Assembly (NCBI GenBank): GCA_025617745.1
Contig: CM046858.1
Coordinates: forward strand, 47,877,197 to 47,941,196
Length of the DNA: 64,000 bases
From: Heliocidaris erythrogramma
Lineage: Eukaryota > Echinodermata > Echinoidea > Camarodonta > Echinometridae
Reading direction: 5' to 3'
This document shows positions 1 to 64,000 of the stretch, one piece after another. The position numbers were made by a program, and so were the translations under genes. The notes under the pieces were generated by a model. The model searched no databases and was not told the DNA's origin. It worked only from the letters and a program-made list of their open reading frames with translations. The first letter of the stretch is position 1. Every line of letters starts with the position of its first letter.

Positions 1-570
1 AAACTCCTGTATACGGAGACTAAACAAAAAGGTATAACAACCCACTCACAATACGAAGTGGGAATAAACTCCTGTATACGGAGACTAGCCAACGTTCTCT
101 ACAAACCGCTTGTCTAAGCGCGTTGAATCAACCACCTATAATACACGGGGAAGATGCCCTGACACAGTGTACTAGTACACCGTCTGTGTAAAGCCCACAC
201 GGGGAAGAGAAAAACGGCGATCTTTTTTGATTAAATTAACCGTGAAGGAGGTTGACTTATAAAAAAGTCTGATACACCAAAATGAGTATTAGGATTTGGT
301 GAACGGGATTTTTATTGCGAATAGCAACCAAAAAAGCTTTTGGAGGTAAAAATCTCGCACTTTAGGCTAAGACTTAGCTCATAGATGTCACTTCACTGAC
401 GGGCGAGAAAGGAAGAGGAAGAGTATGGCGGTGGCGCGATTGGATTGGTGGACGGGGAGTACGCGCGCGCGGGCAGGGGCTGCGCGTTTAAGACTTAGTT
501 TTTTCTCGAATGACGGCATAGTTTGGGAAACTAGCAAATAGGTAGATACATCGATTTATTGCTGTAAATC
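1..570 (-). mobile_element. 5' terminal part of a DIRS-family retrotransposon (family 2), continuing off the left edge
   Basis: The stretch from about 390 to 570 matches the terminal repeat of the truncated DIRS at 39.8-41.6 kb when that repeat is reverse-complemented. Shared blocks are the GAGGAAGA...ATGGCGGT block, a TTAGTTT...TCTCGA block, an AAACTAGCAA block, and the outer end GGTAGATACATCGATTTA. By analogy with the complete element at 29.3-35.5 kb this is the right-hand (5') terminal repeat of a minus-strand element, so its gag would lie off-window to the left. The leader holds a direct repeat (1-21 and 66-86) with the hairpin-forming core CTCCTGTATACGGAG, and two copies of CACGGGGAAGA. 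A solo terminal remnant is the alternative. Confidence 0.6.
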
Positions 571-703
571 ATCACACAATAGAATTGGCAGTCTCCAAAC
601 AATTTTTATTGAGTTTATCAGACACATTTGACTATCAGGGATATACTCATGAAATTTCACATCATTTTATTGAACGGTTGTGGAGAAAATGCACTCGTTG
701 TGA

Positions 704-2143
704 GCGTAACGGACATGACACAAAATGGACAAGGCTTTTTAACCTACTTTTTATTATGAAAATTCCTGTGAGTTTTGGGATAGAATGAACCTGGTTTGGG
801 TATTAATTAAAACTTAAAGTCATGCTGTAATCATAAATTCATGTTTGAGATTAGTTTTACATTGCATTCTTTTTTATAGCTCAGAATGTAGCGTAACGGA
901 CATGACAGTTTTGTTCACTTTTTGTGAGCAGACATACATGTATTTGTTTTATTACGAGATATGGCGGATATTTTATTGTTCATATGGTAAGGTTGAAAGA
1001 TAGGGACACACATCATAAGTGGTATTCTGTGCTATCTCATATATTTCTGTAATTTTAGAAGGGTTGGTTTTTCAATGTTTACACAAGATATAAAAAATAA
1101 AGCAAACTTGCTTCTGCACCAGCTAGCTACAATTTATGATACATTTTAGTTAATACTACCCTCCATACCAAAACAGAACAAATTATTAGTTGATGCTATG
1201 GTGTTTTCTCCTTTATAGGCTAATATTTCTCAGATAGTATTAATATGCTAGCGTAACGGACATGACACCCTTGTGAAGTGAACCATATCTTCACTTCTTT
1301 CTTTCAAAAAAAACATTTGGCATAAAAAAGACAAAACTAACAGCTCAGTACTACTACAATGCATGGAATATAATGCTTAGAGTACCACAACAACATACAA
1401 CAAAGTAGAGCACGTCTCAAGCTTTGAGGCAAAGAAAACTTAATGAACCAGACCTGATCAAAAGTTTGAACATATCATGAAAATGTCCTGAATGATTCAC
1501 ATCAGTTTTAAAGAAAGAAAGTTAACTACATGTATCTGCAACATGCACTAAAGCAGTTCCACAAAACCAGTGTCATTATGAAATGAGGTCTAAGTTATCA
1601 TGGAAAAGTGCTAGGGAGATGGCCAATAGTGGAACTGCATTGTCTTGGCTTCAGTAATCCACTATGTAAATAAACAGGGACATACCTGCTGCTGCATGTT
1701 GGTCATCAATCATGATCAAGATGTTGGAATGGGATTACATAACAGGGCTAGCAAGGTCATCTGAAATCTACAGACTTCCATGGGTAAGCTGGAAAATCTG
1801 CTTGTTGTTGTGTCTTAAATATAACAAGCAGATTTATATTTATGAGTCACTAGTATCTAGAAACATCCCACTATCCTCAAGCAATTGAAAATAATAATCA
1901 ATCTATTAAATGGAGCCCACAATGTGGTTTCTGCCACTTGTCGTATATAAAGTGTCATGTCCGTTACGCAAAGTGTCATGTCCGTTACGCCATTTGCTTG
2001 AAAACTGACAGTGGTAAGGAAAAATGGTTGCTACACATGTAAGGGGATTTAGTTCTAACATAGAAACTGAATTTACAGTAACCAAATACAAATTTCCTGT
2101 TGGCTATGAAAACTTTAAGTGAAAAACGTAACGGACATGACAC
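704..2143. repeat. Cluster of six dispersed copies of GCGTAACGGACATGACAC
   Basis: Near-identical 17-18 bp copies occur on the plus strand at 704-721, 891-907, 1251-1268 and 2127-2143, and on the minus strand at 1952-1969 and 1973-1990 (the last two 21 bp apart). Sequence between copies is AT-rich and unrelated from copy to copy, so this is not a tandem array. I found no copy elsewhere in the window. It could be a set of protein-binding sites or transposase-binding subterminal repeats of a decayed element; function unknown. The surrounding 576-2480 contains no gene I can support. Confidence 0.8.
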
Positions 2144-2493
2144 TTCTAATGATAAAGAAATCACACAATTTTGAGGATCAATGCCTCGAAAATTGATGAA
2201 TGATATAAACATTCATTGTGATTTTCTGTTGATATGTAACACTGAACTACTGTTTAAAAGTTGAAGGAGACCTCCAGTAGATTTTAGGCCTTCATTAGAG
2301 ACAGGAAGAATAAACTCTTCAAAAATAGCCACATTTTTGTGTTATTGCGATACATCATATTAGATTTTCACTGGTGGAAAAAAATAAGAAAATTTGTCAG
2401 TTTAATGATTTGTCTATTGGAAAATGAACATTTATACATTACTTTTCAAGAATATTTGAGAGTTTAAGTGCAATTGCAAACTTCATTTTTTTA

Positions 2494-3208
2494 CTAAAGT
2501 GAACATTTTTCATGGAATTGCCCAGAAGTCAAATTTTTGGTAATGTCTGATAAATCAATGTTTACTTGATTGGAGGGAAATGCATGGAAAATATTTGAAT
2601 CATCTGCAAATAGTCTGAAATTAAAATAGGTAGATGATTTAGGTAAGTCATTAATGCATATTAAAAACAGAGATGGTCCCAAGACAGATCCTTGAGGAAC
2701 CCACATACAATTGGTGAAAGCGAGGAAGTTGCACCATTGTGGTGTACATATTGAGACCTACAATGCAAGTAATCTCTAAACCATTTTAATGCGAGTCCAC
2801 GAACACCATAATTCTGTAGTTTAGATAATAATATAGTGTGATTAATAGTATCAAAAGCTTTCGCAAAATCAGTGAAAATACCAACAGTTGTTCTTCCTTC
2901 ATCTTGATAATGTATCAGTTGATTTATCAAGTTTATTACTGATAGTTTGGTACTATACTTTTCCCTGAAACCATATTGATGCTTATACATGTACAATATG
3001 CTGTTTCTTTCCAGGAAACTCACCAAGCGATTATTAACCAATTTTTCAAAAATCTTACTTAAAACTGGTAAAACCGATATGGGTCTATAATTACCTGGTT
3101 GCTTTTTGGCACCCTTTTTAAAGACTGGACTCACTTTCGCAATTTTCATTGAATTTGGAAATTGGCCTGATTGTAATGATAAGTTGAATACAAATGAAAG
3201 TGGCTGAG
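2494..3208 (-). pseudogene. LINE-A reverse transcriptase fragment (3' half, split by LINE-B)
   Basis: The minus strand encodes non-LTR reverse transcriptase motifs: VSPVFKKGAKKQPGNYRPIS, FTDFAKAFDTINH, then after a frameshift VPQGSVLGPSLFLICINDL and the catalytic RLFADDSNIF. The reading frame breaks between the FAKAFDT block and the VPQGS block near 2700. The protein stops soon after the FADD box, so the C-terminal part is missing. It starts at PLSFVFNLSLQSG, which is the direct continuation of the endonuclease half ending near 7003. One ancestral LINE was therefore split by LINE-B. It is inactive. Confidence 0.85.
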
Positions 3209-6200
3209 ATATATATATATATATATATAACGCGATGCTTATATAGCGCATATCACTGCCATTGCGTCTCTATGCGCTTAAAGAATTGAAAAGTAGGAGA
3301 TTACAGATGCCATTCAGTTGGAGGAAAGTCATTTATAGTGCTTTTTGAATAGATAGGTTTTCAAGGAGGATTTAAACTTCGGTATTGTGGGTGAGTTTTT
3401 TAAATGAGATGGGATATCGTTCCAGAGTGACGGAGCAGCATGAGAAAATGACCGCTCTCCATAAAACTTTGTATTTACATGAGGGCATTGTAAGAGGTTT
3501 TTCTGAGCCGATCTGAGCTTTCGGGGAGGATCATACTTCACTAAAGTTTCACAAAGGTAATTTGGGGCCGTGGAATTAAGACATTGATAGGTAAGAAGTA
3601 GTATTTTAAATATCAAGCGTGACTTGACTGGCAGCCAGTGTAATCGTTTCAAAACTGGGGTGATGTGAACTCGTTTTCTTGTGCAGGTTATTAATCGCGC
3701 AGCAGAATTTTGAATTACTTGGAGTTTTTTCAGTTGCATTTCAGGCATGTTATATATCAAACTATTGCAGTAATCGATGTGGCACATAACCAGAGCCTGT
3801 ACAAGTGTTTTAGTTGTTTTGTGATCTAAGAACCGACGCACCTTCCCAAGTTTACAAAGAGCAAAAGATGCTGATCGACATTTTGCAGAAACAAATTTGT
3901 TCATGAGCATATTCTGATCAAACATAACACCAAGATTTCTAGCAACTGTGGTAGGAATAATTGATGTGTTATCTATGTTTATAATTTCTGGAAACTGCAG
4001 TCTCTTGCGGAACTGCGATGAGAGATGCAAAATCTCTGTCTTTTTATCGTTCAATTTTAGACCATTATGTATTGACCATTGCTTAATATCCTTTACACAT
4101 TTTTCAACTTGGGAAATTGCATCTTGGAGGTCACATGGCTTGAAAGAAATGTAAATTTGCGTATCATCAGCATAACACATCCCAGACATTCCATTTGATC
4201 TGATTACATCATATATAGGAGATGAGTACATCGTAAATAACAATGGGCCGACCACAGAACCCTGGGGTACACCTATATTAGGCTCGTGAACGGAAGATTC
4301 TAGGCCATTTATGACTACCCTTTGTTCTCTGTTGGTCAAGTAAGATTCAAACCACTGGTAAGCTAGACTAGTGATACCATATCTGACTTTCAGCCTCCTT
4401 AGAAGAGTTTCATGCCTCAAAGTATCAAACGCTGAAGAAAAATCGAGCAGTACTAAAATAGTCTCATAGCCTTTGTCTAAAGCAGAGTAAATGTCATTTG
4501 ATACTCTTACTAGGGCAGTTTCACAGGAGTGGAAAGGGCGATATGCCGACTGGATTGGAGACTGTAGGTTGTTATCTGAAAGATAATTTTGGATTTGAAG
4601 TACTGCAGCTCTCTCTACAGTCTTCCCAAGGAAGGAGAGATTTGCGACTGGTCGATAATTCTTCAAATCATCACTATCTAACTTTGAACTTTTAAGTAGA
4701 GGGTACACTGTGGTGATCTTGAGGCTCTGTGGAAAAATACCTTCAGCAAATGACTTATTTACAACCATAGTTATATAAGGTACAAGATCGGAAGTACATT
4801 TCTTAATAAGAGATGTAGGTACAGGGTCTAATTTACAAGTTGCTGAGCTTGACATTTTGATAATAGTCTCAATCTCACTGACCTTCATCTTTCTGAATCT
4901 AGAGAAAGATACATTTACACATGGCTGTTCATCAACTACGTATGTACCAGTACACATATCAGATAGATCAGAAGATATTCGTTCTACCTTTTGTACAAAG
5001 AAATTCTTAAAACATTCAGGCAGCGACACACAGGCAGAGTCGGATTTTGGGAGAATTAAGGAAGATTTAGGTTTATACAGTTTCTCGAATTTCTGAAACA
5101 GTTCGCGGGGATTACAATTCTCGAACTGTTTTTGATGGTATTGCTTCTTCCGGGCAGTAAGCATTTTCTTGTAGCAACACGAAGCCTCCTTGAAAATTTG
5201 ATGATGGACTTCTAGCTTAGTTGAACGCCACTTTTGTTCCAAACGTCGGAGATTCTGTTTCGCCTCACGAATATCACCATCAAACCATGGAGCATGGGGT
5301 CTGGGAAGGATCGAACGGCTGATTAACGGAGCATGTTCTTCCAGCAGCTCATGAAGAACGGAGGAGTACAGCTCGACCTGCTGTTCCAATTCATCAGGTG
5401 GAGATGTATATAATTTAGACTGATGAATGGCTTCACGAAACATATCAAGGTTGATATTATGGAGCTTCCTGAAGTGTATCTCAGTTTTCTGCTGTCTCGG
5501 ACGTTTCATCATCACAGAACAAAGCACAGCGTAGTGGTCTGATGGAAGATAACTAGTAAATTGGATATTGGAAACAAAGTTATCAGATTCACGTGACAAC
5601 AGAAGATCGAGGATATGTCCACTACGATGGGTTGGCGAGGTGACATGCTGTTTCAAGTTGACAGAGCTCACAATATCAAGAAATCTAGTTGCATCTCTGT
5701 CGGAAGGGCTGTCAACATGGAAATTGAAGTCTCCTGTGATCATGAGCCGATTAGGATAAACGGATAACTGTTCAAGAAGTGAAGTGAACTCTTCAAGGAA
5801 CATTTGCGATGTAGACTGAGCTGTTCCAGATCTTGGTGGACGATATACTACTACAAGTCTAAGGGGTGTTATTCCATTCGCAGAAATCAATATGTCAAGG
5901 TACTCAAAAGACGAGTATTCAGTCATATCATACCTTTGGACCTTGAAGCTCCTCTTAATGCACACTCCAACTCCTCCACCCTGACGACCCCTCCGAGGGA
6001 TGTGATGAAATTCAAAATCTTGGAGGCAGCTAAGCAGATCTGCAATACTTCTGTCATCTCTGCAGTCCCCTGATAGCCACGTTTCAGTAAGCGCAAGAAT
6101 ATCAATATGATTGTCAATAATAAACTCACAGATAATAGGTGCTTTCGAGTTTATGGACCTTGCATTCCATAGGGCGAAGTTGCAGACTGATGGATTTCCA

Positions 6201-7002
6201 ATGCCTGAGGAATGACAATGCAAGATTTTTGAACGTTTCTTGCCTCCTTTCTTTCCTCTTTTCGTTGGTCGTTTAGCAGATATTCCAAGGTTGTTGATGA
6301 CGGTCCATGTTGGAGCATCGAGACGGTAATGAACACATTTGATAGCACATAGAGTGTTCCTGTCATACTGAATCCGTTTCGTTGTTGCTGGCACAGTGTG
6401 CAAGACTGATGAAGCTGCATGAGAATCATCATGAAGATTACTTGCTGCGTGATGTAACGAAGGGCCTGGGTTCAGCTGAACATCACCACATTGGGCAATA
6501 GTGAAAGTAGAATCAGAGTTACTGTAATAGAGAACTGGTTTGCTCATGAACTTCGATCTGACAGTGGAGCATTTAAAATACCTCTCTGGTGACATAAAAG
6601 GATCACTCCTTGATAAGCCCTCTCCATTGTCTGCCTCTATGATGGTACAAAACAAGGCTAGACTGACAATGAGCCTAAGATGAATAGAAGACATTGTCCA
6701 ATAAGTAGATGAAGTCTGAACAATGCAAACAATTGTAGTGACTATCTCTATCTCACTGAGGCTGTGTCAGGGGTAATGACCATGTACTGGAGTGTGCAGT
6801 CAGCTTTAATTGGCAAAAAACGAAAATGAAGTTATAGATTTGCAAAATATGACAAGATGAGACTGAATAACTACCCCAAACTTGTCCTGTAGAGTCAGTG
6901 TTGCTTCCAAAATAATCTGGTGGCAAGATAAATGAATTAAATCCACTATGTCTGGCGAAATAAAACAGAGTTGAAGAGAGGAGGATCAGGCAGCTGTTAG
7001 GC
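3209..7002 (-). mobile_element. LINE-B: apparently full-length CR1/L2-type non-LTR retrotransposon inserted in LINE-A
   Basis: An element of about 3.8 kb sits exactly between the two halves of LINE-A. It has a 5' leader of about 300 bp (6695-7002), one intact ORF, a short 3' UTR, and a (TA)n tail at 3209-3229. Just before the tail is a TGCGCTATATAAG motif that resembles the 3' ends of SINEs in this window. The intact ORF and clean placement suggest a recent insertion. No clear target duplication was found. The CR1/L2 assignment rests on RT motifs and simple-repeat 3' end; the exact clade is uncertain. Confidence 0.8.
3329..6694 (-). CDS. LINE-B polyprotein: signal-peptide-like N-terminus, 2A-like motif, AP endonuclease and reverse transcriptase
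   Basis: 1121 codons, uninterrupted. Residues 1-21 form a hydrophobic signal-peptide-like segment. Residues 71-78 read DVQLNPGP, a 2A-like ribosome-skipping motif (canonical D-V/I-E-x-N-P-G-P; here Q replaces E), so translation could separate a 77-residue leader from the replicase. A basic stretch follows at about 143-157. The apurinic endonuclease begins at about 170 (CNFALWNARS, LALTETWLSG, VYRPPRSG, GDFNFH, SDHYAV). The reverse transcriptase follows with NYRPVANLSFLGK, LLDFSSAFDT, GVPQGSVVGPLLF and the catalytic MCYADDTQIYI, and the protein ends with the usual CR1/L2 C-terminal region. All catalytic motifs look intact. The role is target-primed reverse transcription of its own RNA. The start at 6694 is the first ATG of the open frame and gives the signal-like N-terminus. 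Confidence 0.9.
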   Translation of the reverse strand: MSSIHLRLIVSLALFCTIIEADNGEGLSRSDPFMSPERYFKCSTVRSKFMSKPVLYYSNSDSTFTIAQCGDVQLNPGPSLHHAASNLHDDSHAASSVLHTVPATTKRIQYDRNTLCAIKCVHYRLDAPTWTVINNLGISAKRPTKRGKKGGKKRSKILHCHSSGIGNPSVCNFALWNARSINSKAPIICEFIIDNHIDILALTETWLSGDCRDDRSIADLLSCLQDFEFHHIPRRGRQGGGVGVCIKRSFKVQRYDMTEYSSFEYLDILISANGITPLRLVVVYRPPRSGTAQSTSQMFLEEFTSLLEQLSVYPNRLMITGDFNFHVDSPSDRDATRFLDIVSSVNLKQHVTSPTHRSGHILDLLLSRESDNFVSNIQFTSYLPSDHYAVLCSVMMKRPRQQKTEIHFRKLHNINLDMFREAIHQSKLYTSPPDELEQQVELYSSVLHELLEEHAPLISRSILPRPHAPWFDGDIREAKQNLRRLEQKWRSTKLEVHHQIFKEASCCYKKMLTARKKQYHQKQFENCNPRELFQKFEKLYKPKSSLILPKSDSACVSLPECFKNFFVQKVERISSDLSDMCTGTYVVDEQPCVNVSFSRFRKMKVSEIETIIKMSSSATCKLDPVPTSLIKKCTSDLVPYITMVVNKSFAEGIFPQSLKITTVYPLLKSSKLDSDDLKNYRPVANLSFLGKTVERAAVLQIQNYLSDNNLQSPIQSAYRPFHSCETALVRVSNDIYSALDKGYETILVLLDFSSAFDTLRHETLLRRLKVRYGITSLAYQWFESYLTNREQRVVINGLESSVHEPNIGVPQGSVVGPLLFTMYSSPIYDVIRSNGMSGMCYADDTQIYISFKPCDLQDAISQVEKCVKDIKQWSIHNGLKLNDKKTEILHLSSQFRKRLQFPEIINIDNTSIIPTTVARNLGVMFDQNMLMNKFVSAKCRSASFALCKLGKVRRFLDHKTTKTLVQALVMCHIDYCNSLIYNMPEMQLKKLQVIQNSAARLITCTRKRVHITPVLKRLHWLPVKSRLIFKILLLTYQCLNSTAPNYLCETLVKYDPPRKLRSAQKNLLQCPHVNTKFYGERSFSHAAPSLWNDIPSHLKNSPTIPKFKSSLKTYLFKKHYK

Positions 7003-8525
7003 GCTTGACTCTTCACAAATAAGCTTCATCGGGACATTATCATGACCACACGCCTTTTTTCTATGATCAGAGTCTTTCAACACATTTTCTATTTCATTCT
7101 TAGTAATTGGAAGCCAGAAAAACGATTCTTGAACAGGATCACATAGATAATGATCAAATTTCATATTGGCGTTCTGGATTTGTTGAGCTAAATTATGACC
7201 AACATTAACAAAGAAATCATTAAAAATTTCTGCAACTTCTTTAGAGTTATTTGATTCACGCTGGACACCATTTATGTCATAGTTTAATTTCTCCACTGAT
7301 GCTTTGCTACCATCTTGTCTACCTAATAATTCATTGATTGTATTCCAGTTTTTACAAGCATTACCTTTGTGCTTCTGGAATAAGTTCCCATAATGTATTT
7401 GTTTTGCCTTACGCAAAGTTGTCGTTAACATATTTCTATATTTCTTATACTTTAAATGCACATCAGGATCAAAGTTTGATTTGAGAACCTTAGAGTACAG
7501 TCGATGCTTTGTCTTAATCGATTTGTGAATTGCCTTTGTTATCCACGGTTTAGAATGTATTTTAGAATAAGATTTTGTAACAAGTGGTGCATGCTTATTA
7601 CAAGTTTTCATGAACAGAGCGAGAAACTTTGAGTATGCTTTATCAACTTCTTTACATTCATATACCTCATTCCAAGGTAGAGATGCAAGATCTTCATGGA
7701 ACGAAGACTTCTGATATCGTCTAAAATTCCTCATTGTTACCTGAGGAGATTTTGTACAAGATTTGGTGAGACATACATTCTTGAATAAGGCACAGACTGG
7801 AAAATGGTCTGAGACATCAGTAATTATTGTCCCCGCACGAATATTACAGACATCTATATTCGTATAAATGTGATCAATTAGAGTTTTGGAGTATTTTGTA
7901 ATACGAGTGGGCGTTGTTATAATCTGTTCAATACCTAGACATTGTAGAGGTGATGTAAATGAGTTTACTGAATTATCATTTGAGTTTTCAATACCAATAT
8001 CAACGTTAAAATCTCCCATCAGAATACAACTGTGTTTGTCTATCTTGCATTGGTGTAATACATTCAGCAAACTTTCCTGGAATTCATCTAGATTCGTGTT
8101 TGGTTTCCTGTATACAATTGCCACTATAAAAGATCTATTTCATATAGGGATATGCAACCAGAGAGATTCTGCATGACAAACATTCATTTCCAGAACATTA
8201 TGTATGCTCCTACACCACCCCCTCTACCATTCTCACGACACGAATGTTCAAAATTATAATTACGAACAGAAAATAAACTGTCCTCTTTTATTTGCCAAAT
8301 TTCTGATAAACCAACAATACTGAATTCATGCTTAATAACTTCTTGGTAGAATATTTTGAAACTCTCAAAGTTTCTATTTAAGGACCGAATATTGATATGC
8401 GAAACACTAAAATTAACATTAGAACAGGAACAAGAAATAAAGTTATCATTAAATTCCTCGGGCGACCATGCAAAAGACTGAATTGTGTTAGATGAATAAT
8501 TATCGTCAGTATCTATCATTATCAC
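7003..8525 (-). pseudogene. LINE-A ORF2, endonuclease half
   Basis: The minus strand encodes an APE-type endonuclease in two frames. The N-terminal block at 8184-8525 contains VSHINIRSLNRNFESFK and SIVGLSEIWQ. After a frameshift near 8130-8180 the rest follows at 7003-8124: VYRKPNTN, LMGDFNVDIG, TPTRITKYSKTLIDHIY, DVSDHFPVCAL, then the linker up to the thumb-proximal CGHDNVPMKLICE. It ends abruptly where LINE-B is inserted and resumes at 3208. Non-functional because of the frameshift and the split. Confidence 0.85.
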
Positions 8526-8553
8526 ATATAATTGTATTGATCAGTAAAGGAAA

Positions 8554-9401
8554 TTATTGCTTCTTAATCTTGAGCAGGTCTGCTTCAGAAGCGATCAATA
8601 TTGCAGTAGAATCAGCACTTTTCTTCACTAGGATTTTCCCATTGTTTGTCCATAGGAAGCGGTAGCCTGCCTCCTTTCTTGCTATGCCAGCTTTGTAGAG
8701 AAGTTGTTTTGTAGTGGGCAACAAGTTCTCATTTATGTAAATGTTCTGTTCGGACCTCAGACCAAGCTCAAGGTCTTTCACTTTCATGTCTTTTAGGCCC
8801 TTACGTAGTTTGTATACTTTACCCCGCGCCTTCGTTGTGGCAAAACGCACAAAAATAGGCCTGCTACTCCTTGGTTTTCCCTCTGAATCACCTCCCTCTG
8901 TTTCCAAACTAATGGTAGGGCCAAGACGATGGGATATGTCAATATGTTGGCCAGTAATGCTGCCATCAATCTTTTTTATGACGGCCAGAACGATGTCCTC
9001 AACATTTTTCCCAGGGGTTTCTGGAATTCCAGCGATCTCTACATTCTGGCTTCTCTGCTTCTGTTCCAAGTACGTACTGGACATTAGACTCCAACTTAGA
9101 TAGTTTAGATTGGAGTACTTCGTTCTTCTTCCTCAGTTCACTGTTAGAATGTTGTAGGGACATTATTTCTTTGGACATAGTGTCAAATTTATCACTCATG
9201 AACTGAATTGAGGTCATGACCTGAGCCTGACCTTCCTTTACTAGAGACAGGTCAGTTCCCATTGACGAAAGCTTTTTCATGATCTCAGCAAGAGATGTTG
9301 CGCTAGGAGCTGACGATCGATGTAGTACAATTTGGACAAAGTGGAATATCATTTTCAAACACCTGCACACCTTTCTTTGCTGGACAGCATAAGCACTTCA
9401 T
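8554..9401 (-). pseudogene. LINE-A ORF1 (zinc finger, coiled coil, RNA-binding domain), frameshifted
   Basis: From the ATG at 9401 the protein starts MKCLCC...LCPNC, a CxxC...CxxC zinc-binding pattern, then hits a stop near 9304. The frame continues with a coiled coil (about 9300-9050, heptad-like leucines, LQHSNSELRKKNEVLQSKL). A second frameshift near 9040 leads into a typical LINE ORF1 RNA-binding region and C-terminal domain (NVEIAGIPETPGKN, SHRLGP, IFVRFATTKARGKVY, NENLLPTTKQLLYKAG, FLWTNNGKILVKKS). ORF1 proteins of this type coat LINE RNA and act as chaperones. It lies directly upstream of ORF2, as expected. At least two frame breaks make it a pseudogene. Confidence 0.8.
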
Positions 9402-9874
9402 GATGTACTTAAGTGAAAAGAAGGTATAAATATTCAGGAAATGAATAATAAACAGTTCACTTCAGCAAAAGTAGAATGTGAACGACACCAAGAGAGTATT
9501 CGGCGTTGTATAGACTATAGATGCAAATAGATATGTGACAACTCACACGAACACGAGTACACGGGACCAGACACTGTTTTGTGTAAAACAAAGAATCCTC
9601 TGAAGTAGATGTAAATCAGTCATATAGTCTCTATCAGCACTGTACAGATGATTTAGTGATTTAGTCTTACTATAACTTATGAAATACCTCTCAAGTTTGC
9701 AATCCTTTGGCTGTCGATCGAGTAGAGGTGAGTGAGTAAGCTGATAGTGATAAGTCATGTAAGTTGAGAGTCATGAGAGAGAATGTATCCCGCCATGTAT
9801 CCCGCCACAGTATTATGTGTTGTTCTTGTTGACAATGTTGTTTGAATATACAGATGAAGAAAAAAAATACTTAC
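9402..9874. other. LINE-A leader and intron sequence, no gene seen
   Basis: AT-rich sequence 5' to LINE-A ORF1, probably its 5' UTR and then host intron. It contains a short direct repeat of TGTATCCCGCCA near 9785-9805. No exon could be recognised between here and exon 3 of the sacsin-like gene. Confidence 0.5.
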
Positions 9875-10133
9875 CGGTGAGATGGTAGACGGAGCTAAAT
9901 CCGCTGCCAAATCGTCCAACTTTTAGCGGGTTATTCTCCTTGTTGCTTCTGCCTGGCTTCTGAATACCGTTCCAGTCTTCTTCCTTGAAGAGTGCGTCGT
10001 TGTATACATACAGGGCCCGACCTTGATAAGGGGCTAGAGATGGCCAAAGAAGGTGACTGGTTCCGTGTTCGCGGCAGTCATAGAGAAATCGAACTGTCTT
10101 GGCACCCGCGTCCTCAGCATTCTGGACGATTTC
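9875..10133 (-). CDS. sacs-like: Sacsin-like protein, exon 3 (HSP90-like ATPase domain)
   Basis: The minus-strand exon is bounded by an acceptor AG at 10135-10134 and a donor GTAAGT at 9874-9869. It is 259 bp, starts in phase 0 and ends in phase 1. The translation begins [19 protein letters not shown], continues through [17 protein letters not shown] and ends [16 protein letters not shown]. These are the N-box (E..QNAEDAG) and the following motifs of the sacsin-repeat ATPase, including the K-x-G-x-F-G-x-G-F-x-S-V-Y nucleotide-binding loop. Sacsin is a giant co-chaperone-type protein; invertebrate genomes hold many sacsin-like relatives, so orthology to SACS itself is not claimed. The phase matches exon 2. 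The next exon should complete the fold but was not found in 1-9868, so the gene continues off-window or is truncated. Confidence 0.85.
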
Positions 10134-10460
10134 CTATTTCATTCAAAACAAGAATATAAAACCATTACAAAACTATGACAAAAAATTGTAATAAACGTTA
10201 TTCTCATTTGTATCACCACAAAAAAAGTCATTTATAATTATAAAAGGGCTTGTTATATAGGCCAACATTTGATGTCATTAATAGAATATGACTACATCGA
10301 CGACAATGTATTTCTGCTCTTTAGAAAATACTGGGTAAAGATAACAGAACCAATATGTATTTGGTGAGGACAGGCCTCATATTCGAGAATTGAAACCTCT
10401 CTCTCTTTCTCTCCGATCCCTCTCTCTCTACAGTACATATCCTAGGTGTTACAAAAAACA

Positions 10461-11353
10461 CCTGATTACAAATTTACTTATATTGGAAGGTGTAATATAT
10501 TCCTACTTATTGGCATAAATCATTTTCTAATAAGATATCAGAAAAGGGTATAAATAAAGATATTCCAACACCCGGTATCGTCTCCTACTCATTTACCTGG
10601 GGGTTGCCATTTTCTTGCTGATTTGGAGTTGTACATGAACCATTGAGAAATGTTCCAGTCAGGAAGATATTTTGAATCCAAATCCTAAATTGATTTTCTT
10701 CATTACCTAAAATCCCATATGTGACGGGAAATATAAAGTGGGTGTTTACATGTATTATAAAAATTAAATCTTTATAATGATACTTTTAAATTGTCTGGTT
10801 TTGCTTAACAAAAATCTATTTTCTTGGGTTTGCCAAACAAAGCAGAACATAATATATGCAGCATGCATTCTGACTTTTCAAGTCCATTATCCGAAAGCAG
10901 GTGAATGCATAGTTTGCCGCTATAGATGCTCAGGGAAGAAGCATCCATAAAATTTGAATTAATTTGCTCCGTCCCATACGTCCAGTATCGAGAAAATAGA
11001 TTTCTATTAAGCGAATATCGATTTTCAACAGAAATATATAAGGAAATCTTCAGTTTAAAAATAAATTGACATATCTATTCTATATTTTTAATCTCAAATG
11101 GGTTTTTAATTTTGAAAAAGGCAATTGAGCATTTGGATTAAGAAAATCTTGTTGTACACATAAACAAAATGGCAGCCCCCATGTGCTGCTAGCAGACGAT
11201 ACATATTGCTAGCAGATGGTAAATTTTGCTCAGAAAAATTTGATTCGTATCGATCTCGTATATTTTGACGCGAAGCCATATAGTCTAACAAGTAGGAATA
11301 AATAACACCTTTGAACACTATCGTCTTTATTTTTGAGCGTAATTCTCCTTTAA
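10461..11353. mobile_element. TTAA-type MITE, copy 1 of the family also at 42448-43060
   Basis: From CCTGATTACAAATTTACTTA to the terminal TAATTCTCCTTTAA the sequence is nearly identical to 42463-43060. Copy 1 carries an extra stretch of about 300 bp (about 10733-11044) that copy 2 lacks. Its left terminal repeat is replaced by unrelated sequence, so only the right terminus is intact. It lies in the intron between sacsin-like exons 2 and 3. Confidence 0.8.
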
Positions 11354-11760
11354 TAGTTCGAAAACTATATATCAGATAACACTATCATTGATATGAGTAA
11401 ATAGCTGAATAATAGTGTACAATTTAGTTGGAGGTAATTTGAATATGAAAGCATAAATAAGTTTCATTAAATCCATGATTAATTTTAAAGTTAGGTTCCC
11501 TATGTACAAAACTTGAACTTTACACAGGAACCAATGATGTGTATGTGAGTGTGTGTTTAAAATGACCCTGAACAATGGACATGAATATCACCTTTTCAGA
11601 GCTCTGCTGACCAGGTTTCTGGTCTCTTGCTCCAAGGCACATGAATGCTTTATTAATAATTCATGATGGATTGCCCCGGGCACTGCTAGTCTGAATTCCT
11701 GGTAAAGGGTAAAATGCATGCACATGAAAAAAGTAAGCACATATGTTTCCATGTGCTTGC
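11354..11760. other. Intron sequence, no gene seen
   Basis: AT-rich sequence without coding signature, splice-bounded exon or clear repeat. Confidence 0.4.
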
Positions 11761-11815
11761 AACATCATCATCATCATCACTATCATCATCATCACTGTCA
11801 TCATCACCATCAATA
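11761..11815. repeat. (CAT)n microsatellite
   Basis: Imperfect CAT/CAC triplet run. Translations across it give only Ile/Met/His-rich artefacts. Confidence 0.9.
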
Positions 11816-11886
11816 TCATATGTTTTCGCCAAACCTTCAAAAATCGCTCAGTAAGGGGTGCAGTTTCCCTCCATAATTCCATAACA

Positions 11887-11889
<3 letters not shown>

Positions 11890-11917
<28 letters not shown>

Positions 11918-12330
11918 GGTCTTCACTCTAAAAGGGGGGGGGGGGCCACAATCGAGAAAATGGCGGATCGTCTATGGTCAAAATTCATACTTCTCTTCCA
12001 AAAGGGGGGGGGGGGCACGGGCCAGCTGTGCCCCCCCCCCCCTGGATCCGCCACTGCCAGGACCGGCCCGGGTTTCGCACGTGCTTGACCCCTCAAATGT
12101 CAATGCCCCCCTCTCTCCATCTTTCTCTTTTTTTCTTTCTTTCTTTCATTCTTTTCCTCCTTATCTTTTTTCCTTATTTTCTTTCCCCTTTTTCTCCTTC
12201 TTTCCTTCCCCCTTTCTTCTTCTTTATTTCTTTTCCACTCTTTTTTTTCGCCGCCAATAGGGGGGGGGGGGGCGGGGGCCGCGGTCGATTCGGCCCCCCT
12301 GGATCTGCTGGTGAAGTTCATCAAGGTCTA
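11890..12330. mobile_element. G/C-homopolymer-rich element fragments with GGATCCGCCACTG terminus
   Basis: A 28-base A-run (11891-11918) is followed by G- and C-runs of 10-13 bases, a CTGGATCCGCCACTG terminus near 12040-12055, a pyrimidine-rich block at 12100-12250, and another G-run element at 12258-12315. The segment 11945-12035 is closely related, inverted, to 56000-56110 (shared ATGGCGGATCGTCTATGGTC). These resemble hAT-like MITEs with termini related to CAGTGGCG. Boundaries are not clean. Confidence 0.5.
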
Positions 12331-12584
12331 GTACTTTGTCGGGCGTCTGCCCCTTCTGATAAAGGCGCGCATCCTCCTTCGCAGAAGGAATAAATTTCAC
12401 AATGTTGCAATACTTTTTGGCAAGGGAGGGTAGATAGATGATCAATTACATATGTTAAAATAACATTAAATTTAGGCAATATTTCATGTACCTTTGTAAT
12501 TGCAGTTGCGTTAATAAGTAAATGACATAATTAAAATCACAAAAACAGGAGGACGTTTATTCTTTTGATTTTTCTATGCTTTAC

Positions 12585-12667
12585 CTTCATTATTTGTCCG
12601 TCGGTATATTCTCGCAGGAATTTCTTCAAGGAGTCCAGGAGCGATGGTGGTGTGGGGCCAAAGCGTG
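12585..12667 (-). CDS. sacs-like: Sacsin-like protein, exon 2 (start of HSP90-like ATPase domain)
   Basis: The minus-strand exon is bounded by an acceptor CAG (12670-12668) directly preceded by an 11-base T tract, and by a donor GTAAAG starting at 12584. It is 83 bp: two bases completing a codon plus 27 codons reading RFGPTPPSLLDSLKKFLREY then TDGQIMK. This matches the start of sacsin-repeat ATPase domains (F-G-x-x-x-P-P-L-x-x-x-L-K-x-x-L-x-x-Y-x-D-G-x-Q-I-x-K). Exon 3 continues it without a gap as [10 protein letters not shown]. The two-base entry phase also fits exon 1. I am confident of the family but not of which paralogue. Confidence 0.85.
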
Positions 12668-12969
12668 CTGAAAAAAAAAAAGATAACGCTAAATATAAAG
12701 GGAAATTTCTTTCACCTGCCACTTTTTGTTCATTTATTTGTAGCTGTTTTATGGCTCCCAACCCGCTCATCACATTTATTATTTTCTCTTTCATTATTGA
12801 AGCCTTATTTAGATGTCCGACAGGAGATGATTGCATAACCTTTGCCTGTTTTTATTCTACAATGCCATATAGAATTTTGATAGTCTGACAGATTTTCAAA
12901 CATCATTTTGATGTTCATGAAATGGATATAATTACGGTATGTGGATATGTGTGGATATGTCTGGATATG

Positions 12970-13205
12970 TGGGAGCATCGTGGTATAGTGGTTCATTCAC
13001 TTGACTCTCGTTTTATCTACAAAGTTGTCTCTCTCCACCGAGGTGTTTAACACCTCGGTGGAGGTACCCATTTAAAAATGGATAAATGACAGGATTTATA
13101 AATTGAAATGCGCTGTACGCTGATTACGGCCGCCGGAGCTAAAGCCATGGTAATAATAATTATCCAATTATCAAATTGTAATATGCGCTATACAAGAATT
13201 GTTTC
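12970..13205 (+). mobile_element. tRNA-derived SINE fragment
   Basis: It starts with GCATCGTGGTATAGTGG, resembling a tRNA 5' half with an A-box. No B-box follows. A perfect hairpin built on CCACCGAGGTGTTTAACACC comes next, then GGTACCCATTT (also present in the SINEs at 18.6 and 22.9 kb), and the end TGCGCTATACAAG, a tail motif shared with other SINEs here. Probably a decayed SINE. Confidence 0.5.
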
Positions 13206-13394
13206 TTCATCTTTGCAATGACGTCCTTCGTCATTGCCTTGTTTCCGTTCACATTCTGCCTTCTTCTTCTTGTTCTTCCACCAAAATCTTATTTGTTTTG
13301 CACTTAGTGCTTGTTATCACTTTCTAGATACTTTTCTGATGTCCATTTTCTTCCAAATTTCGTTTGCATGTTCCTTGACATTTCATCCTGGTCA

Positions 13395-13821
13395 CCAGTC
13401 AGACCCAACTCCGTAATACCGAGCACAGGTATATACTCCGAAAACGGCGTATAGAACAAGATGAATATAGAGCCCTCATCGTTCAGTATGAGACAGTGTG
13501 TACAAAAGGCATGTGGAAAATCTTGCAAAGTCAACCTGCCAACGATATACATATTCTTAAAAATAATGCTGCGTGTCAATTATCTTCAAAATCCTTGAAT
13601 GATTCGTCATGTGAAGTGAATTTCAAATGACAAACATTTGAAATAAATATATCCGCAGCATTATTTTTGAAAAATATATTATCAACAGCAGGTCGACACT
13701 GCACGATTTTCCCCATGCCTTTTGTACACACTGCCTCGCACTGAACTATATTCATCTTGTTCTATACGCCGTTTTCGGAGTATATACCTGTGCTCGGTAT
13801 TACGGAGTTGGGTCTGACTGG
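13395..13821. repeat. Long inverted repeat (foldback MITE-like)
   Basis: The arms 13395-13575 and 13657-13821 are reverse complements with high identity (outer 80 bp nearly perfect, from CCAGTCAGACCCAACTCC inwards; inner part diverging around AATAATGCTGCG). They are separated by a loop of about 80 bp. Possible flanking duplication TCA. It could be a MITE consisting almost wholly of terminal repeats, or an inverted duplication. Confidence 0.85.
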
Positions 13822-14629
13822 TCACTGAATGCTTCACTTTACAAAATCACTCATGCATGACCGTCCAGGCGCCATTTTGTCCGTTTGGGACCATTTTCAT
13901 AGCCATTTTCATGCCTTTCTTTCTTCTTGCCTATCTCACTTTCCTAGATGCTACAGACTTCTAACAAACTGCTATAGATAGTGTAAGACGTGCTCTGTCC
14001 ACTGCACCCTATAACATATCCTTTAAAATTCCATATTCATACTCTTAATTCAATTCCCAAATAAGCGATATCAAGAAACGCTAAATTTCTTGAAATATTC
14101 ACTCCGGTATTTGAAAAATTCCTATGACTTTCTCATATCAAGTAATTTTCGTCTCAAATTTTAATTGTTTCTTGGTCTTGTCATTGCACACATCCCTACC
14201 AAATTTCACGCATCGGTAAGTACGCATAATATAAATAGCGCCCTCTAAATTTCTCATTTTTCAAATATCTGATTGATACACGTCTGTAAAAACCCAGTTA
14301 CACACACTTATACACCCCCCCCCCACCCACACACACAAATTGTGGCCGTATCTCCATCATGCCTGGCTAAACCCGTACCCTTTTTTTGATTTAGATACTT
14401 CAAGATATACCCAAATAAAATAATATATAGCCTACCTTATCATTGATCACGATATTTACGGAAATGCCGAAATAACTTCAACTTGCTCTAAATTTGCTAA
14501 CTTTTAAGCGATGCCTTTGAAATTTGATGGGTATGTGTATTTATGTATATTTGACAATCGTCAGCCAGATATGGTGAAAACAGCTGACGTCATCGCGAAT
14601 TTATTGCGAAAAAACACTATTTACTTACT
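13822..14629. other. Intron sequence, no gene seen
   Basis: AT-rich sequence with a short C-run and CA-rich stretch near 14312-14335. No exon or recognisable element. Confidence 0.4.
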
Positions 14630-14815
14630 ATGCAGTTAATATTGATTTGTTTAAAGATGATACTGTTAATGAGTTTCTTTGGCTTAATTCTGTACTTGGT
14701 AATATTCCCGATTATACAAACCCCAACTCGTATTACATCAAGCACTGCTACCCTTAATTCTAATAAAAGTTCTAATAATAATACTTATCAATCCAGTTCA
14801 AATCGTCGTTATAAA
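14630..14815 (+). pseudogene. LINE-C endonuclease fragment
   Basis: In two frames the plus strand encodes NIDLFKDDTVNEFLW and then QTPTRITSSTATL, the segment following the GDFN motif of an APE-type LINE endonuclease. The frame shifts between the two blocks. It probably belongs to the same decayed plus-strand LINE as 15612-17092, with the middle deleted and a MITE inserted. Confidence 0.6.
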
Positions 14816-14876
14816 TAATTTCTAAAAAAAAAATACCTTGGATAATGAAAGAAAAAAAATATAGATATATAATCTG

Positions 14877-15590
14877 TTAACCCTAAAAAGGCCGGAATAT
14901 TTTGGCTATGCCACACCGGGGGGGGGGGGGGGTGGAAACCACCCCCGAGATCTCGACCGTCGACTGGCGATCGACACCCGAGATCTCGACCGTCGACTGG
15001 CGATCGCGCCGAAAATCGGCATGCATGTCGTCCACAACGTAATCTACAGTTAAATGCTCCGAAATTATGCAAATTTATGCATAAAATAAAAAATTTCGCT
15101 CTAAATCATTAAATAAATCTTTAAAAAATGCTAATTTTTGGTCTAGATACTCTTTCCAGTATTCCTAGCAAATATACTTGAAAAAAATTCGGTATCAAAA
15201 TTGATTTATGTATTTTATTGTATTTAAAATTTCTTATGTATTTTTTTTAACCTTTTGTTTGTTATTTCTTTTTGGATGAAATTTGTTAGGGACACTTTCG
15301 CGAACATAAACAGCATAAAATAAATTAATTTTAATCAGCAAATGTAAAAATATTCATAGATAGAAATCACGTTTTGGAGCAATTTTTAGTCTGACGTGCA
15401 AATACAAAATGTGGAGTAACTTCAGAACCGCATGCCCGGACATCGCGAATTTGGTCTCAACAGATGCGAGAGATTCGAAAGAAAAAAGCCATGAAACACC
15501 GCGGCGACTGCTTTGCGCGTTGCGGACATATCGCGAGAAAGGTTTGGGGGGGGGGGGGGTGGATTCCACCCCAGGCCCTTTTAGGGTTAA
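14877..15590. mobile_element. piggyBac-like MITE with TTAA target duplication
   Basis: Bounded by TTAA at 14877-14880 and 15587-15590. Terminal inverted repeats are CCCTAAAAAGGCC on the left and GGCCCTTTTAGGG on the right. Subterminal inverted G/C tracts give GTGGAAACCACCC on the left and GTGGATTCCACCCC on the right. TTAA targets and CCCTA-type ends are typical of piggyBac; Kolobok elements also use TTAA. The interior contains a tandem pair of 33-bp units around 14943-15008 (core CGAGATCTCGACCGTCGAC). No transposase is encoded. Confidence 0.8.
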
Positions 15591-15611
15591 AGCATGCAAA
15601 AAAAAAATCAT

Positions 15612-17092
15612 ATTTTTCTAACAGACTTTTTTCTTTCAATTTAATAATTGATGAAGAATTGAATTGGTCCAAACACGTTGACAAAGTAACAAAGGTAACG
15701 CAGAGAAATGTCAGTGTAATAAAACGAGCGAAGGATTATTTACCATTAACATCTTTAAAGATGCTGTATAATGCACTCGTGTTGCCTCACTTTGATTATT
15801 GTTCCTCTGTGTGGTCGAATCGATATCGGGGACAAACGTATAAGCTTCAGAAAGTTAAAAAACGAGCTGCTATAATAATTTCAAACAAAAGTTATAAGAC
15901 TCCATCAAGTGAATTAATTAGCCATCTGAAATGGATGCCAATTGAGAAACGATTTGAATTTCAGCGTGTTACTATGATGTTCAAGTGTACACACAATTTG
16001 GCACCATCCTATTTACAAGGAAGTTTAGTTAAAGTAAGTGACATTCATCAGTATCATACGAGGCAGGCAAATGAAGGTTTACTTTCTGTGCCGAAGTATA
16101 AAACAGAATGCTTTAAACATAGCCCCCTCGTATCTTCAATTATAGCATGGAATCAGTTGGACAGATCACTAAAAATGGCAAGCTCTGTGAACACATTTAA
16201 ATATATGTTCAAAAGATCTTGCAAAATCTGTTCCCAATACGAAATTTTATTCAGTTTCTTAGCTGAAGTTCTACTCTCATTCCTTATTGCATTTCTACGC
16301 ATTCTCTTGTGAAAACAAAGGATTTGTTTGATTCGTTTACATAACAGCATGGTAAATGAGCCATATTCGTTCTTATTGCTAGAAAATTTCACTTGATGCT
16401 ATTTTATATTTGTCTTCATCAGAAATATGTCATTTTTTGTTGCCCTGATTTGCAAAATATGTTTGGTCTGTTTCTTTGCCCAAAAATGTACGACATAATG
16501 CTTTTCAAAATGTATGAATGATTTCATATCATTCATAATCAATAATAAATAATTTGCATTTTATTGTTTCATAAGAGACACTGTACATTCGATTGCTATA
16601 CTATATTACATGCAATCATTGTGTAATCTTTGAATAAGTATACTACCCTATAATGTTTTGTAAATATGTATATAACAATTTTGTTTCTATACTGAGCTAA
16701 AGTAGTCTTTATACTTCTTGTATGTACTTTCAAAACTATACAATGCCATTTCAAAATAACTCATATATAAATGGTTACTATTCAACAGATTTTAGAAAAT
16801 ATCACCGTCTATACATTATGAATTAAGATGATAGGAATGTGCAACAATTTCAACATTTTCGCAAAACCAATGTTGATTACGAGGATACCATATTCTTTGT
16901 ATATACATGTATATATATATATTTATGTATGTTCTTATCTATTTTTGGTTATGAGTTTATTTTCATGATTTTATTGGCTATTATTGTTACTTACTATTGC
17001 TATCAGGGCCTCATGGAAGACCACCAATATTGGTGATAATGAGTCACCCTGTATAAATATCAGAAATAAATAAATAAATAAATAAAGTCATT
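15612..17092 (+). pseudogene. LINE-C 3' end: reverse transcriptase C-terminal region and 3' UTR
   Basis: An open frame to 16312 encodes the post-catalytic RT region (IIDEELNWSKHVDKVTK, LKMLYNALVLPHFDYCSSVW, LQKVKKRAAIIISN, ISHLKWMPIEKRFEFQRV, AWNQLDRSLKMASSVNTFK). The 3' UTR ends with CCTCATGGAAGACCACC...ATGAGTCACCCTGTATAAAT and an (AATA)n tail at 17065-17088, a form seen in CR1-type LINEs. The catalytic core is deleted. Confidence 0.8.
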
Positions 17093-17974
17093 TAAATGTA
17101 AAACAAAACAAACTTGGTCAGTTATCAATTCATTACTAAATAAGCCTAGAACATCTTTACCTGAATATTTTAATAATGAGACTGGAAATGTTTGCGATCC
17201 ACAACATATAGTAACTGAATTTAATCAACATTTCATAAACTGTTGTAGACAGATAACTAATACAGTGACCAGTTCTCCTAATAATACGTCTTTTAAAGAT
17301 TATCTGACTGGTTTTTATCAATAATGCTATTTACTTTAATCCCATAACAGAACATGAATTATAAACATTAGTAATTCATTGCACAACAGTAACTCTGCTG
17401 GAGTACTAATCTTAGTACTAACTTAATGAAAAAAAAAATCATATTTTATATTGTACATCCATTGATATTTATATTCAACCTCTCTCTTTCTACAGGCATA
17501 GTCACAGAAATAACTAAAAATTGCTAAGATAACCCATGTATTTAAAAAGAATGACCCTCATGAATTCGATAATTATAGGCCCATTTCTATTCTGCAATCC
17601 ATATCAAAATTGTTAGAAAAATGCATCTATAATCGATTATATTCATTTCGTTTAAATAATAATATTCTTACTGACTGACAATATGGGTTTAGGAAAAATC
17701 ATTCAATTACACATGCTTTGATAGATTTACAAGATAAAGTTTTGTCAGCAATTCATACTAATAAGCTCGAAACAGGGGCTTACCACTAAGTTGGTTTGAA
17801 AGTTATCTTTGTAATAGATCTCAATATGTAGTTTATAACAATAATTCTTCCAATTTCTCTTCTCTTACACATGGGGTACCACAAGGCTCAATCCTAGGTC
17901 CTTTATTGTTTTAAATTTATATCAATGCTCTTTCACATTCATTTGACAAATTTGATTACATCATGTCCGCTGAT

Positions 17975-18222
17975 GGTCCGCTCGCTATTCATAAGGACCA
18001 CTATTCATTTAACACGTTTTACGAATAGCGGTCCTTATGAATAGTTATGAATAATGGTCCTTATGAACGGAGGTCCTTATGAATAGCGAGGTAATTTGTA
18101 TATGGTTTGCTTGCTATTCATAAGGACCGCGATTCATAAAAAAAACCCTGCTCTTCATTTAGTTACACGTTATGGATAGTGGTCCTTATGAAAAGCGGTC
18201 CTTAGGACTAGCGAGGTTACCC
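17975..18222. mobile_element. Short foldback-family MITE with perfect 8-bp target duplication
   Basis: Flanked by CCGCTGAT at 17967-17974 and 18223-18230. The uninterrupted LINE frame (MSADDTIS) is restored when the insert and one copy are removed. The ends GGTCCGCTCGCTATTC and (reverse strand) GGGTAACCTCGCTAGTCC match those of the 17.3-kb segment at 20681-38005. The interior is made of GCGGTCCTTATGAATAG-like repeats in both orientations. Eight-base duplications and repeat-built arms fit foldback (TU-like) elements. Confidence 0.85.
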
Positions 18223-18357
18223 CCGCTGATGATACCATTTCAATTTACACCCAACCTAACACTCATAATTTACAAAATAATATTTATATTGAAATAGAAA
18301 AAGTAACAAAATGGTTCAAATTAAATAGATTGTTGATAAATCCTAGAAAAACAAATT

Positions 18358-18708
18358 ACATAATAATAATAATATTCAGTTTTTATATAGCGCCTAATAC
18401 ATCGAGGATGTCTCTAAGCGCTTTACAGATATATTATTACCCCGGTCATTGGATTCTGGCACGCCCGCACACTGTATGCACATTCTCCACTCCCTGGGGA
18501 GCATTCCAGCCAGTCGCCTGTTAAGCGCACACATGCTAAGCAAAGGACATTAACTTTCGCCATCCTACCGGGTACCCATTTAACACCTGGGTGGAGAGTG
18601 GCAAATGTAGATTAACGTCTTGCCAAAGGACGCTAGTGCTGCGGTGGGATTCGAACCCCGGACCTCATGGTTCACAGTCCGGGGACTTATCCACTGATCC
18701 ACAACACC
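18358..18708 (-). mobile_element. tRNA-derived SINE (family 1), copy 1
   Basis: On the minus strand it starts GTGTTGTGGATCAGTGGATA (A-box region), with B-box GGGGTTCGAATCCC and acceptor-like GCAGCAC, which can pair with GTGTTGT. The body is about 97% like the copy at 22741 by eye. The 3' tail differs: GGCGCTATATAAAAACTG followed by (TTA)n. The central motif CCTTTGGCAAGACGTTAAT is at 18611-18629. Inserted in LINE-D. Confidence 0.9.
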
Positions 18709-19215
18709 TCTACATTACATTAAGTTCTTCCATAGGCAGTCTAATTTAACTGATTCACTTGATAGTTTACCTCTTAAAATCAACAATGATCCTTTAAATA
18801 AGGTGAATAGTGTTAATTTTCTAATGGGGTATACACTGATTATAATATGCATTGGGATACACATGTCAATAAGGTCACTCAAAAAGTATCTAAATGTATT
18901 GGTATTTCGTATAGATTAAGAGACTCGCTTCCGGCTTCTGCTTTAATACTATTATATAATTAATTTATGTTCTCATACCTAAATTACTGTGCTGCTGTTT
19001 GGGGCAATTATAGTCGAACTAAATTAGATAAATTATTTGAATTACAGGAAAGGGCGCTTCGCATATGCCTGGGATGTCCCTATCGTGCCCCTTCTGCCCC
19101 ATTGTTCAAAAATTGAAATCTCTCAATATTTTTGATTTGAACTATTACCTTGCTCTCCTTGATTTCTTTTACTTTGAAAATAAATTACCCTCAAATATTT
19201 CTCAAATGTTCACTT

Positions 19216-19515
19216 TTAAAGGAATACTCAACAGCATATTGTGGACGTTTTTATGCCGCGAGAGGGCACCGTGATCGTTACCTGATCATGCCGTTGCCCC
19301 GCGGGGCGCAAACTTCGGCCAGTCTGGTCACCGCACAACATGCACGCTCCGCCTGAGCTGGAGCTCTCGTGCGAGATTCGTTCGGCTTCGTGCAATCCGA
19401 AATGTAATCCCAGCAGTCCGACGAACGCGTTCGACGCACAAACTTTGTGTACGAGTGAACGGGGCTTACGCAATCATGACTTACCCCACGGCCGGCCGGT
19501 GGCGTATCCCTTTAA
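19216..19515. mobile_element. TTAA-type MITE inserted in LINE-D
   Basis: TTAA at 19216-19219 and 19512-19515. Termini are AGGAATAC on the left and GTATCCCT on the right (reverse strand AGGGATAC). The interior is GC-rich, unlike its surroundings. AGG-type ends with TTAA targets fit Kolobok-like elements. The LINE-D frame resumes on the far side. Confidence 0.75.
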
Positions 19516-19945
19516 TTACCAGATACATAATCATAATACCCGTTTTGAGGATTCTTTTCACTTATGGCCAGTAAAAATAAATAATGCAATGAAATCAGTA
19601 CGACATAATTTCCCTGCAATTTGGAACTCAATTATATTTCTAACTGCAATACAATCTCTTCTTTAAAAAAAAAAGCATTTTCTTTCCCTTAAAAATGTAT
19701 AGTTATTTTTCTGTTCCTATTCTTCTTTGTTATAAATATTTGTGTTATATTTTAGTTTTAGTTTTAATTTGTTTTTTATTTGTTGCCTATATAATTTTCG
19801 CTATATTTTTAGGGAACCATGCTTGTACAAGGCCAAAGGGCTTTATTAATGTAGTTCCCCATTTAATTTTCTAATTTCGTTATTTTGTATTTGTTTTGAA
19901 CGTACCTTTTAATTGAAAAATGAAATAAATGAGAATTGAACATAA

Positions 19946-20229
19946 TATTGAATAATATGCTTATTTAAAATGGCGCGCTAATGGCAGTGGGCTCAAAATG
20001 ACCGCAATAAAATTCCCTTTACATGGATACCACATCAAAGACTTTTAATAGTATCAAGGCAGATTACTCTCAGTATAACACGTGAAAAGATGTCTCAATT
20101 TTCCTTGATTTTTCATATCTTTTCAAGTCTGATTTTTGCATGAGAGAAAGGATGGATAGTTCAAAAAACATTTCTTGAACCTTCATTGTCTATAAATGCT
20201 GCTATGAATCCCTGAGATCATGCCTGCTT
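19946..20229. other. Intron sequence, possibly degraded satellite
   Basis: AT-rich; contains ATAACACGTGAAA near 20077, resembling the satellite motif that follows. No gene seen. Confidence 0.4.
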
Positions 20230-20680
20230 TTTGAGAGAGTCATCTGCAATAGGGTTAACACGTAAACGCATGGATTTTAAGAATGATTAGAGTTCCTCTA
20301 GTATTACTTTGAATTTAGTGAAATATGGCTTACATGTAATTTGAGACTCTGAAAAAGCTTAATGAAGGCTCAAAAAGTGGAAGGGACCCCGCATAAATCA
20401 CCGGGAATATGCATGCTTTTGGCCTTCCAGCTTCCAAAGGTTAACACGCAAACACAGGTATTTTCGAATGGTTATAATTCCCCCCAAATAAAAATAAGAT
20501 TTTGAAAAATGTTTCTTAAATAAAATTTAAAGCTCTGAAAATGCATAATTCAGACTCAACTCGTCGAATAGACCCAGCATAAATCCCCGGGAATATGCAT
20601 GCTTTTGGCCCGCCCACCCCCCAAGTTTCGCCTGCCATAGGTTTACACGCGAAAACAAGGAATTTTAGGATGATCATAAT
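20230..20680. repeat. Satellite of about 185 bp (left flank of the 17.3-kb insertion)
   Basis: About two and a half units. Markers recurring in each are TTAACACG(T/C)AAAC, a GATTTT/TATTTT...AATTCC block, TTACATGTAATTTGAG, CTCTGAAAA and GGGAATATGCATGCTTTTGG. The last unit breaks off at 20680 and its missing remainder is found at 38006-38130. Confidence 0.8.
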
Positions 20681-20769
20681 GGGGTCTGCTCGCTAGTCAT
20701 AGGGACCACAATTAAAAAAAAAAGGACCGCTAGTTATAATAAAACATAATTTTCCCTATTCATAATATG

Positions 20770-21335
20770 AAAAGAGGGTCGCTATTCATTAAGGTCGATA
20801 TTCATAACGGTCGCTATTCATAATCGAAGAAGATGGTTGCTATTCATAATCGGGGGAGAGGGTCGCTGTTCATAATCAGAGAAGAGGGTCGCTATTCATA
20901 ATCGGAGAAGAGGGTCGTTATTCATAACCGAGGCAGGAGGTCGCTCTTCATAATCGGAGAGGAGGGTCGCTATTCATAATCGGAGAAGAGGGTCACTATT
21001 CATAATCGGAAAAGAGGGTCGTTATTCATAACCGGAGAAGAGGGTCGCTATTCATAATCGGAGAAGAGTGTCGCTATTCATAATCAGAGAAGAGGGTCGC
21101 TATTCATAATCGGAGAAGAGGGTCGTTATTCATAACCGGAGAAGAGGGTCGCTATTCATAATCGGAGAAGAGGGTCGCTATTTAATCGGAGAAGAATGTG
21201 GCTATTTTTAATCGGAGAAGAGGGTCGCTATTCATAATCGGAGAAGAGGGTCGTTATTCATAACCGGAGAAGAGGGTCGCTATTCACAATCGGAGAAGAG
21301 GGTCGCTATTCATAATTAAAGAAGCGGGTCGTCAT
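20770..21335. repeat. Left array of the 26-bp repeat
   Basis: About two dozen head-to-tail units with core AGAGGGTCGCTATTCATAA followed by TCGGAGA. A variant unit with TCGTTATTCATAACCGG recurs at about 20914, 21018, 21121 and 21249, spacings of four, four and five units, so the array has a higher-order structure. Confidence 0.95.
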
Positions 21336-22400
21336 TTAAATCAAATAAGAAAGGGAAATGGATGGAGGACAACCCAACCGTACTGTATTTAAGAAAGCCT
21401 TAGAATGCATTTCCCGCTTTTGTCAAATATATCCTTATTTTCTTTTAAAGTGATCTATATTTATCAATGCTCCCCACACTTTGAAAGGCGCTTTGCCAGT
21501 GCCTTAATGATTAAAAAACGATGTCTAATCTATACATCTACGTGGGAGGAGAGGACCCCCTCCCCCTCCACACACCCACACACACAGATCCAGATCCTCC
21601 CGTTTCTCAACTCCTGTGGAGACCCTAATCCTTAGACTTTTCTCAAGTTCCAATTCTCAAGTGGGATTGTCGTATGGGGTAGTTGTCCTGGAGATTAGAT
21701 GTAGTGGGTAGTTGTCCGGATACGGGCTTAGAAATTGCCGCGAGAGAAATTTGTTTTTTTAAATATTTTTTTGGGGTGGGATATCAAGCCCTCTTAGCAA
21801 TATTTTCATAATACGTGATTTTAGTAACGTACAATTTATTGGCATCTACCGTTCTTAGTCTGCCCCTATTTATGGCCACGGACGTGGGAATGAACTATGC
21901 CCTCCTCCCGCGGTTGCATGGGACTTTCAAATTTTCCCTGAGTTAAAATCACCTTTCAGAGCATTTGAATGCATGAGGTTTCATGGTAATTACTAACTTG
22001 CTTAATTTCATTATTTTCTTTGAAATCTTTATTTCGGTCTTCCTAATCATAATAAAACAAAATTATGAATAATAATCATCATGGTCATCCTCCTCCCTCC
22101 TCCTGATCATATTATTTGATCATGTCATTTATTGAATGTGAATTATTGCGGGGGCAGGAGGAGGGTGATGATACAGGCCAATCCTACAGGCCACACCCCC
22201 CTCCTGAATTGTTTGGGGAATATATCACACATCCTGCCCCTCCTGGGATACTGATACCCATGCTTCCATAGCATTTAAAATATAAATTCTACTACTAGAA
22301 CCGTCGTTTATGAACTCCTCTTGAAAAAAAAGTGCAGGGTATACATGTATATATCGTATCCGGACAACTACCGCCAGACAAGTACCCCCTTAGGTCAACT
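21336..22400. repeat. Interior segment with an 18-bp inverted pair
   Basis: GGTAGTTGTCCGGATACG at 21707-21724 recurs inverted at 22355-22372, about 650 bp apart. Looser related copies lie just outside (GGGGTAGTTGTCCTGG near 21676; CAACTACCCCCAGGAC near 22387). This may be a small element with terminal repeats. No gene seen. Confidence 0.6.
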
Positions 22401-23444
22401 ACCCCCAGGACATCTCTGCCTTATGTTTGTTCATATTTTCATCCTTTTATCTTTTCTTCTGTACTAAACTTAATATTGCTTTATCTTTCTGCATTTGTTT
22501 TCCCTAATGTTATTCTTTGTTTTAGTATCATTTATCTTTATCTTTCCTTTATTTTTCCCCCTTCTTCTTGATTTGTATCCTTCCCTTTATCTCTTTCTTC
22601 TTCTCTTTTCTTTCCTTTTTTTTTGCTTATATTATTCTTTGTTTTGGGCTTTCTTTCATCTCTTTCTGTCCTTTCTCATGTTATTCTTTGTTTTGATCTT
22701 TTTTCATATTCTCTTGTTGACTTCTCTCATGCACTTTTAGGGGTGTTGTGGATCAGTGGATAAGTCCCCGGACTGTGAACCACGAGGTCCGGGGTTCGAA
22801 TCCCACCGCAGCACTAGCGTCCTTTGGCAAGACGTTAATCTACATTTGCCACTCTCCACCCAGGTGTTAAATGGGTACCCGGTAGGATGGCGAAAGGTAA
22901 TGTCCTTTGCTTAGCATGTGTGCGCTTACAGGCGACTGGCTGGAATGCTCCCCAGGGAGTGGAGAATGTGCATACACTGTGTGCGGGCGTGCCAGAATCC
23001 AATGACCGGGGGTAATAATTTGCGCCTTGAGCATCTAATCAGGATGGATAAGTGCGCTATACAAGTCACATGTATTATTATTATTATTATTATCTGCCTT
23101 TGTTCTTCTCTTGCTGTAGTTTGTTCTTTCTGACTTTCCCTATATTGTTCTTTGTTCCCTTCCTTTATCTTCTCTTGCTGTTTTCTTTGTTTTTTTCCTT
23201 CCATCATTTTGTCTTTTTTCTCTCATGTTTTCCTTTATTTTTTCCATCTTTCATCTCTTTCATCTTTTGTTTAACCCTACCCCTTATATTTTTTCATTAT
23301 TCCCCTTTCATCTTCGCTTTTGATTTTTCCTCTATCTCTTATTCTTTGTTTCTTCCTTTTATCATCTTCTCTATTCTGTCTTTCTATTCTAGCATCTTCT
23401 TCTCTTTCTTCCTTTTATGTTTTCAGTATTGTGACGACATTTAA
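22401..23444. other. Pyrimidine-rich low-complexity region, interrupted by a SINE
   Basis: C/T-rich plus strand (TTCTTTGTTTT-like runs) at 22401-22735 and 23095-23444. The long Phe/Leu/Ser-rich frames here are composition artefacts. Confidence 0.8.
22741..23094 (+). mobile_element. tRNA-derived SINE (family 1), copy 2
   Basis: tRNA-like head with A-box region GATCAGTGGATAAG and B-box GGGGTTCGAATCCC. Central motif CCTTTGGCAAGACGTTAAT at 22821-22839. Tail GTGCGCTATACAAG then (TTA)n. The body is nearly identical to the copy at 18358-18708, but the last 60 bp are unrelated to that copy's tail. Confidence 0.9.
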
Positions 23445-24428
23445 ACCTAACTGAGATCTAGGATGCGTTCATAGGTGCCGGAAGTGGGGGTGGGGTCACC
23501 CCCAACAAAAAGGTGGGGGCAAATCGCGTTTTCGATCTCCCCATATGCGTAAGTACATAATTTGGGGAGGGGCTGAAGTTTTTTGCCCGAATTTCAAGTT
23601 TCCCTTTTCTAGGTATGAGCGAGAGAAGCGAGAGAGAAAAAGATTTCGACATTTTTGTAGTGAAAATGTACAAAAAATACATGTATTCCAGTATTAAACT
23701 ATCTAAATATGAGGATATTTGAGCAACTCGCTGCCCGTAATGAGGTGATAGTTGAGCCAATATTGCCCTCTCAAAATCCTCAAGGGGCTGCAGCCCTTCG
23801 TACGCCTATACTTCCTCCAAGTTACGGAATTGTACAAGCTAGGGAGCAAAGCGATTTTTTTATTTTGGCATTTTCAAGCTGCAAAAACGTCATTTCTTAT
23901 TCGATGTACCAAGGAACATTCGCAAATAACCACTGCGATCTAGGCCAAGATCCAAATATTGAACACTGATAAAAGTTCGTTTTCTTTCTCAAATGGGGGC
24001 ACGACACTGACGGAACAAGTGAGAAATAATCAAGCAATTTAGGAAGGCCACCGTTGATGTTTCTTTCAAATGTATATAGAACATTTAAAAATGCGATTTT
24101 ATATGCTTTAACATCATTATACTGGGGAAAAATATTGAAAAACAAAACGTAACTCGTACTAACTACGAGGGGGTATGGGGCACGTGCCCCGCAAATCAGA
24201 TGGGGAAAAAAGAAAATAATGAAAGAGGAGAAGAGAGAAAACATGGGGGATAGGAAAAGGAAAAGAAAATAAGACAATAATTGGACCCCTTTTTGCTTTT
24301 CTTTTTGTTTTGTTCAAGCGGACCCTGCTCGCCAGCGCCCCCCCCCCCATAATAAGGGCCTGTGTATCCTGGATTGTCTGTGTTTGCTTTGAACTAATTT
24401 CAATTCAATCCAAACAATTCCTAGATAA
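23445..24428. other. Interior sequence, no gene seen
   Basis: Mixed sequence with G-run and C-run relics (23485-23520, 24340-24350). The short open frames show no family signature. Confidence 0.4.
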
Positions 24429-25392
24429 TTAAAGGAGCTACTCGGAGATGTACAAAGACATCAAAATGCAATAAATTTGGTATCAACGGAAAGGGGAAGA
24501 TGCCCTAAAACATTCCATCAACATTCGAAATCCATAGGTGTTCATAAATTAATATTATTATGTTTCAAATGTGGGCCGAAATATTCGCATATTTCCGCCC
24601 GCGAGGAGTTTCTTTTTCAACCCTGGAAATGTGACGTCATACACGGGACGAGTCCTGTCTAAGCAGACGATGTCCCATAACATCTTACACATTTTTCAGT
24701 GCCTGTTTTGTCATCTCCTCTTCATTTATTTCTCTTACTTGACTAGCGTCAGTCTTAATGTTAGTCTGTTGCCTCACTGTTAACTTCGTGTATGGTATTA
24801 TTTTGATGAAAAATGCAGCGTTAAAAAAATAAAGGAATCAGTCACTTGTAAACAAAATAAGACGCCATTGTATTTTCAGCTGCTTGCACCGGGGCATGTT
24901 CGGTGTTTCAAGAGGGAACGAATACCATCTATGCTATTATTCGGAGGGCTTTTCAATTTGAAAATGAGGTTTATTTCATTGATCACTGACCCTTCTCCTG
25001 TGTATTTGCAATCAAACGGATTTAGTTATCAGAATCAGGTCACTTTCCCTTTTAGAATGGTGTGAAATAAGGTCATGTTTAAATGTACCAAACTCTTTAT
25101 AATTTGATAAATAATTGCATTGCAATTACGTTCATTCATTATAGGACGTCGTCTGCTTAAGCAGGATTGGTCTCAAGTGTGACGACATCAAAACATCGCT
25201 ATATTTCTGGCGAATCCTCGGATATTCCAGATGCTTAGAAGAGCTTTTATTTATGTTGTTTTTATAATCATCAGATACGCAGTTGACATAAAACTTGTAC
25301 GATTGCCATCTGTAAGCTTCCCAGTTTCTCGTGATACATTAATTGCCATTATTTGTGATTTTCGTTGGATTTTCTTTGGATAGCTACTTTAA
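24429..25392. mobile_element. TTAA-type element, copy 1 (partner at 48928-49867)
   Basis: TTAA at 24429-24432 and 25389-25392 with ends AGGAGCTAC and (reverse) AGTAGCTAT. Internally an imperfect inverted pair TCCTGTCTAAGCAGACGATG (24653) and CGTCGTCTGCTTAAGCAGGA (25146) encloses about 510 bp. From 24653 to about 25365 it is about 95% identical by eye to 49139-49850; the left 200 bp are unrelated to the partner copy. Non-coding, Kolobok/piggyBac-like by target site. Confidence 0.75.
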
Positions 25393-25574
25393 TCAAAACT
25401 AGAATTTAATTCGTCATGACGACGAATTAGGTGGTCTGTCTTTCAATTTGTATGATCATGATCGTAATCAGGATGATCATAATAATGAGGAAATACTAAA
25501 CTGAAGATAGGAAGTCAAGAATGCCATGAATGGAGATGCTTCTTGAGGACAGGAATGTAGCAAAATGTGTGAAA

Positions 25575-25920
25575 CGGTCATTGTAAAATGATTATGGTGA
25601 TGATGATAATGGTGATGATGATGAAGATGATATAATGATGGTTATAATGATTATGATGATATAATGATGATGGTGATGATATAATAATAATAGCGATGAT
25701 GATCATGACAGTGATGATAATGATGATGATGATGATGTAATGATGATTATGATGGTGATGATAATCATGATAATGAAGGGGATAATGATGAAGATTGATG
25801 ATGTGATAATGGTGATGATTATGGCGATGGTGATTATGAAGATGATTGATGATATAATGATGATGATGGTGATAATGATGATAATGATGGGGATAATGGT
25901 GATGACCATGACTGCAATGA
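25575..25920. repeat. Imperfect (GAT)n microsatellite
   Basis: ATGATG/ATAATG triplet array about 350 bp long. Met/Asp/Ile-only translations are artefacts. Confidence 0.95.
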
Positions 25921-26149
25921 CAGTGACCTTAACCATGCCAAATATGAAAGAGAAATCACATTTCGTTATGAAGATACGACCATAAGTTGATTTGTACAAA
26001 ATGGCGCCTAGATGACGTCACGATAACCTGATGACCTTGAAAAAGATGCGGGAACTTGACTTTATTAGGACCGATGACTGACGAAAATTTGAAGATAATT
26101 GAGTAAGCCAATTTTGAGAAATTGTAATATCAAATAGGACTAATGATAT

Positions 26150-26960
26150 TGCAGGATAGCTTTAATACACTTCAGGGAATCAGATTTTCCATAGGGTTAT
26201 ACATAACTACTGCACACTACTTTCTAATAGACATAACACGCAAAATAAGGCATTTTATTACTTGGTTTGTGATTGCTTATGTTATAATAGTCGAAGAAGA
26301 TGGTAAAATGAAAGGCAAAAAGAAGCAAAAAAAAAAAAAAAAAAAAATTAATGGCCCCACCGGGGATCGAACCTGGGTCACCGGAGTGAGAGGCAAGTGC
26401 TTTGACCAATATACCAAAATATTTCCCATAGAGATAACACGTAAACGAAAAACGGGATTCTCAAATCCCACTTTGGAGTGAAAAATTGGGCATGATTCCG
26501 ACATCTCATCAAAAATTGGAGACCACACTTATAAAAGCTTATAGTCTCAGCTATAACATACTAAAATCTGGAAGAAAATAGAGCAAAAACAACTGAGATA
26601 CAGCTCAGAGAACAATGTCATGTAGATTCATGATTCGAAAAAAATTCATCTTCCATAGACATAACACGCAAATAGGGAAAATTCTGACATGGCATATTTA
26701 ATTGAACATTTAACTGTGATGACGTCATCGAAATGAAAAATGGTGGCAACTGATTTTGTAGGAAATTGCCTCGGCTACAACATATTAAAATCTGGGCGAA
26801 AAACGACCAATAATTACGAATCTAGAGCCAGATTTGCATAAATGTGAGACGTCAAAACATGAAAAATGGAAATTTTGAATTCTGGCGCCATTTTGATGAC
26901 GTCATAATGTTTATAAGGGTCAAATGATACATGAAATCATATCTATGATTCATCCCCTAC
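26150..26960. repeat. Tandem repeat of about 226 bp
   Basis: CTCAGCTATAACATACTAAA (26546) recurs as CTCGGCTACAACATATTAAA (26772). The motif ATAACACG(C/T)AAA recurs near 26234, 26434 and 26662. That motif resembles TTAACACG(C/T)AAA of the satellite flanking the 17.3-kb insertion, so the two arrays may be related. Confidence 0.65.
26349..26418 (-). mobile_element. tRNA-like sequence with T-run, probably SINE head
   Basis: The minus strand reads TGGTATATTGGTCAAAGCAC (A-box-like), then CCAGGTTCGATCCCC (B-box) and GGTGGGGCCA, followed within a few bases by a run of more than 20 T. The 5' side does not pair with the acceptor-like 3' end, so it is not a functional tRNA. Confidence 0.55.
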
Positions 26961-26999
26961 CCAAAGAGGAAAAAAAATTGGGGGGGGGGGGGGGGTTTG

Positions 27000-27400
27000 T
27001 GGACTATTTAAAGAGCTAGAGTTAATTATGTAGAGGCATGTTTTTGCACGTTTTTACGTTATTTTCGCCATAGACGCGCGCACGGATTTTGAACTTTGAC
27101 GCGCCCGTACGACCTTATTATTGATTAAAATTGATTCCAAGTTGATGGAAATGATGAACAAAAGTGTCAGGATTGCAAATCAATCGAAAAAAACAGCGTT
27201 TTAACGTTATTTACGACTTGCGCGCGCGTAAAACGCGCGCGCGGACGCTTACGCACGGACATTTTTGAAATGCTCAAAATGACCTGAAACGTGTGCAGAC
27301 TTGATCCTACGTGATTTTGAGCATTTTTAAATTTTGACGCGCGCGTACGCGCACGTCCTGACCTCTAGATGACCTGTGAGGACATGACTTGATGACCCGT
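27000..27400. other. CpG-rich alternating purine/pyrimidine stretch
   Basis: Runs such as GCGCGCGTAAAACGCGCGCG and GACGCGCGCGTACGCGCACG lie in an otherwise AT-rich region, with a repeated TTTTGA...GACGCGC block at about 27088 and 27328. No coding potential seen; Z-DNA-prone composition. Confidence 0.6.
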
Positions 27401-27551
27401 CAAGTGAAGTTTATGTGATGTGAATATAGTTGATTTTCGATGATCGATTATGAAGATATAATCGATGTATACAATTAACTAATGTATAGCATCAACGTGA
27501 CATTATTCCATCAGTGCCAAATTTAATGGTATACTGTAAAGCATACTGCTT

Positions 27552-27806
27552 CAGTGGCGTATCCAGGATTTCCCAATAGGGGGGGCTCCAGGAATTATTG
27601 ATCGCCGTCATGGGGGAGGGGTCTTTTTTTGCTTCTGAAGAAGGGCTGAGATGCAAATAGTGCTATATGTGACCAATTTTGAAGCCTATTTAATGAACAA
27701 TATTTTCAATTGGTATGAGGATTTTTTTTTTTTTGCTATTTTTTTTTTACGACGGCCAATAGGGGGGGGGGCGCGCGCCTGTTGCGCCCCCCTGGATACG
27801 CCCCTG
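27552..27806. mobile_element. MITE with CAGTGGCGTATCCAGG termini
   Basis: The left end CAGTGGCGTATCCAGG and the reverse of the right end CAGGGGCGTATCCAGG are near-perfect inverted repeats. The direct flank CTGCTT is at 27546-27551 and 27807-27812. Subterminal G-run on the right. hAT-like by termini, though the duplication visible is six rather than eight bases. Confidence 0.75.
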
Positions 27807-27817
27807 CTGCTTGCATG

Positions 27818-27967
27818 CAAACAACCATAGGACCAACGGCTTTAAGTCCTCTCCGAGGGACCTGGGGTTAATGCCTTACCAAAGGACACGAGTGCATCCT
27901 GGTTTCGAACCGGGTCCTTCAATTATAAAGCCACTGCCCGACCATGTACCACTGAGCTATCTCGCCC
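27818..27967 (-). mobile_element. tRNA-derived SINE (family 2)
   Basis: Minus strand: GGGCGAGATAGCTCAGTGG (A-box), GGTTCGAAACC (B-box), then CCTTTGGTAAGGCATTAA (27868-27885), the central motif shared with the other SINEs. Related to 63465-63690. Confidence 0.75.
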
Positions 27968-28144
27968 TTTCTGAGGATTATGGACATGATAGAGCTGATG
28001 GCAACACCAACTACAGCACCCCCACCCGCACACAGACTATGCCATTTATGAATTACTTTCACGAAAATTGTCAGTACTATGTGCTTGTACCGAGGCAAGT
28101 TGGGTCGAATGGCGCAACGTGGTCGGACTGATTGGATGGGGTGG

Positions 28145-28445
28145 GGCACAGGGGCGTAGCCAGGATTTTTCAATAGGGGGAGGGCGCAAACGTGAAGGAC
28201 CCAACCCCGTTTTTTAGGGCGCGTTTGTGAGCACGCAAAGCGTGCTTCCCAAGGGGTTGGTGTAGGGATGGGCAGTCCCCCCCCCCCTCCCGCGCGAAGC
28301 GCGAAAGCTCTGACGTTTTAATAGCAAATTTGGCTCGTAGCACCTACTGTAGACAGAAAGTTAGTTCGACGTCAATTATTGTCAATTATTTGGACACAAT
28401 AATGCACTGTATGTAATAGGGGTGGGTGCAGGGAGGGGGGGGGGG
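28145..28445. repeat. Single copy of the CAGGGGCGTAGCCAGG / GCGAAGCGCGAAAGC repeat
   Basis: Begins CAGGGGCGTAGCCAGG, then a GCACGCAAAGCGTGC palindrome, CGCGAAGCGCGAAAGCTC, and ends near TGTATGTAATAGGGGTGGG and a G-run. The same order occurs at 52373 onwards, where the unit is amplified. Confidence 0.75.
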
Positions 28446-28452
28446 GGGGTGT

Positions 28453-28885
28453 AGACCCCACAAATGTAAAAATCAACCACAAATGTAAAAATAACCACAA
28501 ATTTAAAAACATTGCACGGGCAAATGTCTAAATAACCACAAATGTCATAACATGTCAATCACAAATGTAAAAATAATAACAAATATAATAAAAATTGCCC
28601 ACAAATGTAAAAATCTGTTTAGCCACAGATGTAAAAAAAATTCGCCTACAAATGTAAAAATTTCCATTTTTATCTCAAATGTCATAACATGTCGACCGCA
28701 AATGTAAAAACTCATTGCTTGCTTAATGTACCCATGTAATTTATAAGTTATTATGAAATGTATGTGTTTTTGCGCGTGTATGGGTGTGTGAGAGGTTTTC
28801 CTGACCATTAAAATCCCTAAAATATTGAAACACCCTTTACCACAAATGTCAAAAAATGTCAACGACAAATGTAAAAATTTATTAA
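28453..28885. repeat. Minisatellite of CCACAAATGTAAAAAT-type units
   Basis: About two dozen 14-22 bp degenerate units. Related short arrays are at 36046-36195 and 36718-36782. Confidence 0.85.
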
Positions 28886-29327
28886 ACTAGTCGTTTACTA
28901 GTGGTTTCCCTTTTTATGATCAGTTTACAGAGACGGAGGTCGAAGAACTAATCATAAACTTCAATGGCAAGAAAAAATCAGATAATCCATCGATCTCTAC
29001 ATAGAACAGCAACTAATACGATTCCAGTGAGGGTAATTAATATTGTATCTCCCGAAAGTAGCCAGTCCATATCATTATTATTAACAGAATCAGACGTCTA
29101 GAGCGAACTCGAAAATATTGTAAAAATAAAATTTATTGCCCGCTATTTAACACGCAGAATCCCATATTGACTTTCGAAACCGCGCAATAAACAATTTATC
29201 GGCCCGCGATTATGTTACCTTGGCAAAGCCGGGCAATAAAATGTAAATATTGCATTGCTCAGATGTCTGATATGGTTAATTTTTAAAATCAGCACTGATT
29301 TTCTTATTTACTATATAAATCTATATA

Positions 29328-29471
29328 CCTACCTATTATGCCTGTAGTCTTGACTACGGGACCCCTTCGAGAATTATCACACATGTGTCACAATATTGTG
29401 CGCACCCCCCGTAATCCTATTGTCCCCTTCGCCACTCACGCGCGTCAATACGCTACGGCCATCTTCCTCTT
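29328..29471. repeat. DIRS 3' inverted terminal repeat
   Basis: Perfect reverse complement of 35302-35445 over 144 bp; imperfect similarity continues outward to 29285. Confidence 0.95.
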
Positions 29472-29531
29472 TTGCGAGCAACCCCAAGAAGAAACATGTT
29501 GCTTGCAAGGAGCGGGGAAGGAGGGAGGGTC

Positions 29532-29625
29532 ATAGGTAGGTATATAGATTTATATAGTAAATAAGAAAATCAGTGCTGATTTTACAAATTTACTGCAATA
29601 AATCATATATACCTACCTATTATGC
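29532..29625. repeat. DIRS internal complementary region
   Basis: 29532-29583 is the exact reverse complement of the left extreme end 29286-29337. 29587-29625 is the reverse complement of the right extreme end near 35432-35470. It is thus a joined image of both termini. Confidence 0.9.
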
Positions 29626-29716
29626 CAGACCAGCGCCAACTCAAAGACCGGGAGGCATGTTTCGAGCGGAAGGAAATAGGATTACACCAACGACTACAAA
29701 GAAGACACAGCGGCCT

Positions 29717-30790
29717 TCAAGGTGGCTGACGCAAACAAAGCCTCACCTGCGGGAATATAAGGTAGCAAGAAATGAAGGAATTGGGCGAACGCCAATAAGC
29801 AGCCTTCAAAATATCAACAAGCGCCACACCTTGAAACAGAGCCCAAGAAGTGCTGACACTACGAGTATCATGAGCACGAGGCTTACTGTCGGATAAAAGA
29901 GCCTCTGTGCCAGCGGCCCTAATAGCTTCAACGATCCATCTAGAAATGGAATCAAGAGAGGCAGGAGAAAAAGGCTCTCTAGTGATCAGGAACAACTGAT
30001 CATCCTTACGATAAGACTTAGTCTTATCAATATACCATTTGAGAGCCCTAACAGGACACCAAACTTTGTCCTCACGCACCGAAGAAAAGTCAGAAAGCGG
30101 ACAAAGAAAAATCTCAACAGGACCGGAGGTAGCTGTCTGATTCTTGGCAACGAAAGAAGCCCTAGGAATCAACCTAACACCTTTTCCCTCCCAGCGAACA
30201 TGACCAGGAGTAAGACAGAGAGCATGAAGAGTACTGCGCCTCTGCCCAGAGGCAATAGCTACCAAAAAGAGCGTCTTAACCGTAAGATGATGAAGCGAAG
30301 CTTCACCTAACGGTTCAAAAGGAGGTTTCGCCAAGGCCTCCAGGACCTTAGGCAGACTCCAAGACGGCACTAACTTAGAAAACGAAGGTCGTTTCAGAAA
30401 GAACGAACGAATCAAACCACTTAGCAGCGGGGAATTGGAAATCCCCGAACCATCCGAAAAACCCGAATGGATGGCCCCGATCGCCGAACGGTAGCCTCGG
30501 ATAGTAGAAATAGATCTCCCTTTGTCAAATAACGAGATTAAGAAATCCGCAATTGAACCAATAGGAGCCTTAGAAGGGGTTTGATTTCTCTCTTTGCACC
30601 AAAGGAAAAAGACCGAGAGACGGGAATTGTAAATTTCCCTAGTAGAGACCCTACGACTGGACATTAAAAAGTCCGCGGCTCTATCAGAGAGACCCGACTG
30701 TCTTGCAGATTCCCTGACAGGGGCCAAGCAGTCAAATGAAGAGACTCCGGATTGTGGTGAAGAATCCCCGATAGGGGCTGTAACACCAGA
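29717..30790 (-). CDS. DIRS tyrosine recombinase
   Basis: The C-terminal part of a long open frame. Recognisable N-terminal core-binding part: STREIYNSRLSVFFLWCKER, ISTIRGYRSAIGAIH. Catalytic domain: GQRRSTLHAL (first Arg), HDTRSVSTSWAL (H-x-x-R), ISCYL (Tyr nucleophile). It would integrate the circular DNA intermediate. In DIRS elements this ORF overlaps the RT ORF in another frame; here the open frame is continuous upstream with the RT frame (see finding), so its true start cannot be fixed. I give 30790 as the approximate limit of conserved sequence. Confidence 0.85.
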   Translation of the reverse strand, partial: SGVTAPIGDSSPQSGVSSFDCLAPVRESARQSGLSDRAADFLMSSRRVSTREIYNSRLSVFFLWCKERNQTPSKAPIGSIADFLISLFDKGRSISTIRGYRSAIGAIHSGFSDGSGISNSPLLSGLIRSFFLKRPSFSKLVPSWSLPKVLEALAKPPFEPLGEASLHHLTVKTLFLVAIASGQRRSTLHALCLTPGHVRWEGKGVRLIPRASFVAKNQTATSGPVEIFLCPLSDFSSVREDKVWCPVRALKWYIDKTKSYRKDDQLFLITREPFSPASLDSISRWIVEAIRAAGTEALLSDSKPRAHDTRSVSTSWALFQGVALVDILKAAYWRSPNSFISCYLIFPQVRLCLRQPP

Positions 30791-31186
30791 TCCGCTCTTA
30801 ACGGGAGAACTAACGGTTGAGCCCTTAGAAGGCTCATAAGTTCCGGAAACCAATTCCTCCTGGGCCAAAAGGGAGCTATTACAAGCACCCTCGCCCGATC
30901 TTCCCTGATTTTCCGCAAGGCACGCGGAATCAGTTGGAAGGGAGGAAAGGCGAATCCCTGAAGGTTCTCCCAGCTGAGGGAGAAAACATCGAGAGCCCAT
31001 GCTCCCTGATCGCGAACACGGGAGCAATACTTCGGCAGCTGGTGATTTAGCACCGACGCAAATAGATCCACTTCCAGTGGACCTAGGCAACTGCGAATGC
31101 GGCAAAATACCTCCGGATGGAGCATCCATTCCGATGGAAGATACCTGCCCCGGGACAGAAAATCCGCAATGAGGTTTTCCCGACCC
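30664..31186 (-). CDS. DIRS RT-RNase H ORF, C-terminal continuation after a +1 frame break
   Basis: In the frame shifted by one base from the RT frame, the minus strand encodes NLIADFLSRGRYLPSEWMLH, then LEVDLFASVLNHQLPKY, FPPFQLIPRALRKI and VLVIAPFWPRRNWFPELM, ending HLTAWPLSGN and a stop at 30664. This is the conserved tail of DIRS RT-RNase H proteins (the region that carries a methyltransferase-like domain in some members). It overlaps the recombinase frame, as is normal for the group. Confidence 0.8.
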
Positions 31187-32701
31187 GGGGATGAAAGAGG
31201 CCACGGGTGTGATTGCCATGCGACGACACCACCTCCACAGCTGAGCTGCTAGGGCATTCAAGGCAACCGAACGAGTGCCTCCCTGCCGATTGATATATGC
31301 CGCCACAGTAACGTTGTCCGTGAGAATCAGAACCGAACGACTGAGAAGTCGACTTCTGAAATGGAGCAAGGTCAACAGAACTGCCATAAACTCCAGGACA
31401 TTGATATGAGGAAGAGTCCCAAGATGAGACCAATCCCCCGCAACCGTGCTGCCGTTGCAGTGTCCTCCCCACCCCAACCCAGAGGCGTCCGTCGAAACCG
31501 ATATCGACGGAAGAGGGACAGAGAAGGACCTGCCTCGCGCGAGAAACACCTCGCTCGTCCAACAAGCGAGAAGAGACTTGATCTTTACTGGTACTGGAAT
31601 CCAGACCAAAAGAGAGTCTTTTCCCGGCTTGAAGAACCTGAGGAGATGTCTCTGAAAGGGTCTCATGAGGAGCCGGCAGTCCTCTAAAACATCGACTAGA
31701 CTGGCTAGATAACCTAGAAACTGAAGCCACTGTCTGGCCGAGACTCTTCTGGCCAGCAAGAGCTTGCGAGCCGCAGAGACAATGGTGAGAATCCTGTCTC
31801 GACTGGGCCGAGCTAACTGATTCCTTATGTCTAACACCGCCCCCAGAAAAACTGGGCTGCGAGTGGGGACTAACTCTGACTTTTCCCAATTTATTAGGAA
31901 ACCTAAGTCTTGAGTAAGAGAGACGAGCAAACGAGTCTCGTCCAACAAACGATCGCGCGACTCCGCAAGGAGAAGCCCATCGTCCAGGTAACAAAACAAC
32001 CGCAGGCCGCGACGCCTCAGAAAGGCCGCTAGCACCGCTACAACTTGAGTAAAAACCCGAGGGGCCGGGCGCAGCCCGAAGGGAAGAGCCCGAAAACGAT
32101 AAGTCTCCGAGAGGAAGGAGAACCCCAGAAGATCGCGAGATGCGCGATGAATGGGAATGTGAAAGTACGCGTCCTTGAGATCTATCGAGACCGCGTAGTC
32201 TTCCCTTTTGATCAACGGAAGAATGGAGGCAAGAGTCTCCATCCGAAAATGAACCGGAGGAATAAATTTGTTTATCCTCTTTAGGTTCAGTATCAAACGA
32301 AGTTTTCCCGAGCGCTTGGGAATAACAAATATTGGAGAAAGGGAAAGAGACGGCCTGTCTCTTACCCTTTCTATAGCCCTCTTTTCCAAAAGAGACTCGA
32401 TCTCCTTCGAAGCATGAGACCGAGACAGGGCAGACATGGGAGGTGACCGAATTCTTATAGCCCCTCCGGGGAGCGAGGCGCAAAGATCTATGAAGAATCC
32501 GTCTCGCACGACGGAGAGAACAAACACGTCCCCGGAGATGGCCTCCCAAGCGGGGAGAAACGCATGAAGTCGGCCACCTACCACATTCGGTCGAACAAGC
32601 GCTCGGGGAAAAACATCAAAATCCAGGCTTGGCCTTCTGCGAAGCCATCGCCTTACCACGAGAACCTCTCGAAAAGCCCCTGCCACGACTCCCTCTCCCA
32701 C
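31184..32701 (-). CDS. DIRS reverse transcriptase-RNase H
   Basis: The open frame begins at 32701, overlapping the gag end by 86 bp. RT motifs: LILNLKRINKFI, VSIDLKDAYFHIPI, ALPFGLRPAPRVFTQV, catalytic YLDDGLLLAES. RNase H: SVSTDASGLGWGG, VLEFMAVLL, LILTDNVTVAAYI. The frame then reads into FIPGSG at 31184-31190, whereas family logic requires FIPGREN, one base out of frame. The element therefore carries a one-base insertion in the CCCCGGG tract, or uses frameshifting. Otherwise the catalytic residues look intact. Confidence 0.88.
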
Positions 32702-34879
32702 GAGACGGAGCTGGCTGAGGCTCAGGAGGCGGGACCCTAGACACGCGACTGCGTTGACCCGAAACGGGACCAGCAGGTCTACGCCGAACAGGGGCCCGCG
32801 TTGGCTTAGAGCTAGTGTGAAACTGCTTAGTCATATCCGAGATCTGCTTTCGCGCATCGATCTCTCTTTGAAACACCGTAGCGAATTTACCACCAAAAAG
32901 CGAAGGACCCCGAGACGGAACATCTCGGAGAAGTTGAGCAATGCCCGACTCTCTAACACCCAGTGCTGAGAGAGCCGAGGTCCTGCGACGGAACGTAGCC
33001 GAAGCAGCTGCTGTGGAAAGCTGCGACCACTGCAGACAAAAAAGAGTATGCAGCAAGTCGTCAATAATCAGCTTGTCACCATCGGTAACATTCAACTCCT
33101 CCGCCCTGGACCTAAGGTCGGAGAGAAGCCCTTGAAAAGCCGCCAAACGCATCCCTGACCTAATGTGGTTTTCAATATTAGACCAAATCTTATCCTCCGC
33201 CCTGAACGCAGCGGAGGTAAGCGGATTAGTCGCCCGCAAGCGACGACCAACCTCTAAAATCTCAGGAGAAAGAATCTTAGCCTTGAAAAAGCTGTCTTGG
33301 TCCTGAGAACAAAAGGCAAAGGCCTTACCCCTGACCGCATTAGATCGCTTAACCAACACCGCGGCCTCAATGCGGTCATACTCCAGCTTGAAAACCTCCT
33401 CAAGAGCAATACCCTCAGAGGAGACCTGCTGCTTGAAATTCCAACGCGAAGTCGAACCCTGCGCGCGGGTTGACTGAACTTCAGGGAGATATTTGGACAA
33501 CAAAGCAATCGCTTCCACTCCACAGAGATTGAGCGATTGAGACTCCGCCTGCCCAAGCGATTCGGGAACCGAAGCTTGAGAGGACGCATCCAAATCTGGT
33601 TCCACCCGAGTGGAATGAGACAAAGGAACGCTAACAAAGGCCTCCGCAGGCGGGTCCCCGCATGGTTCACCAAAAGTCTCCTCGCCCGGCGGAGCCCCGA
33701 GGGCCGCGGGAATAGGAGGCACATGCGAATCAGTCTCAGACAAAGAGGAATCAATCACAAAAGGCTGATTAGACTCAAAGCGAGATCCCTGAATAGGGAC
33801 AGAAGTCAGGGTTGAAGAAGCCGGTACAAAGGACCAACCCTGATTCTGAGCAAAAGCCCGCATCATACTGAACATGTCAGCTTGAGAGGAGCTAGCCGGG
33901 TCAGCCAGGCCAGACGGGCAAGAGGCCGGCAAAGCCTTGCCGCTTTTCGCCTTCTTCTTGGCCTTTTTCTTGGCTGGCTCGACAAGAGTCGTAGCCGAAA
34001 CCCTTTTCTTAGAACGCTTAATCGGATTCGTTCGGATCCCCGAAGCCTCTTCGGAAACACGAACCGATCCCTCCGCGGAGGGACGTTCACTTCCCATAAA
34101 GGGATTGGAGCGCTCATGGCGTAAGCCTAGAGAATCGCCCAAATCACCCATATTGGCTAGGCAAGAAGATGCCATAGCCATGGGTTGGGAGCTAAAAGCT
34201 CCCAGTGCGTGGGCAGACCGAGATGACTCGGTATGTGCCCGATGACTACTAAAGGCATGTGAACCCACTATTGGACCGCTCGAAAGCAGCAATAGGGGAG
34301 CACTAGTAGTCACGCACTCAGGTGAAAACACCTGTTGCTCCGAAGAGCGTCCATAATTGTTAGCTCGAGCATTCCCATCAGCTGGCAACTGAGACAGCCC
34401 AGAAAGTACTCGTTCCCCCATATGGCGTTTGCCGGGGGCTAGGGTTTGAGAACCCAGACCAACATGGACTAAGCCCGTGGGTTGCCCTGCAGTAGTGGGG
34501 CGCGTCTCCCCTAACGGATCAGAGCGAGTGAACGCTACCGTACGGGAAACAACAGCCCCCCCCCCCCCTCTGGTCTCAGCGACCGGGGGATTGGATTCGA
34601 GATATCCAAACCACTAGAATCTGACGCCACCCACCCCGAAACCACAGGCTTCGGAGTTGACAATCCCGATTCAGTTAACGCCACCCGTCCCGAAGCCGCA
34701 AGCTCCGAAACTGGCAAACTCTGCAAGGGAACACCACTAGGCAACTTACCTTTAGCCCTCCTCCCTCCCCCGCGTACCGCTGTACTCGGGGGAGTTCTGG
34801 AAGGCCGAGTCGTCTTGCTAGACAACTCTTCGGAAGAAGCAGGTCTCCTTGACCCAGCTGCTTCTTCTTCCGAATTCAT
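32616..34879 (-). CDS. DIRS gag-like ORF1, interrupted by a 13-base C tract
   Basis: The start ATG at 34879 (MNSEEEAAGSRRPASS) is followed by a proline/serine-rich N-terminus. The frame breaks at the C13 tract 34556-34568 (G13 on the coding strand) and continues in another frame to 32616. Features include a lysine-rich KKKAKKKAKSGK, acidic middle, the segment LGVRESGIAQLLRDVPSRG, and an Arg/Gly-rich C-terminus (RGRGSRGRGFSRGSRGK), likely nucleic-acid binding. DIRS gag proteins package the RNA. The break may be slippage in the homopolymer, real or a sequencing artefact. Confidence 0.8.
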
Positions 34880-35301
34880 ACCACTGCAATAAAACAGACA
34901 ATAAAGTATACTTTTCAAATTAAGAAATACTTCAACTGAATGCAGTAAATAAAACTAAAGTTTATTTGGGAGATACGCACTAAAGAAATTTTCACAGCCT
35001 AAAAACCGTAAGAACAAACACCGAACCCGAAGGCTCGGTGACAAACGGAAACACCCGCAAACACGGAAATATCTACGTGGGGCTGACCGTGAAAGAGAAA
35101 ACTAAATGCCAAGAAAGGGAATCAAAAAATCCCTTGCAATCGGCAAGAGTGACTAATAAAACACAAAGTACTATAATCTAAACGAATATAGGTACCTAAA
35201 AGTGCTTTAACTATGTGAAAAAGCGCACCAAAAAGATACTATACGACCTGATTTCAGGAGCGCTGTGACTATACGTCCTAACTCGTCGGGGGCGAGCAAG
35301 A

Positions 35302-35445
35302 AAGAGGAAGATGGCCGTAGCGTATTGACGCGCGTGAGTGGCGAAGGGGACAATAGGATTACGGGGGGTGCGCACAATATTGTGACACATGTGTGATAAT
35401 TCTCGAAGGGGTCCCGTAGTCAAGACTACAGGCATAATAGGTAGG
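35302..35445. repeat. DIRS 5' inverted terminal repeat
   Basis: Reverse complement of 29328-29471; imperfect similarity continues outward to about 35470. Confidence 0.95.
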
Positions 35446-35636
35446 TATATATGATTTATTGCAGTAAATAATACTTTTTTATTCACGCGATTTTTAATGA
35501 TGAAATATTTGAGAAATGCCTGAAACCTGAATGTTATCGTTTCAATCTATAGTGATAATCAAATATAACACAAATGTAGAGGGCCTACACTATACGACGT
35601 ACGTTGTTGTTTGGATTAAAAATTAAAGGGGGTTTA

Positions 35637-36865
35637 TTGCCACTTGGTCTACAGCCAGTTGGTCGAATACCAATTGGTCTAACATCATTCGGTCTAATAT
35701 TAGTTGGTATAATAACCAATTGGCCTAATCATCATTTCGTCTAATTACCATTTGGTCTATAGTCAATTCGTCTAATATCCATTTGCACCCACCCCTGATA
35801 TATGCAGTGCAGTATTGCGTCCAGTAATTGAAAAGCAGTCCGGGTGTCGAACTAACTTTGCTACATGTACGAGCCGCCATCTTATTCTCAAATTTGCTAT
35901 AAATCGTCAGAGGTTTCGGGCTTCGCGTGGGAAGGGGAAAACTTGTAAACCAGTCTGGGCGCCGAACTATGCCTATAACTTTCCGCCTAAAAAAGAAACG
36001 TCAGAGCTTACGCGCTTTGCGCGGGGAGGGGGGCACCCTGCAAAGCCCACAAATGTAAAAATCAACCCCAAATGTAAAAATTACCACACTTGTAAAAACA
36101 TTGCACCCGCAAATGTCAAAATAACCGCAAATGTCATAACATGTCAACCACAAGTGTAGAAACATTTCGCCCACAAATGTAAAAACTCATTTCTCCTCGA
36201 GATTTTAATGATGAAATATTTGAGAAATGCCTGAAACCTGCATGTTATCGTTTCAATCTATAGTGATAATCAAATATAACACAAATGTAGAGGGTCTACG
36301 CTATACGACGCACGCTGTTGTTTGGATTAAAAATAAACGGGGTGTATTGCCACTTGGTCTATAGCCAGTTGGTCTAATACCATTTGGTCTAACATCATTC
36401 GGTATAATATTAGTCGGTATAATATTAGTTGTTATAATAACCAATTAGCCTAATCATCATTTTGTCCAATTACCATTGGGTCTAATTGTCATTTCGTCTA
36501 ATTACCATTTGGTCTATAGTCAATTCTTCTAATAGCAATTTGCACCCACCCCTGATACATAAAGTGCGTATTGCGTCCAATAAATGAAAAGCATTCCGGG
36601 TGTCGAACTAACTTTTATTCTCAAATTTGCTATAAATCGTCAGAGGTTTCGCGCTTCGCGTGGGGAAGGGGAAAACTTGAAAACCAGTCTGGGCGTCGAA
36701 CTATGCCTATAACTTTCCGCTACAAATGTAAAAATGCCCATTTTACCACAAATGTCATAACACGTCGACCGCAAATGTAAAAAGTTATTATGGTAAATTG
36801 TAACTTGGTCTAATGCCAATTGGTCTAAAAACCAAATGGTCCAACATCATTTGGTCTATTCGTCT
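35637..36865. repeat. Duplicated block with TTGGTCTAAT minisatellite arrays
   Basis: Arrays of 14-17 bp units of the type CCAATTGGTCTAAT/CATTTGGTCTAATTA lie at 35637-35790, 36350-36545 and 36790-36865. They are separated by inverted copies of the GCGAAGCGCGAAAGC repeat (35790-36030, 36545-36720) and ACAAATGTAAAAA units. The 35490-35800 and 36205-36560 blocks are a direct duplication of about 700 bp period. Confidence 0.85.
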
Positions 36866-37156
36866 TTTTAGGCTTTTTCCTCTCACTTCCTCCTCATTTC
36901 GTTCTCGCCCTTTTTGTAAGAGCTGAATAAGGGGGGGGGGGGGAGGGGCATGGCCCCCCTTGGTCCGCCTGGCTAATCCGGGGGTGTAATTGTTTCATCG
37001 CCCCTACCCATATTGCTTTGACACAGCCGTGGGGGTGTCTCCCATCCAATATTATAACATTGTTTGCTAATCTAATTCTTCCATACTTGAGTGCTTCATT
37101 GAACACTGAAAATTATATTCCAGTATTTTACAAATAATCCTAAACCTAACCTTTAC
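36866..37156. other. Interior sequence with a G-run element relic
   Basis: Contains GGGGGGGGGGGG near 36931 and GGCCCCCCTTGG near 36951, relics of the G-run MITEs. No gene seen. Confidence 0.5.
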
Positions 37157-37935
37157 TTCGATTATGAATAGCGACCCTCTTCTTCAATAATGAATGGCGA
37201 TCCTCTTCTTCAATAATAAATAGCGACCCTCTTCTCCGATTATGAATATCGACCCTCTTCTCCGATTATGAATAGCGACCCTCTTCTTTGATTATGAATA
37301 GCAAATCTCTTCTTCGATTATGAATAGCGACTCTGTTCTTTATGAATAGTGACCCTCCTCCCCGATTATGAATTGCGACCCTCTTTTCGACTATGAATAG
37401 CGACCCTTTTCTTCGATTATGAATAGCGACCCTCTTCTCCGATTATGAAAAGCGACCATCTTCTTCGATTATGAATAGCGACCCTCTTCTTTGATTATGA
37501 ATAGCAATCCTCCTCCCCGATTATGAATAGCGACCCTGTTCTTTGATTACGAATAGCGACCCTCTTCTCCGGTTATGAATAGCGACCCTCTTCTTCGATT
37601 ATGAATAGCGACCCTCTTCTCCGATTATGAATAGCGGCCCTCTTCTCCCATTATGAATAGCGACCCTCTTGTCCCATTATGAATAGCGACTCTCTTCTCC
37701 GATTATAAATAACGACCCCGATTTGATATTATGAATAGCGACCTTCCATCTGTATTATGTATAGCGACCCTTATGACTTATTATGAGTAGCGGTCCTTAT
37801 GAATAATGAACCTTTTCTTCGATTATGAATAGCAACCCTTCTCTCCTATTATGAATAGCTCTCCTTATGAATAATGGTCCTTGAGTTTATCAATAGTGAA
37901 CCCCTTTTCGCTTTATGAATAGCGACCCTTCAGGT
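37157..37935. repeat. Right array of the 26-bp repeat (inverted relative to left array)
   Basis: About 28 units of GATTATGAATAGCGACCCTC plus TTCTCC, more degenerate than the left array and with irregular units toward the right end. It is the reverse complement of the left array's unit. Confidence 0.95.
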
Positions 37936-38005
37936 ATAGGAAATTACACGTTATAAATAGCGGTCCTTATGAACCACTGGTCCTTAGGGCTAGCGAGGTT
38001 ACCCC

Positions 38006-38130
38006 ATTATAATTCCCATAATTTTTATTTGAAAATATAAAAAATGTGATTTACATGTAATTTGAGGCTTTGAAAAAACTTAGTGACCGCTTAACAAATT
38101 GAAAAGACCCCACATAATATTATATTTATA
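38006..38130. repeat. Resumed satellite unit (right flank of the 17.3-kb insertion)
   Basis: AATTCC...TTACATGTAATTTGAG...CTTTGAAAAAACTTAGTGA...GACCCCACATAA matches, in order and spacing, the corresponding part of the unit at about 20285-20395. Confidence 0.8.
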
Positions 38131-39442
38131 ATGTACAAGAGGCAAAATTCAATGTGTTAAATTCACAAATTTATATAATCAATATTCTATCACTGCATTA
38201 CGCCGAGCCAAATGGCTAATGTTAGATCATGCAAGCAGCATGGAATAGCTGAGCTGAATAGCGACCGACAAGGTGTCTAGCTCTAGCTAGGCTAGGTCCA
38301 CAGCTCTGCGATCCCGATCGAGTGTTCTCCTAAAACTTGGCTTATTAAAGTTTTTTGCTTGCTGATCGTTTACAGCCAACGAGACCGACAGCCCCGAGAG
38401 ACCGACAATGTAGTGGGAGGGGGCTTCTGAACCCTATTATGGATATGAGTCTGACACTGACAGTCCATGACAGGGGCAAAAGGGTGGTGGGGGGGGGGGG
38501 GGCACAAATGCAAGGCTGTCAACTTTGGGGAACTGCTTGAAGGAAGATTCGCATTCTTTCCTTCTCGCCAGCCCTCCAAACGTCAATAGGGATTTTTTTT
38601 CGCCAGCCCTCCAAAAGTCGCTCAGTGGAGGGGGTGGATTATCAGATTTCATGGGGTACAGTTTTCCTCCATCATGTCCATAATTCTCTGACAAGCTTAC
38701 AAAAAAGTTCTAAAAGGGGGCAAAAAAGGCCCCTAAATCCGCCACTGGTCCATGCCCGGACTGTCACGTCAGTCTTGCGGGGTGGGCCTTTTTACAAGTT
38801 TTCTCGGAGGGTTAATAGATCGACATTGTTAGCCTGGTGGGCTCGTAAACTAATGATGCTCGATCTGGTTTTATTCAAATTTTAGGCAAGAGCCCGTATG
38901 CCAATTGGGTTTCAAAAAGGGGACCGCGGCCGATTCGCCCCCTGGATCCGCCCCTACTATTCTGTCATGGATGTGAAAAAAGGGGATTGCATAGTGTTGG
39001 TGGTCGATCTCATTGAATTAAAGATTGAAATATATCGGAGATAATTATTTTGTCCTTATTTCTATTCAGTCATTTTTACAGATCGGTTGTAAGAGAATAA
39101 GAGAGGATGAGAAAATGAAAGCCTGAGAGAGGGGGAGGAAGAGAGAGAGAGAGAGAGAGAGAAACAAAGGGAGCTGGGGCAAAAGGAATGGGATATACCT
39201 ACAAAGACAAAATAGGACTGGTAATAAATAAATTACATCATCAGCTGCTATTGTTGGTTACTAGTCAATTCAATTCAAAATACGGAGTCCATCCCCCACC
39301 TTTTCGTACAATCGGTAGTCATTAGGCCCTATTGCGTTGGTGAGGGCTTCGGATCAAGCCCCTGTACTGTTTTCTTTGCCTGTCGTCTGTAATTGCTACA
39401 GCGGAATATTAAAAATAACTAATCGTAAGTTATTTAGATTGG
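38131..39442. other. Intergenic/intronic DNA with G-run element relics and (GA)n
   Basis: Contains a G-run at 38488-38501, a duplicated CGCCAGCCCTCCAAA, element ends such as AAATCCGCCACTGG (38739) and CTGGATCCGCCCCTAC (38941), and a (GA)n run at 39139-39161. No gene seen. Confidence 0.5.
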
Positions 39443-39726
39443 TGGCCTATCCAGGAATGCAGGGTGGGGGGGGGGGGGGGGGGGGGCTCACGCCTGACGA
39501 ACAAAAAAAATCATTCTATTCTGAATTTTCGGACAAGTAACGAAAAAAAGTTAGATCACATTTTTCAGGTTCTTCTGTGCCGGGGGGGGGGGGGGGGGTG
39601 GGGGTGGGGTGGGGTTACACATTTACTTTCATTCAATGTGTGACTAAGATATGTCAGATTTGGTTTTGGCTGGCACATTGGGGCACATGCATTCCTGAAA
39701 ATAAGAGAATCTTGGATACGCCACTC
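39443..39726. mobile_element. G-run MITE with GTGGCCTATCCAGG/GGATACGCCACT termini
   Basis: Inverted ends GTGGCCTATCCAGG and (reverse) AGTGGCGTATCCAAG. The interior contains two long G-runs (39467-39487, 39581-39600) that could form G-quadruplexes. Same superfamily of termini as 27552-27806. Confidence 0.6.
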
Positions 39727-39792
39727 TTAATTAATCTTTAAATAGGCCAATAAAATTACATACATAGGTCGATAATGCCTATAATTTCCATG

Positions 39793-41650
39793 AATCAGAA
39801 AAGTCATATCTGATTTTATTATTTGCTAAATTGATGTATCTACCTATTATTGCTAGTTTGGTCCAACTACGCTACCATCGAGAAACTAAACGTCGCACTC
39901 GCGCACGCCCCACCCCCGTACGGCATGCACATTGCCATAGTCACATGCGCACGCGCACGACCGCCATCTTCCTCTAACGAGTTGCCAGAGACAACGTTTG
40001 GAACATGTTGCTTGGCAAGGAGAGGGGACGGAGGGGGGGGGGGGGGGCATAGGTAGATACATCAATTTATTTAGCAAATAATAAAATCAGGTATGATTTT
40101 TCTGATTTACTATAATAAATTAATGTATCTACCTATAGTCTATTGAAAGACTAGCAAGGATAAATTCCGGGGTGGCATGTCCCAAGGGAAGGAGACTAAC
40201 TAAAGACATGGATTCCCTTGAAGCAGGGGAGAAAGTTCACGAGTAATGAGGAACGTTGCTCGTCCGAGCGGCAGTTCATGGTTCTGTCTAAGTACCATTT
40301 TAGCGCCCTCACCGGACACCAGACTTTGTCCTCCTTGACCGAGGAGAAGTCTGATGGAGGGCTGAGAAACGCCTCAACCGATCCGGAGGAAGCCGTCTGA
40401 TCTCTGGCTACAAGGAGGGCTTGGGAATAAGGCGAACGCCTTGCCTTTCGCAACAGATGCGACCGAGAGAGGTACAAAGAGCAAGAATATCTGCCCGGAA
40501 GTAAGCTATAAGAAAAAGGTCTTGATAGACATGGAGAGACGCCTTGCTCATCAGAACAACGGAAGGTTTTGATAGCGCGTACGGAACCTTAGGAAGGTTC
40601 TAAGCAGGAGCCAGCTCGGATTTGCTGGTCGTTGTAAGAAAAACGATCTCAGCAACTTAGTCAGGTAATGGGAGCTAGAAACTCCCGGACCGTCCGGAAA
40701 GCCAAAATGAATGGCGGCGATGGCAGCGGTGTCCACGGATAGTGGAAAAGACCTACCCTTATCAAACAAGGAGATCAGAAAACTGCGATCGCGCCTACTG
40801 AAGCCTCACGAGGTGAAACCCCAAGGTCTTCAAACCAAACTGAAAAGGAGAGACGGGAGCTGTAAAGAGACCTCGAGGACTCTGAACTATACTCAGAGGC
40901 TCTCTCAGAGAGTCCCGAAGCCCTAGCGCCTCCCCCGAAAAAACGGCCAAGCGGTCAAGTGAAGGACCTCGGGCTGCTGATGGAGGATCCGAGAAAAAGG
41001 CCGAGACACCAGGCCTGGCCTCGGCGGGACGGAAACGGCTGTCCATCCAGAAGGGACAGGAGTAGGGGTCTAAGGTCCCATCGGTCAGCGCTCGATCCTC
41101 CTTGATCTTTCTCAGGATCTGAGGGAACAAATGAGACGGAGGGAAAAACACACCCCCGAAAGTGTCCCCAATGGAGAGCGAAGGCATCGAGTGCCCAAAC
41201 CTCCGGGTCCCGTACCCGAGAGCAAAAAACCCCGGAAGACGGTGGTTAAGAGCGGTCGCGGACAGATCAATCTCGAGCGGCGACCAAGTCGCGTGGAGAA
41301 GATCGCAAACCTCCTGATAGAGGGACCACTCGGATGGGAGACACTTGCCCCGGGACAGAAGGTCTGGTAAGATTTTCTTGTCCGGGAATGTAGGAGGCAA
41401 TCAGGACAATGTCGTTCGTCCGACACCACCTCCATAACAGGGCGGCCAGGAAGTTCAGGGAACTGAGCGAGATCCACCCTCAGGATAGATGTTGGCAGCA
41501 ACCGTGGTGTTGTCCGTAAGGATAAGCACGGAGAGAGCCCCCTAATCGTGCGCTTGAAATGGCGGAGCGACATGAATGCCGCCAGCATTTCCAGCATTTC
41601 GAGTTGGCAGCAGGTGAGCGATCTCCTGAAGGCGCATTCACATATCCCCA
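39793..41650 (-). mobile_element. Truncated DIRS element (family 2), 3' part only
   Basis: A terminal repeat (about 39833-40020), a G-run, then an internal complementary region (40049-40135) made of inverted terminal sequences including GGTAGATACATCAATTTA. These are followed by recombinase and RT-RNase H remnants on the minus strand. It ends abruptly at about 41650, so gag, most of the RT and the 5' repeat are missing. Same orientation as the complete DIRS. Confidence 0.8.
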
Positions 41651-41651
41651 C
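40196..41651 (-). pseudogene. Degenerate DIRS recombinase and RNase H C-terminal region
   Basis: Fragments in several frames match the intact DIRS: DKVWCPVRALKWYLDRT (recombinase), ILPDLLSRGKCLPSEWSLY then LEIDLSATALNHRLPGFF and FPPSHLFPQILRKIKEDRA (RT-RNase H tail). Frameshifts and missing catalytic residues make it non-functional. Confidence 0.8.
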
Positions 41652-41932
41652 CCCGATGCCCGCTATATATCTACGCCAATGACTTTAATGGAATAACGCT
41701 CCTCTAGCATAATGCTTGCCCCTCAAACTGATAATATTCATGGAACATTTTTTTTCTTTTTTAAAGAAACAAAATAGATGTAGAATATACTTAAATAAGA
41801 TGAATTTACCATCGAATAAAAAATGAATACAGGTGTATTCGGCCTAATCTGTTTCCAATCTATTAACCCAATGAGGCATTTACTGTAGCGCGGGTTTTAA
41901 AATTTAAGTAATGTATAGAATCTGCTCTGACA

Positions 41933-42172
41933 CATAATGCGCATACCAAGGAGGTGTTTTGGGTGTTTTAGGTGTTCAAACACCCCTGGTTTGGTGTTAT
42001 TTGAAGTTAAAATACCCCCTTTAGAATTCCTGATAACCCCCTTTTTTTTGCCTGTCAGATTTTTGAAAAAAGACCCCCCCCCCAATAAAAAAAAAATACT
42101 GATTTTTTGGGGCTTGGCAGAGATTTTTAAAGTAAAAACCGCCCCCTTTAAAAAATCCTGGGTACGCCACTG
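41933..42172. mobile_element. hAT-like MITE with perfect 8-bp target duplication
   Basis: CTCTGACA at 41925-41932 and 42173-42180. The right end, reversed, is CAGTGGCGTACCCAGG; the left end is the more decayed CATAATGCGCATACCAAGG. About 240 bp, with C- and A-runs internally. Confidence 0.75.
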
Positions 42173-42447
42173 CTCTGACATACGGTAGGATAAATTCATC
42201 GTCAAATGTTGTCAAATGCAGTTTAAAAAAAATGGTAAGTAGGTCTTTACCTATTTTCAATCCTGAAAGAAGCAGCGGTCAGTAAGGTATTTACTGCTGG
42301 ACATTTCGAACCAGCCAAGCCGTACTATACTACAGCTTTTTTTTTTTTTTTACTAAATACAGATCGAATAGGGAAAAACAGAGCCCACAAATACTATACT
42401 CAAACACTTTTTGTTTTCAACAACGTCACTCACGTCCAAAGTTAACC

Positions 42448-43060
42448 TTAAAGGAGAATTAACCCCTGATTACAAATTTACTTATATTGGAAGGTGTAAT
42501 ATATTCCTACTTATTGGCCTAAATCATTTTCTAATAAGATATCAGAAAAGGGTATAAATAAAGATATTCCAACACCCGGTATCGTCTCCTACTCATTTAC
42601 ATGGGGGCTGCCATTTTCTTGCTGATTTGGAGTTGTACATGAACCATTGAGAAATGTTCCAGTCAGGAAGATATTTTGAATCCAAATCCTAAATTGATTT
42701 TCTTCATTACCTAAAATCCCATATGTGACGAAAAATATAAAGTTCATATATAATCTTCAGTTTAAAAATAAATTGACATATCTATTCTATATTTTTAATC
42801 TCAAATGAGTTTTTAATTTTGAAAAAGGCAATTGAGCATTTGGATTAAGAAAATCTTCTTGTACACATAAACAAAATGGCAGCCCCCATGTGCTGCTAGC
42901 AGACGATACATATTGCTAGCAGATGGTAAATTTTGCTCAGAAAATCTTGATTCGTATCGATCTCGTATATTTTGACGCGAAGTCATATAGTCTAACAAGT
43001 AGGAATAAATAACACCTTTGAACACTATCGTCTTTATTTTTGAGCGTAATTCTCCTTTAA
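42448..43060. mobile_element. TTAA-type MITE, copy 2 (complete)
   Basis: TTAA at 42448-42451 and 43057-43060 with perfect terminal inverted repeats AGGAGAATTA/TAATTCTCCT. 613 bp. Same family and orientation as 10461-11353. AGG ends and TTAA targets suggest a Kolobok-like family. Non-coding. Confidence 0.88.
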
Positions 43061-45839
43061 AATATCGAAATAAACGGCTTTTACTGCAGGTTTCTTCCCC
43101 CGGAGTTCATGCAGCCAAGGCTGCAGTGCTGGTACCGCTCAGAGGAGAGTGCAACGACGCCGAGACAGAGTCCGGCTAAAAAGAGAAGAATTTCATCAAT
43201 AACTATACAGAGAATAAATAAAGGGACAAACAAAGTCTATAAATAAAGTTTCTAACATTATTTAGTTCAATATAAAATAACTCACGTCCAAAATTATCTT
43301 TAGAATGTATGAGTTCGCTCGGGAATTCGCAGTCATCTCATGTTGAGTGCTGTGCATGCATTGTTGTATCGTAAGCCGTCTCGTATGGTTGGATGGATAT
43401 GGATATATGCAATCGCGTCGCATGCATTGAGCTTGCATTGAGGTTGCATTGAGATTGCACCACAGTCTGGTGGGTGCTGCTCCTACATGGTATACTAATC
43501 ACAAAGCGGATTATGATACAAATCGTATGTACTTTTTTTTCAATAGTTTTTATTCATTTCTATATATAACGGACATTCGTCTTGAAGGAATATAACAAAT
43601 TACAATCACTAAAATCATTGAAACAAGGCATATACAACAAAAATATCATTGAATGAAATGTAATTATCAAAAGAAAAGACAAAAAAAAGCCCCCTCCTTA
43701 CCTCAAACAAAGAATATCAAACTTTATAACATAATACATTCTTACTATAGACTCCTTATTCCACTTTACTTCCATCCCCCTCCCCCTTCATCGCCCTACT
43801 TAACCCATATCACAGCACATACACACACACTCAACATACACACCCACACAGCACACATACACACAAAAGCACCCACACGCATCCACCTATTCATATTATA
43901 CCATCTCAGGTTCCCTCCGCCTGTCCACCCTCCTGAGCAATAAGCAACGTATGTACGTATCACGGACCTCTACTGAACACACCCATAGCATAATTATTTT
44001 CTTACGTGGATTCCCCCGGTGAGAGCTACAGAGTCTGCACTACGTACCGCTCGCCGGACGCACGCGCAATCGTCGTCTGATTCGGTCGACGGCGTGGCAA
44101 AGCACGCGGGCCAATGGGATTTGGGCGTTCAGGACGGACGGGACGGAAGGCGGCTCGCGGCGGGCAGCGGGAAAACATTTTATAGAGTCCATCGGAGCCC
44201 TCCTGCAGCGCGTGCAAAGTCAATCGGGGCGGGCGCGGGACCCCCCGCGTCGCCTTAGCAAATTAATTATATTAGATAATTATGTTCGAATAGTATATCC
44301 ATGCATAGAGCTAGAGAGAGCGATTTGATCATGTTTCTGTGGTTTAATAGCGGTACGTCCCATGTAAAGGATGCAAAAATTAGAAGAAAAAAACCCCTCT
44401 CCTATTTATTTTACATTCTAACAGTTACATGTTCCTCCCATTCACCTTGTTCTCATCGAACATCAACTCCCACAAAAAATTGAAGCACAGAAAGAATTAA
44501 GTTCAACTAAGAAACAACCCCCCCTAAAAAAAAAAAAAAAAAAAAAAAATGCTGAAAGTTCAATTTATTAGGTAACGGAATGCTTACATAAATCAAACTT
44601 CCAAAAGAACCCGAATTTTCACAAATAAAAGGCATAAAAATTTACGGGCACCTGAATTGATCCGAATCGATCGCGACGACCGCCCCCCGGGGGATGTCTC
44701 ATTGAGACCTGTACATAATCCGCGTACATCACTTGCTGAATTAAAAAGCAGATTGCAGCAGGGGCAAATTCTGATACCCTAAACAGGGAAACCCGTCTAT
44801 CTCTGATTTCTATACCATTAACGGTGTTACAAGTCATGTTTATCTCCGTCTTAGTTGCTAAGCAGTTAATCCAGCCAGTTTGACTGACTGCCCTAGATGT
44901 AGCACCTGGCTATGTCTTAAAAAATTGTTCCTAGTACATGCATGTAGCACAGGCAGCGTATTTGAATGGCCTGGCACAGGCCAGTGCTTTTAGGATAATT
45001 TTATTCATGTTCCTTTTCATTCAGCACAGGTTTAATGCAAGATTGCCATGTAGGTTCCTTTCATGGGTTGTTGCTAGGAGATAATAATAAGGTATGGGAA
45101 AACCTAAGTTCTTTGGCAGGGTGTAACATTAGGGGTGGTTAGTTGACTTGAAGCTTTGATTTTGGGAAGACAAGTTGGTGTTGTCTTGGTGTCTTGCAGC
45201 AGGCGCAGCAGCAGTTTGCTAGGTGCAGCTAGGCGGATGGCAGCATGTTTGAGCTGCTGATTTTTCCAGCTGTCACCAGCATTTGTCTGTACTGGACTAG
45301 CTGTACGAGCTCCTTGGCTTATCAATCTGGTACTTGCCTACGGAGCTGTACACGGCCTGCTATTCAGGCCCGTGTTGGAACGTGTCAACACAGAAATACT
45401 ATGCCTCATAATCACCCATTCCCACGCACGGTGAATCTTGCAAACCACCCTCGGTATTTGCTGTGGTGGTTCTGGTCATATTTCAATTCTAAATTTAGTA
45501 ATCTATACAAAATATCAAAACTTATCTACAAAAATTCGGCAGCGGGGATAGGATTCAGGTTACCTTCCGCATGTTTTTTTAGAAATGTTTTTATTGGATA
45601 AAACGGTCGATTATCTTCCGCATGTTGCTGTAAGAATTGTCATTATCATGACAAACGATGACCTCTAACGGCCGAGCCGGCGCAGGGTCAGCACTAGTCT
45701 CGTTCTGGTCGTTTTTAATTATTTTGTCCGTAAAACCATGAGACTATATGAGCTATACAAACCCCTTGTATACGCGTGTGCGCACCCAGCGTAGAACGGT
45801 GCGAAGTGCACTGATCCACTCTCCTCACAAATTCACCTT
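43061..45839. other. Intron or intergenic sequence, no confident gene
   Basis: Holds AC-rich low complexity (43800-43875), a CpG-rich block at about 44015-44260 with a GCCAATGGG (CCAAT-type) motif, an A-run at 44528-44549, and a Gln/Ala/Ser-codon-rich stretch at 45104-45325 that I cannot assign. The CpG block could be a promoter or GC-rich element; nothing else supports it. Confidence 0.4.
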
Positions 45840-46180
45840 CCCCGAAATTTCGGGTTTCTACATAAAACGTCTCTCTATTTCCTTCATGTTTGGATCGAGA
45901 CTGTTCCACATTTTTGGACCTGTAAAGACGAAAATTTTGAGAGCTAAGAGCATTCTCGCGCGGGGAAGGTGGAAAAAGAGCAAGAGCATTGGGATGTTCA
46001 TTATTACAAAGAAAAAACAAAGAAAAAGCTTATCAGTATGTGAGAGATAACCTGTAAGGAATACAATCCTCATTGTCCTTTGTGAGCACTAATAATCTGT
46101 TTAAAGGTTGCGCGGTATAGTTGCCCCATGCTAAAATTCCATAGTTAAGATATGGAAAAAATAAGGTTATTAATAAGTAA
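45840..46180 (-). pseudogene. LINE reverse transcriptase C-terminal fragment
   Basis: Minus-strand frames give NYGILAWGNYTAQP and FVFTGPKMWNSLDPNMKEIE, typical of the post-catalytic region of CR1/jockey-like LINEs. Several frame breaks. Confidence 0.65.
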
Positions 46181-46865
46181 AGAGAAAACAAAATAAAGGG
46201 AATTCAATATGGAAAAACTTTACTCTGTCAGTAGTCTTAATGTAAAAGTTTAGCACATGATTCCTATCTGGCAGAGTCCTCTGACCAAATGCTTGCATTA
46301 TGAATATAATTTTTCTCCTCTCTTGAAATTGTTGAAATATTTTACTATCCTTAAAAAATAAATTTCAATTTGGTTACGTGCAAGCTCATCGCAAGCTTGC
46401 CGCTTTCCATGCAAAAGTGTGCCGCAAGCTTGCCATTTTTCTTACAAGTATTCTGCAATCTTGCAGTTGTTTTGATGCAAGCTTGCCAACTTTAAACACA
46501 AAATAATATGAAAAAGTTTATTCAGATAAGTCTGATTGTAAATTTAGATGCACAGACAAATTTAGAAATTGTGCTCTTTCCGTCTTTCCCTCGTCTTTAA
46601 TCTAACCTACCCAAAGAACATATGGATGACTGGATGAATACGGGTTATGGTGTCTGTCATGCACACTCTTTGCAATCTGTACACAGAGCCATTGCCACAT
46701 ATCTTTCTTTGCTTATTGTTGAAAAATCTAGATCTATTACATTTTCCATGAATTTACACCAAACTACACAAAAAAAATATTTACAATACTTAGCTTTCCA
46801 AATCTGAGCTAAATGGAAGAAAAATCAAATGTGTCTTTTTTACACCTCGTATAAGTGTGAAATAC
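46181..46865. other. Intron 1 start region, no gene seen
   Basis: AT-rich. A loosely repeated (T)GCAAGCTTGCC motif occurs at about 46380-46490 (four or five copies of CAAGCTTGC). Confidence 0.5.
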
Positions 46866-47028
46866 CTGATGAGGGGGTATCTTGGAGCACTCTTTTTGCC
46901 TTGGATGGTCCTGGAGTTTCCACCTCTCCACTTTGTTTCTGATCTGAGGTCGCCTGACTGGTAGATGCCCTGTCATCAAAAGGAGACTGCTGTTCCCAGC
47001 CACGCTTTCTCCCTCTCTTTTTCGGCAT
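46866..47028 (-). CDS. sacs-like: Sacsin-like protein, candidate exon 1 (start codon)
   Basis: The ATG at 47028 has A at -3 and opens MPKKRGRKRGWEQ, then a polar Ser/Gln/Glu-rich linker to DTPSS: 54 codons plus one base. The donor is CAG|GTATTT after 46866. The one-base remainder combines with the two-base entry of exon 2 to give an Ala codon and an uninterrupted frame into RFGPTPP. Sacsin-like proteins may have short variable N-termini ahead of the ATPase fold, so this exon is supported by phase, splice sites and start context rather than by homology. An unrelated short gene start is the alternative. Confidence 0.6.
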
Positions 47029-47155
47029 GGTTGAAAAATACCACTTTCCACGTTTTAGTACATGTACAAGTACGTGTGAGTTGACTTCCGTTGGCAGAAG
47101 AAGATGTTGAGAATAATTGACATGTTGATCATTCTGAGTATATGTAGGATTATCT
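47029..47155 (-). other. Probable 5' UTR part of exon 1, with upstream splice acceptor
   Basis: A minus-strand pyrimidine tract and acceptor TTTATTTCTTTCAG end at 47156, so a further non-coding exon probably lies to the right. The segment contains an upstream ATG in another frame. Confidence 0.4.
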
Positions 47156-47269
47156 GAAAGAAATAAAACAGCGAACAGACAATTCAGACATTTGGTTGCA
47201 ATCATGTCACACCCCCCTCCCAAAAAAAAATGGAAGTAGATATTTCCAACACTGACAATTTCTTCTGAA

Positions 47270-47370
47270 ACTTTTACATCAGACATTTTTACCGCTGACA
47301 TTTTACCTCTGACATTTTTACCTCTTGCAGTTTACCTCTGACATTTTACCTCTGACATTTCACCTCTGAA
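47270..47370. repeat. Short tandem repeat ACCTCTGACATTTT
   Basis: Six to seven 14-16 bp imperfect units. Confidence 0.8.
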
Positions 47371-47394
47371 AAAAATGACTGGAAGTAAGGTCTC

Positions 47395-48010
47395 TTGGCT
47401 AAGCTTCGCGAACGAAGATCTATGAAGGGGGCTGTCCACGTCGATGGCAGGCACGCTGGTGGCTGACAAGGCCGATGCGCGACAGGCAAGTCCGGCCACA
47501 GCGACTGCAATCAAAGGTCTGGTCTGGTACTGCTGCCGAGGCTACCCGGCCCTTCCTCCTGCAGCGTTTCTCCCTCAGGTTGGCCCTGCGGGAGCCTCAA
47601 AGGAAGAGACTGCCTGGTGAACGGTGTGGCGCCAGGCCTGCCGGTCATTTGCAAGTGTTGACCACTGGCGTTGGTCAATGTGGCAGGCGTCGAGTGACTT
47701 TTTGAGGGAGTCTTTGTAACGTTTCTTCGGTGCCCCTCTGTCACGGTGACCAGTGGAGAGTTCACCGTACAGGGCTATCTTGGGCAGGCGGTGGTCCTCC
47801 ATTCTGGAGACGTGCCCCGCCCATCTTAGCTGTGACTTCAGCAACATGGCCTCAATGCTGATGATCTCCGCCTGGCCGAGAACCTCAACGTTTGTGACAT
47901 AGTCGCTCCAATGTATGTTGAGGATGGTGTGGAGACAGCGCTGGTGGAAACGTTCAAGGAGTCGGTGGTGACGGTATGTTACCCATGACTCGGAGCTGTA
48001 CATCAAGGTG
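47395..48010 (-). pseudogene. LINE C-terminal domain with terminal zinc finger, frameshifted
   Basis: Minus strand: YSSESWVTYRHHRLLERFHQ, LRWAGHVSRMEDHRLPKIAL, GAPKKRYKDSLKKSLDA, then after a frameshift near 47590 REKRCRRKGR and FDCSRCGRTCLSRIGLVSHQ, a C2H2-type finger. This RT tail plus finger is common in one class of metazoan LINEs whose clade I do not assign. The upstream catalytic region is absent. Confidence 0.8.
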
Positions 48011-48133
48011 GGAGTACAGCGGCTCTATAGACGCTGATCTCTGTTGTAGAGTCTGCCAGGAAGTAAGGTACTATTACAGTATTGGATGTACTTCTCAAGA
48101 TTAAAAATACATGTAAGGGCTCAGAATGTTTAA

Positions 48134-48265
48134 GGGGGTACATCCATACCAATTCCATGCGTACGCTATATAATGGCCTACCAATGACCTACTTTAGAGG
48201 GAAGACCTGTCTCATTGGTAGGCCATTATATAGCGTACGCATGGAATTGGTATGGATGTACCCCC
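48134..48265. repeat. 54-bp palindrome arms with 24-bp loop
   Basis: 48134-48187 and 48212-48265 are perfect reverse complements (GGGGGTACATCCATACC... at the outside, CATTGGTAGGCC near the loop). A third copy of the arm lies at 48536-48590 ahead of the second tRNA-like unit. Confidence 0.95.
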
Positions 48266-48322
48266 TACGTTCGATGGAAAGAGAGGGGCTATATGTGAGA
48301 TTGTTACTTTGCTTCGACGGGA

Positions 48323-48394
48323 GCCCGGATAGCTCAGTTGGTAGAGCACTGGTCATGTAATCCAGGGTCCCGGGTTCGAAACCCGGTCGGGGCA
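48323..48394 (+). tRNA. tRNA-like sequence, unit 1 (probable SINE promoter or tRNA pseudogene)
   Basis: 72 nt with clear cloverleaf features: GCCCGGA/TCGGGGC acceptor (one mismatch), GCTC...GAGC D-arm, CCGGG TTCGAAA CCCGG T-arm. The anticodon arm CTGGT-CATGTAA-TCCAG would present TGT (Thr-like), but position 33 is A rather than U and one stem pair is T-T. A TTTT tract follows 8 bp downstream. It lies in a duplicated unit of about 270 bp, so a repeat family is more likely than a working tRNA gene. Confidence 0.5.
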
Positions 48395-48649
48395 TTGTAA
48401 TTTTCTCACATTTCTTCATGACATATTCAATTTACTTCAATCCTATCAATTATGATATTTAATTACGAGTTTAAATTGTCCTCTATAGAAATTCGTTGGC
48501 ATGGATTTGCCCGACTTTAGAGGGGAGACCTGTCTCATTGGTAGGCCATTATATAGCGTACGCATGGAATTGGTATGGATGTACCCCCTACGCTCGATGG
48601 AAAGAGAGGGGCTATAATTATGTGAGATTGTTACTTTGCTTCGACGGGA

Positions 48650-48721
48650 GCCCGGATAGCTCAGTTGGTAGAGCACTGGTCATGTAATCCAGGGTCCCGG
48701 GTTCGAATCCCGGTCGGGGCA
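48650..48721 (+). tRNA. tRNA-like sequence, unit 2
   Basis: Identical to unit 1 except one T-loop base (TTCGAAT). The 5' flank (48510-48649) and 3' flank (48722-48790) also match unit 1, giving a direct duplication spaced 327 bp. Confidence 0.5.
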
Positions 48722-48881
48722 TTGTAATTTTCTCACATTTCTTTATGATATATTCAATTTACTTCAATCCTATCAATTATGATATTTAATATATATATAT
48801 ATATTTGAACATTATTTATGTTCGCATTGTCATGCTATATTCATTTTGTCTTCATTTAATTTTGATTTGTCTTGGTAGACC

Positions 48882-48910
48882 CTGAAGAAGGCCAAATGAG
48901 GCCGAAAGCT
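48882..48910 (+). ncRNA. Hammerhead-ribozyme-like core
   Basis: CTGAAGA, then GGCC...GGCC able to form stem II, then GAAA, the order of the conserved hammerhead core (CUGANGA, stem II, GAAA). Such cores are found in Penelope-like and other retroelements. I could not establish stem III or the cleavage site. Confidence 0.25.
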
Positions 48911-48927
48911 TGGAATTAAAATCGAGG

Positions 48928-49867
48928 TTAAAGTAGAACACTAATGATTTTAAATATTGGCTTAATACTTATTATTGCATAGATGGCACAAATTAAACAA
49001 GGTTATCCAAATTTAAAGCTTGGAAACATTTGAATTAATGATTATTATCAATTATAAAACGGTAAAATACAGCCCCCGATATAGCAGCTGAAAAGCTCCT
49101 TGAACGCTGCTGAGATGTGTGACGACACAAGAGGGGCGAGTCCTGTCTAAGCAGACGATGTCCCATAACATTATACACATTTTTCAGTGCCTGTTTTGTC
49201 ATCTCCTCTTCACTTATTTCTCTTACTTGACTAGCGTCAGTCTTAATGTTAGTCTGTTGCCTCACTCTTAACTTCGTGTATGGTATTATTTTGATGAAAA
49301 ATGCAGCGTTAAAAAAATAAAGGAATCAGTCACTTGTAAACAAAATAAGACGCCATTGTATTTTCAGCTGCTTGCACCGCGGCATGTTCGGCGTTTCAAG
49401 AGGGAACGAATACCATCCAGCTATTATTCGCAGGGCTTTTCAATTTGAAAATGGGGTTTATTTCATTGATCATTGACCCTTCTCCTGTGTATTTACAATC
49501 AAACGGTTTTAGTTATCAGGATCAGTTCACTTTCCCTTTTAGAATGGTGTGAAATAAGGTCATGTTTAAATGTACCAAACTCTTTATAATTTGATAAATA
49601 ATTGCATTGCAATTACGTTCATTCATTATAGGACGTCGTCTGCTTAAGCAGGATCGATCCCTCGTATGACGACATCAAAACATCGCTATATTTCTGGCGA
49701 ATCCTCGGATATTCCACATGCTGAGAAGAGCTTTTATTTATGTTGTTTTTATAATCATCATATACGCAGTTGACATAAAACTTATACGATTGCCATCTGT
49801 AAGCTTCCCAATTTCTAGTGATACATTAATTGCCATATTTGTGATTTTCTTGAGTGTTCTACTTTAA
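48928..49867. mobile_element. TTAA-type element, copy 2 (partner at 24429-25392)
   Basis: TTAA at 48928-48931 and 49864-49867. Ends AGTAGAACACT and (reverse) AGTAGAACACT match perfectly. The internal inverted pair of GTCTAAGCAGACGATG type is at 49142 and near 49637. About 95% identical by eye to copy 1 over about 710 bp, but with different left ends. Confidence 0.8.
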
Positions 49868-50589
49868 CCGAGAGCTACGTCCCGTCTCATTTATATCTCT
49901 CACGCTTATGTTATACACATCATGAGACACCGACTACGTTCAAGTCAGGAGACATCTCTCACACTATATATATATATATAGTGTCTGTAAATAGGCTTTT
50001 GTCATCGAGAAACCTATTTAGACAACGTAAAATGTGTAAATGGCGGTCTGAAAACCTTGAAATCCAAGATGCGGTGATAAGAACTTCCTAATATAACTCG
50101 CTTTGGGCTACTGTTTACCACATAAAGCTGTGTAAAGGTTTACTTTAGGGGTTAAGTTATTCACTGAACACGAAGAAGTACCACAGATTGTTACAATATC
50201 CTTTTATGCAAACCGGTATCCATCTAAGATGAACCCCGACTCCTAAAAATGGCCATAAATCACTATAGGTATACACCCTGTAGTAGCAATTCTGGTGTCT
50301 ATATTTTGGTTTGAGGGTCAGAAATCAATTCAGACCAGGTAACATGTGTGCGGATGGTCAGGAAACCCCAAAATAAAATTTGCATCCAAAATGGCTGCCA
50401 ATTTCAAATCACAAGAAGTGAGTAAATTTTGACAACTGAGATAAATTGTATTCGTTGTGTGTGTCAATGTGTTTTAGGGGAACGAGACAACTTGTGTTAT
50501 CAAGATATTTGGTAGCCAGAAGCATGGGCGTCAATCGCTCCTCAAACGTGGGGGGGGGGGGGGGGGAAACATATTTTTGTTTTAACTAG

Positions 50590-50633
<44 letters not shown>

Positions 50634-50744
50634 GTATAATAGTGTGTGTGCCCCCCCCCCCCATCTGCCGGCCCATGGTATATATGGCACTGATAATGTT
50701 CCCTGTTTGAATTTCAAGGTGGGGGGGGATGGGGAGAAACCGGC
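49868..50744. other. Intergenic sequence with (TA)n and C/G runs
   Basis: (TA)n at 49966-49980 and 50592-50632, G-run 50550-50566, C-run 50649-50662. No gene seen. Confidence 0.5.
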
Positions 50745-51502
50745 CCCTCCATGAGTACACCAGTTGGCGACATATCTGTCTCCCCCGTTGAAAATGCACG
50801 CAATCTTGTTGTCTACTTTGATGACTCCATGAGCTTGGACCGGAATATTTCTCATGTTTGCAAGACGGCTTATTTCCAGTTACGCAAGCTGGCAGCGATT
50901 CGAGCATTCCTCACTCGTGCCGCTGCGGAAAGTCTGATCCATTCTCTCATTACATCTAGATTGGATTCCTGCAACAGTCTTCTTGCAGGCCTCTCGACAT
51001 CTTCACTTAACAGGCTATAATCTGTTCAAAATGCATCGGCACGACTTCTCACCGGACGCAGAAAATATGACCACATCACAGCTATCCTGACTGAGCTCCA
51101 CTGGTTGCCGATACGGTCAAGAATTCAATTCAAGATATTGCTGCTAACCTCCAAGGCTATACACAGTCTGGCGCCAAAGTACATCACTTCCCTCATCGAA
51201 GAACGTCACCGCCGCCCTGGCTTACGGACTCCTGGAATTACCCTCCAGTTTCCAAGGACTAGATTCAAGACGTTTGGGGACCGTGCATTATCATCAGTGG
51301 CTCCACGGCTCTGAAATTCGCTTCCGCATGATCTGCAAAACATTACTGGACTTGATCGTTTTAAATCACGCCTCAAAACTTACCTATTTCAGCAAGTGTG
51401 TGACAAGTAACTTTTTATGAAGCAAGCCCCTTTGAATGTTTTTTTAACAGATATATGGGGCTATACAAGTGCTGTGCATCATCATCATCATCATCATCAT
51501 CA
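50745..51502 (+). pseudogene. LINE (CR1/L2-like) 3' end with (CAT)n tail
   Basis: Encodes the RT C-terminal region (NARNLVVYFDDSMSLDRNIS, LITSRLDSCNSLLAGLS, ELHWLPIRSRIQFKILLLT, LRTPGITLQFPRTRFKTFG, FKSRLKTYLFQQ) with in-frame stops at 51018 and 51313. The 3' UTR ends GGCTATACAAGTGCTGTG then (CAT)n, again a GCTATACAAG tail as in the SINEs. Confidence 0.85.
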
Positions 51503-52372
51503 CCAGTGCATGAATTAGTCAATGTGCGTACATAAACATGGATGAAAACATTCTGACCAACTCGAAATAAATGCCAGAAATTGTGAGTCCTTATTGCTCA
51601 GTCTTACCGGTCGCACGTTAAATGTTAACAAACTAGTATCTTCATCCCTATTTCTATCCCACATATTGCCAATGTTTGAAGCAACTGGATGTGTACATTC
51701 TGTACTTCTTCCTGGTCACTGATGGAGTGGTGGAAGACACTGGTAGTGACCACAATCTAGTTAATTATTCTGTCACTTTTGCATTTTTAAAAAAAATTCT
51801 GTTTGAGTGCAGTCGTTTCCTTGGGTGTATACAAATAGATCCTTGTTTTATTTAATTAGTAAATGAATAGGTAATAAATGAGAAATAAATAAAATGATAC
51901 TTAACGCAAGCTCAACAATATTTTAAAACAGTCTGTGCACCATTTGAAAAGTCAGCAAATTGTACATCTTTATTTATGTAGAACTTCCATGCTTTATAAG
52001 TGATGCACATATATACATTGCCTTTCTCGTTATAGCTCTTTAACGCCTGCCTGTCTACAGCTAAATGCCGTCATGAATTTCCATACATTTCCTCTCTTTT
52101 GAATGTCTTGTGAAAATTCTTCATTCATTGTTGCTTAGTTAATAAAGACAATATAATTAGGAAATCATTTTTCTATGTATTCTTCAGTACAAAGTTCTTC
52201 ATCAGTAAAAAAAAAAGAAAGAAAGTAAAACAGTGTCTACTATAAAACCAATTCTCTTCATAATTATCATACAAAAGATATAAGTACTTCGGATTGTAAG
52301 ACCAGTGATTATAAGTTAATTATTGCCAGGCTTAGCTTTGCAGCATGAAATTGGGATACTTCATATACACAG
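51503..52372. other. Intergenic sequence, no gene seen
   Basis: AT-rich, no repeat family recognised apart from a short GAAAGAAAG run near 52213. Confidence 0.4.
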
Positions 52373-54078
52373 GCGTAGCCAGGATTTTTCAATAGGGGGA
52401 GGGGGGCGGTTGTGGGGCACGCAAAGAGTGCGAAATTGGTGATGAGCACGCAAAGCGTGCCCCCTAGGGGTGGGTTCCCCCCCCCCCTCCCGCGCGAAGC
52501 TCTTATGATTTACATCAAATTTGAGAGAAAGATTAACGGCTCGTAATACTTTTTTTAAGGCGGAAAGTTAGTCTGACGCCATGGCTGCTTTTCAGTTATT
52601 TTCAGTTATTTGGACGCAATAATACACTGTATGTAACACGGGTGGGTGCAGAGAGGGGGGAGTTCCCCCCCCCCTCCCCCCAGCGCGAAGCGCGAAAGCT
52701 CTGACGTTTTGGCAAATTCGGAAAAAAAAGAGAAGGATAAACGGCTCGTAGCAAGCAATTTTTCGAGGCGGAAAGTTATAGTTCGACGCCCTGACTGCTT
52801 TTCAGTGATTTGGACGCAATATTGCACTATACAGTGTGTGTACTGTAAGGCCATGTACACTATAGCTGCTCCTAACACACTGACAAGACCAGAAGGTAGC
52901 TGAATTAGGCTTATCTCAAGACACAATGATATTCTGATATTAATATTCAAATTAGGGTCTGTGCTTGCAGACTAGGTTGGTGCTCTGAAATTTTAGCATC
53001 TTCATTTTAAGGCGAAATGTTAGTCCACGGCCCTGCCTGCTTTTCAGTTATTTTGGACGCAATACTGCACTGTATGTAACAGGGGTGGGTGCAGGGAGGG
53101 GAGTTTCGCCCTTCCAGCGCAAAGCGCGAAAGCTCTGACGTTTCAGCAAATTTAAGAGAAAGATAAACAGCTTGTAGCAAACATTTTTTTAGGCGGAAAG
53201 TTATAGTTCGACGCCCTGACAGCTTTTCAGTTATTTTGACGTAATACTGCACTGTATGTAACAGGGATAGGTGCAGGGAGGGGGAGGTTCCCCCTTCCCG
53301 CGCGAAGCGCGAAAGCTCTGACGTTTAAGCAAATTTGAGAGAAAGATAACAGCTTGTAGCTCTGACGTTTTGGCAAATTCGGAAAAAAAGAGAAGGATAA
53401 ACGGCTCGTAGCAAGCAATTTTTTTGAGGCGGAAAGTTATATTTCGACTCCCTGGACGCAATACTGCACTGTATGTAACAGGGGTGGGTGCAGGGAGGGG
53501 GAGTTTCCGCCTTCCCTTCCAGCGCGAAAGCTCTGACGTTTAGCAAATTCGAAAAAAAGAGAAAGATAAACGGCTTGTAGCAATCAATTTTTTGAGGTTC
53601 GACGCCCTGACTGCTTTTCAGTGATTTGGACGCAATATTGCACTGTACAGTGTCTGTACTATGAAGGTCATGTACACTATAGCTGCTCCTAACACATTGA
53701 CAAGACCAGAATGTAGCTGAATTAGGCTTTTCTCAAGACACAATGATATTCTGATATTAATATTCAAATTAGGGTCTGTGCTTGCAGACTAGGTTGGTGC
53801 TCTGAAATTTTAGCATCTTCATTTTAAGGCGAAAATGTTAGTCCACGGCCCTGCCTGGTTTTCAGTTATTTTGGACGCAATACTGCACTGTATGTAACAG
53901 GGGTGGGTGCAGGGAGGGGAGTTTCGCCTTTCCAGCGCAAAGCGCGAAAGCTCTTACGTTTTAGCAAATTTAAGAGAAAGATAAACAGCTTATAGCAAAC
54001 ATTTTTTTTAGGCGGAAAGTTATAGTTCGACGCCCTGACAGCTTTTAATTATTTGGACGCAACATTTTACATGCGAGG
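52373..54078. repeat. Satellite array of the GCGAAGCGCGAAAGC family
   Basis: Starts with a CAGGCGTAGCCAGG terminus, then about eight units of roughly 190-210 bp or fragments. Each carries CGCGAAGCGCGAAAGCTC(T), TGACGTTTTAGCAAATT, CGGCTCGTAGCAA, AGGCGGAAAGTTA, TTCGACGCCCTGACTGC, GGACGCAATACTGCACTG and TATGTAACAGGGGTGGGTGC. A higher-order block including GTCATGTACACTATAGCTGC recurs at about 52850 and 53670, 820 bp apart. Confidence 0.85.
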
Positions 54079-54086
54079 GAGCGAAG

Positions 54087-55142
54087 CTAGTGGCGTATCT
54101 AGGGATTATGGCGCCCGGGGCAAACAATGAAGTTAGGGCCCCCGGTCCCGGTTATTGTAGAAGCGAGGGGGCAAAGCGACCGAGCGGCAAATTTTTCAAT
54201 TTTTAACCCTAAAAAACGCATTTTATTGCGCATTTTACCCAGGAAATTTTGCATTTGACCACCGCAGTTGAGCGGGAGCAGAACGAAAACCCTATAGGCT
54301 TGAGAAAGAGTCGAGAAATTCAGCAAGGCGACCTGAAGTTGAGATTTCTTTCAAAAGTTGAACCTTTGCAAATGCTGCTTTATACACTTTATCCTAGTGG
54401 GAGCACAATATTTAGCAGGAATCATATGAAACTTACATTATATCGTTATATAGCGAGCAAAGCAATTACATCTTTATTTGTTTTCAAACTTTTTGAACCC
54501 TTTAAGCCATTAGAACTATATTGTTTGTTTGTTTGTTTGTATTTATTTCCGTATTAAGAAAACCACATACATTTCATAAAATACAACGTATACATGAGCT
54601 TAAAAAACGGAGGATGACCCAAATTCAGCAGTATTTACAAAATGCCGCTGTTCTTCCTTGGGGTCCCAAGGAAGATATATACTGGGGGAGCGAAATTACG
54701 AGATCCTGAAAGAAAATAATTATGCGAGGGAGCAAAGCGACCGAGCTTCGGAAAATTTTCGCATTTCAAACCTTCAAAAACTAGATTTTTAGTGCATTAC
54801 CCTGCATGCGGATTTGGGGGCACGTGATCCGTAAAGTTTATGATTTTTCTTCATTTCCCCCTATTTTTCTTTCTTTATATACTGGGGAGCGAAATTACGA
54901 GATCCTGAAAAAAAAATTAGGCAAGGGAGCAAAGCGACCGACCTTTTGAAAATTTTTCGCATTTCAAACCTTCAAAAACTAGATTTCTAGTGCATTACCC
55001 TGCGGATTTGGGGCGCGTGATCCGTAAAGATTATGATTTTTCTTCTTTTCCCCTATATTTTTCTTTCTCTCCTTTGCGTTTTTTCGCCCCCTGCAAGTGC
55101 TGCCCGGGGCACGTGCCCCTCTGCTCCCCTAGATACACCACT
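54087..55142. mobile_element. hAT-like MITE with perfect 8-bp target duplication
   Basis: GAGCGAAG at 54079-54086 and 55143-55150. Termini AGTGGCGTATCTAGGG and (reverse) AGTGGTGTATCTAGGGG. The interior contains a tandem duplication of about 190 bp (GAGGGAGCAAAGCGACCGA at 54725, related at 54916). Non-coding. Confidence 0.85.
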
Positions 55143-55994
55143 GAGCGAAGAGACCTGTCTATAAAACTTGCATTATAGAGCGTCCCAAAATGGTTTTTAA
55201 TGAAAATAAATAATGCACGGATCTACGCCAATGGACGGAACCCCTTAATTGAGAATAACAATAACGATTTTCTTCGATATTTTCGCATTGAAATAATAGC
55301 ATTTATTATTTCCCCACTTCTAATCATTAAAGAATTTGATGGTATTTCAAGAGCAAACATGAGGTTGGGTAATTATTAGTTTTAAGTAAATGTATTATAA
55401 TTCTTATCTTATCGACACCCATGGTAACAGGGGTGGGTGCACGGAGAGGAGAGTTATTTCCCCCTTCGCGCGCGAAGCGCGAAAACTTTTTAGCAAAACG
55501 TTTTAGCAAATTTTGAGAGCCATATAACGGCTTGTAGCGCCTTTTTAGGCCCTTTTCTCTCACTTCCCCGCTTTTTCGCTCTCGCTTTTTTTTAGTGACT
55601 GAATGGGGGGGGGGGATGGGGGAGGGCAGTGGCCCCCCGGTGCCCCCCTGTCTACGCCAGTGTTCATATACCTGTAACTCTTTCATGTTTCTTGCATTAG
55701 TCTACGACTTTATTACAAAACAAATACAACAGTAGAAACTAATACTAAGTAATCTTCATGAATAACCTCTCTTCATACACAGGTATACACGTACATGTTC
55801 TGTGCAGACAGGGCGTCTGCTTTAATAACAAATGAATGGCTACAAGTTCACAACTGCAGCATTTGCAACGTTGCAGTCTAGTCTTGAACAGTTTTCTGCA
55901 ATACAAAACATACATGTAGTACAAAAAAGCTGTAATCACATATATAGCAAAACATTCTCCCAATTAACAACAAACAAGATACTGATATAGGTAT
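55143..55994. other. Intergenic sequence with an isolated satellite unit
   Basis: A partial unit of the GCGAAGCGCGAAA satellite lies at about 55420-55560, followed by a G-run/C-run element end (55600-55665). No gene seen. Confidence 0.55.
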
Positions 55995-56216
55995 ATGGCG
56001 GATCTAGGGGGGGGGGGCACTTCCAACCCGTGCCCCCCCCCCCTTTGGAAGAAAAGTATGCATTTTGACCATAGACGATCCGCCATTTTCTCGATTGTGC
56101 CCCCCCCCCCCCCTTTTTAGACTGAAGACCCCCAAAATACGGGTCTACCTTTTCCAAAAATTGACAAACCTTGACATTTGTGTGCCCCCTCTCTGACTCA
56201 ATCCTGGATCCGCCCC
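55995..56216. mobile_element. G/C-run MITE with TGGCGGATCTAGG termini
   Basis: Left TGGCGGATCTAGG and right (reverse) CAGGGGCGGATCCAGG; flanks TAGGTATA/TAGGTACT suggest a degenerate 8-bp duplication. The interior is related to 11945-12035. Confidence 0.65.
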
Positions 56217-57489
56217 TGTAGGTACTTGGACTCCACCGTTAGTGGAAACATGAACATTTAAATCTAATGATCACATGTTCACTTTACATACTCTAATTCT
56301 GTTGTATTCATTTTTTTGGGGAGCAGTAGTATTTTATATTTAAACACTCTCACATTCAGGCTCTTCATTTACATGCTAATTGCATAATGAATATATACCA
56401 GAAACTTAGTTATTGCAGTTAAGGCAGTGAAAGTGCATGTATTTTACAATCCTATGTTTACTCCTCTTTTTCACAATTTCATTTTTCCCTTTAGTGCAAA
56501 ACTAACCAGGCACTGGAAACATGCTCTATATTTCTTTCGTGGATAACAGAAATTTCTTCATGTCCAGATTTTACACAGAAATGCAGCATTGCATTGCACT
56601 ATCCGTGGGTATTAAAAATAAATCTTAGCAGCATGAACATAGTAGACAATTTGTATGTAATGTACACACACACACACACACATACATATATAATATATAT
56701 GGTAGGGTCAAAATGCTTAAAGCTTTATCTTTTAGGCACTTACACATACATGTATACACACACATTCACAAATCATCAAATGGCAAAATACAATAATATG
56801 CCCCGTGTGCAACACAAAATTATTGAGTATTTCAGGTAACAATTAAAGTTATTCAGATACACTGTTTTTCAATCACCACATACTCTCTCTCGTCACATTT
56901 CCATCATTTGCATGAAATGTCAGTTTCACTTACTGCACCGTAATAGCCAAACCACAATTTGTAAAATGTATTTCAAATAATTATGTGGAATTATTTTGAA
57001 ATGAGAGACACAAAAGATTAAGGGGAGGTACACTTTTACTAAACAGAGACATTTGGAGACAAATATAATAGTCCTTATGAACTAAAATCCAATTGCTCCT
57101 TGAAAAAATACCTGCACAACAATACAATTAGTTTGTCATCTTTACTATTCAATGAAACATTTGGGCAGAAGAAAGCATGGTTTATTGCTTTTGCTTTTCG
57201 TTCCCATTGTTTGGTTGGTTTCTTTCATGCCAGGTTGGCTAGCATTTATCATTGCACTACTGAACAAAAAAAATGCAAAGAAACAAATTAGTGAGTCATC
57301 TGAAACATCAACCAACACACACGATTCACTTAAAGGCCAAGTCCACCCTAACAAAATGTTGATTTGAATAAATAGAGAAAAATCCAACAAGCATAACACT
57401 GAAATTTCATCAAAATAGGATGTAAAATAAGAAAGTTATGGTATTTTAAAGTTTCGCTTAATTTCGCAAAACAGTTATATGCACATCCT
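56217..57489. other. Intergenic sequence, no gene seen
   Basis: AT-rich with (CA)n at 56664-56683. Short frames lack family features. The CCAAGTCCACCCTAACAAA motif at 57341 resembles a repeat end, not traced further. Confidence 0.4.
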
Positions 57490-59280
57490 GCTCAGTATGG
57501 AAATAGACGAATGAACCTTGCAAGCTCGTTCCAGAGTCTATGAGTACATGCCTTGAAAGCATTGTCACCAGCTATGGTGTATGTCCGAGGAACATGGAGC
57601 AGGGTACTGTCTGTACTAGAGCGACGGCCAGGGCGCATAGACTGATATAGTAGGATGAGAGAGTTGATATATTCTGGAGCTTTGTTTTGGATATTCGATA
57701 CTTGACTGGAAGCCAATGCAATTCTCTTAGCAAAAGGGTGACATGATCCTGCTTACGGGCATTAAAAATCAGCTTTGTCGCACGATTCTAAACCTTCTGA
57801 AGACGTTGCATTTGTGACGAGTTGATTCCATACAGATGTGAATTAACATAGTCAAGTCGGGAGAGTACGGGAGCTCCAACAGCATGCTCACATACTTTAG
57901 CACATGGTCTAATACGAGCTAAGCTGGTAATGAAATCCGCGACAGGGTGATGACACATGTGGATCCACTTTAAGTGCTGAATAATCCAAGAATCTTAGCC
58001 GCAATTGCTGTAAGAATGCAGATATCCGACATAGTAAGAGAGACATCCGACACATACTGCAGTGCTTGTACAGTACATACTACAAGAAACTCAGTTTTGT
58101 CACAATTGAGCTTTAACATGTTGGAGGCCATCCATTCCTGGAGATGCTCAATACAGTTTACAGCATACAAACTGATAGCGTACACCTTCATACTGTCCAG
58201 TTATGTCCGACAATGGTTGTGTGTTTGGAGAAGATAGTTTACAAGTAACTTTACATCTGCTGGTACGACCCGACAGGTAAGAAGTGAAACAGACTGAGCA
58301 GTGCCTGTGATGTTGAACACTTCAAACAGTCGACTGAGAAGGATTGTATGATCTACAGAGTCAAAGCAGCTAAAAGATCCAGTAGAATATCAAAAGCCAC
58401 ACGTTTCATGTCCATAGCCTGTAGGATATCATTCTTGATCTTCAAAAGTGCCGTCTCTGTGCTATGATGTCGCCGATAGGCTGACTGACAATCATTGTCG
58501 AGTTCTTTCAATTCCAGTTGCTCTGAAGCCTGACTAAGAACCGCCTTTTCGATAATCTTGGACAAAAAGGGCAGATTCGAGACTAGTCGATAGTTTTTTA
58601 AACTATCACGATCCACGTTGGGCTTTTTAATGAGAGGCGTGACGATGGCATCCTTCAAGGATGATGGTAATTCACCAGAGTTCAAGAATGTCTCAACTAT
58701 TGACACAATATATGGAAGAAATATGCCACTATTCTCCTTCAACAACCACACTGGAATAGGGTAGAGTGAGCAAGACTTGTTCGGTGATTACATGATAACC
58801 CAGCGGACGCCATCTACTGTAACATAGTCAATGTCAGATAACTCTACTACTTTACTCAAGGCAAAGTCTTCACCAAGATGAAGATGATCTCCAGTTCTAG
58901 CTGCAGCAGCGTCAGAAGAGGGAGAAGCCGATGATAGAGCCTCTCTTATCCTTGCTACCTTCTGAGTAAAGTATATAGCGAATTGTTAGACAGATCATTG
59001 GCAGACATATGTATTGGGAGGATTGTCGGAGATCTATTCAAGAGCATGTTAAGTACACGAAATATTGTCTTTGCATCAGCATCACTTTCCTGACTAGCCT
59101 GCGTAGAGTGTGGATCTCGTCCAAGTATTTGACGTGATCCTCAGCTGTGCGACCCTTAGACCACGATCTTTCAAGTCTTCCTCTTGTACCTCTCGCTTCG
59201 GAAATCTCATCGTTGTACCAAGGTGGATGAGAACGAAATTTGTGATTCCGTTTTGTGGCTGGACATAGGCTATCCAGCAC
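57490..59280 (-). pseudogene. LINE (CR1/L2-like), decayed
   Basis: Minus strand in order: endonuclease-RT linker (RSHPPWYNDEISEARGTRGR), RT (LKDAIVTPLIKKPNVDRDSL, FLSKIIEKAVLSQASEQLE, CQSAYRRHHSTETALLKIKN, AFDILLDLLAALT), later MLKLNCDKTEFLVV, and the C-terminal SPEYINSLILLYQSMRPGR-type end near 57600. Many breaks; inactive. Confidence 0.8.
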
Positions 59281-60255
59281 TTAAAAAAAAAAAGTCTTTA
59301 CATCTGCAGAACCATATACGTACCTGTAGCTAGCTGTACGCTCCCGGTATATGTAACCCCCTGTTGCAGCCTGTCCCATGAAACTCGTCCACACGTGCCC
59401 GAAAATTATGCATGGGCCCTTACAGCTGAAGCTATGGCCCTTCTAATGTGTCAAAAATATCTGACATCAAGATGGGTTTTTTCGTTTTTATGTTTTCATC
59501 CGTCTGAATTAAGGTACAGTATAATATGATTCTTGTTTTATATATTTTTCATACGCATAAAAAATGCTAGGCCGGTGCTCCCTGCCAGTGACGCGCTGCG
59601 CGCACCCGGTGGTGGACAAGCACGGGCCATGTTTGTTTTGTTTTTTTTACTCCTGGGGAGGGATGTAGATCATAAATGACGGAGTCTACATGGGTTCTCT
59701 CACACATAATTATGTGAGGTTATAATTTATAGTTTAACCGTGTCTGAAAATGTATGCTACTGATCGGAGCATTCAGCATTCACCCTCGCATTAGGCCCCG
59801 GCAGGTCTCCGGGCAGCTGTGGCTAGCAGTCGTGATCCCATTTCAGTAAAGGCCACTGCACACCTTACGATCGGTCTGCGATCCGATTTCAGAAGAAAAT
59901 GTAATATCATTTGACAAAATCATTTAAAGACGAAAAAAATATTTTTGATTGAGGGACTGAATAGTCATACAGATAGTAAAATCGATAATACGGCCTTTGC
60001 CGAGTTTTCTAGTCGGTGGAATGGCCAAATCGGCCCCGAGACGTAGTGACGTCACAAAAATCGTACGACTGCCTACGATTTGAAACTAATTTTGCCCTTA
60101 TTCCCTGTAGAAAGCTGGCAGCTCATCAAAACCCTATGTTTAGTATTCAGAACCTGAATAGGGTAAATTTCATTTGTTAAAATGCCAATATTTAATGCCA
60201 TATAGCGATTTACAAATCGGATCGCAAACCGATTGTAAGGTGTGCGGTGGTAGAT
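59281..60255. other. Intergenic sequence, no gene seen
   Basis: Mixed composition. GATCGGTCTGCGATCCGATT at 59869 is partly mirrored by CAAATCGGATCGCAAACCGATT at 60212, suggesting an inverted-repeat element of about 360 bp (CACACCTTACGATCGG / CGATTGTAAGGTGTGC ends). Confidence 0.5.
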
Positions 60256-61230
60256 CAATTTAATGAAAAAATGAAAACGGTATCGTTGTGGCTCAAAGTT
60301 AACAAACTTTCACTTAATTTAGAAAAAAACCCAACAAATGTATTCTTTTTAAAAACGTACAAAGTAACAGAAAACTAATAATGTATGAAGTTCCACCATT
60401 ATATGTTTATAAAACTGTTATTGAGAGAGTGTCCACTATACAATTTTTAGGTATTCTCTTGGATGAGAATCTCTCATGGAAACCTCACATTTCTATGATT
60501 TCTAAATTTTTTTTAGCAAAATCACAGGATTACTTTCAAAACTTAAATATTATTTACCATTAAATGTATTATTCATGATTTATAATTCATTAATTCTTTC
60601 ACATTTGTCATACGGTAATATTGTGTGGGAAAATACAAGTCGTAAGTGAAAACAATTATTCTTACTTCAAAAGCGTTGTTTGCGAATTTGTACAAATTCT
60701 CATTATTCAGCACATTCTAAACCCTTAATATTTATAATTTAAACACTTACCAAGTTGCTGTTTTCGTATTCAAGTGTATCAAAGGAAATGTGCCGCCATC
60801 TCTTGCCACATGTTTAAAACAACTCTATGATTTACAGATATGATACTCGAAAAAATACATATTTGGAATATTGATAAACTGTACATGCAACAATCAGTAA
60901 GATATACAGGGCCCACAATATGGAATTCTCTGCCACCATCCACTGTAGAATATACTTTCTTGAAGACTTTCAAGAAACATGTTAAAATATATCTGTTGTC
61001 CTTTTGAATTGTATTGTTTTCAAAAACCAATTAAGCTTCCTACATGTGCTCCTTTTTCCATTTTCTTTAATTCTCACAGTTTAACTTAATCTTATGTTCT
61101 TATGCCCATGTGTTTTGATTGTTTTCTTTATATACATGAATATAATTGAACTGTTTGTATTTATGTTGGATGTATATATTTGTATGTTGTTTGTTTTTAA
61201 TGGAAATGAATAAACTTGAACTTGAAATTA
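60256..61230 (+). pseudogene. LINE 3' end, decayed
   Basis: Frames give TIQFLGILLDENLSWKPHIS and later RYTGPTIWNSLPPSTVEYTF then LKTFKKHVKIYLL, the RT C-terminal region of a CR1-like LINE. The 3' UTR ends AATGAATAAACTTGAACTTG. Stops and shifts throughout. Confidence 0.8.
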
Positions 61231-62579
61231 AACTTTAAATGCTTTGTAGTGAATGATTGAGTGAGCTTTAATCTGCCCTATGACACGGGGCCCTATCAAG
61301 ATCTGTCATTTTTGGCATGATGCAGTTTGAAGACAAGTAACCAGTAATTGGACAATCACTCACAACAAGGCATTTGATGAAATTAATGAAATACAGCAAG
61401 GAACTTTTAACAATGAGAATGTCCTTGGAAACCCCGCTAATCCAATCAATAACACACAAAAGAGAGAAATTTTCCCGTTGTGTTATTGTGTTCAGATGAT
61501 TTTGAATGTTGGATACCCCCATCCAATAAGTAACAAAATAATAAAAATAACCCCTTCTGTGTTTGCAATGTTCAGATGTCTTTTGAAATTGAGGTTTTAC
61601 TTGGCGAATGATTATGAAATCAAATCCCCAAGCAATTTGTACGAACATCAAGTATACCCAAAGCCAAAATATCGCTCATTTTGCAACATTTCCTTTTTAG
61701 TCCGTGGGCCAGAGGGGGCTACCGTGAACCCCACCCTCCCTATGACCATCCGTCTTGAGTACCATTTTGTTTGTTAGTATCTATATTGTCAGAAAAAAGA
61801 ATGTTTCCAGGAATAAACTCATTTAGACTGTTTCTAAAGGCATTTTCTAAATCAATATCAAAATCCACTTATTTCAAATTTGGACCTTTTTCTTAAGGTA
61901 TGCGGTTTTGAAACTTTTTGTATAAGCTATATCTCAACCAAAATATGATTAATGTCATTGTAATTTCTAGCACATAGCTTTCAACTCATTAAACATCACC
62001 ATGCAAAATTCCAGCTTTTTATATAACTATTCTCATATGCAAATCAGGCCATGGAATTTGCATATCAATGAATATGGAAATTTCCCGCTTCAATTATTTT
62101 CAAAAATCGATTCCAAGTTTTATTTTCTTTTTCCTGCACTTTGAGATATTTTCTGTCAAACATTATATCAGTCTCTTTATCTACATCTCTAATCATTGGA
62201 AAATGATGTCCCCAAGGTCTATTGTCCGCTTAGGCTATGTTTTCAACCCCCTTTCCAACTAAGGTCGAAGCACGCTTTTCGATTTCCCCCCGTTTTTTCA
62301 GTGCAAATATATTTACTGCTACGAAACAAACCCAAAAGTCCAGTTAATAAGGCGAGAACTAAACAAAGGATAAGATTTTTGTCATTTCACATTTCATTTT
62401 TAAGGAAAATATCATGATACTGTAGCACCGACATTTTTCGGGTGGGGGAGGAACTACTATCGCAGCGGAAGAACATATTAAACAAGATGTAAAACTATAA
62501 AGTATCATTTCACATCTATTGCCCACCTATCGGTCTTCAGATAAATTAAAACCTTCTGCATGAAGGGACTGCGGAGGAG
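61231..62579. other. Intergenic sequence, no gene seen
   Basis: AT-rich, no recognisable exon or repeat. Confidence 0.4.
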
Positions 62580-62842
62580 GCCGTGGCGGAAACAGACGTT
62601 GAGTGTCCAGGGCAGCCCCATGTGACGACCCTGCCGAAGCCCGGAAAGAATCGGGAGGCGAGGATGATCCAATGGAGGAAGACCCAGTGGAAGTGGATTC
62701 CCCGGGACAGGCTGTTGCTGGAGACCGATGCTCCACCCCTCCCAATGGACTCCTCTGTAGGTCCCAACACCCCGGCATACATCGGGGAAGTTGCGCAGGC
62801 GAGAAGTTTTTTTTCCGCACGCGTTAACGCAAATTCTCATGA
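62580..62842 (+). pseudogene. TatD-type DNase-like fragment (exon or pseudogene)
   Basis: The plus strand encodes IPRDRLLLETDAPPLP followed by NTPAYIGEVAQARS, resembling the C-terminal signature of TatD-family metal-dependent DNases (P-x-x-R-L-L-L-E-T-D-A-P, then N-x-P-A-Y-I-x-x-V-A). The conserved Asp of ETDAP is a metal ligand in the family. Upstream residues (KPGKNREARMIQW) are not family-like, and no GT donor follows; the frame stops at 62842 after a T-run. It may be a terminal exon, a decayed duplicate or chance resemblance. Confidence 0.4.
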
Positions 62843-63464
62843 ATAATTCATAAGCTTAGCTGGAAGACCGAAGTGCGCAGACGCGTGGACTTGCCGAAAC
62901 TGTAGGCATCATCGACGAGCAGACAGTTGGCAAATGTGCGAGCGGAGGCAAGCGGTTCTACCAGGGAGATGGGAGTTTTCAGGTTCTACACACAAGACAC
63001 ACAGATTTGATATATCAAACATGAAAATGCTTTCCTTCGGTTCTCTCCCCTCCCCCCCCCCCCCTCTCCCCCCTCTCTCGCGCGCTCCCCCACTCTCGTT
63101 TTTTTTCTCCCTCTCTCTTTCTCGCAGCATTGAGTCGCCTCTCTTTAGTATCAGCCATGGCAGTAGGCCTATAATATAGAAGGGAAAGCTTTTCAAATAT
63201 TGTATACCTTAACAACTAGAATGACTGTCTTTTCCACAGGTAAATAATGATGTACGAAGTAAGTTAGTGCATTTAAAGAATTCGCAGGCCTTCTAATATT
63301 ATGTCTTTACAATGTTACAAAATCAGTCAGTAGGATCATTTTTGTCTTAACCATTTTCTACAATATTAGTCGTGACTTCCATAATCATTACGTATTCAAT
63401 TTCACGTGTCTCTTATTGGACAAAAGTTGTCACACGAATTTGTAATTTATATCATTTACTTAAT
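62843..63464. other. Intergenic sequence with pyrimidine-rich run
   Basis: C/T-rich 63045-63125. 63290-63450 is related to 63740-63900 (shared TCTCTTATTG and GTTGTCACACGAAT), direct repeats flanking the SINE. Confidence 0.55.
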
Positions 63465-63690
63465 GGGAGGCGCGATCTTGGCTCAGTGGTAAGGCAGTGG
63501 CCTCGTAAGTGGAAGGACCTGGGTTCGAAACCAAGTGGATGCGCTATGCCCTTTGGTAAGGCATTAATCATGTTTTCCCTCAGTTCTCATCCCCTCTATC
63601 TCTCGCTTTCTCCCTCGTTTCTCTCTCTTTCTCCCTCTCCCTCCCCCCCTCTCTCTCTCCTGCTCTGAGTCTCTCTGTAGTATATATCTG
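63465..63690 (+). mobile_element. tRNA-derived SINE (family 3)
   Basis: A-box region TGGCTCAGTGGTAAGGCAG, B-box GGGTTCGAAACC, central motif CCTTTGGTAAGGCATTAAT (63550-63568), then CT-rich low complexity. Confidence 0.75.
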
Positions 63691-64000
63691 CGTTTATATC
63701 CGCGTAAATATATAAGGGAAATCCATTAATTAAAGTCTTTCAAATTTGCTTTTTAAAACAGTCAGTGGAATCATTTTAGTCTTTAGTCTTTACTCTTTAC
63801 TGCTTTATCTTTTAAGTTTTTGTCCTGACCTCCATAAACAACACGTAAAATTCACGCGTCTCTTATTGCACAAAAAGTTGTCACACGAATCGGTAATGTA
63901 TTAAGTTTATACAAAACAAATAACTCAGCAATGACTCATCTGAAGAAAATACATATACTTTCACATCATTATTATCATTATGTTCACCTCCAATTTCTTT

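Follow-up and report, generated by a model that had tools for sequence, protein, structure and literature searches.

Features of the locus

The window analyzed here, a 64,000-nucleotide stretch of the genome of Heliocidaris erythrogramma, contains a 17.3-kb segment (20681-38005) with matching inverted termini and opposed arrays of 26-bp units at its edges (Table 1). The left terminus, GGGGTCTGCTCGCTAG, starts at 20681, and the right one, GGGGTAACCTCGCTAG on the reverse strand, has its end at 38005; the termini, arrays and flanks noticed in a first-pass annotation of this DNA, and the segment limits given there, proved exact to the base. The left array (20809-21331) comprises 20.2 units with 86% matches, and the right one (37156-37771) 23.9 units with 82% matches, followed outward by more units to approximately 37929. 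The longest pair within the inverted arms is 384 nt long and 83% complementary. With long inverted ends that consist of short tandem repeats, the segment has the architecture of a foldback-type DNA transposon. The octamers flanking it, ATCATAAT and ATTATAAT, agree at 7 of 8 positions.

Table 1. Features of the foldback-type segment and of a compact relative, in window coordinates.
Feature	Position	Strand	Remarks
Compact MITE-type relative, 248 bp	17976..18223	+	inside the remnant of a LINE-like reverse transcriptase (identified by eye)
Left copy of the 8-bp target duplication	20673..20680	.	octamer flank (ATCATAAT)
Left terminus	20681..20776	+	decayed relative to young copies
Left array	20777..21331	+	first 16-bp steps, then 26-bp units
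Family interior	21332..22739	+	colinear with other copies
Nested SINE	22740..23093	+	limits approximate; tRNA-like head read by eye
Family interior	23094..24436	+	limits approximate
Nested block, ~3.0 kb	24437..27455	.	limits approximate; in 0/13 compared copies
Family interior	27456..27552	+	seen in L010
Small nested element, GC-rich, inverted ends	27553..27806	.	limits approximate
Family interior	27807..28408	+	
Nested block, ~8.5 kb	28409..36876	.	limits approximate; tandem-repeat DNA and the DIRS-like element
DIRS-like retroelement	29304..35471	-	inverted ends and reverse transcriptase domain
Family interior	36877..37155	+	
Right array, 26-bp units	37156..37929	-	opposite orientation
Right terminus	37930..38005	-	
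Right copy of the target duplication	38006..38013	.	octamer flank (ATTATAAT)

The DNA between the arms was compared with 13 other complete, duplication-bearing copies of the same family. Five stretches of the segment (20681-22715, 23430-24413, 27816-28180, 28283-28449 and 36886-38004) are shared in the same order with at least two of these copies, and the interior stretches match the flanks of the 13 copies only once, over 102 bp (28332-28433, in copy L022). Since the interior is colinear with that of fetched copies, the arms and the middle belong together. The positions of the inserts were placed by comparison with copy L010 (5452 bp), and without them approximately 5.2 kb of the segment is left, close to the length of that copy.

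The nested inserts are: (i) a SINE sharing 97.5% identity over 283 bp with another SINE of the window (18433-18712, opposite orientation); (ii) a ~3.0-kb block that includes a trinucleotide microsatellite and a repeat also present at 49118-49849; (iii) a small GC-rich element; and (iv) a ~8.5-kb block. The last carries a DIRS-like element, whose inverted ends (29304-29472 and 35301-35471) are 97.7% identical and whose reverse transcriptase domain lies within 29720-32827; no tyrosine recombinase domain was detected in it at the Pfam threshold. Four of these components (SINE, ~3-kb block, GC-rich element and DIRS-like element) are missing, on both strands, from all 13 other complete copies. The right part of the ~8.5-kb block (35472-36876) contains a repeat found inverted in 11 of the 13 (82-397 bp), so the block is not wholly foreign, and both its boundaries and its origin are less certain than in the case of the other inserts.

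The family in the genome

The first-pass annotation had proposed a genome-wide search with the end sequences, for other segments so bounded and for a copy bearing a transposase. Many other loci were indeed found: exact 27-mers of the left and right ends occur 428 and 1408 times, respectively, in the 1.06-Gb genome, which a bindin match identifies as that of a sea urchin, and the reversed control patterns do not occur. A 151-base left-end probe gave at least 77 matches (40 of 1131 candidates scored), the window itself among them; 37 of the 77 begin at probe positions 21-34, 19 of them exactly at position 32 (corresponding to 20681 of the window), and 39 fall inside arrays. This pattern of matches, taken with the 27-mer counts, is more than expected by chance.

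The twenty copies fetched were those most similar to the left end of the window copy, and thus form a non-random sample. In fifteen of them a right end follows within 9.3 kb, and the other five show neither a right end over this distance nor an opposed array. Target duplications of 8 bp (7 or 8 of 8 positions) flank 13 of the 15 copies with a right end, L018 and L019 being without them. With the window included, the octamers agree at 7 or 8 of 8 positions in 14 of 16 copies, versus 0 of 238 mismatched pairs. Contig C1 carries 26 left ends in its first 58.4 Mb; 18 of these have a right end in the correct orientation within 20 kb, and a wrongly oriented one accompanies none of them (chance approximately 0.017 for each). 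Most of the paired ends (13 of 18) are 4.0-4.6 kb apart, and two left ends among the 18 pairs share a single right end, from which they are 10.1 and 11.7 kb away. Longer copies of the family thus do exist, as these two spacings and the five fetched copies without a right end indicate; together with L018 and L019, the latter five point to copies that are truncated, rearranged or longer. The family is dispersed and multi-copy with a variable middle, a common sea-urchin element that is normally approximately 4 to 5 kb long.

In an aligned interior stretch (573 columns), identity to a consensus built from 11 other copies is 0.906 for the window copy. Among the 11, L010 scores 0.916 and the remaining ten copies 0.967-0.994, and judging from the similarity of these ten the family was probably mobile recently.

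The same asymmetric ends bound MITEs of 86-559 bp. When ten right ends were fetched, the motif of the other end was present 86-559 bp away in nine cases, and the octamers agreed at 7 or 8 of 8 positions in seven. The compact relative within the window is flanked by an 8-bp duplication, CGCTGATG (17968-17975 and 18224-18231); with these limits, its left end lacks the GGG.

Known foldback systems and candidate transposases

TU elements, sea-urchin foldbacks described in the 1980s from Strongylocentrotus purpuratus, have long inverted ends of short tandem repeats, with outer repeats of 15 bp, and 8-bp target duplications. To our knowledge, their transposase has never been named. The label "TU-like", given to the segment in the first-pass annotation, holds as a statement about architecture, the host group, the repeat-built inverted ends and the 8-bp duplications being alike in both. 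The present family has 26-bp units, and 16-bp steps close to its tips, versus the 15 bp of TU, a difference between descriptions rather than between sequences. A literature search for TU elements in sea urchin retrieved none, and no paper on the present family was found by title or opening of the abstract, subscription papers and Repbase being outside the search; a sea urchin foldback is cited in PMC4079207.

Tm1, a Mutator/Foldback family of root-knot nematodes, shares with the present family composite inverted ends in which a short motif recurs a variable number of times, asymmetric terminal motifs, MITE-like members and nested insertions (PMC3169594). Its duplications are of 8-10 bp, most often 9 bp, versus 8 bp here, and it includes a member encoding a MULE-like transposase, whereas none was found in our family. 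In Drosophila virilis, the foldback Tetris likewise shares its terminal ends with a MITE, DAIBAM, and Tetris has tandem repeats in its inverted ends, a non-coding middle and, together with DAIBAM, duplications of 8-10 bp, similar to the 8 bp of the family (PMC4079207). However, its repeat unit is ~220 bp versus 26 bp, and it is represented by three structurally complete copies versus hundreds of exact ends in the present case. Galileo of Drosophila (P superfamily) has long inverted ends whose tandem repeats hold transposase-binding sites (PMC3688188); its transposase is known, unlike that of our family, and the likeness is one of description, not of sequence.

No transposase was found with family ends among 16 of the 112 Merlin, MULE and P-type matches, read with ~1.5-3 kb on each side, a weak negative given this coverage. 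These were 10 of 52 Merlin (DDE_Tnp_IS1595), 5 of 31 MULE and 1 of 29 P-type domain matches in the genome. On C1-C4, the 98 exact left ends have none of the 32 such matches as a neighbour within 15 kb. Among open frames of at least 100 codons, up to five per copy, from the 15 copies with both ends, none resembled a transposase, in a search that could miss an intron-split gene. A Pfam scan of eight interior frames with 125 or more codons, from seven copies (L010, L011, L012, L016, L021, L025 and L026; comparison on both strands found such frames in five of them), gave a single hit, the reverse transcriptase of a LINE nested in L021. A hAT origin was rejected because the bases preceding GGGG differ among copies, unlike the constant CA with which hAT ends start.

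P elements produce 8-bp duplications, which would fit the family, and 29 P-type domain matches are present in the genome. A Merlin transposase as the mover, in preference to a MULE, P-type or other enzyme, is a tentative proposal, less likely than not but compatible with the origin of the window copy argued for below. The 5' GG ends and 8-bp duplications of the family correspond to published Merlin hallmarks, namely ends starting with 5' GG and duplications of 8 or 9 bp (PMC8101967), and Merlin domains are present in the genome, but the ten that were read do not lie between family ends, the C1-C4 comparison placed none near a left end, and MULE duplications, of 8-11 bp (PMC6446971), would fit as well, with 31 MULE matches present.

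With no transposase found between family ends in the matches and frames read, mobilization in trans is inferred: a DDE-type enzyme would cut at the GGGG ends and join the element at targets with an 8-bp stagger. Repeated transposase-binding sites may be formed by the tip motif GGACCGCTATTCATAA and by its relative GGTCGCTATTCATAA within the 26-bp units, an idea modelled on Galileo (PMC3688188), and the arrays may expand and contract through unequal exchange or slippage. We regard it as possible, at somewhat less than even odds, that this is an undescribed, recently mobile sea-urchin family moved in trans, in which a putative 16-bp binding motif of a MITE was amplified to give arms of 26-bp units and whose ends bound anything from 86-bp MITEs to elements just under 9 kb long.

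Origin of the 17.3-kb segment

The segment is a single insertion into one satellite unit of ~190-200 bp. When its two flanks are put together, one of the octamers being left out, the joined sequence aligns straight through the junction with uninterrupted satellite units from elsewhere in 73 of 74 rows (73-97% identity), the exception being the window's own right flank. The insertion of one foldback-type element with an 8-bp target duplication, as originally proposed, is thereby borne out, although the octamers agree at 7 rather than all 8 positions.

The first-pass annotation had further supposed that the whole segment moved or grew as one unit with its cargo, and here only the single insertion stands. 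Two foldback arms carrying all 17.3 kb in one transposition would have a precedent in Drosophila, where composite units between foldback elements move large DNA (PMC6431247); the target duplication brackets the entire segment, and end spacings of 10.1 and 11.7 kb occur. However, such a duplication would arise just as well from the earlier insertion of a ~5-kb element, the sequence between the arms corresponds to a single ordinary family element, none of the 13 other complete copies carries the DIRS-like element or any of the three smaller inserts, and C1 spacings cluster at 4.0-4.6 kb; a giant cargo-bearing mover is therefore very improbable. Two independent elements in opposite orientation by coincidence, conceivable as chance neighbours in so common a family and named beforehand as the case that would overturn the proposal, are ruled out by the colinear interior, by flanks that each represent one half of a single satellite unit, and by the correct pairing of left and right ends on C1.

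We conclude, with a probability of about 0.93, that the window copy is an old, non-autonomous foldback-type DNA transposon of ~5.2 kb with an 8-bp duplication, later brought to 17.3 kb by nested insertions. In the simplest history, for which the order of events rests on the absence of the inserts from the compared copies and on the identities, a ~5-kb element would have landed first in one satellite unit, producing the target duplication, and would have been invaded afterwards by the nested inserts.

What looks like a giant foldback transposon thus turns out to be an ordinary element enlarged by nested insertions. One genome holds both MITEs and long foldbacks that share their ends, and the family can be used to ask why tandem arrays accumulate within inverted ends; the same genome may also hold the material for finding the transposase of a sea-urchin foldback.

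Insertion site and similar families

The foldback-type element proposed by the first-pass annotation is real: the segment at 20681-38005 runs from GGGGTCTGCTCGCTAG to GGGGTAACCTCGCTAG in reverse complement and carries opposed arrays of 26-bp units, and the longest inverted match between its arms measures 384 nt (83%). The flanking octamers, ATCATAAT and ATTATAAT, are identical at 7/8 positions. When the flanks were joined and one octamer was removed, 73 of the 74 matches listed were to satellite units elsewhere and ran unbroken through the junction (73-97% identity; 40 of 1700 candidates scored), the remaining match being the right flank of the window copy itself. The alignment with the adjacent satellite unit within the left flank spans the join too (209/306 positions). 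Judged from these alignments, the element sits inside a single satellite unit, half of which lies on each side of it, and the proposed single insertion holds. Families similar to this foldback are already in print, namely nematode Tm1 (Mutator/Foldback) and, from Drosophila, Tetris with DAIBAM and Galileo. By host, the nearest known system is sea urchin TU. The genome analysed here is itself that of a sea urchin according to its bindin domain match (E 2e-68; no match in 14 control genomes), bindin being indicative of echinoids.

Features of the window and its foldback element
Feature	Position	Details
LINE-like open frame	3329-6766	minus strand; 1145 aa; endonuclease and reverse transcriptase; 2A-like GDVQLNPGP motif near start
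Repeat pair	10457-11363 / 42461-43070	two blocks, 97.5-97.9% identity; extra DNA between blocks in first copy
MITE-type relative	17976-18223	inside LINE-like reverse transcriptase remnant; duplication CGCTGATG
Left 26-bp array	20809-21331	20.2 units; Tandem Repeats Finder
SINE insert	about 22740-23093	placed by L010 alignment
~3-kb block insert	about 24437-27455	placed by L010 alignment
Small GC-rich element insert	about 27553-27806	placed by L010 alignment
Insert with DIRS-like element	about 28409-36876	placed by L010 alignment
Right 26-bp array	37156-37771	opposed to left; 23.9 units, more outward; Tandem Repeats Finder
Diverged repeat	40293-41532	64-65% similar to DIRS-like element at 30033-31336

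Judged by eye, the frame at 3329-6766 resembles a LINE with a 2A-like motif.

Interior and nested insertions

The interior was compared with 13 complete copies having target duplications, fetched from the same genome. Window stretches 20681-22715, 23430-24413, 27816-28180, 28283-28449 and 36886-38004 were each found in at least two of these copies, and 23125-23430 was also common to copies L010, L021 and L028 with low-complexity masking off. Four nested elements, namely the SINE, the ~3-kb block, the small GC-rich element and the DIRS-like element, had no match in any of these 13 copies, with both strands compared. Used as a control, the flanks of the 13 copies gave a single match to the interior family stretches (L022, 102 bp at 28332-28433); they also match parts of the inserts elsewhere (e.g., 24647-26534 and 29278-32386), as expected if the inserts are independent repeats. 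These comparisons indicate that the arms and middle of the window copy belong together. L010 (5452 bp) is colinear with the window copy and reveals the insert positions; about 5.2 kb is left, by length, without the inserts. The DIRS-like element has inverted ends (29304-29472 and 35301-35471) and a reverse transcriptase domain, and its name rests on this layout, because no recombinase domain was found above threshold.

Region 35472-36876, to the right of the DIRS-like element, is matched in inverted orientation, over 82-397 bp, by 11/13 copies, which speaks against a simple insert picture. It holds a repeat akin, in inverted orientation, to 28283-28449, with further relatives at window 52-54 kb. 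A direct duplication at 35492-36720 (82% over 543 positions) adjoins the DIRS-like element and includes a repeat that lies inverted in 11/13 family copies; it may be a rearranged piece of the middle that belongs to the family itself. The absence of the four nested elements from all 13 complete copies speaks against the earlier view of one giant mobile unit with DIRS, SINEs and MITEs as cargo; on this comparison, the window copy is very probably a standard family copy enlarged by later insertions.

Family copies, short relatives and candidate transposases

A 151-base left-end probe gave at least 77 matches in the same genome, window included (40 of 1131 candidates scored): 37 begin at probe positions 21-34, 19 precisely at window 20681, and 39 lie within the array part. 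Exact 27-mers of the left and right ends occur 428 and 1408 times genome-wide, reversed control patterns 0 times. On contig C1, to 58.4 Mb, 18/26 left ends have a correctly oriented right end within 20 kb, and none a wrongly oriented one; spacings are 4.0-4.6 kb in 13/18 and otherwise 3.0, 6.3, 7.6, 10.1 or 11.7 kb, where the two longest run to one and the same right end.

Twenty copies were fetched as the best probe matches, a non-random sample. A right end lies within 9.3 kb in 15 (spans 1850-8914 bp); in the other five left arrays are present, and no opposed array was found within that distance. In the 8914-bp copy, L025, the array of the left arm extends over about 4 kb and counts some 142 steps of 26 bp. 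Flanking octamers are identical at 7 or 8 of 8 positions in 13/15 bounded copies and the window copy, those of L011 and L016 after a one-base shift that was also granted to mismatched pairs, which reached this level in 0/238 cases (control for target duplications). No target duplication was found at the flanks of L018 and L019; these copies, ~45 kb apart on C2, have flanks identical as far as seen, as if co-duplicated with their surroundings.

Ten right ends without an exact left end nearby were sampled from the start of C1. The other-end motif lies 86-559 bp away in 9/10, and octamers are identical at 7 or 8 of 8 positions in 7/10 (end shifts of up to 2 bases, no mismatched-pair control). From these and the MITE in the window, MITE and foldback are bounded by the same asymmetric ends. 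The tip motif GGACCGCTATTCATAA recurs as GGTCGCTATTCATAA within the 26-bp unit, and by analogy with Galileo (PMC3688188) both may be transposase-binding sites.

Domain matches in the genome comprise 52 Merlin, 31 MULE and 29 P-type. The family's ends or arrays were not found in DNA around 16 of these domains (10 Merlin, 5 MULE, 1 P-type), and all 32 matches on C1-C4 lie more than 15 kb from each of 98 exact left ends. When eight interior frames from family copies were compared with Pfam, the single hit was to a nested reverse transcriptase. Merlin fits the GG ends and 8-bp duplications best, as a candidate superfamily only. Eight P-type loci (C1, C3, C7, C8, C9, C16 and C17) have open frames of 869 aa with equal score, which may reflect a recent expansion of P elements; the foldback ends are absent from the one examined.

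Age of the family and of the window copy

Over an aligned interior stretch (573 columns), identity to the consensus of 11 other copies is 0.906 for the window copy; for the copies from which the consensus was built it is 0.916 (L010) and 0.967-0.994 (the other ten). The nested SINE is 97.5% identical to another SINE copy in the window, and the inverted ends of the DIRS-like element are 97.7% identical to each other. A 734-bp repeat inside the foldback (24630-25363) has a counterpart outside it (49118-49849; 95.4% identity). The inserts look younger than the window copy, these identities being no clock dates, and the window copy is probably old or a member of an older subfamily. Termini are near-identical by eye in most fetched copies, and together with the interior identities this indicates that the foldback family was probably mobile recently.
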